A stretch of 26,336 nt of DNA, from IMG/VR virus record IMGVR_UViG_3300027797_000119, positions 1 through 26,336 of that record. One strand, 5' to 3'. Each line of letters begins with the position of its first letter. Positions within the stretch are counted from its first letter, which is position 1. Under the pieces are notes generated by a model. That model did not search any database and had not been told where the DNA came from. It saw only the letters and a list, made by a program, of their open reading frames with translations. Position numbers and translations under genes: made by a program. Source of the DNA: a virus. Of this stretch, positions 1 through 26,336 are shown piece by piece.

Positions 1-764
1 GTATGCGTCCGCAAAGTTTCAATGACGGCGTTACTGATCCCAACGAGGCTTCCACCTTTATTGGCGGCAAGATCCTAGCCCTAAGCCCAGGTGAAAAATT
101 AGAATCTTTTGTATCAAATCGCCCCAACCCGACTTTTAACGGATTCATGGAGCATCTAATTCGTGACTCTCTTGCGGGCATCTTGCCCTATGAGTTTGTC
201 CATGACCCGGCCAAGGCTGGCGGTGCTTCAATGCGCCTGATCGTTGCCAAGGCCGCTCGCAAGTTTGGACACTTCCAGTCCGTCCTGATGAATCGACTGC
301 TTACCCCTGTTTGGGGTTATGTCATGGGAGACGCTATCACCGCTGGTGCTGTGCCTTCTTGTGAGAATTGGAACAAGGTTCTATGGACTACCCCTAAGTC
401 TGTGACCGTAGACGCTGGCCGTGATGCCGCACAGAACCGCGCTGACATCGAATACGGCCTGAAGACGATTGGTGATAACTGCCTGGAAGAGGGCGAACAC
501 TTCTCCACGATGGTTCGCCGTCGTGCCGTTGAGGCTAAGATGTTCAAGGATATGGCTAAGGAATACGATGTTCCGCTCTGGATGCTTATCAAGCCTACCA
601 ATGTTGCCCTCCAGGACATTACTGGTGAAGAGCCAAAGGAAGAGGGTGAAGACATCGACGAGGACATGGACGAGAAGTCCAGCGCCGAAATCTCAAACGA
701 AGGCAGTAAGGTTGAAGAAGATGACGCCGAATCGGACGAACTTGAAGACCCACAGGGTAGATAA
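1..764 (+). CDS. Phage portal protein, C-terminal part (5' truncated)
   Basis: C-terminal fragment of a lambda gpB-like portal protein, the dodecameric ring at the head vertex through which DNA is packaged and ejected. The frame is open to the window edge, so the ATG at 3 is probably internal. The visible 253 residues fit the end of the lambda portal family: a segment around GEKLESFVSNRPNPTFNGF, the helical stretch with DSLAGILPYEF, and a putative wing/stem region with GGASMRLIVAKAARKF and LLTPVWGYVM. The last ~50 residues (about 205-253) are very rich in Asp and Glu, an acidic tail common in portals. It is followed by an S49 protease gene, the lambda B-C order. I am fairly sure of the family from motif style and synteny. 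What I cannot see is the N-terminal half. Confidence 0.82.
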   Translation, partial: MRPQSFNDGVTDPNEASTFIGGKILALSPGEKLESFVSNRPNPTFNGFMEHLIRDSLAGILPYEFVHDPAKAGGASMRLIVAKAARKFGHFQSVLMNRLLTPVWGYVMGDAITAGAVPSCENWNKVLWTTPKSVTVDAGRDAAQNRADIEYGLKTIGDNCLEEGEHFSTMVRRRAVEAKMFKDMAKEYDVPLWMLIKPTNVALQDITGEEPKEEGEDIDEDMDEKSSAEISNEGSKVEEDDAESDELEDPQGR

Positions 765-789
765 TTTTTCTTTTTATTTTTTATACCAT
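761..789 (+). promoter_or_regulatory. G-free, U-rich leader before the S49 protease
   Basis: The 29 nt between the portal stop and the protease ATG contain no G and are mostly T (runs of T5, T5 and T6). There is no Shine-Dalgarno sequence. A G-free U-rich leader cannot fold well and resembles leaders that load ribosomes through protein S1; that role is inference. A weak ACCC-ACA-GGGT hairpin lies just upstream, so partial termination at the T-rich tract is an alternative reading. Confidence 0.4.
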
Positions 790-1608
790 ATGCGACACCT
801 TATCAAAGCGATGAAGACCGGGCGACCCCTGATGATTCATCCTTCCATTGCAAAGTCACACATTGATCGCTTCCAGGCGCTGGAGATCACCACGGACACC
901 AATGCCTCCGAGGTAGCCGATATCCTCAAGATGATGTTCGGCGAACAGCCCAAGATGGAGATTGTTGGCAAGACCGCCATCATCCCGGTCAAGGGTGTCA
1001 TCGGGCGCGGCCTGTCCGATATCGAGAAAATGTGTAACTCCGTTGATGTGGATGATATCTCGGCCAACATCGATGAAGCCATTTCTAACCCAGCCGTTGG
1101 CAAGGTTGTCCTAGAGTTTGATTCTCCAGGTGGAAGCACCGAAGGTCTAGGCGAACTGGCCGAGAAGATCCGCACGATGCCAAAGCATTGCGAATCCTAT
1201 TGCGAGCGCTCCTGCCAGTCTGCCGCCTATTACCTAGGCTCCCAGGCGAAGCGCTTCAATATCACCAAGTCCGCTGAAGTAGGCTCCGTTGGGGTCTACA
1301 TGGCCTTCCCTGATGTGTCTGAAGCCTACGCAATGGACGGCGTCAAAATGGAGGTTATCAAGTCTGGCAAGTACAAGGCAATCGGCATGGAAGGCACTAG
1401 CCTCACCGACGATCAGCGCAAGTACCTCCAAGAAGATGTCAACGAGACCCACACGGAATTCAAGGATACGGTCAAATCTGTCCGAAAGTTCGTCAAAGAC
1501 GAGGACATGGAAGGCCAGTCTTTCGTTGGCAAAAAGGCCGCTGATAAGGGCTTTGTGACCGGGATCGTGAGTGGCATCGAGGATGTCCTCTCCGAGTACA
1601 TCGTTTGA
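790..1608 (+). CDS. S49 family serine peptidase (prohead protease)
   Basis: A 272-aa ClpP/SppA-fold protease, the lambda gpC type, expected to process scaffold and portal during prohead maturation. The open frame extends upstream into the portal gene, but the ATG at 790 directly after the portal stop is the sensible start. Visible S49 signatures: VVLEFDSPGGS around 107-116, SCQSAAYYLGS at 141-151 with candidate nucleophile Ser144, a VGSVGVY strand near 164-170, and IKSGKYK at 190-196 with candidate general base Lys196. The Ser-Lys spacing of 52 equals that of bacterial SppA (Ser147/Lys199 in B. subtilis). Unlike lambda C, no nested in-frame scaffold is needed, because a separate coiled-coil gene follows. 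Its TGA stop lies inside the conserved intergenic element at 1604-1618. Confidence 0.88.
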   Translation: MRHLIKAMKTGRPLMIHPSIAKSHIDRFQALEITTDTNASEVADILKMMFGEQPKMEIVGKTAIIPVKGVIGRGLSDIEKMCNSVDVDDISANIDEAISNPAVGKVVLEFDSPGGSTEGLGELAEKIRTMPKHCESYCERSCQSAAYYLGSQAKRFNITKSAEVGSVGVYMAFPDVSEAYAMDGVKMEVIKSGKYKAIGMEGTSLTDDQRKYLQEDVNETHTEFKDTVKSVRKFVKDEDMEGQSFVGKKAADKGFVTGIVSGIEDVLSEYIV

Positions 1609-1618
1609 CATCAGGCCA
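1604..1618 (+). promoter_or_regulatory. Conserved late-gene intergenic element, copy 1
   Basis: Matches TTTGAC-N3-AGGCCA exactly (N3 = ATC). It overlaps the stop codon of the protease gene and ends 15 nt before the ATG of the coiled-coil gene at 1634. The same 12 fixed bases with the same 3-nt gap recur at 3103 and 4859, and a degenerate copy lies at 11099. The function is unknown. TTGACA resembles a sigma-70 -35 box, but I see no convincing -10 box at normal spacing. Confidence 0.6.
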
Positions 1619-1633
1619 ACAGCAATAACTGCT

Positions 1634-2095
1634 ATGACCATCGAAGAACGCCTTAATTCGCTCAAGGAAGCCTTCACCGGGAAGGCCGCCGAAGCCGAAG
1701 CCTCGTCTGTCGAACTTACCGCGACCAAGGAATCCCTTGCCGCTAAGGACGCTGAACTCGCCGCTTCTGCCTCCAAGTTCTCTGAAGCCGTTAGCGCCAT
1801 CGAGAAGATGGCCGCTAAGGTTGTTGAACTGGAAGGCGCCCTCGCCGAGGCCGCCAAGAAGTACACCGCCCTGGAAGCCTCCTTCCAGACGGCTGGCAAG
1901 AAAGCCGCTTCCATCGCCGCCTCTGTTGGCGTTGATCCAGTTGAAGTCAGCCCGGTTGAAAACGCCGCTATTTCCAAGACCCCTGATGAAATCGCTCAGG
2001 AATGGGCGCTCCTCAAGAAGTCCGATCCCAAGGCCGCTCAGAAGTTCTACGACCTTAACAAGTCTGCGCTTCTCCAGGCCGCTGGCATTCGCTAA
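1634..2095 (+). CDS. Ala-rich coiled-coil protein in scaffold position
   Basis: A 153-aa protein, MTIEERL..., sitting between the prohead protease and the major capsid gene, where lambda has Nu3 and many phages have a scaffolding or capsid-assembly protein. Residues ~1-100 are Ala/Glu/Lys/Ser-rich with heptad-like spacing, predicting a long coiled coil. A Val/Pro linker (about 102-118) leads to a compact C-terminal helical end with DEIAQEWALLKKSDPKAAQ. Such a coiled coil plus short C-terminal coat-binding helix is typical of scaffolds, but it could also be a minor capsid protein. The ATG at 1634 is chosen because the frame upstream overlaps the protease gene and residues before it look unnatural. 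There is no Shine-Dalgarno sequence; the repeated intergenic element lies just upstream. Confidence 0.6.
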   Translation: MTIEERLNSLKEAFTGKAAEAEASSVELTATKESLAAKDAELAASASKFSEAVSAIEKMAAKVVELEGALAEAAKKYTALEASFQTAGKKAASIAASVGVDPVEVSPVENAAISKTPDEIAQEWALLKKSDPKAAQKFYDLNKSALLQAAGIR

Positions 2096-2127
2096 TCCCT
2101 CTCACCCTCAAACCCTAAAACACTAAT
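2092..2127 (+). promoter_or_regulatory. G-free leader before the major capsid gene
   Basis: This 36-nt stretch running up to the capsid ATG has no G at all. It is C/A-rich, with CCCTC/CCCTA repeats, and has no Shine-Dalgarno sequence. The capsid protein must be made in large amounts, so an unstructured leader that leaves the start codon accessible is a plausible SD-independent initiation signal. That interpretation is inference. Confidence 0.4.
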
Positions 2128-3027
2128 ATGTCTAACGCAATCGGAGGCTTGACCCTCCAGTTGGTGGCTGAAGAGTCCCTGCGGACGCTCGTCCCGCAAC
2201 TCCAGCCCCTCACCAAGATCGCGGTCACCGACTTCGGCGCCTATGTCGCTGAACGCGGTACCACGGTTCACACCCGCTACGCTGGCAAGTTCACGGCCGC
2301 TAATTACGCCCGCGCAACTGGCTTCGTTGAACAGGACGCCGTCTCGACGGATGTCCCGGTCACCCTCGTTGACCAGAAGCATGTAACCATCGCGTTCACC
2401 GACTACGAAGTCGCCACGCTCTCGATGGAACGCCTCCGTCGCCTCTTCATGGCTCCGATGGCTAACGCTGTCGTCAAGTCCCTGTTCGACCAGGTTCTCA
2501 CCAAGGTTGATACCTCCTTCGCCGACGGTTACGATGGCGCTCAGTCTGGATTCAACCGCATCGCGGTCTCCAACATCGCCAAGAGCCTGACCAAGGCTAA
2601 CCTCCCTCAGGAAGGTCGCTCGGCTCTTATCAGCCCCGATGCCTACCAGCAGTTGATCTCCGACCCGGTGATCGCCCAGGCGTTCTCCATCGGTACCTCT
2701 GAAGTCATCCGTGGCAACCGCCTCGGTATGATTCACGGCATCGACTTCTTCGAGTACAACGGCTTTGACGCCGCTGGCATCGAGGCTGGCCTCAATGGTG
2801 TTGTCTCCTGCAAGGAAGGTCTCGTTGTCGTGACCCGCGTCCCTGCCGCTCCCACGACTGGTGGTGGCGAACAGACGATCGTTACCGACCCGGACAGCCA
2901 GTTCTCGTATGCTCTGCGCTACTGGTACGACTGGTCGGCTGGTCTTCACAAACTGTCGGCCAACTGGCTCGTCGGTTCTGCGAAGGGCAACCCGGACGCG
3001 CTCCAGAAGATTTCCTTCACGGTCTAA
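2128..3027 (+). CDS. Major capsid protein
   Basis: A 299-aa protein that forms the icosahedral shell. Position and family features support the call: it follows portal, protease and scaffold candidate and ends at a strong terminator. The N-terminal part has the amphipathic SLRTLVPQLQPLTK segment. Then DQKHVTIAFTDYEVATLS (about residues 72-89) resembles the P22 gp5-like coat pattern in which a substrate-like strand precedes a conserved F-T/S-x-x-E/D motif. Next comes ISPDAYQQLISDPV (around 168-181), typical of HK97-fold coats. Codon use is strongly optimised, as expected for the most abundant protein. I cannot tell from sequence alone whether the family is P22-like or another HK97-fold branch. 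It is probably not itself cleaved, since it lacks a long delta domain. Confidence 0.82.
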   Translation: MSNAIGGLTLQLVAEESLRTLVPQLQPLTKIAVTDFGAYVAERGTTVHTRYAGKFTAANYARATGFVEQDAVSTDVPVTLVDQKHVTIAFTDYEVATLSMERLRRLFMAPMANAVVKSLFDQVLTKVDTSFADGYDGAQSGFNRIAVSNIAKSLTKANLPQEGRSALISPDAYQQLISDPVIAQAFSIGTSEVIRGNRLGMIHGIDFFEYNGFDAAGIEAGLNGVVSCKEGLVVVTRVPAAPTTGGGEQTIVTDPDSQFSYALRYWYDWSAGLHKLSANWLVGSAKGNPDALQKISFTV

Positions 3028-3033
3028 GTTTCA

Positions 3034-3054
3034 GAGGGGGAAAGTCTCCCCCTC
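3034..3054 (+). other. GC-rich hairpin after the capsid gene
   Basis: GAGGGGGA pairs with TCCCCCTC around a 5-nt loop, giving an 8-bp stem seven bases after the capsid stop codon. It has no T-tract. It sits just upstream of the real terminator and could protect the 3' end of the capsid mRNA from exonucleases (inference). Confidence 0.5.
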
Positions 3055-3069
3055 GCCGCGCCAATGCAG

Positions 3070-3105
3070 AGAGGCTCACCACACAAGTGGTGGGCCTCTT
3101 CTTTT
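3070..3105 (+). terminator. Rho-independent terminator after the capsid gene
   Basis: A 14-position stem: AGAGGC, a T-G wobble, and CACCAC pair across the loop ACAA with GTGGTG and GCCTCT, followed by TTCTTTT. This is a textbook intrinsic terminator. It would shorten a large share of transcripts after the capsid gene, raising the ratio of capsid mRNA to downstream tail mRNA. Its T-tract runs into the conserved element at 3103-3117. Confidence 0.78.
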
Positions 3106-3117
3106 GACCAGAGGCCA
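3103..3117 (+). promoter_or_regulatory. Conserved late-gene intergenic element, copy 2
   Basis: Exact TTTGAC-N3-AGGCCA (N3 = CAG). It begins in the T-tract of the capsid terminator and ends only 5 nt before the ATG at 3123. A terminator followed at once by this element could suggest a restart of transcription, but the very short distance to the ATG would then imply a near-leaderless mRNA. GAGG inside the element lies 8 nt before the ATG and could also act as a weak Shine-Dalgarno. Confidence 0.6.
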
Positions 3118-3122
3118 ACGGT

Positions 3123-3458
3123 ATGTCTATCTGGGATGAGTTCACGGCTGATGCCCAATCAATCCTTAATGAGATTGGTAAGGACATCACGATTAAGAAT
3201 GTCCCTGGTGGCACTCCTGTAGCGTTTAAGGCACAGGTTACCCAGCCTATGGTTCTCCAGGATATGGAGACTGGTGGCTTCCTTAATTCCACTACTTTTG
3301 AAGTGAAGGTTCTGCGTACCGTTGCGGCCAGCCATCCCGGCCTGTTTGCCTACGGAAACATCATCAACTACGATGGGCAGGACTACCGCATCGTGGCTAT
3401 CGCCAATCGTCCTCCGTCTGCTTGGCTTGTAGCCAAGGTTCAGACCAAGGAGCAATGA
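3123..3458 (+). CDS. Head-tail joining (head completion/stopper) protein
   Basis: A 111-aa beta-rich protein immediately downstream of the capsid gene, the slot of lambda FII and of SPP1-type stoppers, which close the filled head and offer the docking site for the tail. The sequence shows an N-terminal helix (SIWDEFTADAQSILNEIG) followed by alternating beta strands, including VKVLRTVAASHPGLFAYG and NIINYDGQDYRIVAIANRP. The last is a recurring pattern in phage attachment proteins (a glycine-turn strand pair near the C-terminus). The stop codon overlaps the next ATG (ATGA), so the two are translationally coupled. The assignment rests on size, secondary-structure pattern and synteny rather than an unmistakable motif. 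Confidence 0.65.
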   Translation: MSIWDEFTADAQSILNEIGKDITIKNVPGGTPVAFKAQVTQPMVLQDMETGGFLNSTTFEVKVLRTVAASHPGLFAYGNIINYDGQDYRIVAIANRPPSAWLVAKVQTKEQ

Positions 3459-4432
3459 TCACACAGTACGGTACGATTACGGTACGCAAAGGCGTAGTTA
3501 CCAACGAACAGCAATTGCGCCAGACCCTTGGCGCTTACTGCATCGTAATGGGTGGCAAGGTTGCCAATCTGCTAAAGAAGCAAGCCCGCCTATTCTGCGA
3601 CGATATGCTTGACTTCACTATGCCCTGGGAGGGAGGGATGGGGCATGATGGCCGTAGCGCTAGGGCTAGGCTCAATGGCGCTGACCGTGTTCAGTCACAG
3701 ATCAAGGGCATCTTCTTGCCCCTCAAGTTCGTTGGCGCCGGGGAGATCCTCCAGTATGGCAACGAAGGCGTCTTCTCTGCTTGGCTACGCGCCCGAAAGA
3801 AACTGTCCAATCCTATGCTCCCAAAGTGGCTCAAGGATGGGGACAATTTCCCCGGCCTTTGGACGAAGTTCCAGCAATGGGAGTTTGCCCAGCAGGAGGC
3901 GGCTATGAGTCCAGGTCTTGTCAAGTTGGACACCTTCAACAAGGGATCTGGCGTCATCAAGAGCATCCATGAGCGTGAACGAGGCGGCAATAACACCGAG
4001 GATTACTTCAAGAACATGAAGGCCGCATCCAAGTTCGGAACTCGCTATGTTGTGGACGATGATGGTAGCGCCGTGAAAGCCTATTCCAAGCGCGTGGAAG
4101 CCCATGTAGGCCGTTTGAAGGCCGGGTGGTACACCGCTGGCTCCCAACTCGGTAGACTCAAGAATGTGGGCTACTGGATCAGGGGTAACCAATGGAACAC
4201 AGGCACCCTTGTTAACCAACTGGGAAACCCTACCCGGCCTTCTGTTACTGTGGGTAACAAGGTTCAGGGACTGCATAGGGCTACCAGGGATGGGTACAAA
4301 CTAGCGATCAATTACCGCAATTACTCTATGCGTGAAGAAATTTACCAGAAACTGGTCAAAAACGGCAACGCCGATATGCTTTTCCATCTTGCCTCGCACC
4401 ACGGTATTGGTGGAGGATTCGATATCTCTTAA
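3455..4432 (+). CDS. Neck/minor tail protein in the gpZ position, long form
   Basis: A 325-aa protein starting at the ATGA overlap at 3455; AAGGAG lies just upstream, unusually close to the start. By order (after the stopper, before the tail terminator) it occupies the slot of lambda gpZ and HK97 gp10-like neck proteins. The segment RVEAHVGRLKAGWYTAGSQL (about 210-229) resembles the basic V-x-x-x-KAGW helix in that group. It is far longer than HK97 gp10 proteins (about 100-150 aa). The middle (residues ~95-190, with PKWLKDGDNFPGLWTKFQQW and a Gly/Asn-rich KGSGVIKSIHERERGGNN) matches nothing I recognise. The C-terminal GIGGGFDIS is Gly-rich. The structural role is likely; the exact role is uncertain. 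Confidence 0.5.
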   Translation: MITQYGTITVRKGVVTNEQQLRQTLGAYCIVMGGKVANLLKKQARLFCDDMLDFTMPWEGGMGHDGRSARARLNGADRVQSQIKGIFLPLKFVGAGEILQYGNEGVFSAWLRARKKLSNPMLPKWLKDGDNFPGLWTKFQQWEFAQQEAAMSPGLVKLDTFNKGSGVIKSIHERERGGNNTEDYFKNMKAASKFGTRYVVDDDGSAVKAYSKRVEAHVGRLKAGWYTAGSQLGRLKNVGYWIRGNQWNTGTLVNQLGNPTRPSVTVGNKVQGLHRATRDGYKLAINYRNYSMREEIYQKLVKNGNADMLFHLASHHGIGGGFDIS

Positions 4433-4863
4433 TGAGCGCCCTCATCCGATCCATTGTGGAGGACAAGATTTCCTCCTATTTATCCACTAATATCACCGAT
4501 ACTACGGTGGTAAAGGGCATCACGGATAGCCTCCGTTCCCTGCCTATGGTTGTTGTATATGCCTCCGAATCGTCTTCCCCTAGGGAACTTGGGGCAAGTC
4601 CGCTTGGGAACTACCATGTCAAGTTGGAGGTGTATATCTACTCTAGCGCCGACGATGACACCCTTGCTACCCACCGGGAGCGTGTGTCCAAGGTTCACGG
4701 CTTAATGTCCGACATTGTTGCCCTCAAGTCCCTTTGGGGCGCTGGTGAGGGTAAACTTTACTCCGCTTGGATCGAATCTGACGATGAGGGTATGCAGAGC
4801 CGAAATCACGGCAACAAGGTAACTTACACCCTTGTGGCCGTCCTCCCACCCAACCCAGTTTGA
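4432..4863 (+). CDS. Tail terminator (gpU-like) candidate
   Basis: A 143-aa protein beginning in a TAATG overlap with the preceding stop. Its layout fits tail terminators, which cap the growing tail tube and join it to the head: an N-terminal helix (SALIRSIVEDKISSYLS), a strand with LPMVVVYASES, then LGNYHVKLEVYIYSSADDD with a helix RERVSKVHGLMSDIVA, and a C-terminal strand pair (YSAWIESDDEG; HGNKVTYTLVAVLPP). The alternating strand-helix-strand with a long acidic turn is characteristic of the gpU/gp17 fold. Synteny (gpZ slot before, tail tube candidate after) supports it. The stop codon TGA is embedded in the conserved intergenic element at 4859. Confidence 0.6.
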   Translation: MSALIRSIVEDKISSYLSTNITDTTVVKGITDSLRSLPMVVVYASESSSPRELGASPLGNYHVKLEVYIYSSADDDTLATHRERVSKVHGLMSDIVALKSLWGAGEGKLYSAWIESDDEGMQSRNHGNKVTYTLVAVLPPNPV

Positions 4864-4873
4864 CATTAGGCCA
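4859..4873 (+). promoter_or_regulatory. Conserved late-gene intergenic element, copy 3
   Basis: Exact TTTGAC-N3-AGGCCA (N3 = ATT). Like copy 1 it contains the TGA stop of the preceding gene. It ends 18 nt before the ATG at 4892. A TATAAC sequence follows 12 nt after TTGACA, too close for a normal sigma-70 promoter but placed like the AATAAC after copy 1. Confidence 0.6.
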
Positions 4874-4891
4874 TTGGTATAACTTACCACT

Positions 4892-5224
4892 ATGGCTCTA
4901 CACGAATTCGGCGAAGCCCTTGTTTTTGGCCCTTACGACAGCGTCGTGGGTCTTGTTGTCCAGTCTGACTCCTGGACTGTCCGCTACGCCCTTGATGTTG
5001 AAGTCATGGACGAGCAGGGTCGCGTCATTACTGACCGCCTGGACGATGAGCGTAATGAAATTACCATCGAAGGCGTCATCAAGGTTACCGACGCAGTTCT
5101 TCCCGGCAATACGCTGACCTACGATAACTTGACTTGGATCGTCAAGGAAGTTACGGATCGCGGCTCCAACCAGGAGTACCGCAAACTCTCCGTCCGCGCG
5201 GTCAAGTACCAGGAGATCGCGTAA
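4892..5224 (+). CDS. Small beta-rich protein, tail tube candidate
   Basis: A 110-aa protein between the tail terminator candidate and the chaperone candidate, which is the place of the major tail (tube) protein in lambda-like gene orders. The sequence is almost entirely beta-strand-like: alternating hydrophobic residues in SVVGLVVQSDSWTVRYALDV, EITIEGVIKVTDAVLPGNTL and NLTWIVKEVTDRGS, with a C-terminal strand KLSVRAVKYQEIA. A beta-sandwich fits a tube subunit, but 110 residues is short for one (siphovirus tubes are usually 150 or more). It could instead be a second head-tail adaptor. It is preceded by the repeated intergenic element and has no Shine-Dalgarno. Function by synteny only. Confidence 0.4.
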   Translation: MALHEFGEALVFGPYDSVVGLVVQSDSWTVRYALDVEVMDEQGRVITDRLDDERNEITIEGVIKVTDAVLPGNTLTYDNLTWIVKEVTDRGSNQEYRKLSVRAVKYQEIA

Positions 5225-5225
5225 T

Positions 5226-5831
5226 ATGGAAGGCGGCATCGACAGCCGCTTCAACCAAGCCGTCAAGACTTCAATCCTAGAGGTTGAGGTCTGCGGCCGC
5301 GTTTTGAAGCCTATGTGCCTACGGCATAGGCTCATCTTGCAGGAGATTGAGTCACCCCTGCTGATCCCTGAGAAATCAGTCTCCCCTCAAGACCTCATCG
5401 TTGCCGCCCGCATCCTTTCCACTTACGACTTAAAGGAGATGCTCTCCGTTACAGCAACCAAGGCCGAAGCCGATGTATTCTTTAAACTGTTTCTTGATAA
5501 CGAAGAGTACAAACGGCAGATGGATAATATGTCCGAGTACATGAATATGCAGGACAATATGCCAATCATGTGGGACAGGGAGAAGACATCCTCAAGCCGT
5601 GGCGTCCCGGTTGTCCTAGCCTGTGTGACCAACCTAACTAGGAACGGCATTGGCTACGAGATGGCCTGGACGATGCCAGAAGCAGAAGCCATGTGGATGT
5701 ACCTAGCCAATGTTATCGCCGACGGCGGTGACATCAATATCCTCACACAAGAGGATTTAGACTCTATGAAACGCCTTGAGGCAATGGAAGAGAAGATCAA
5801 AGCCGCTAAGGAGAAGCGTAGCCGCCGATGA
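5226..5831 (+). CDS. Tail assembly chaperone candidate
   Basis: A 201-aa, mostly helical, soluble protein located immediately upstream of the tape measure gene, the universal place of tail assembly chaperones (lambda G/GT). It has an N-terminal strand pair (KTSILEVEVCGRVLKPMCLRH), a helical middle with many Met and Glu, and a highly charged C-terminal helix rich in Lys/Arg (KRLEAMEEKIKAAKEKRSRR). AGGAG lies 10 nt before the start, one of the few normal ribosome sites in the late region. I see no clear slippery heptamer producing a GT-like extension; the downstream gene starts at an ATGA overlap instead. The assignment rests on position and helical character. Confidence 0.45.
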   Translation: MEGGIDSRFNQAVKTSILEVEVCGRVLKPMCLRHRLILQEIESPLLIPEKSVSPQDLIVAARILSTYDLKEMLSVTATKAEADVFFKLFLDNEEYKRQMDNMSEYMNMQDNMPIMWDREKTSSSRGVPVVLACVTNLTRNGIGYEMAWTMPEAEAMWMYLANVIADGGDINILTQEDLDSMKRLEAMEEKIKAAKEKRSRR

Positions 5832-7291
5832 GTTCCGACGAAGTAAAAGTAAAGTTTGTCGCGGACACGACTGGCCTACAGAATGTCACCGTACCAAACC
5901 AGATCCCTGCGTCTGGCGGTGGCGCTAGTGGCGGCTCTGGATCTGGTGGTCGCGTTTCTGGCGGTACTCCTAGTGGCTCTGGTAACAACGGACAAACCCC
6001 ACCAAAGCGCCGGGATAGGGCTTCCTTCCCCTGGGAGCAAGGATGGGGGAATGAATTCAGCAAAGACATTACCGCTCAATTCTCTGGTATGCTATCTGGC
6101 ATCAATCTTGTTGGAGTGGCATGGGATGGAGCAAGGATGGCGGCAGAGAAGTATGTTGAGATGGTTAAATTGGGTGTAGAATATTCCCAGAAGATTGAAA
6201 AGGTTTCCCGCACTACTGGACTTTCAGCAGAAGAAATCCAGAAGTACGGTTACGCCGCCCAGATGTCTGGGGTTTCGTTTGAAACATTCGCAAATGCGAT
6301 GTCTAACGCCAACAAGGAACTTGGTAAACTTACCTTATACGGCGGCACAAGCATCATTGCCCTATCAAAACTTGGCATCAATGTAGACAGCGTAAAGAAC
6401 CACAGCGTAGGAGCCATCGATGTTCTGAAGAAGATGGCCGACGCCTACAAGAAACACGCCGAGACCGCCGAGATGGCCGCCCTGGGCAACCAGTTGTTCG
6501 GTGGATCATTCAAGGACATGATTCCTATGCTCCGCAATGGAAGCGCTGAAATCGAGCGTATTGCCGCCGCCGCACCTGTTGTAAATTCACAGACCATCTC
6601 TGCCTCTGCGGCACTTGGTCGATCTGGAACACAGATTGCTGAGACTGTTGGAGCAACATTGGCAGAAGACATCTCTGGATATAGCCGCGCTGAATCTATT
6701 TCAGCCGATAGGATGTCTGGCAGGGTTTCGTCTGGTGATGTCACGGCAAAGGAAGCAGTTGATAAACTGCTCCAACCAGCAAATCGCGGAATTCTTGCAA
6801 CCCTTACCAACTCCGCTTCAAGGTTTGGTGATTACGCAACAGCCTTTTTTTCACCAGGCAAAGCGCTAACAGACGAGGCAACTGGAACCAGCCTTGGCGC
6901 TGGAGCCGCTCGCTTTAACGCCGCAGAGGGCATCCGTGGCGCCGGGGAAGACACTAAGACAGTCCGTGATCGCTTCCTTGCTATGCGTGGTGGCAAGTTG
7001 GAAAATCTTTCTGAATCCGACAAGGCGATTATGAGCGCATTTGACGATAAACTGAAGGATGAAGGAAAGATGAGCCTTCAGGGTGGCGTCTTCCAGGCGG
7101 CGTCCAAGATGCAACAGGTTGGTGGCGGTGATGTACTTTCTGCCATTTCGCGTGTTGACTTGCAGGAAAAGATTGAGGGTAATACCCGGAGGATGGCTGA
7201 TGCTATGGACAACCTCCTTAACAAGAATCCTTTCGGTGGTGGCAACAACACACCTCCCCCTCCAGACACCAACGGCCCTCTAGCCAAATAA
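5828..7291 (+). CDS. Short tape measure protein
   Basis: A 487-aa protein whose central region matches tape-measure sequence style: YSQKIEKVSRTTGLSAEEIQ (about 119-138), then a G-V-S-F-E-T-F-A-N-A-M segment, ALSKLGINVDSVKN, and the pattern of a helix ending AALGNQLFGGSFKDMIPML (around 214-234). This pattern is shared by tape measures of many siphoviruses. Tape measures span the tail lumen and set its length; at roughly 1.5 angstrom per residue, 487 aa would imply a tail of about 70 nm, a family rule of thumb. Residues ~27-62 form an extreme Gly/Ser/Pro linker, and the C-terminus is Gly/Asn/Pro-rich. No clear transmembrane segment or hydrolase domain is visible. It starts in an ATGA overlap with the chaperone candidate. 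Confidence 0.65.
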   Translation: MSSDEVKVKFVADTTGLQNVTVPNQIPASGGGASGGSGSGGRVSGGTPSGSGNNGQTPPKRRDRASFPWEQGWGNEFSKDITAQFSGMLSGINLVGVAWDGARMAAEKYVEMVKLGVEYSQKIEKVSRTTGLSAEEIQKYGYAAQMSGVSFETFANAMSNANKELGKLTLYGGTSIIALSKLGINVDSVKNHSVGAIDVLKKMADAYKKHAETAEMAALGNQLFGGSFKDMIPMLRNGSAEIERIAAAAPVVNSQTISASAALGRSGTQIAETVGATLAEDISGYSRAESISADRMSGRVSSGDVTAKEAVDKLLQPANRGILATLTNSASRFGDYATAFFSPGKALTDEATGTSLGAGAARFNAAEGIRGAGEDTKTVRDRFLAMRGGKLENLSESDKAIMSAFDDKLKDEGKMSLQGGVFQAASKMQQVGGGDVLSAISRVDLQEKIEGNTRRMADAMDNLLNKNPFGGGNNTPPPPDTNGPLAK

Positions 7292-7293
7292 CC

Positions 7294-8223
7294 ATGTCAT
7301 TCCCGATCTTCCAGCCCAGCGCGATTACCTTCAAGGAGTTTGGAGAGAAACTCGCTTCCACCTATGTGATGGATAAGAACTGGACTATATCGCACGACGG
7401 CTTCGGCCTCAAGACGATGCAGTTGAAGTTCACCGCAGACTCGGACAAGTCCTACGATATCGCCACCGATTTCAAGCGCGGTGACTCACCGCCGATCACC
7501 AATATGGAGAACATGACGCTCCATAAGGCGGTTGCATCAACGAACAATGGCATCGTTACCGTTACGGCAGAATACTGTGGTATTGACGGATCTTCCGACT
7601 CTACGGTCACGCAAGTCCAGGTATCCAGCGCCACATCACAGGAAGCCATTGAGACGCACCCTAACTTCACCAAGGTTCAATGCGCCGCAATTGGTAACGG
7701 AATCCCCCTCGCTGGCCCTGCGGCCTATATCTACGCGAACGAAAGCGATAAGTCAAAGAACCCAAACAAGGCTCACTTCTCACTTGTTACTACTAACGCA
7801 ACACAGGTACAACAGTATCAGTTCGTCGGGTTCCTGCCCTCTCGCGATCTATCAGAAGATGTTAACCTAAAGGCTGGCATTAAGGCTTACTTTAAACCGG
7901 GCGTAACTCTGCGTTGCCTTGCATACACCAACAGCGCAGAAACGGCTCAAAAGACCGTGCTTCGCGTTGGATGGGCTAACCTTGGCAACATTGGAGCCAT
8001 CGTTCTCCCGGCTCCATACAACAGCCTACTTGATAATTTTGACTCGGAACTACCGCTCACATTGCCAAACGGCATTGAGCGAAATCGAACCTACCTATGC
8101 ACAAGTGCATCCGTTGAAGTGTTCGGTGGCCTCTACAAGGTCCAGGCTGATCTTATGATGTCTGGTATTATTGGATGGGATACGGACATCTATCCTTTCG
8201 ACGAAACTAGCCCTCACGACTAA
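7294..8223 (+). CDS. Distal tail structural protein (Dit position)
   Basis: A 309-aa protein directly downstream of the tape measure, where distal tail or baseplate hub proteins lie. It is beta-rich throughout: LKTMQLKFTADSDKSYDIAT near the N-terminus, NGIVTVTAEYCGIDGSSDST, a central QYQFVGFLPSRDLSED, and a C-terminal EVFGGLYKVQADLMMSGIIG. No enzymatic motif is present. The start is three bases after the previous stop without a Shine-Dalgarno, so translation is probably by re-initiation; the stop overlaps the next ATG (TAATG). Distal tail protein is the best guess from order; I do not recognise the family, and a tail tip subunit is equally possible. Confidence 0.4.
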   Translation: MSFPIFQPSAITFKEFGEKLASTYVMDKNWTISHDGFGLKTMQLKFTADSDKSYDIATDFKRGDSPPITNMENMTLHKAVASTNNGIVTVTAEYCGIDGSSDSTVTQVQVSSATSQEAIETHPNFTKVQCAAIGNGIPLAGPAAYIYANESDKSKNPNKAHFSLVTTNATQVQQYQFVGFLPSRDLSEDVNLKAGIKAYFKPGVTLRCLAYTNSAETAQKTVLRVGWANLGNIGAIVLPAPYNSLLDNFDSELPLTLPNGIERNRTYLCTSASVEVFGGLYKVQADLMMSGIIGWDTDIYPFDETSPHD

Positions 8224-10619
8224 TGGGACTAGAAGGCTTTTCAAACAACGCCTCTGGGGGTATGTCCCCTGGAGATCACCTGTACGCAAAGACTTTCAAC
8301 AAGTTGGCGGCATCGGCTGACAAGGCGCAAGTTGGCCCATCAGATGGGGTGTTATTTACCTCTAACAACGGCGGCGTTGGTATGTACATCCCACAGGGCG
8401 TACAGGACAATCAAGGTGGCATACTTCAGCAGTTCCAGATTGTAGTTGAACCTTATGCCGTAGGAACCAACACAACTGGATTTTCAATCATCCGGGTTGT
8501 AAAGGGCGAGGTAGTTTGGTGTCCTAAACTCCTTCAAGAGGAATCACCAATCCCGGTTCCACTACCCCCTGCTTGCACCAGCCAGACAACCATTGAGAAC
8601 TGGTTTGCGCTCCCAACCTTCCCAATCATCGACGATGAGAATGCCATCTTCATCGGTGATGGTGGCATCCGTGTTCCAAAGGTTTCTGGTATCCCTATTG
8701 GTATTTTTATCTTTAAGGCAACCAATCTCCCATTTGATCTAGACCCAATCATCGTAGCCGTACCAGACTATGTACCTACTTGCCCAGTTACATTCCCTGG
8801 AGCGCCTCCTGTCCCCCTTGCCACTTGGGAAGTTGTAAAGGTTGGTAGCGTTATCTATGTAGCGCCAGACCCAGAGGCTGACCCGCCTATTGAAGGCGGG
8901 TGGGAGATCACACAGAACTTCATCGGCTCAATGACTCTGCCTGGAGATGGTGGTGGAACAAGCACACCTCAAAGCGTCCTCCCGGCGCAACTAGGAGACG
9001 GTTCTGGTCGGACGCTCAACGCCTCTCCGTTCCAATGCTTTATTGAAAATATTAACGGATTCCGCTATCTTCGCATAGCAACAGGTACGGTGTCCTACAG
9101 TTCAAGCAATATGCCCCTTATCAGCGGTGGGGCATTTACGCACACCAAACAGGCTTGGTTTAAGAAGATTCAAATCTGCCCAAGTGGTTCTCGTACCAGT
9201 TACGAAGAAATGTTTCCCAATCCATACTTTGACCCAGACCCAACATTTTCAAATCAGACTATGGAAGAAGGTGGTGGCTATCGTCTTTTTGATACTAACG
9301 ATCCTGTTATCCTCTACGCCTTTAAATGGGATGTGGATGTTGGTGTGCCACCCTTCAGCGAAAGTTCAGTAGTAAATACAGGTCTACCAACCCTAGGTTT
9401 GTTTGCCCAAAGCAATCCAGGTGACATTAACAAGGTCGAGGTTGACCCCGGCCCCTCTATCTACGAGCAGACTATGAATATCCAGAAGATGGCTGGATAC
9501 GATCACTTGCCAGCGCCATTCCCAGATAGCGATTGGGGGCATTGTCATACTACTTGGCTTAACCCTCGTAAGATTGGTTATAACTACAAGGCGATTGCTA
9601 CCATAATCCCGGCTGGGTCTGGAGTGTTTGAGTGTTATGTAGCGTATGAACAGCCTGGAGTTCCAGGGGTGTGTAACACCATTCAGAATATCAATCTACT
9701 GGGAGAGGCTATGGCTGGTGCAATTGTTTTCTCATACAATGGAATACCGTCACCAATTCCATTCTCAGTTATCTGGGATTACACATCAACCTCTTCTATT
9801 GGCCCAGATGCGCTAAACCTCTTTCGATCGCTCAACGCCATCCCAGAACTAACCGGGAATGTACAGGTATCTGGTAATGACGGATTTTTCTATGTAACAT
9901 TTGTCAATGCCTTACAGGGACTCCCAATCGACCTTATCACCGCTAACACAAGTGGAGTTGTTAGGTATAATTACAGGTTTGAACTTATCCAGTACCACAC
10001 CGGGAACCTTGATCTAACCTCTCCAATGCAGATGGGTATGACCCAGTTGATGAATGAGGAAGACCTTACGGAAGAAGATGACCCTTACAACAAGAACAAG
10101 AACAGTAGCCCTGCTTGGGATATGATTGTCAACCGTGACGATTGCAAAGCCTGTAAGGACTTCTCTGGCGATGTCACGACAGATGGTGTGTTCAATATGA
10201 CTGGAGCCGTAGCCAATAATCCAGACTTCACCATTATCGGTGGTTGTACCGGGTCTGTCTGTGAGCATCCGTTCCAGGTCAACATTGACTCCGTTGAAGA
10301 AGGAACCACCTACTACTCCGTATGCTCTGGTACGGTTAATAACAAGATCCCGGATGACATCGATGCGGCCTTCACGATGGCAGACGGAGACTTGGTATGG
10401 ATTCGTTGCGAGGCTGAACAGTCTGGTTCTTATGAATATCCTAAGACTGTTACCGTTCAACACGGAACAACTATGCCAGTAGATACCAATACCTATGGCT
10501 ACATCAAGGTTGCCAAACTTGTTGGAACGACGATTGAACAGTATGTCACAGGTTCCCTCTGGACTGACCGCATCAAACTTGGAACCAATACGGCGAACTA
10601 TTACTTCGCACGAGTCTGA
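8223..10619 (+). CDS. Large tail protein with repeated beta modules
   Basis: A 798-aa virion protein of the tail tip or fibre region. The N-terminus (residues 14-60) has SPGDHLYAKTFNKLAASADK followed by a Gly/Asn-rich turn, typical of phage tail attachment proteins. Three degenerate modules recur at about 70-101, 269-292 and 683-706: a start with FQ(I/C/V), a beta strand, a Gly turn, a second strand and a final G-(T/E)-V. The middle is Pro-rich. The C-terminal 110 residues end in KLGTNTANYYFARV, a beta end. DDCKACKDFS (about 637-646) and VCSGTV near the C-terminus contain Cys residues. No hydrolase or pectate-lyase repeat is recognisable. The start overlaps the preceding stop, and the next gene starts in TGATG. 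Confidence 0.5.
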   Translation: MGLEGFSNNASGGMSPGDHLYAKTFNKLAASADKAQVGPSDGVLFTSNNGGVGMYIPQGVQDNQGGILQQFQIVVEPYAVGTNTTGFSIIRVVKGEVVWCPKLLQEESPIPVPLPPACTSQTTIENWFALPTFPIIDDENAIFIGDGGIRVPKVSGIPIGIFIFKATNLPFDLDPIIVAVPDYVPTCPVTFPGAPPVPLATWEVVKVGSVIYVAPDPEADPPIEGGWEITQNFIGSMTLPGDGGGTSTPQSVLPAQLGDGSGRTLNASPFQCFIENINGFRYLRIATGTVSYSSSNMPLISGGAFTHTKQAWFKKIQICPSGSRTSYEEMFPNPYFDPDPTFSNQTMEEGGGYRLFDTNDPVILYAFKWDVDVGVPPFSESSVVNTGLPTLGLFAQSNPGDINKVEVDPGPSIYEQTMNIQKMAGYDHLPAPFPDSDWGHCHTTWLNPRKIGYNYKAIATIIPAGSGVFECYVAYEQPGVPGVCNTIQNINLLGEAMAGAIVFSYNGIPSPIPFSVIWDYTSTSSIGPDALNLFRSLNAIPELTGNVQVSGNDGFFYVTFVNALQGLPIDLITANTSGVVRYNYRFELIQYHTGNLDLTSPMQMGMTQLMNEEDLTEEDDPYNKNKNSSPAWDMIVNRDDCKACKDFSGDVTTDGVFNMTGAVANNPDFTIIGGCTGSVCEHPFQVNIDSVEEGTTYYSVCSGTVNNKIPDDIDAAFTMADGDLVWIRCEAEQSGSYEYPKTVTVQHGTTMPVDTNTYGYIKVAKLVGTTIEQYVTGSLWTDRIKLGTNTANYYFARV

Positions 10620-11092
10620 TGAGTTATATCATCGGGACAGAGGAATATATAAGCACTTGGGGTGCTTTTAGGTCTGTGCTGTTCACGAATGGCACACAAA
10701 TCTTCCTTTACCCACCAGCGGGGTTTGTCCTTACTACTCATAACAAAGTTTTCCCTCCTGCACCTGGAGAGAGTCCATATACACCTCCTTATTTTACGCC
10801 AGACAGCGGAACACTTGTAAGACAAGACCCCAATTCTTTTACCCCATATATTGAGTTTGAGGCTAATCCATACGAACCTATGCAACCACCATCTTGGAGT
10901 GGCTACATCACCATCTATTTAGACCAAAGGGACTTCAAATATATGGTAGGCAAGACCCTAACTGCGGCGGCCACATCTGGAACCATTGATGCTAGTGCCG
11001 AACCCCCTTCAAGTCAGTACCTTTATACTAGCGTAGGGCAGGATTGGGGCTTCGGACTTACTGGCGTAGAGAAGTTCAAAGTGGTGACTTGA
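10619..11092 (+). CDS. Hypothetical virion protein between tail genes
   Basis: A 157-aa protein that I do not recognise. It starts in a TGATG overlap with the 798-aa tail gene and is followed by the fibre gene, so a structural or fibre-accessory role is likely. The sequence is rich in aromatic residues and Pro (LYPPAGFVLTTHN; PPAPGESPYTPPYFTPDSG; NPYEPMQPPSWSGY), with few charged residues and a strand-like YITIYLDQRDFKYMVG. There is no signal peptide and no transmembrane segment. The composition resembles small beta proteins decorating tails rather than an enzyme or a chaperone. Confidence 0.55.
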   Translation: MSYIIGTEEYISTWGAFRSVLFTNGTQIFLYPPAGFVLTTHNKVFPPAPGESPYTPPYFTPDSGTLVRQDPNSFTPYIEFEANPYEPMQPPSWSGYITIYLDQRDFKYMVGKTLTAAATSGTIDASAEPPSSQYLYTSVGQDWGFGLTGVEKFKVVT

Positions 11093-11110
11093 CCCCCTTT
11101 TGACAGGGGG
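11093..11110 (+). other. CCCCCT/AGGGGG hairpin between tail genes
   Basis: A perfect 6-bp stem (CCCCCT with AGGGGG) and a 6-nt loop immediately after the stop of the 157-aa gene, with no T-tract following. It is not a standard terminator. Its right arm lies inside the degenerate copy of the intergenic element, so folding would hide part of that element. Confidence 0.5.
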
Positions 11111-11113
11111 CAA
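11099..11113 (+). promoter_or_regulatory. Intergenic element, degenerate copy 4
   Basis: TTTGAC-AGG-GGGCAA matches the TTTGAC-N3-AGGCCA consensus at 10 of 12 fixed positions and lies 11 nt before the fibre ATG. Being in the only sizeable gap of this part of the late region, it fits the same pattern as the three exact copies, but alone it would not be convincing. Confidence 0.4.
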
Positions 11114-11124
11114 GGCTTAGGACT

Positions 11125-13665
11125 ATGGCTATCAATACCTACCGCTTTTGGATGGCAACCGATGCCAACCGCCTTCTTGCGAACCAGAACGCATTCATCC
11201 AGGCGTCCGCGCCTTCTTTCTATCAGGGCAATGTTGCTCAACTTGAACTTCACATCGTTGCGTCCGCTGGCGTAGGTACTGCCCCTGTTGAGGTTCCTTT
11301 CCCGGCTGGCGCCGCGATCAGCGTAGCCGTAGGCGATACCAACACCTACCCTACTGGTGGTACTTGGTCTTTGATGGTTGATACTACGGAAACAGATTCT
11401 GTACCCTACAACGCAACTACCTCACAGGTGTCCGTTGCCCTGAACGCCCTTACGGAAGTATCGTCCGAAGGTGGCTTAACCGTCTCTAAGACTGGCGACG
11501 GCTACTCGATCACCTGGAACACTTATGGCCTCAAACCTTCCATCGGCATCGGCTCCGATACCCTCACCCCCTCCTCCTACGAGTCCATCAGCCTCGTCCA
11601 AACTGGTAGTGCCGAACATAGGCAGATTGTTTTTGTTGAACTGCGCCAAAATCCGATTGCTCTAGGTGTAGTCTGGACTGCCCTTCCCACCCCATCTGTT
11701 AGCGTATCCGAAGTCCAGGCTTGGAATGGCACCAACAGTATCTGGCGGGTGACCATCAACCCCCAGCCTAGGGCCGGGACGATGACCATCTCCTACGGTA
11801 GCAAGACGGCCATCGTGGCCTACAACGCAAGCACCTCTTCAATCGCCAGCCTGTTGTCTCCAGCCCAAGTATTTTCCACCGGGCAGTACCAATGGGACAT
11901 CGCCATTGCCGAGGACAGCGTCCTTACTGCGGTTGGAAGTCTTGTTGGTTACAACGGCTTTTCTGGATCTATCAACTTCGCCACGGCAGAGTGCCACCAG
12001 TTCCTCGCTGGCGCTGAACGCAAGTCTACCGTACTTGAGGTTTCAATCAGCCTAGACGGCAAGCGGTACACGCTGATCCAGACGCCTTGCAATGTCTTTG
12101 CTGATGTTGTTTCCGACGGCGTACTCGTCCCGCTACCCCTTGGTACGGCTATGTCCGAACAGGTTGCCAATGCTCGCTTCGTGCGCCGCGATGTAGACCA
12201 AAACCCGGATAGCATCACGCAGGATATGATTTGGCAGAACCTCGGTGTCGATACGCTCGGTTCCGATGTTGTTGGCGCACTTAACCTAGCGGACTCTCCT
12301 TCGGCGGCCAATCCGTTTGCTACGATTTACGACCTCGCTGGCCTTGGAGCCACTTGGGGCAACATCACCGGGACGCTCTCTGACCAGACTGATCTCCAGT
12401 TAGCCCTAGACAACAAGTACGATGCCAGCAATCCGTCTAACTTTATCCAGGAGGCCAATGTCGATGGGAACCTCTATGGTCGTATGAACGGTATGTGGGA
12501 GGTTGTCCCAAGCCTTACTGGATATGCAACGGAGTCTTGGGTTACTTCGCAGGGTTATCTCGGCTCAACTGGCGGGACTGTAACAGACGGTAGTATTGCC
12601 CTACAAAGCACATCAAACACTAATTATGCTTATCTAAACGAAGGTAGTATTTTCTTCTCTCAGACACACAACATATCTGGGGAAGGTTGTCAGTATGGTG
12701 TCAGCGGAGTCCGTATTTGGAATGACCAACTGCAAGAAGGCGGGTTCTCAGTATATGGACTAAAGTTCTTTGACGGAACCACTCAGACTACTGCGGCCAC
12801 TTCGTTCGATCCTACTGGATACGCTACGGAGTCGTGGGTTCAGTCCCAGGGCTATCTCACTTCTGTTCCACCGCCCGCTTTAACTGGCCTTACCAGCGAT
12901 ATCAGTTGGGACAACTACTCCAATACTGGCCGATTTTTAATTACGGGTGGGAGTAGTCCCGATGGAATGTTTTTCTCTGCTCGTTTTAATTTTGATACTT
13001 TTGTTCCTAATCAGCCAAGCACCGGCGATTTCTGGTTCAACGGTACGGATTTTTTCTATCAAGGCGGCGGGGTAAAGACGATTGCCTCGCAAACCTGGGT
13101 TACCAGCCAAGGTTACGCTACCACAGGCCAACTTTCTGGATACGCCCTGCTTGCTGGTGCTACCTTTACTGGGAAGGTCAACACGACAGTCACGGCCACG
13201 ACCGCGCCGATTAACATCGGATCGCAACTTACTGCACCGACTACTACTGTCGCTGGAGATGTTTGGATTGGTGCTAATATCAATTACAAGTCTTGGGATG
13301 GTATCACAAAAGCCGTAGCCAACACCAACACGACAAACCAGTTCACCCAAGGGCAAGCGATTACGGTGAACTCTGCGGTCAACGCATTCCGCATCAACCA
13401 GCAAGGCACAGGCCCAGCGTTGGTTGTTGAGGACAGCGTATCGCCAGACGCTACGCCATTCGTCATCGATGCGAACGGCAAGGTTGGCGTAGGCGTCGCC
13501 CCGGACGCTACTGCGGCCATCAAGGTTGATGCCAACGGCATCTCGTTCAACGGACTGGTGTTCAACCCGACGGCTACCGCCGCACATACTGGAGGCTCAG
13601 ACACCCTAGACCTCCTAGTCACCATCAACGGAACCAACTACCGTCTCGGTCTTCGCCCCGCTTAA
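11125..13665 (+). CDS. Tail fibre / receptor-binding protein
   Basis: An 846-aa fibre. Residues ~79-133 and ~217-287 are two copies of a beta module with the well-known order: G-T-(W/M)-x-(L/I), then a short strand, (P/A)YNA(T/S)TSxx, a helix, and a later strand (YSITW; YQWDIA). Residues 300-345 carry a short domain with LEVSISLDGKRYTLIQTP. From ~466 onwards come three copies of the fibre repeat E/T-(S/T)-WV-(T/Q)-SQGY at about 466, 565 and 655, typical of trimeric fibres. The C-terminus (VDANGISFNGLVFNPT... NGTNYRLGLRPA) is a beta tip probably contacting the host. The start at 11125 has no strong Shine-Dalgarno. The next gene begins 3 nt after its stop. Confidence 0.78.
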   Translation: MAINTYRFWMATDANRLLANQNAFIQASAPSFYQGNVAQLELHIVASAGVGTAPVEVPFPAGAAISVAVGDTNTYPTGGTWSLMVDTTETDSVPYNATTSQVSVALNALTEVSSEGGLTVSKTGDGYSITWNTYGLKPSIGIGSDTLTPSSYESISLVQTGSAEHRQIVFVELRQNPIALGVVWTALPTPSVSVSEVQAWNGTNSIWRVTINPQPRAGTMTISYGSKTAIVAYNASTSSIASLLSPAQVFSTGQYQWDIAIAEDSVLTAVGSLVGYNGFSGSINFATAECHQFLAGAERKSTVLEVSISLDGKRYTLIQTPCNVFADVVSDGVLVPLPLGTAMSEQVANARFVRRDVDQNPDSITQDMIWQNLGVDTLGSDVVGALNLADSPSAANPFATIYDLAGLGATWGNITGTLSDQTDLQLALDNKYDASNPSNFIQEANVDGNLYGRMNGMWEVVPSLTGYATESWVTSQGYLGSTGGTVTDGSIALQSTSNTNYAYLNEGSIFFSQTHNISGEGCQYGVSGVRIWNDQLQEGGFSVYGLKFFDGTTQTTAATSFDPTGYATESWVQSQGYLTSVPPPALTGLTSDISWDNYSNTGRFLITGGSSPDGMFFSARFNFDTFVPNQPSTGDFWFNGTDFFYQGGGVKTIASQTWVTSQGYATTGQLSGYALLAGATFTGKVNTTVTATTAPINIGSQLTAPTTTVAGDVWIGANINYKSWDGITKAVANTNTTNQFTQGQAITVNSAVNAFRINQQGTGPALVVEDSVSPDATPFVIDANGKVGVGVAPDATAAIKVDANGISFNGLVFNPTATAAHTGGSDTLDLLVTINGTNYRLGLRPA
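12520..13127 (+). repeat. Three dispersed repeats within the fibre gene
   Basis: Copies at about 12520-12560, 12817-12857 and 13085-13127 encode versions of GYATESWVTSQGYL. The first two are also close in nucleotide sequence (GGATAYGCWACGGAGTCKTGGG). They flank unrelated segments, so recombination between copies could exchange or delete fibre segments. The protein-level repeat is a known fibre feature; the recombination idea is inference. Confidence 0.65.
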
Positions 13666-13668
13666 TTT

Positions 13669-13797
13669 ATGATCCTCGCGCTCATCTCCCTGGTCATCGG
13701 CTTCATCGGTGGCTTTATTGCTGGCGTCAAAAACGCCGACAGTTCCAAACTCTCCAAGAGCAAAGAACTCCTGGATGCCCTCAAGGGCAAGAAGTAA
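13669..13797 (+). CDS. 42-aa single-helix membrane peptide
   Basis: A short gene starting 3 nt after the fibre stop and ending 4 nt before the lipoprotein ATG. The peptide has a clear hydrophobic helix at residues 1-20 (ILALISLVIGFIGGFIAGV) followed by a polar, Lys-rich tail with DSSKLSKSKELLDALKGKK. The helix contains three Gly-rich turns of the G-x-x-x-G kind. A single membrane helix with a basic tail is predicted to put the tail in the cytoplasm. Its place at the head of the lysis cassette suggests a lysis accessory, pinholin-like peptide or antiholin; no family is recognised. The tight fit between neighbours and good codon use argue that it is real. Confidence 0.6.
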   Translation: MILALISLVIGFIGGFIAGVKNADSSKLSKSKELLDALKGKK

Positions 13798-13801
13798 TCC
13801 C

Positions 13802-14512
13802 ATGTGGCGCACCCTTCCAGTTGTCCTGCTGGTTGGGTGCGCTACGACTTCTGATCTCCCCAAGCAACCCGACGCCCCTACTAACGAGGGCATCGTTGCC
13901 ACGGTTGGCAAGGAGTGGGATACGGCCGATCAGAAGGTGGCCGCTTCTATCTCCGTAGCCCGCGAGAACTCCACCAAGCCAGAAGTGGTCAAGGCTGAGA
14001 CCAGCGTTGCCCTTTCCTATCTCCCGGTTCCCAAGCCAGAGGAACTAGCGCTTGCCCGCCAGCGGGCTACCAAGGCCGACCAGAAGGACTACGCCCAGGC
14101 TGAAGCCTTTGGGAAGAAACTCCTCACCAAGATAGACGCCGACTGGGCTAAGGTTCAGGCAGACTCTGCCGAGGCCAAGCGGGTCTCTGGACTGAAGGAC
14201 AAGCGCATCGAGGAATTAACGCAGGAGGTCGTCCGCGTTAAACAGGAAGCCAGTAATAACATCTGGACGCTGACAGGTGCGGGCCTCGCCGTGATCGGTG
14301 GCCTAGCCTGTGCCTTTGCCTCCCCCCGCATCGGTATCCCCATCCTTCTGGCTGGAGCCTTCTGCGGCGCCATTCCCTTTATCATCGATTCCCCTTACTT
14401 CGCTTACATTGCTGGTGGTACGCTCCTCGCCGTCGCTGGCCTGGGCATCTACTGGCTCTGGGATAAAGTTAGGGACTCGGTCAATAACGATGTCCCCCCC
14501 TCCCCCCAGTAA
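13802..14512 (+). CDS. Lipoprotein with C-terminal membrane helices, spanin-like
   Basis: A 236-aa protein beginning MWRTLPVVLLVGCATT: a very short signal with a canonical lipobox L-V-G-C, modified Cys13 and Ala at +2, which would direct it to the outer membrane under the E. coli Lol rule. Residues ~80-150 are charged and predicted helical/coiled coil (EELALARQRATKADQKDY; LKDKRIEELTQEVVRVKQ). Then come three membrane helices at about 154-173, 177-195 and 199-220, and a short Pro-rich tail. A lipoprotein end plus an inner-membrane end joined by a periplasmic coil is the design of a unimolecular spanin (T1 gp11 type), which fuses the two membranes in the last step of lysis. Known u-spanins have a single C-terminal helix, so three is unusual. 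Neighbouring holin genes support a lysis role. Confidence 0.6.
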   Translation: MWRTLPVVLLVGCATTSDLPKQPDAPTNEGIVATVGKEWDTADQKVAASISVARENSTKPEVVKAETSVALSYLPVPKPEELALARQRATKADQKDYAQAEAFGKKLLTKIDADWAKVQADSAEAKRVSGLKDKRIEELTQEVVRVKQEASNNIWTLTGAGLAVIGGLACAFASPRIGIPILLAGAFCGAIPFIIDSPYFAYIAGGTLLAVAGLGIYWLWDKVRDSVNNDVPPSPQ

Positions 14513-14852
14513 CCCAGACGACTACCAACAGGTAGTAAAGGATGGGGTCATCGCATCCGCGCTAGGCTCGGCCGCTATGGTGGCTCGCCTCCTCCTCTCT
14601 ACCGACCCGGTCTCGCCTGGGTGGGTATTCCGTCGCATATTTGCCGCCGCTATAACCGCCGCCTTCGTTGGCTGGGCTGTGGCCGAACACATCCAATCTA
14701 CCCCACTCCGCTTCGCCGCAGTTGGCGCCGCCGGGTACGCCGCGCCAGAAGTGCTGGACTATGTCCTGCGCTACATCAAAGCGCGTGGCGAAAAGGAAGT
14801 GTCATCCGTTAAGCCCAATGCGAAAAAGAAACCAGCCAAGAAGCGCGGATAA
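14490..14852 (+). CDS. Holin, lambda S-like (class I) candidate
   Basis: A 120-aa protein with three predicted membrane helices: ~18-36 (GVIASALGSAAMVARLLL), ~49-67 (RIFAAAITAAFVGWAVAEH) and ~73-94 (LRFAAVGAAGYAAPEVLDYV), then a Lys/Arg-rich C-terminus (YIKARGEK; KKKPAKKRG). The layout and local similarities are those of lambda S105: a polar N-terminus, a helix ending in Arg, W after the second helix, G-Y in the third, and (Y/S)-(I/L)-(I)-K-(A/R) before a basic tail. Holins make the lethal membrane lesion that starts lysis. The start codon overlaps the lipoprotein gene by 23 nt and lies next to a C7-T-C6 tract. No second Met near the start supports a lambda-type dual start. Confidence 0.68.
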   Translation: MSPPPPSNPDDYQQVVKDGVIASALGSAAMVARLLLSTDPVSPGWVFRRIFAAAITAAFVGWAVAEHIQSTPLRFAAVGAAGYAAPEVLDYVLRYIKARGEKEVSSVKPNAKKKPAKKRG

Positions 14853-15165
14853 CAATCTGCTGATCTCCGCAGGGATTATCCTTGGCATCGCCACCCTGTG
14901 CGCCGTCTACACGACTACCGTTGTCGATGGGGTCTTGAGCGCCTTCTCCTCAACCGAGGCGATGGTTATGCTGATCACCGATAGCGGTATCAAGTCCGAT
15001 GACCTCAAGACCGAGCGTCAGTTGTCCGAGGCAACCCTTGCCCTTCGGGCTTCACGCGACATCGCCGTTGCCCTGAGCGTGGCTTCCTTGATGATGGGGC
15101 TGGCGCTTGGATGGCGGGTTTGGGGGCAAAAGGGGAATAGCAGGACACCAACAGGTCTACGATAA
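14818..15165 (+). CDS. Two-helix membrane protein, lysis cassette
   Basis: A 115-aa protein starting inside the end of the holin gene (35-nt overlap). A basic N-terminus MRKRNQPR precedes helix 1 (~14-36, LLISAGIILGIATLCAVYTTTVV). A loop of ~45 residues contains a charged helix (SGIKSDDLKTERQLSEATLAL), then helix 2 (~82-102, IAVALSVASLMMGLALGWRVW) and a short polar tail. By the positive-inside rule both ends are cytoplasmic and the loop is periplasmic. Placement after a holin suggests an antiholin or second holin, as in other cassettes with paired membrane proteins. The upstream part of this frame (14668-14817) overlaps the holin gene and looks unnatural, so the ATG at 14818 is preferred. No family is recognised. 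Confidence 0.6.
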   Translation: MRKRNQPRSADNNLLISAGIILGIATLCAVYTTTVVDGVLSAFSSTEAMVMLITDSGIKSDDLKTERQLSEATLALRASRDIAVALSVASLMMGLALGWRVWGQKGNSRTPTGLR

Positions 15166-15189
15166 CGCCTTGGCGGTACCTTTTTGTCA
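15166..15189. other. Convergent gene junction
   Basis: Only 24 bp separate the stop of the plus-strand late genes and the stop of the minus-strand early genes. CGCC-TT-GGCG followed by GTACCTTTTTG could be a weak terminator for the plus strand, and AGGT upstream could extend the stem. I see no convincing terminator for the minus strand. Confidence 0.3.
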
Positions 15190-17175
15190 TTATGATAGGG
15201 CAGTTCCTGTGTAAAACAGGGCGGCGCCCACCTTTTTGGGCGTAATGATGCCGTTAGTGATCATCGCCTTGATGAGGGCGGCGGCTTGGTCTTGGTCTAG
15301 GCCATAGTCCGTTTCCAGTTCCTTGATCATAGCCCCCCTGGAGGTGCAAGGCTTGGAGGCGAAGTGAGCGTACTGCTCCCCAACCTTGAGGAGTTCAAAC
15401 TTGGATGACAGCGGCGCAACCTCCCAGAGTACCTTGCCCTCGGCGTGGCGCAACTTGATGGACAGGGTGGGCTTGCCGTCGGGCATCCGCATCCCGGCCA
15501 ACTTGCCACGCTTGGTCAGGTTGAAAGAGAAGATCGGGTAGTCCTTTGACTCGCGACGGACATTGATAATCGCCCTCGCCCAGTTTACGAGTTCGGAACT
15601 CCCAAGGCCGCTGTATGCCATATCGCTAATGGTCTGGCCGTCGGTAACCTCCTTGGGCTTGGGCTTACCTTCGTGGTGGGTAAAGACGATGATGCACCCG
15701 GTGTCCTTGAGGATGGGCTGGATAAGATTACGGAGGAAGTGGGATGCCACCTCCTGTTTGGATAGATCCCCACCTACATACGAAAGAAGCGGGTCGCAAA
15801 AGATGACATCAAGTTTCATCCGTACCACAATCTTGCGGACGAGGTCAGCGAAGTCCTTGCCAGTCTTGGTGGTCTCGGTGAAAAAGCGGAGGTTCTCACG
15901 CAGGAGTACCTTGTCCTCCCTGGACAGGTTCATCGCCGAGGTCACGCCTTGGTAGGACTCGGCAAGGTCACCCACATCGCACTCAGCCTGGATGACGCCT
16001 ACTCGGAGCGCTCGCTTGACCGGGATGCCGAACAGTTCGCGACCCAGCGCCCAAGAGCAAGCCGTCTGCATTGTGAAGGAGGACTTGCCGATACCAGACT
16101 GCCCGGTGATGAGCAGGGAGCCACCACGGCACAGCCAGCGGCCGTGGCCGATCATGTGGTTAGGGTCGTGCTGGGTATCGTAGGTCTCTAGGAAGTCGGT
16201 ACGCAGTTCGTCGGGGAGGTCTTGGCCGTCCTTCCAGATAACCCAAGAGTCCCAGTCATCGGCGCCCACCTTGAGCGCCAGAACCTTCTGCTCCTTCTCG
16301 CCACGCATCACGCCGCCTAGGCGAGACCAGCGGGAGGGGTTCTTGTTCTGCGGGTCTGGTTCGTGATCGGTGAGGAAGTCATACACCGTATTACGACGCT
16401 CCTCCCATTGCTCCTTGGTCTCGGCATCCACCTTCACCCAGGCGTGGACTGACTTGCCGCCAGACTCGATGAGCGCCGTGATAGGAAGGTTGGACTGGTG
16501 GAAGATGGCAATCTGTTCGTCCCGGCTCTTCTTATCGAACTCAACCAGCACATGGCGATAAGCCGATACCGAGGTGTCCGTGCCATTGAAGTCATCTGGC
16601 TTGAAAGGATTGATGCGAATCCAAGCGCCCTGCTCGGACTGCTGGTAGTGCTTCTTGCCCTTGGCGTCTGGGCTAAAGAAGCGGGTGATCCATTCGGCTC
16701 GCGTAAGAAAGTTGCCCTTGCTGGCCGGGAAGTACTTGCCGTCGTCATTCTGCCCAGCCTCATTGGTGATGCAGACCATCTCGTCATCCTTGAAGGCGGC
16801 GAGCAGTAGGTCAGCCGTACTGATAGGCATAGCGCCAAAGGCAATCTCAGCCACGCGCTTAGGGTCGAACATCATCCGACCATTGGAGCCAACCGAGCGC
16901 TCCTGCTTGCCGAGCCAACCCTTCGGGCGTTCGTGCGGCTTCACATAGGCGTCGTTCAACTTGTGGCGCAGATCCTTCTCACCCCAGGCTGGGGCGCAAT
17001 GCGAGAGGTTCCACTCCTGAAGCAGAGACCACGCATCGTCCCAGCCCAGTTCAAATCCGTGGGCGAGGATACTTGCCGCCCGGTAGGTGGCTGGATGCCC
17101 ACCCTGTCCAGAGACAGCGGGAGGTAGTTTAGCAAGGTAGGCTCTCGCCCCCTTGACTCGGTCTTGGGCTGTCAT
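15190..17175 (-). CDS. PrimPol-helicase replication protein
   Basis: A 661-aa multidomain replication protein. Residues ~15-78 contain AVSGQGGHPATYRAASILAH and WGEKDLRHKLNDAY, the signature of a small PriCT-like helical domain. Residues ~120-310 look like an archaeo-eukaryotic primase/PrimPol core: YRHVLVEFDKK (acidic pair Glu212/Asp214), IESGGKSVHAWV (S-G-G-K-x-x-H at 238-244) and SRWSRLGGVMR. Residues ~340-590 form a RecA-fold helicase: Walker A GQSGIGKSS at 358-366, an acidic Walker B VIFCDPLLSY (Asp461) and VFTHH at 497-501. It would prime and unwind the phage origin. The start ATG at 17175 lies 6 nt after the neighbouring stop; no Shine-Dalgarno is seen. It is the last gene of the early transcript. 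AAA_25/RepA-like helicase is the closest named family. Confidence 0.75.
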   Translation of the reverse strand: MTAQDRVKGARAYLAKLPPAVSGQGGHPATYRAASILAHGFELGWDDAWSLLQEWNLSHCAPAWGEKDLRHKLNDAYVKPHERPKGWLGKQERSVGSNGRMMFDPKRVAEIAFGAMPISTADLLLAAFKDDEMVCITNEAGQNDDGKYFPASKGNFLTRAEWITRFFSPDAKGKKHYQQSEQGAWIRINPFKPDDFNGTDTSVSAYRHVLVEFDKKSRDEQIAIFHQSNLPITALIESGGKSVHAWVKVDAETKEQWEERRNTVYDFLTDHEPDPQNKNPSRWSRLGGVMRGEKEQKVLALKVGADDWDSWVIWKDGQDLPDELRTDFLETYDTQHDPNHMIGHGRWLCRGGSLLITGQSGIGKSSFTMQTACSWALGRELFGIPVKRALRVGVIQAECDVGDLAESYQGVTSAMNLSREDKVLLRENLRFFTETTKTGKDFADLVRKIVVRMKLDVIFCDPLLSYVGGDLSKQEVASHFLRNLIQPILKDTGCIIVFTHHEGKPKPKEVTDGQTISDMAYSGLGSSELVNWARAIINVRRESKDYPIFSFNLTKRGKLAGMRMPDGKPTLSIKLRHAEGKVLWEVAPLSSKFELLKVGEQYAHFASKPCTSRGAMIKELETDYGLDQDQAAALIKAMITNGIITPKKVGAALFYTGTALS

Positions 17176-17181
17176 TGTGGT

Positions 17182-17409
17182 CTACTTGTAGTAGTTGATC
17201 ACCAATGGCAGACAAGCGATATTGTAATCAATCCAATCCCTAGCCATCTCATCGTCCCAACTTTCGTTTGTTTCGATTAGAATCTTGACCAGAGAATGGA
17301 AACTATAGATGAGGATTCCGTTTGGCATTTTGCCAACGATGGCCTTGTCGAAGGACTTGCGAGGCTCAAGCCTCGCTCGTTCCTTGGCTAGTTTTGTTTT
17401 TCGCTTCAT
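17182..17409 (-). CDS. Small phage protein with IYSFHSLVK motif
   Basis: A 75-aa protein starting at ATG 17409 within the end of the methyltransferase gene (44-nt overlap); a longer form would need a TTG. The N-terminus is very basic (MKRKTKLAKERARLEPRK). The remainder follows a pattern found in many short phage proteins: a hydrophobic strand with an aromatic (NGILIYSFHSLVKILIE), a helix with acidic/aromatic residues (SWDDEMARDWIDYNIACLP) and a final V-x-x-x-Y. Function is unknown in this family. It lies between the methyltransferase and the PrimPol-helicase genes and is probably co-translated with them. Confidence 0.6.
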   Translation of the reverse strand: MKRKTKLAKERARLEPRKSFDKAIVGKMPNGILIYSFHSLVKILIETNESWDDEMARDWIDYNIACLPLVINYYK

Positions 17410-18931
17410 CTTGGATAGTCTCAATCATCGCAATGCGTTCGCCAATCCATTTCGCACAAGGGACTGCCCAGGAGTTACCAATGGCCTTGTACCTAGGGCC
17501 AGCGGGGCAAGCGTCAGCGGGCTTACCCTTCCACGGAATCTTGGTGTGGTCATCTGGGAAGCCCTGGAGTCGCTCACATTCCTTTTCTGTGAGCCTTCTC
17601 ACAAGCATCTCATAATTGCTTGCCTGTGCAACTTTAGTGATCTCATCAATTGCTTCATCGGAGCATCCACCGCGCGACCCCTTGGCAGTTGTAAGCGCCG
17701 AAGTGACCACAGGCTGTGCAACGGCTTGGCAATGGGACTTCGTGATGGCGAACTGCGGGTCTCCCGGCTCACCGATGGTGTTACCCCAAGAGGTTGAACT
17801 CGGGGACATATTCTCCGTGTTGATAGGGATAGGCTGTCCCACGGCGTGTGGCCCTTTGGCAACCAAAGTGACCATCTGCTCCTCCTGCTTGATGTGAGGT
17901 TCGTACTGGGCGTTGGCGCCCTGGTTGAATGCCGCACGATCAAGGACAACAGGCTCGGGTACTAGGACGGCCGGGAAGCGGTTCTTCTCGGGCATTGTCT
18001 GGCCCTTCGCTAGAACGGCGTCGAGCGTCTGCGTTACTTGTCCTCCGTCCCAGAAGCACCCTCGGCTACCTTCTTCTCCAGCGCCCTTCGGAGCATTTCT
18101 GGGAGAGGCTTGCCGCGAGCCGATGCCCTGCGAAGGATTCCAGCGCAGGCTTTCGCGGTCAAAAAGTACTGCGGCGGGAGTGCGCCAGTCTCCAGCACCT
18201 GTGACAGGGTCGCGGTAGCCGCATAGCCAGACTCGCCGTCTTCGCTGTGCCACCCCGAAGTGTTGAGCGTCAATGATGCGGTATGACCACCCATACCCGA
18301 TGTCCCCCAGCGCTGTGAGGAGGGCCGCAAAGTCTGACCCTGCTCCTCGTTCCCCTCCAGATGTAAGGACGCCGGGGACATTTTCCCAAATGAACCACTT
18401 GGGTTTAAGAAATTCAACAAGTCCAAGGGTGACGAGGGCCAGGTTGCCACGAGGATCATCCAATCCTTTTCTGAGGCCTGCGGTGCTGAAGGCCTGACAG
18501 GGGCTTCCAGCGCAAACAAGGTCAACTGAGCCTGGGGTGAGTCCCCAGTCTTTCCATTTTGTGATGTCGCCATAGTTGGGTGTGTTGGGAAAGTGATGCT
18601 TGAGTACGGCCGAAGGGAAAGGCTCAATCTCAGAGAAGCCAACAGGCTCCCAGCCGAGTGATTCCCAGGCTACGCTGGCGGCCTCGATGCCGCTGAACAG
18701 CGAAAGGTATTTTAATTTTTTGGGTGTCATGGGTGGCTTGTTAAAAGGGTATGAGTAAGATCCATCGCCCTGTCCAGAGAAAAGGTATTGATCTTGTGTG
18801 GAGATAACCGTGAAGGCTTTATCCTCGCTTCCGAGGTATCCCTTCCCGGCCATCTTGCCGATGTTTGTGGAACCGCGCGAGCCGTCTTCACGCTCAACGC
18901 CGCCCCGAATCTTAAAGCAGATAGGTTTCAT
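17366..18931 (-). CDS. DNA C5-cytosine methyltransferase with N-terminal extension
   Basis: A 521-aa Dcm-like enzyme that transfers a methyl group from AdoMet to C5 of cytosine, probably to protect phage DNA from host restriction. All key motifs are present in the standard order after residue 68: I (LFSGIEAASVAW), IV (AGSPCQAFSTAG, catalytic Cys145), VI (ENVPG), VIII (QRRRRVW), a long variable region (~270-440), IX (RRLTEKECERLQGFPD) and X (YKAIGNSWAVP). ATG 18931 overlaps the previous stop as ATGA, so it is chosen; an ATG at 18730 would give the 454-aa catalytic core alone. The extra ~67 N-terminal residues (FKIRGGVEREDGSRGS; KGYLGSEDKAFTVISTQDQ) look like a piece of the variable region of related phage enzymes. 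No partner endonuclease is nearby, so it is an orphan. Confidence 0.9.
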   Translation of the reverse strand: MKPICFKIRGGVEREDGSRGSTNIGKMAGKGYLGSEDKAFTVISTQDQYLFSGQGDGSYSYPFNKPPMTPKKLKYLSLFSGIEAASVAWESLGWEPVGFSEIEPFPSAVLKHHFPNTPNYGDITKWKDWGLTPGSVDLVCAGSPCQAFSTAGLRKGLDDPRGNLALVTLGLVEFLKPKWFIWENVPGVLTSGGERGAGSDFAALLTALGDIGYGWSYRIIDAQHFGVAQRRRRVWLCGYRDPVTGAGDWRTPAAVLFDRESLRWNPSQGIGSRQASPRNAPKGAGEEGSRGCFWDGGQVTQTLDAVLAKGQTMPEKNRFPAVLVPEPVVLDRAAFNQGANAQYEPHIKQEEQMVTLVAKGPHAVGQPIPINTENMSPSSTSWGNTIGEPGDPQFAITKSHCQAVAQPVVTSALTTAKGSRGGCSDEAIDEITKVAQASNYEMLVRRLTEKECERLQGFPDDHTKIPWKGKPADACPAGPRYKAIGNSWAVPCAKWIGERIAMIETIQDEAKNKTSQGTSEA

Positions 18932-19179
18932 TTGGTGGCTCTGAAGTACGCAACCCTGCAATACCTACCATTGGTGGCAACCCTAAAAACTTTCTTTTCC
19001 ATTAATTTCTTTTCCACCCCAATAACAATAAATCTTTCGGCAGACGATCTCCTTACGCCCCACTCCTTCGCCCACTCATTTGTGTTAAAGAATCCAGGTG
19101 GAATCTTCTCCCCCTCGGACAACCTCTCCTGATGGATGAGGTCTAGAAGTCTTTGCGCTTCTGATTTGGAAGGTGCCAT
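18928..19179 (-). CDS. Winged-HTH-like small DNA-binding protein
   Basis: An 83-aa protein with a helix-turn-helix-like core: FFNTNEWAKEWGVRRSSAER (about 30-49), a recognition-type helix FIVIGVEKKLM and a C-terminal beta hairpin (KKVFRVATNGRYCRVAYFRA) that would be the wing. The pattern W-A-x-x-W-G-V with a downstream R-x-x-x-F-R-V is shared by short phage proteins. It could be a transcription regulator of the early genes or a small DNA-structure protein. It overlaps the phosphoesterase gene by 37 nt and ends in an ATGA overlap with the methyltransferase. No operator can be pinned to it. Confidence 0.6.
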   Translation of the reverse strand: MAPSKSEAQRLLDLIHQERLSEGEKIPPGFFNTNEWAKEWGVRRSSAERFIVIGVEKKLMEKKVFRVATNGRYCRVAYFRATK

Positions 19180-19889
19180 TGTTCGCCGTTGTCGTGGGTG
19201 TGGAGCGTCGGGTGAAGTGAGTTATCGTTGTACTCTCCGTAGACGAAACCTTGGCTCCAGCCAAGCGTAGAACGGCGGGTGTTGGCATAATCCATCGCGC
19301 CGCGCCGGGTAAGCGTACCAACGCTGATGCCGATAGGCGAATCGATGCGGCGCCCAACCTGTTGCATGGTCTTGTGGGTATGGGCAAAGATCACATTGCC
19401 GTACATCTCAGCCATGTCGCGAGCGGAATTCTCGTTGTAAATAGTGCCGTGCGTAAAGGTATAGTTGCCCAACTTGTAGACTTGCCAGACCCCGGTGTAG
19501 GGGATGTAGAGGGCGTCCTGTTTTAAACAGGTAGCCTGGATGGCCTCTAGGGATGTCTCGGCCGCTCGGACTCGTAGTTGGTTGCTAGAGTGTAGATCCC
19601 GACGGAGGCGGGCTTCGTGGTTGCCTTCGATGACCACCTTGGCGCCAAGTTGACGGATGAACTCTAGGCCACCATCTAGGTCGGGGGCGATGGCATCGCC
19701 TTCGCCATTCGCAGAACCCATATGAGCGGACATATCGGTAAAGTCACCTAGGTGAATGATTGTGTGTGGCTTGAATTCCTTCTTAAACGCAAGGACGGCG
19801 GCAATGGCCTTTGGGTCTGCGTAGATGCCGTGAGAGCATCCAACTGCCATAAACCGCCGCCAGCCAGAGCCTTGCGAGATAGACTTCAT
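19143..19889 (-). CDS. Calcineurin-like metallophosphoesterase
   Basis: A 248-aa member of the metallophosphatase superfamily, which hydrolyses phosphoesters with a two-metal centre. Motifs in order: VGCSHG (17-21), HLGDFTD (46-52), IEGNHEAR (87-94), FTHG (145-148) and FAHTHKT (168-174). Each supplies an expected metal ligand except the first, where the usual D-x-H is C-S-H (Cys18 in place of Asp). The substrate is unknown; phage relatives may act on nucleic acids, cyclic nucleotides or signalling molecules. The protein starts in an ATGA overlap with the gene upstream. The last 30 residues (SLHPTLHTHDNGEQWHLPNQ) are polar and His-rich. Confidence 0.78.
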   Translation of the reverse strand: MKSISQGSGWRRFMAVGCSHGIYADPKAIAAVLAFKKEFKPHTIIHLGDFTDMSAHMGSANGEGDAIAPDLDGGLEFIRQLGAKVVIEGNHEARLRRDLHSSNQLRVRAAETSLEAIQATCLKQDALYIPYTGVWQVYKLGNYTFTHGTIYNENSARDMAEMYGNVIFAHTHKTMQQVGRRIDSPIGISVGTLTRRGAMDYANTRRSTLGWSQGFVYGEYNDNSLHPTLHTHDNGEQWHLPNQKRKDF

Positions 19890-20137
19890 ACCTTGGCCTT
19901 GAGTCTAGTCTTCTTGAAAGATCGGTAGCGCTTTTGGTAATCTCTTTGGTAGGCGTTCTTGTGAATAACCTTGGTAATAGTGTGAATAGCCTGGGCGGCC
20001 TCAAGGCTCATCATCACGAAGGAGTGGTTCCCCTTCTTGGCCGCCATGATCGCCCGACCCAAGGCCGGGAGGCCATTGGTCTTTCGGCTTACGGCGCTTT
20101 CGCGGGACTTGTTCGGGGCTGACAAAGGTTGGGACAT
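19886..20137 (-). CDS. Small basic phage protein of unknown function
   Basis: An 83-aa, Lys/Arg-rich protein. ATG 20137 overlaps the preceding stop (TAATG) and its own stop overlaps the phosphoesterase ATG. The first 20 residues are Ser/Lys-rich and disordered-looking; then GLPALGRAIMAAKKG and a helical segment SLEAAQAIHTITKVIHKNAY, ending in a strongly basic KRYRSFKKTRLKAKV. The basic tail suggests binding to nucleic acid or to an acidic partner. I do not recognise the family. Its first 45 codons overlap another open frame (20001-20243), so the gene boundaries here are uncertain. Confidence 0.5.
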   Translation of the reverse strand: MSQPLSAPNKSRESAVSRKTNGLPALGRAIMAAKKGNHSFVMMSLEAAQAIHTITKVIHKNAYQRDYQKRYRSFKKTRLKAKV

Positions 20138-20243
20138 TAATAAGTTCCTCCGCTTTCTCTAGGCTTATCCCCAATGCTTTCGCCCTTTCTTCCAGTTCTG
20201 GAAGGTTTTCCTTGGTTATCTTTTTTGTGCGAGCCTTGGTCAC
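20001..20243 (-). CDS. Possible overlapping gene with GTG start (uncertain)
   Basis: An 80-codon frame starting at GTG 20243, right after an in-frame TGA. Its first 50 residues look protein-like (KKITKENLPELEERAKALG; LEKAEELINVPTFVSPEQVP), more so than the two overlapping frames over the same bases, which read as low-complexity (KKDNQGKPSRTGRKGES) or Ser/Lys-rich. The last 30 residues (PPGLGSGDHGGQEGEPLLRD) look unnatural. It may be a real overlapping gene or a piece of a single gene broken by frame changes. A run of six A (on the minus strand) near 20221-20226 is a candidate slip point between the frames. Confidence 0.3.
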   Translation of the reverse strand: MTKARTKKITKENLPELEERAKALGISLEKAEELINVPTFVSPEQVPRKRRKPKDQWPPGLGSGDHGGQEGEPLLRDDEP

Positions 20244-20469
20244 GCTTCAGATAGGAACGCTTCTCCTTGAGGATTTCAATCTTCTTTTGATAGCCCAGGC
20301 GGGTGTCGGCCAGCGCCTCTGCAAGGGAGATCATCCGATGCTCGGCGAACTTGAGTTCAGTTTGAAGGCGAAGGTTCTCCTCTTGCAGTCCACCAATCTG
20401 GTTAAGGTCATGGACACGCTCGGCCTTTAGGCGCGCGATTTCTTCCAGCAATTTTAAGATGTCACTCAT
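20137..20469 (-). CDS. Coiled-coil small protein
   Basis: A 110-aa protein (MSDILKLLEE...) whose first ~75 residues form a leucine-rich coiled coil (LLEEIARLKAERVHDLNQI; LQEENLRLQTELKFAEHRM) with heptad spacing. The rest is charged and low-complexity and overlaps a better-looking alternative frame. The start at 20469 is chosen because ATGAGTGA contains the stop of the preceding gene, as at other junctions here. Two more Met codons lie upstream in frame. Short coiled-coil proteins are common in phage early regions as recombination or replication accessories or host-takeover factors. Function is unknown. Confidence 0.5.
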   Translation of the reverse strand: MSDILKLLEEIARLKAERVHDLNQIGGLQEENLRLQTELKFAEHRMISLAEALADTRLGYQKKIEILKEKRSYLKRDQGSHKKDNQGKPSRTGRKGESIGDKPRESGGTY

Positions 20470-20665
20470 CATTGGTACGGATGCCAAAGGTGTCATTGCG
20501 TACCAACTTAAATTGATCTGTGGTCATATGTCGGATGACGCCGTCATTGTCCAGGACAACGGCAAAGACATCATTTGAGAATGACCCGCCGTCGCGGACA
20601 TAGATTAGCATACCGTAGCCGAGAGGAGTCTCAACTAGGATGGGGTTACGGAATTCGTGAATCAT
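20462..20665 (-). CDS. Small conserved phage protein (HEFRNPI family)
   Basis: A 67-aa protein starting MIHEFRNPILVETPLGYG in an ATGA overlap with the previous stop. The pattern is distinctive: HEFRNPI, a P-L-G turn, a strand ending in Y-V-R-D-G-G-S-F, D-V-F-x-V-V-L-D-N-D-G-x-I-R-H, and D-Q-F-K-L-x-x-N-x-T-F-G-I near the end. I associate this pattern with uncharacterised proteins of phages from other environments; that is recall, not a search. It is a compact beta protein with no catalytic motif visible. Longer in-frame starts upstream would overlap the neighbouring gene and have unnatural sequence. Confidence 0.62.
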   Translation of the reverse strand: MIHEFRNPILVETPLGYGMLIYVRDGGSFSNDVFAVVLDNDGVIRHMTTDQFKLVRNDTFGIRTNDE

Positions 20666-20901
20666 AGTCCGTGACCCTCTGGAGGGTGGTCTCCCTTGAG
20701 GCCATCGCGCGCTTCCACCCACTCGGCGATGGCGTCGGCCAGCGGCTCCCGGTGGCGGTAGCAGTACCAGATTTCATCGCCAGCCTCGCGCAGGGACTCG
20801 GCAAGGCGTTTAGCCTTTTCCAACTCCTTCGCCATATCGCGAAGTTCGTAGCCCAGGCGCAGGACACTAGCCGCTAGGCTGGCGTTGATGCTATCAGACA
20901 T
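20662..20901 (-). CDS. Helical small protein of unknown function
   Basis: A 79-aa protein beginning MSDSINASLAASVLRLGYEL in an ATGTCTGA overlap with the preceding stop. An ATG three codons earlier (20910) is an alternative. The sequence is largely one or two amphipathic helices (LRDMAKELEKAKRLAESLRE) followed by a Trp/Tyr/His-containing segment (GDEIWYCYRHREPLADAIAE) and a short Gly/Pro tail. The latter part is reminiscent of small phage proteins with W-x-x-A... helices. The function is unknown. It is one of a chain of small early genes joined by 4-8 nt overlaps. Confidence 0.55.
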   Translation of the reverse strand: MSDSINASLAASVLRLGYELRDMAKELEKAKRLAESLREAGDEIWYCYRHREPLADAIAEWVEARDGLKGDHPPEGHGL

Positions 20902-21235
20902 TTGTTTCATACCACTTCTTCAGCGCCTCCTTGACCACGGCTTCCGTGACAGCGTTAGGCGGGGCGTAGTGCGAAAGATCGGTAACAATCTGGCACAGGA
21001 CGCCGCCGCGAGACTTGAGGAGAGAGTTCTCCTTCTCCAACTGCTCGATGCGGGATTTGGAAGCCGCCAGCGAGTTGCTCGTCTGCAACTGGATGAAGGC
21101 TTGGTTGATGATGTCGTTTGGGTTCATTTGGGTGGCTTGGTAAAGGGATTTTTCTAGGGCTTCAATACGACGCTCCTGGTGGTAGATAGCAAGGCGTTGG
21201 CGAGTGATGGTGTCCAGCAATTCTTCGTCATTCAT
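20894..21235 (-). CDS. Coiled-coil early protein
   Basis: A 113-aa protein with two helical segments rich in Gln, Glu and Leu (RQRLAIYHQERRIEALEKSL; SKSRIEQLEKENSLLKSRGG) and a distinct C-terminal part (VLCQIVTDLSHYAPPNAVTE, then AVVKEALKKWYETNV). Heptad spacing predicts dimer formation. It starts in an ATGA overlap with the stop of the helicase gene upstream and so is made with it. No enzymatic motif is visible. Function is unknown; an accessory to the helicase is possible but unsupported by more than position. Confidence 0.55.
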   Translation of the reverse strand: MNDEELLDTITRQRLAIYHQERRIEALEKSLYQATQMNPNDIINQAFIQLQTSNSLAASKSRIEQLEKENSLLKSRGGVLCQIVTDLSHYAPPNAVTEAVVKEALKKWYETNV

Positions 21236-22695
21236 CGTAAAATGTGTCTAGGGCGGGTGCGCCCGGAGATACGCCAATCGGTACCGATAGCCTTGCTGGC
21301 TTGGTCAATGGTGTATGTGTTAGCCCTGCGGTGGCCGAACTGACGGAGTTTGCGGACTTGCTTCGCCGTAGCAAGACCGAGGCGCTGGCGCTCAGTCATC
21401 TTGTGGATGATGTAGGCGGCGTGTTCCATCGGGAGATCAGCAGGAGCGTGAATCTGGTAGCGCTCTAGGATGTTCTTCTGCCCCTGGGTCATTAAGACCG
21501 TGGACTCTGTGGGGGGCGGCGTGAAGCCGAAGAGCGGGGTGACCACGGATAGGTCAAGCAGTCCTAGGTGCTTGGCCTCTTCCTTGGCCTGTTGACGCTC
21601 GATGCGCTTGATCTTCTCAAGCAACTTCTGCTCGGCATCTTGGTCGGTCATTTCAGCATCCCCTAGGGGGTCTGATAGGCCAAGGCGCTGGGCGCACCGG
21701 GATTCTGGGTGCTGGGTAAAGGCGTCCCCTGGAGCGAGGGTGTGCGTACCGCTAACCCACATAGGGTCGAGGATAAGGCAGTCTGTCTTGCCCGGAGAGG
21801 TACGGAGGCCACGGCCGATCATCTGCGACCACAGGGCGCGCGACTTGGTCTCACGGAGAAGGACAACGCAGTCAACCTCTGGGCAATCGAAGCCTTCGGT
21901 GAAGAGCGCAACATTGCACATAAACCTAGTGCGGCCAGCCTTGAAATCATCAACTGACAGCCCGCGCAACTTGCCCGATGTGCCGTCTAGGTGGGAGGAG
22001 TCATAGCCCAACTTACGGAGTTCGGCGCTGAAGCGCCTGGAGCAATCCACACTAGGGAGGAAAACCATCGCCCGCTGGCGGTTAAAATGGACAAACTGAT
22101 CTACCACCGACTTGGCAACAGCCTCAATGGCGTCGTCGTAATTTTCGATGATGTTGTCGCAGATTGACAGCGGTAGTTTCTGCGCCATCGGACGGACTAG
22201 GTAGCCGTCTTTAATGAGGCGCTGGATCTCAATCTGGTGGACTTGGGTGAACCCTGCACCCTCTAGGCGCTGGTTGTCCAGTCGGTCAGGCGTTGCCGTA
22301 ATCGCCACCTTTGGGCCTTGGAATGTGTCGGAGACATTCTTCCAGGATGTGGCTACAGCGTGGTGGGCTTCGTCAAAGACGCACAGGGCGTCCACTCGGC
22401 CGGGATAGTCATCGTACTGCTTCTTGAATACGGACAGAGCCTTGCCACGGACGCCGAAGCGATCCATCGCGGCTTGAGCCTGGGAAAGTAGTTCCTCGCG
22501 GTGAGCGAAGAAGTAGCACTCGCGACCTGTGGCCGTCTGCCAACGGCGCATAAGTTCGCAAGCCATCACCGTCTTGCCCGCCCCGGTCGGTGCGACCAGT
22601 AGCGGGTTGACGGCCTTGGACAACGCATCAACGCAAGCCTGGACGGCTTGCTCTTGATACGGACGCAGGGTCGGCTGGGTGGCAGGAGCCGACAT
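21232..22695 (-). CDS. Superfamily 2 DEAH-type helicase
   Basis: A 487-aa ATP-dependent helicase/translocase of the UvsW/RadD-like SF2 group. Motifs in order: LRPYQEQAV (Q-like, ~10-18), Walker A APTGAGKT (35-42), Ia FFAHREELL, Walker B DEAH (108-111), motif III TATP (133-136), motif IV AMVFLPS, V NVALFTEGFDCPEVD (261-275) and VI QMIGRGLR (291-298). The C-terminal ~185 residues hold no known enzyme motif: a charged helix (EQKLLEKIKRIERQQAKEEA) and a KMTERQRLGLATAKQVRKLR segment. In phages such helicases remodel branched DNA during recombination-dependent replication. It lies between the ssDNA-binding protein and a coiled-coil gene. Confidence 0.85.
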   Translation of the reverse strand: MSAPATQPTLRPYQEQAVQACVDALSKAVNPLLVAPTGAGKTVMACELMRRWQTATGRECYFFAHREELLSQAQAAMDRFGVRGKALSVFKKQYDDYPGRVDALCVFDEAHHAVATSWKNVSDTFQGPKVAITATPDRLDNQRLEGAGFTQVHQIEIQRLIKDGYLVRPMAQKLPLSICDNIIENYDDAIEAVAKSVVDQFVHFNRQRAMVFLPSVDCSRRFSAELRKLGYDSSHLDGTSGKLRGLSVDDFKAGRTRFMCNVALFTEGFDCPEVDCVVLLRETKSRALWSQMIGRGLRTSPGKTDCLILDPMWVSGTHTLAPGDAFTQHPESRCAQRLGLSDPLGDAEMTDQDAEQKLLEKIKRIERQQAKEEAKHLGLLDLSVVTPLFGFTPPPTESTVLMTQGQKNILERYQIHAPADLPMEHAAYIIHKMTERQRLGLATAKQVRKLRQFGHRRANTYTIDQASKAIGTDWRISGRTRPRHILR

Positions 22696-22700
22696 CTGGA

Positions 22701-23150
22701 TTAGAAGGGGTTGCCTTCGGGGCCGCTGGGGAGGCGCACGAAGAACGAGCCTTGGTAGGCCACGCCTTCGGTGCCGTCCTTCTTCATGTACTTGCGCTCG
22801 GTGACCTTCACCTTGAGGCGACGGCCGATGGAACGCTCAACGACAGCCTTGACCCACTCCTCATCGATCTCGAACTCGCCACGCTCGATGTAGCCGTTGA
22901 TCTCCTCCTTGGAGGCGGTGGCGGCGACATACTCGTTGAGGCGGTTGTACTCACCGTTCTTCTCGGGCTTGGAGAAGAGATCGGAGAAGACCACTTCGCC
23001 TTCGGCGTTAGCCAGGGCGATGCGGGCGTAGAAGTCGGCTCGGGGCGGCATATACTGGGCCGTGAAGGACTTCACGATGACCTCGTAGGTGCCGGGTTTG
23101 CTGATGTACTTCTTTTCTTCAGCGGCGTTGGGGTTGAACTTGAATGACAT
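22701..23150 (-). CDS. DUF669-type single-stranded DNA-binding protein
   Basis: A 149-aa protein. The N-terminus MSFKFNPNAAEEKKYISKPG followed by TYEVIVKSFTAQYM, and the later ARIALANAEGEVVFSDLF and VKVTERKYMKKDG segments, fit the DUF669 phage family, whose members lie in recombination modules and act as ssDNA-binding proteins with an OB-like core. The C-terminus PSGPEGNPF ends in Phe, a feature of SSBs that recruit partners, although it is less acidic than usual. The neighbours RecE-like and RecT-like support a recombination role. It starts after a short 18-nt gap without a Shine-Dalgarno sequence. Confidence 0.68.
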   Translation of the reverse strand: MSFKFNPNAAEEKKYISKPGTYEVIVKSFTAQYMPPRADFYARIALANAEGEVVFSDLFSKPEKNGEYNRLNEYVAATASKEEINGYIERGEFEIDEEWVKAVVERSIGRRLKVKVTERKYMKKDGTEGVAYQGSFFVRLPSGPEGNPF

Positions 23151-23168
23151 ATGTGTGCTTGGTTGGTA

Positions 23169-23945
23169 TTACTGGTTGGTGGAAATGGCCCACTTGGGGA
23201 GGGAGAGCGTAGTGACATCCTTGGAATAGGACGGCCAAGAGTCGAAGGTGATGCATTGAGAGTAGAGAGCGATGCCCTCTTCCATCAATCGGTTACCTTC
23301 GGCAATTGCGGCTTCATCAAGGGTGTACACCCTATTAGCGCAGGGCAAATCTTTTTCTTGGGCAACGATGACAAACTTCTTCGCCCCGGTGAGGCGCATA
23401 TAGAATGCCGCCTGGAGGTGGTACTTGAAGTTGGCAACATCCTTGGCAAAAGCCGCAGGGCTGGCGTCCTGGGTTGTCTTCAGGTCAACGATGACAAGGT
23501 TGCCATCAGCGTCCTTGGCGATGAGATCAGGACGGCCCTTGATGGTTACGCATGGCTTGATGTTAAGGACGCAACCCATCTCGGTCTGCCATTCAGTAAG
23601 GTTAAGATTGATGAGCGTCTGTCGGGCGGCCGTAGCAATCCGAATAACATCATCGAACATATCCTTTGAGACAACTTCGGTGCGGTCTCCACGGCTGACC
23701 AGGAACGCCTCATAGGTAGCCTTGCCATCTTTGGTGCGGCGATCCACATCGGGGGCAACAGCAACCCGCTCGGTAAGGAGTTCAGGCTGGAGGGCGGCGA
23801 GGTGAACAAGCCTACCCATCTGGAAGGCGGGAGAATCTTTTTTATCCTCCGTGAGCCAAGCCTTATAGTGGCAAGGTGAGCGCAACAGGGTTTTGCAACC
23901 GCTGTAATTAAGCGCAACGATATCGTTGTAGTGATCTAGGTTCAT
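23169..23945 (-). CDS. RecE-like PD-(D/E)XK exonuclease
   Basis: A 258-aa nuclease of the RecE/exonuclease VIII type (PDDEXK family). Motifs: LNYSGCKTLLRSPCHYKAWL (12-31), GRLVHLAAL with His48, IKGRPDLIA with Asp140, VIVDLKTTQDA with Asp154 and Lys156, and YHLQAAFY with Gln178 and Tyr182. This exonuclease would chew 5' ends to leave 3' single strands for the RecT-like protein encoded just upstream. The ATG lies in an ATGA overlap with that RecT-like gene. It is much shorter than E. coli RecE (866 aa), matching the isolated C-terminal nuclease form seen in phages. Confidence 0.82.
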   Translation of the reverse strand: MNLDHYNDIVALNYSGCKTLLRSPCHYKAWLTEDKKDSPAFQMGRLVHLAALQPELLTERVAVAPDVDRRTKDGKATYEAFLVSRGDRTEVVSKDMFDDVIRIATAARQTLINLNLTEWQTEMGCVLNIKPCVTIKGRPDLIAKDADGNLVIVDLKTTQDASPAAFAKDVANFKYHLQAAFYMRLTGAKKFVIVAQEKDLPCANRVYTLDEAAIAEGNRLMEEGIALYSQCITFDSWPSYSKDVTTLSLPKWAISTNQ

Positions 23946-24667
23946 AGGGACTTGTTAAGGGCGTCGAGGAAAGCCTGGGGCTTCTTGAGAATGGAGGCAA
24001 CAGTATCAGCGGACACATCATCTAGGGTATCGCCATCGGTAAGATGGCCCGCCTTGACAAGGAGCGCAATGGCTTGGCTTACCTTGCCCGGAGGAATGAT
24101 CTCCGCAAGGGTAGTGGGGACAACTTCTAAATTCTTGGACTCAATCTCCTCGGCTAGATAGACGCCAAAGCAACACTCTGGCGCAATGAGACGGACGCCC
24201 TCGGAGATCGCGCGGGCGGTCAGCATCCGACGAGGCCACTTGCGCCAGTTGTCCTTGAGGGTCTTGCCGTCAGCCTTGGTGGCCGTGCCGTTGGCGATGT
24301 ACTCATCAATCGTGGCAACGATGTTTGCGTAGGATACGCCACGCTGGAATTTGGCAATAACCTCGGTGTCAGACCGGGTGGTCCAGGTGACGGTGCCGCC
24401 AGCCTGATGGAACTTTGCAAGCAGGGCGTCCGAACGGATTGCCAACTGGCCTTGGATAAAGTGATAGGTGCGGGCCAACTCCAGCGGGGACTTGCGCTCG
24501 GCAAAGCATTGCATCGCCAGAATCTCACCCTGTTCGGGCTTATCGAGGCCGAAGATGCCTGACTTAAAAATAGCCCCCCCCAGGGTCTTGATGGCGGCCA
24601 TAGGGTCGTTAATCCTATCGTACACATCGAGGCCTGCGGCCGGGACTGGGATGATCTCGTCAGACAT
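23942..24667 (-). CDS. RecT-like single-strand annealing protein
   Basis: A 241-aa protein, MSDEIIPVPAAG..., in the RecT/Redbeta superfamily. The region LDKPEQGEILAMQCFAERKS, ELARTYHFIQGQLAIRSDAL and AKFHQAGGTVTWTTRSDTEV (residues ~39-102) is characteristic of phage annealing proteins: a helix, a Y-H-x-I-x-G turn, a D-A-L/M-L-A-x-F segment and a G-G strand. WRKWPRRMLTARAISEGVRL then resembles the conserved P-x-x-M-L-x-x-R segment. It anneals complementary single strands. It pairs with the adjacent RecE-like nuclease and the SSB. A G8 tract on the coding strand (24574-24581) is a potential mutational hot spot. The start overlaps the previous stop in ATGTCTGA. Confidence 0.78.
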   Translation of the reverse strand: MSDEIIPVPAAGLDVYDRINDPMAAIKTLGGAIFKSGIFGLDKPEQGEILAMQCFAERKSPLELARTYHFIQGQLAIRSDALLAKFHQAGGTVTWTTRSDTEVIAKFQRGVSYANIVATIDEYIANGTATKADGKTLKDNWRKWPRRMLTARAISEGVRLIAPECCFGVYLAEEIESKNLEVVPTTLAEIIPPGKVSQAIALLVKAGHLTDGDTLDDVSADTVASILKKPQAFLDALNKSL

Positions 24668-24866
24668 TTGAGGCAACCTCGATGAGTTCCTTCTTGGAGA
24701 CGCGACGCAGGACGCCCTCAAGGACAATGTTGTAGTAATGGCGCTCCTGGATGACCGTGGGCTTGAGTTCACGGAATACTCGGCCGTCCTTGGATACCAT
24801 ATAAGCGGTGTCTGGGATAGAGGCGATGATCTTGGCGGGTGGCTGTTTGTTGAGTTTTTTTAGCAT
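24660..24866 (-). CDS. Small phage protein with a YMVSKDGRVFRE motif
   Basis: A 68-aa protein, MLKKLNKQPPAKIIASIP, then DTAYMVSKDGRVFRELKPTV, and YYNIVLEGVLRRVSKKELIE. The Y-x-V-S-x-D-G-R-V-x-R pattern is like the short strand-turn motif of NUMOD4-type modules found with HNH endonucleases, but no HNH catalytic part is attached. It may be a remnant of a homing-endonuclease accessory domain or an independent DNA-associated protein. ATG 24866 is preferred because the longer frame overlaps the resolvase gene. It ends inside the start of the RecT-like gene. Confidence 0.55.
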   Translation of the reverse strand: MLKKLNKQPPAKIIASIPDTAYMVSKDGRVFRELKPTVIQERHYYNIVLEGVLRRVSKKELIEVASNV

Positions 24867-24876
24867 TGGATTTTGA

Positions 24877-25338
24877 TTAAAGGTTATGTTGTAGGGCGTG
24901 GTCAAGAAGCAAAAGAGCGTCTGCTGTTAAAAGGCTGACCTTGAGCGCCGGGTGGCGGCGCTGGGCCTCGTCGCGTAACTTGCGCTTCCATTGGGCAGAG
25001 GACAGGTCTCCCTTCTTACCGATGCCGATGGTCTTCTGCCAGGTCTGCGGCGGCACCTTGATGACTCGGTAACCTCGGGCCTCAAAGTGGCCGCAGAGGT
25101 AGCCGTAGCCGAAGTGCAGGGTCGCGGTGGACGAAGATGGAATCATCCTCCCTGCGAACTTCGGTACATCCTCGATGATAATGGTAAACTTTTCAAAGGC
25201 ATCTTCGGCGCTCTTGTTCGTGATCTCAAACAACTCATCGGAGTTCAATGACGGCAGGGGGTAAGCCTCTACGGATTTATTTTTATATACAGCAAGGCCG
25301 CCCGAGGCGCCTGGGTCGATGGCGATGTAGCACTTCAT
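24877..25338 (-). CDS. RuvC-like Holliday junction resolvase
   Basis: A 153-aa nuclease of the RuvC fold that cuts four-way DNA junctions left by recombination or replication. Catalytic acids are in place: Asp8 in YIAIDPGASGG, Glu56 in TIIIEDVPKF, and Asp140 in LLTADALLLLDHALQ. TATLHFGYGYLCGHFEARGY and VIKVPPQTWQKTIG match the middle of phage RuvC-like proteins. Size is close to E. coli RuvC (173 aa). The ATG overlaps the preceding stop (ATGA). It is part of the recombination module with the RecT-like and RecE-like genes downstream. Confidence 0.85.
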   Translation of the reverse strand: MKCYIAIDPGASGGLAVYKNKSVEAYPLPSLNSDELFEITNKSAEDAFEKFTIIIEDVPKFAGRMIPSSSTATLHFGYGYLCGHFEARGYRVIKVPPQTWQKTIGIGKKGDLSSAQWKRKLRDEAQRRHPALKVSLLTADALLLLDHALQHNL

Positions 25339-25598
25339 CGGCCTTTTACTTCCCAGTTATCCGAGACCTTGTTAGCCTTATCGAGTAACTCATCGTGAAC
25401 TAGGTCGGCACAGATCAGTTCGTCAATGAAGGCATGAAGACGCTCCCCGGCCCTCTTTGATGCGGCCAGTTTCTTTTTATATGCCGATACCTCGGCTTGG
25501 AGTTTCTCCATTTCCTGCGCTTGTAAGGAACACATTTCTTCTAGTTCGTTGTTTTGATCTTGGAGCAGACGAAAATAATGTTCGTTACTGGGTGGCAT
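25335..25598 (-). CDS. Coiled-coil small protein
   Basis: An 87-aa protein starting MPPSNEHYFRLLQDQNNELE at ATG 25598, which overlaps the end of the transglycosylase gene by 14 nt. Residues ~8-50 are a Gln/Glu/Lys-rich coiled coil; the rest is helical with LHAFIDELICADLVHDELLD. Longer starts in this frame give Pro-rich sequence inside the transglycosylase gene and are less likely. The function is not recognisable. It precedes the resolvase and is coupled to it by an ATGA overlap. Confidence 0.5.
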   Translation of the reverse strand: MPPSNEHYFRLLQDQNNELEEMCSLQAQEMEKLQAEVSAYKKKLAASKRAGERLHAFIDELICADLVHDELLDKANKVSDNWEVKGR

Positions 25599-26067
25599 TC
25601 CCGAAGATATGCCCAACCCGGATGGCGGCGTCAACCTTGGACTTGGGGCATCGGGTTGAGTCAAAACCAGCGTCCTTGAACGCCTGGTAACCCATCGAAA
25701 AGCAGAGGTAGTACTGCTGGGGAGAAGGATTAACCACCCCTCCCTCCCGCAAGCGGGCGCCGCACAAGCGGAGGTAAGCCGAAGCCACGGCCCGCGACGC
25801 CTTCGGGTTCATATAGTCCCCCCGAGGGTACATCTTCTGGCCTTCTTTTTTCAATTGGCGGTTGCCGTCAATCCAGGCGGCCGGGTGCATCTGCCAAGCG
25901 CCCACGGCGGCGCCGCCGTCCCCTACGGCGTAGTGGTTCATCCCGCTCTCCACCTGTCCCACGGCGTCCACAAGGTGGTAGTGGGCCATCGTGGAGCGGT
26001 AGGCATCGTCGCGGCCCGCCAGGAAGGCGGCGCCAACATAGGACAGCAGGGCAATAGGGTGGCTCAT
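25585..26067 (-). CDS. Lysozyme-like transglycosylase (endolysin candidate)
   Basis: A 160-aa protein with a lytic-transglycosylase/goose-lysozyme-like core: VDAVGQVESGMNHYAVGD with the putative catalytic Glu40 in E-S-G, GGAAVGAWQMHPAAWIDGNR, YMNPKASRAVASAYLRLCGA, and PSPQQYYLCFSMGYQAF in place of the usual H-N-G-G end. It would cleave peptidoglycan. The N-terminus (PIALLSYVGAAFLAG) is hydrophobic and might be a signal-anchor release or signal segment, though no basic residue precedes it. It could be the endolysin or a protein that helps DNA entry. It is found in the early minus-strand module, not beside the holin. It starts in an ATGA overlap. Confidence 0.7.
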   Translation of the reverse strand: MSHPIALLSYVGAAFLAGRDDAYRSTMAHYHLVDAVGQVESGMNHYAVGDGGAAVGAWQMHPAAWIDGNRQLKKEGQKMYPRGDYMNPKASRAVASAYLRLCGARLREGGVVNPSPQQYYLCFSMGYQAFKDAGFDSTRCPKSKVDAAIRVGHIFGNATQ

Positions 26068-26273
26068 TTGATCTTGGCCTCGTTGAGGGGGTCGCGGGCG
26101 AAGTCAGCCACACCACGGAGGCGCAGGGCGAGGATGCGCCGGGGTGACCCAGCGGCCGAACCTTTGATGGTGTCAGCGGCAATCTGGTCTAGGACATCCG
26201 CAAGCGCTTCCCAGTCATTGTTTGGGATGAAGTAGCCGCCGCCGAGGGCGCTCTTATTTTTGTTGGGTTCCAT
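26064..26273 (-). CDS. Small hypothetical protein
   Basis: A 69-aa protein (MEPNKNKSALGGGYFIPNND...) whose ATG at 26273 lies within the last 20 nt of the truncated gene upstream. The Gly-rich GGGYF turn is followed by a helix (WEALADVLDQIAADTIKG) and a basic segment (SPRRILALRLRGVADFARD). The next gene (transglycosylase) starts in an ATGA overlap with its stop. No family is recognised. A C8 tract (minus strand) just upstream would join this frame to the preceding gene if one base were lost. Confidence 0.5.
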   Translation of the reverse strand: MEPNKNKSALGGGYFIPNNDWEALADVLDQIAADTIKGSAAGSPRRILALRLRGVADFARDPLNEAKIK

Positions 26274-26336
26274 TTTTGTCGGGGGGGGTGAGAAGGATGT
26301 AAGCGGCCTCGCCGAGGAGATCGGCAACCCGATGGG
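26254..26336 (-). CDS. Truncated gene at window edge (C-terminal 26 residues)
   Basis: The last codons of a minus-strand gene whose 5' part lies outside the window: HRVADLLGEAAYILLTP, then PDKNGTQQK and a TAA stop. DLLGEAAYIL reads like an amphipathic helix and the gene overlaps the next ATG by 20 nt as other early genes do, so it is likely real. The fragment is too short to name. It contains the C8 tract at 26281-26288. Confidence 0.5.
   Translation of the reverse strand, partial: HRVADLLGEAAYILLTPPDKNGTQQK

Follow-up and report, generated by a model that had tools for sequence, protein, structure and literature searches.

A start-linked repeat before the late genes of an aquatic phage family, proposed to act as a compact late promoter

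Why do several late genes of a single phage begin just after the same short sequence? The question arose in the window, by which we mean the whole stretch of DNA analyzed, 26,336 nt of a tailed phage (IMG/VR record IMGVR_UViG_3300027797_000119). An earlier note on this DNA had reported the repeat TTTGAC-N3-AGGCCA in three exact copies starting at 1604, 3103, and 4859 and a relaxed copy at 11099, and all four are indeed present on the plus strand, the last with 2 mismatches. No other copy with 0 or 1 mismatch occurs on either strand of the window. The spacers between element and ATG measure 15, 5, 18, and 11 nt, exactly as given, and the copies at 1604 and 4859 enclose the TGA of the gene before them. 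Under a first-order Markov model of the window, 0.005 exact copies are expected by chance, against 3 observed. The features are listed in Table 1.

Table 1. Features of the window around the repeated element (element positions numbered as in the text)
Feature	Coordinates	Strand	Remarks
S49 head-maturation protease	790..1608	+	Precedes the copy at 1604
Late element 1, TTTGACATCAGGCCAACAGCA	1604..1624	+	Before scaffold; A of position 20 at 1624
Scaffold-like gene	1634..2095	+	Named by position before the MCP gene; downstream of element 1
Major capsid protein (MCP)	2128..3027	+	Preceding 32-nt gap lacks the element
Terminator-like hairpin and U tract	3070..3107	+	After the MCP gene, runs into element 2; stem covariation
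Late element 2, TTTGACCAGAGGCCAACGGTA	3103..3123	+	Before head completion; A of position 20 is the A of ATG
Head-completion candidate	3123..3458	+	Downstream of element 2; weak Phage_attach match (Pfam, E 4e-4)
Late element 3, TTTGACATTAGGCCATTGGTA	4859..4879	+	Before the tail-tube candidate
Tail-tube candidate (small tail protein)	4892..5224	+	Downstream of element 3; named by position only
Late element 4, TTTGACAGGGGGCAAGGCTTA	11099..11119	+	Before the fiber; refined family consensus with 0 mismatches
Tail fiber	11125..13665	+	Downstream of element 4

Rightward, the window carries a portal fragment, the S49 protease, the scaffold-like gene, MCP, head and tail genes, and the fiber; the replication genes run leftward. 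Within that leftward block lies an SLT-type transglycosylase (25585-26067, minus strand). By eye, a 531-amino-acid ORF (17366-18961, minus strand) resembles a DNA cytosine methyltransferase. The fiber gene holds two imperfect 46-nt repeats (12516-12561 and 12813-12858) that are 83% alike, and a short inverted repeat at 4874-4891 stands directly before an ATG; such repeats also occur at tube sites and at late sites of Verrucomicrobia phage P8625 (L127, NC_029047.1). P8625 is the closest isolate, with an MCP identity of 28.6%. A search by MCP for relatives in bacterial genomes gave none, so the host is inferred solely from P8625; a verrucomicrobium is probable but not certain.

We then considered whether the element is kept in related phages, drawing on 80 relatives by MCP among viral contigs and on 27 others that an alignment search added. 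These contigs come from uncultivated phages and are mostly fragments; they make up an aquatic phage family distantly related to P8625. Most have the element before the same genes. About 90 related contigs contain 306 element sites, all on the late strand, at five recurrent places: before the connector, scaffold, head-completion, tail-tube, and fiber or tail genes. None of the 306 classified sites falls outside these five classes, where the sole criterion for the tail class was a distance of over 5.5 kb downstream of MCP. The refined pattern matches 49 times in 11 long records; 44 of these matches stand before the five late starts, and none of the sites is at an early gene. The fifth copy, before the connector gene, lies upstream of what the window covers; it is seen in a contig (L004) that matches window bases 1-13024 with 99.94% identity over its own bases 4959-17982. 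A scan of all viral contigs with GTTTGACATYAGGCCA returned 30 contigs, of which only IMGVR_UViG_3300000756_000063, a near-identical sister of the window, was recognized as belonging to the family. The earlier note had named copies scattered within genes, or loss in relatives that keep the flanking genes, as grounds for giving the element up; relatives retain it ahead of the same genes and it is absent elsewhere, and these tests come out in its favor. The observation is thus confirmed and stronger than first reported.

From 157 distinct sites we obtained the refined consensus (T/C)TTGAC-N4-(G/C)GC-N-A-N4-(C/T)A, or YTTGAC-N4-SGC-N-A-N4-YA, about 20 bp, in which TTGAC occupies positions 1 to 5. 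The form first described is exact in the window, but relatives conserve neither its 3-nt gap nor the first A of AGGCCA; the element is also longer than that form and reaches position 20. Since the search pattern itself demanded TTGAC, SGC, and A14, conservation is freely measured only in the remaining columns: position 20 is A in 84% of the sites, position 19 is a pyrimidine in 87%, and position 6 is A in 48%. When homologous gaps were read without requiring the pattern, TTGAC was found in nearly all, with TGGAC or TTAAC in a few lineages. The conserved blocks (positions 1 to 5, 10 to 14, and 19 to 20) are spaced about one helical turn apart, which would fit a protein bound to one face of the DNA.

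The variable positions of the element change in concert. Lineages have their own versions, common to their sites, for example, CTTGACATAAGGCCA, TTTGACTCTAGGCTA, and CTTGACTGAAGGCGATA. In 78 nonredundant genomes, we compared the identity between sites of the same genome with a label-shuffled null. This identity was 0.714 at position 0 (null, 0.418; sd, 0.023), 0.388 at positions 6 to 9 (null, 0.292; sd, 0.011), and 0.531 at positions 10, 13, and 15 to 18 (null, 0.330; sd, 0.013), giving z values of 8 to 15 against a permutation that ignores kinship among the genomes. The flanks, which serve as a control for relatedness and cover it only in part, as the null has no tree, show hardly any concerted change (z of about 1.5): 0.268 versus 0.258 (sd, 0.006) at positions -12 to -3 and 0.258 versus 0.249 (sd, 0.007) at positions 24 to 35. 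Because the variable positions are concerted and the flanks nearly are not, a common trans factor appears to read all copies; the simplest cause would be one shared trans-acting reader coevolving with its sites. The copies are alike within each genome, as would also be the case for a neutral repeat spread by recent duplication or gene conversion. However, this likeness ends at the edges of the element, and the element retains its five places even as the MCPs diverge to about 60% identity. Such conservation at homologous places speaks against neutrality, and we consider this origin extremely improbable.

A candidate for the reader is encoded directly upstream of terS, ahead of the five element sites and on the late strand: a protein of 160 to 190 amino acids with a C-terminal helix-turn-helix (HTH), detected at 51 family loci with sequence at its position; in L004 it lies at 769-1254. 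Its library matches are generic only (best, phrog_517, E 4e-6). In 34 genomes, distances between HTH proteins follow those between elements with a rho of 0.805, the highest of 11 proteins, in a comparison that left early proteins out and in which other late proteins correlate as well. The partial correlation is 0.478 for the HTH protein and 0.316 for the next, MCP; it is 0.473 for the HTH domain and 0.254 for the N-terminal part. The HTH protein ranks first in 72% of bootstraps, another protein in 28%. These correlations make it a candidate reader of the element. A fold search with its model (pLDDT 70) gave no matches at an E value of 0.001 or better; the recurrent weak matches, to sigma region 4 and LysR-type HTHs, are no evidence of kinship. 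One 32.5-kb contig (L057) has a drifted element, yet no HTH homologue was found in it. An 83-amino-acid early protein resembling a winged HTH (18928-19179, minus strand), whose relatives occur in seven further long genomes, is possibly a second regulator or reader.

A small HTH protein and asymmetric sites in short intergenic gaps recall the stoperators of L5-type phages, whose size and layout resemble those of our protein and element: each is asymmetric, 13 bp long, and placed in a short intergenic space, with its orientation tied to transcription, and a monomeric 183-residue repressor reads it (PMC9283540). By analogy, the phage HTH protein would block or time elongation into the late genes. 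We think this unlikely. The annotation of the window and of the relatives read, which is all this point draws on, contains no recognized integrase or repressor; P8625 is lytic (PMC4642752); and the sites stand solely at late gene starts.

Does the element act in DNA or in RNA? All sites are on the sense strand, 4 to 21 nt before an ATG, and the genes of the window phage mostly lack Shine-Dalgarno sequences. UUGAC-N4-SGCnA-N4-YA could then be a translation-start or processing site, cleaved at YA, for example, and bound by a phage protein or RNA, that raises five cistrons of one long late mRNA. The start-associated motifs of cluster K mycobacteriophages have been proposed to act in translation (PMC3203893). 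Against this, the element is missing from the gaps before the MCP and protease genes and so does not serve as a general ribosome site. Inspection by eye showed no secondary structure shared by the sites, and the other strand of the window has no antisense copy of the motif with 0 or 1 mismatch. Moreover, YA is fixed at position 20 while the ATG shifts: the ATG begins anywhere from position 19 to position 36, at 19 or 20 in 33 of the 157 sites and earlier in none, and YA is retained where the ATG is more distant. This is as expected for a transcription start at position 20. We leave the RNA-level reading a modest chance.

A further feature precedes the head-completion copy. Directly before it, 35 of 36 distinct sites have a strong hairpin followed by a U tract (median, -25.5 kcal/mol). 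At the other classes, hairpins are found in 0 of 51 tube, 2 of 33 tail, 7 of 55 scaffold, and 13 of 26 connector sites, those of the last three being weak. All these counts come from folding each sequence separately; an RNAalifold run on the terminator alignment was misregistered. Given a terminator-like hairpin at this place, the genes downstream need a restart of transcription or read-through. In T7, the terminator after the capsid gene is read through, which the RNA-level reading could also invoke; the hairpin therefore supports a promoter but does not prove one.

If the element is a promoter, which polymerase would use it? Its TTGAC matches the -35 box of host sigma-70 promoters, and many tube sites bear TATAAT-like boxes. 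The -35 TTGACA of sigma-70 is thus present, but a -10 box at a spacing of 16 to 18 nt with a start upstream of the gene is not: in agreement with the earlier note, which saw no -10 box at normal spacing, the family has no -10 signal at positions 24 to 29. For copies with the ATG at position 20, a start at about position 36 would fall inside the gene, which excludes the usual sigma-70 layout. A sigma-70 promoter scan did not rise above shuffled sequences. In most lineages of the wider P8625 clade, the ATG is at positions 35 to 37, as for leaderless sigma-70 promoters. Even so, a canonical sigma-70 promoter seems very unlikely to us. Searches of 20 records found no sigma region 2 (PF04542); matches below the cutoff seem, by their position, to sit on the terS-type HTH gene. 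T7-type RNA polymerase (PF00940) gave 0 matches in the same number of records, and since it matched no control genome either, this negative result carries little weight.

Late genes of P8625 relatives likewise follow a TTGACA, whose distance to the ATG is fixed in each lineage. The ATG is exactly at position 20 in 5 of 6 late genes of L179, a remote lineage; at position 35 in L172 to L176 and L182 to L183; and at position 37 in P8625, L156, and L181, together with a GTATCC/GGATAC inverted repeat. Such fixed distances would fit a set 5′ end. The late-gene sites of P8625 thus share TTGAC at a fixed distance before late starts with our element; they differ from it in the position of the ATG, in the inverted repeat, and in lacking the SGCnA block, and no HTH homologue was found in P8625-clade contigs. 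The annotated TTG start of P8625 gp13, at 9620, is the beginning of its own late element; translation more likely begins at the in-frame ATG at 9656.

Of the three roles raised in the earlier note (late promoter, processing site, and translation-control site), the late promoter now fits best; from the sequence comparisons we infer this transcriptional role, the site of initiation, and the HTH protein's part as reader. With slightly better than even confidence, we propose that the element serves as a late promoter specific to this family, about 20 bp in length, that opens five nested late units, with a phage factor recruiting host RNA polymerase. TTGAC would lie at -19 to -15 and SGCnA at -10 to -6, with YA as initiator and the conserved A of position 20 as +1. 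The units would comprise connector-portal-protease, scaffold-MCP, and the genes from head completion onward, from the tail tube onward, and from the fiber onward; their transcripts would be leaderless or short-leader mRNAs. Host RNA polymerase would be brought to the element most likely by the HTH protein encoded upstream of terS. Counting against a promoter is the lack of a -10 box at the usual spacing, and we know of no polymerase that TTGAC at -19 would fit. More tentatively, and with the chances against it, this could be a new class of compact late promoters starting at or just before the ATG, in which a small terS-linked HTH protein redirects host RNA polymerase and each lineage has its own promoter-factor pair.

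How phages without their own RNA polymerase switch on late genes is known for only a handful of models. About 90 contigs with up to five copies each amount to a natural mutagenesis series, which, together with a named candidate reader, makes late-gene control in these phages directly testable. T7 has several nested late promoters and one terminator after the capsid gene, and both features, nested promoters as proposed here and a terminator-like hairpin, recur in our phages. The anatomy of the element would fit a T7-type promoter, a contiguous site of about 20 bp that ends at the start point, if transcription began at position 20 as predicted; unlike in T7, no T7-type RNA polymerase gene was detected, in searches whose controls also gave no match. 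Like the element, L5 stoperators are asymmetric sites between genes whose reader is a small HTH protein, in our case a candidate, but they are repressor sites of temperate phages, with more than 20 copies across the genome. The earlier note knew of no element of this form; that is true of the sequence, but phages are known to carry intergenic repeats next to gene starts, which occur in cluster K mycobacteriophages and several Microbacterium phage clusters, where their function was left unexplained (PMC3203893, PMC7302621). The SAS and ESAS of cluster K and Microbacterium cluster EF are likewise short, asymmetric repeats in one orientation just before starts, can hold the upstream stop codon, and in the case of ESAS vary in consensus by subcluster (PMC3203893, PMC7302621). 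Indeed, our element is, like SAS, a conserved repeat within a few nucleotides of starts and in one orientation. However, SAS have the Shine-Dalgarno core AGGAG, which the consensus of the element lacks; cluster K SAS sit in the nonstructural half of the genome, whereas the five classes here are genes of the late structural region; and the TTGAC/SGCnA/YA anatomy with five copies is the element's own. The Microbacterium EC 18-bp and EI repeats also lie in small intergenic gaps, the EC repeat being asymmetric, in one orientation, and 21 to 30 bp before starts and the EI repeat having five copies; they differ in sequence and belong to unrelated phages, and EC copies are mostly among nonstructural genes or in the gap from terminase to portal. 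Through the covariation described here, a start-associated repeat, of a sort unexplained in other phages, gains a first candidate for its trans factor. The kind of start-linked repeat is thus already known, and it is in anatomy, gene set, and phage group that this element differs.

Follow-up and report, generated by a model that had tools for sequence, protein, structure and literature searches.

The stretch of viral DNA analysed here (a virus record of 26,336 bases, hereafter the window) encodes a C5-cytosine DNA methyltransferase that is probably a multispecific phage enzyme in which one target recognition domain (TRD) is placed at the N-terminus rather than between motifs VIII and IX. An earlier note had offered a relocated recognition module as one explanation of the N-terminal extension of this protein. 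This reading is supported by homology, by position, by selection and by the existence of natural siblings without the module, and a recognition function is predicted from them. On one strand the window presented matches to a portal protein fragment (below the Pfam cut-off), a major head protein and a tape measure protein, and on the opposite strand matches to a helicase, a DUF3799 nuclease, a RecT-like annealing protein, an SSB and a primase.

The methyltransferase gene occupies positions 17366..18931 of the minus strand and its product, including the N-terminal module, has 521 amino acids, as defined by the open reading frame and by Pfam and NCBIfam matches. Motifs I, IV, VI, VIII, IX and X were found in the canonical order and the core is intact. 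Motif I (YLSLFSG, 18689..18709) begins at residue 75 and is followed by motif IV with the catalytic PCQ (18494..18502), motif VI (ENV), motif VIII (QRRRR, 18233..18247), the start of motif IX (RRLT, 17588..17599) and motif X (GNS), all of them on the minus strand. The match to the Pfam family DNA_methylase (PF00145) started at residue 74 (E 8.4e-51) and that to TIGR00675 (dcm) at residue 76 (E 3.2e-50). By its motif order and these family matches the protein is a C5-cytosine DNA methyltransferase, and cytosine methylation is its predicted activity. The canonical variable region between motifs VIII and IX (17603..18154, minus strand), delimited from the sequence and coinciding with low AlphaFold2 confidence at residues 260-444, holds several further module-like segments, on which the putative multispecificity of the enzyme is based. 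The family phrog_864, labelled DNA primase, also matched residues 86-511 of the methyltransferase; a fusion or a mis-annotation is probably behind that label.

The module itself corresponds to residues 1-51 (18779..18931, minus strand), so that the extension does precede motif I, as had been described, and searches, identity and pN/pS values identify it as homologous to VIII-IX segments of related phage enzymes. Residues 1-67 were searched alone, as the earlier note had proposed, and matched 48 virus contigs. An alignment search gave four more contigs carrying the segment. With a degenerate pattern written for the second half of the segment, 75 stretches were recovered, of which 36 were contigs already found and 39 were additional ones. 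Among these 91 other virus contigs, which are partly non-independent and include several near-copies, the segment was internal in 70, placed before motif I in 11, and truncated or unclear in the remaining 10. All the internal cases had it downstream of motif IV and upstream of motif IX, save two that end before motif IX. Eleven internal copies were aligned with the window module and showed 72-78% identity over about 45-50 residues. When a single internal copy served as the query, the window N-terminus was matched with an i-E of 3.9e-18, far beyond chance. Such one-sequence searches were relied on, the pooled profile of all modules being weak (the window's own module obtained an i-E of 76 with it). 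The claim that this type of segment normally lies between motifs VIII and IX was thus borne out.

Where the segment is internal, it forms part of a series of modules of about 30-50 residues each, often with short VAQP-like linkers between them. Across the contigs tallied, no second copy of the module was found within the same protein, which is to be expected if each module represents one specificity. In the passages of PMC5944983 concerned with it, target recognition by C5-methyltransferases is located in the VIII-IX region, and PMC8936443 describes, in the part devoted to them, tandem TRDs in Bacillus phage enzymes. Because of its homology and its location in the target-recognition region, the segment is considered a TRD-like module that would take part in DNA recognition.

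Some variation in the modules of related enzymes was also observed. Although the enzymes are 96% identical, that of contig L003 contains, between motifs VIII and IX, about 40 module-like residues more than those of the window and L002, and this additional stretch may be the product of recent module turnover. An internal-module enzyme of L207 (ORF 34-2262) carries a long insertion between motifs IX and X, and the last 60 residues or so of the L114 product (ORF 2498-4048) look TRD-like by eye and are placed after motif X, at the C-terminus. At about positions 2310-2520 of L149 and L150, a short TRD-like ORF lies just 5' of another phage methyltransferase. The ORF and the methyltransferase are joined in one continuous frame in L149. 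The L150 sequence has 4 additional bases in a GA dinucleotide tract, and there the frame is interrupted. This arrangement, found in these two contigs only, is possibly a phase-variable N-terminal recognition module.

The 11 contigs with the module before motif I form, together with the window, one phage group with conserved synteny. Wherever the carrier contigs reach, the methyltransferase is surrounded by a phosphoesterase, an 83-amino-acid gene, an 80-amino-acid gene and a primase. Two loci of this group, L104 and L105, share these neighbours and have no module; there an ATG and motif I follow almost immediately after the 83-amino-acid gene. In the window the 83-amino-acid gene is located at 18928..19179 of the minus strand and, as in the module-less loci, adjoins the methyltransferase. 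No match was found for its product in PHROG, Pfam or NCBIfam; on visual inspection the product is similar to small winged-helix proteins. In a tree of the methyltransferase core, the carriers, L104, L105 and three loci ending before motif I constituted one branch (98/98), inside which the placements of L105 (93/91) and L104 (94/91) had moderate support. The module label needs three changes on this tree, and the starred branches alone force only one. The history of the module is best read as one gain followed by two losses, other scenarios, recombination among them, being possible.

This genomic layout also bears on a second explanation of the earlier note, according to which the extension is the remnant of a tandem methyltransferase; its catalytic part would then have been lost. 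The homology of the segment to a methyltransferase variable region would agree with such an origin. However, the interval from the module to motif I contains neither motif IX nor motif X; the module-less L104 and L105 have the same conserved 83-amino-acid gene as their upstream neighbour; and the module is conserved, without decay. A remnant is consequently very improbable. Nor does the extension represent an ordinary N-terminus of Dcm proteins. The whole protein matched 1726 phage records and the best 60 of them align from residue 61 or later, none (0 of 60) covering residues 1-60, and close relatives exist without the extension.

Selection was studied on nine distinct genes with the N-terminal module, pooled, leaving out the near-duplicates L007, L008 and L012; the pN/pS values come from a simple pairwise method in which the pairs are non-independent. 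The module (residues 2-51) gave a pooled pN/pS of 0.147, the lowest of the parts compared, the core (residues 73-255) 0.26 and the C-terminal part 0.274, and the bin containing the linker (residues 52-72) reached 0.615. On this last value, the stretch joining module and core (residues 52-67; 18731..18778, minus strand) is a fast-evolving linker. Between the window and L003, codons 2-51 differ by 13 synonymous and 0 nonsynonymous changes. Accordingly, the module is a translated, constrained part of the protein and the linker is a loose one. As purifying selection is strongest in the module, initiation does take place at 18931. The ATG of this full-length start overlaps the TGA of the upstream gene (ATGA, 18931-18928), and the end of that gene together with the overlapping start reads GAGCCACCAAATGA (18928..18941, minus strand).

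The opposite view, that Met68 (18730) is the sole start and the 201 bases upstream are untranslated, draws on the conservation of Met68, on a preceding sequence that resembles the one at the upstream start, and on the fact that module-less relatives begin at the equivalent place. However, synonymous changes predominate in codons 2-51, and the ATG overlapping the upstream stop was found in all carriers. A start solely at 18730 was ruled out by the synonymous bias in the module, and we regard it as scarcely credible. The selection on residues 2-51 leaves Met68 (18728..18730, minus strand) as a possible second start, which would give a module-less isoform. In the window, the surroundings of the upstream start, GAGCCACCAAATGA, and those of Met68, CAAGCCACCCATGA (18727..18740, minus strand), are alike. 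All 10 aligned rows have an ATG after the module and before motif I, in 9 of them at the place of Met68 and in the other just after it. No Shine-Dalgarno sequence was evident by eye at either of the two starts. Because of the similar surroundings and of the ATG conserved between module and motif I, Met68 looks like the ancestral start, and it may still be in use.

Structure prediction gave no confident model of the module in either position. The AlphaFold2 model of the window protein, built on a 36-row alignment, was confident for most of the core and had pLDDT <50 at residues 1-68 and 260-444; the same gap was seen in the internal-module enzyme of L016 (residues 190-307, pLDDT <50). As the module is modelled with low confidence in both positions, the models neither support nor contradict a TRD fold. 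The module profile did not match any PDB sequence, and residues 1-68 gave no Pfam family at E up to 10.

These data were also considered in relation to M.SsoII, which, in the portion of PMC3978073 describing it, carries some 70 additional residues, with a flexible linker, ahead of the methyltransferase domain, as the window enzyme does. The N-terminal module might bind DNA as a regulatory domain, repressing or tuning transcription of its own gene as the N-terminal region of M.SsoII does, and not confer methylation specificity; it is true that it hardly changes among enzymes that exchange their internal modules. However, the M.SsoII N-terminus is a predicted helix-turn-helix (same portion of PMC3978073), whereas that of the window is a homologue of variable regions; residues 1-68 have no Pfam match at E 10, no helix-turn-helix was seen in the low-confidence AlphaFold2 model of the N-terminus, and the homologues of the module are variable-region modules and not regulators. 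Therefore, the M.SsoII-like autoregulatory type was discarded on the absence of a Pfam match for residues 1-68 and of such helices in the low-confidence model, and a regulatory role in general seems unlikely.

It is unlikely, too, that the module functions otherwise, through protein contact, stability or control of the internal TRDs, or that it is a tolerated passenger. The lack of a predicted fold and the two sister loci without the module point in this direction. Against it, constraint on the module exceeds that on the catalytic core and falls on the same residues in N-terminal and internal copies. This speaks for one and the same role at the two locations, and a passenger would not have persisted. 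The near-constancy of the N-terminal module while internal modules turn over freely suggests a further, tentative idea. The N-terminus could be a privileged slot holding a constant module with a fixed purpose, for instance anchoring to, or marking, a site conserved in the phage group or its host, and the long and short isoforms could switch that purpose; we consider this doubtful.

As regards its spread, the module and two internal versions of it were compared by tblastn with 50,697 phage records and no match was obtained at E up to 0.01 or up to 10. A 49-amino-acid core piece of the window enzyme, used as positive control, matched 1516 phage records. An alignment search for the module in a species-level genome collection did not give any match, and the degenerate pattern found in that collection one record only, the Bacteroidetes MAG L252. 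As far as these collections show, the module is a trait of viruses without an isolate record. Around positions 6577-6611 of the reverse strand of L252, an ORF that lacks motifs I-VIII contains a module, some 85 unrelated-looking residues, more module-like stretches and motifs IX-X.

C5-methyltransferases are usually presented with one fixed place for sequence recognition. The methyltransferases of Bacillus phages SPR, phi3T, rho11 and H2 reportedly have all their TRDs at the canonical place. They resemble the window enzyme in having several short modules between motifs VIII and IX, as the relevant part of PMC8936443 describes, and differ from it in that the window enzyme has one module at the N-terminus. 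Variable-region sequence is N-terminal, as in the window, in the circularly permuted M.BssHII, M.Alw26I and M.Esp3I (in the passages of PMC5944983 on these enzymes). However, in these three proteins motifs IX and X precede motifs I-VIII, whereas they remain C-terminal in the window enzyme. For this reason circular permutation was ruled out, and the functional permutation suggested previously did not hold in that form.

The closest parallel is M.phiBssHII. In this enzyme one TRD reportedly precedes motif I, at the N-terminus, and further TRDs occupy the usual place; the N-terminal one is said to give HaeII specificity and to be present in one of two isoforms. By homology, the window enzyme likewise combines a TRD homologue before motif I, with a predicted TRD role, and a canonical variable region. 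If that description holds, the window enzyme would work like M.phiBssHII. According to the title of its report (Sethmann et al., 1999, EMBO J 18:3502), M.phiBssHII is a C5-methyltransferase of phage type whose recognition domains occupy separate locations, like those of the window enzyme. The window group differs in belonging to uncultivated phages, in having the same module internal in other phages and in its natural module-less siblings.

The flexible linker would tether the N-terminal module to the core, and the module would dock over the DNA cleft, alternating with the internal TRDs. The docked module would add one methylation specificity, which in turn would protect the phage DNA from one more restriction enzyme, and initiation at Met68 may yield a shorter isoform with the internal specificities only.

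The window enzyme is best regarded as another naturally occurring case of an arrangement that is known but rarely documented, and it adds a population-level case to the single precedent reported in 1999. The group with the N-terminal module, the phages carrying it internally and the module-less siblings constitute a ready-made test of the portability of recognition modules and of how phages widen their protection against restriction.
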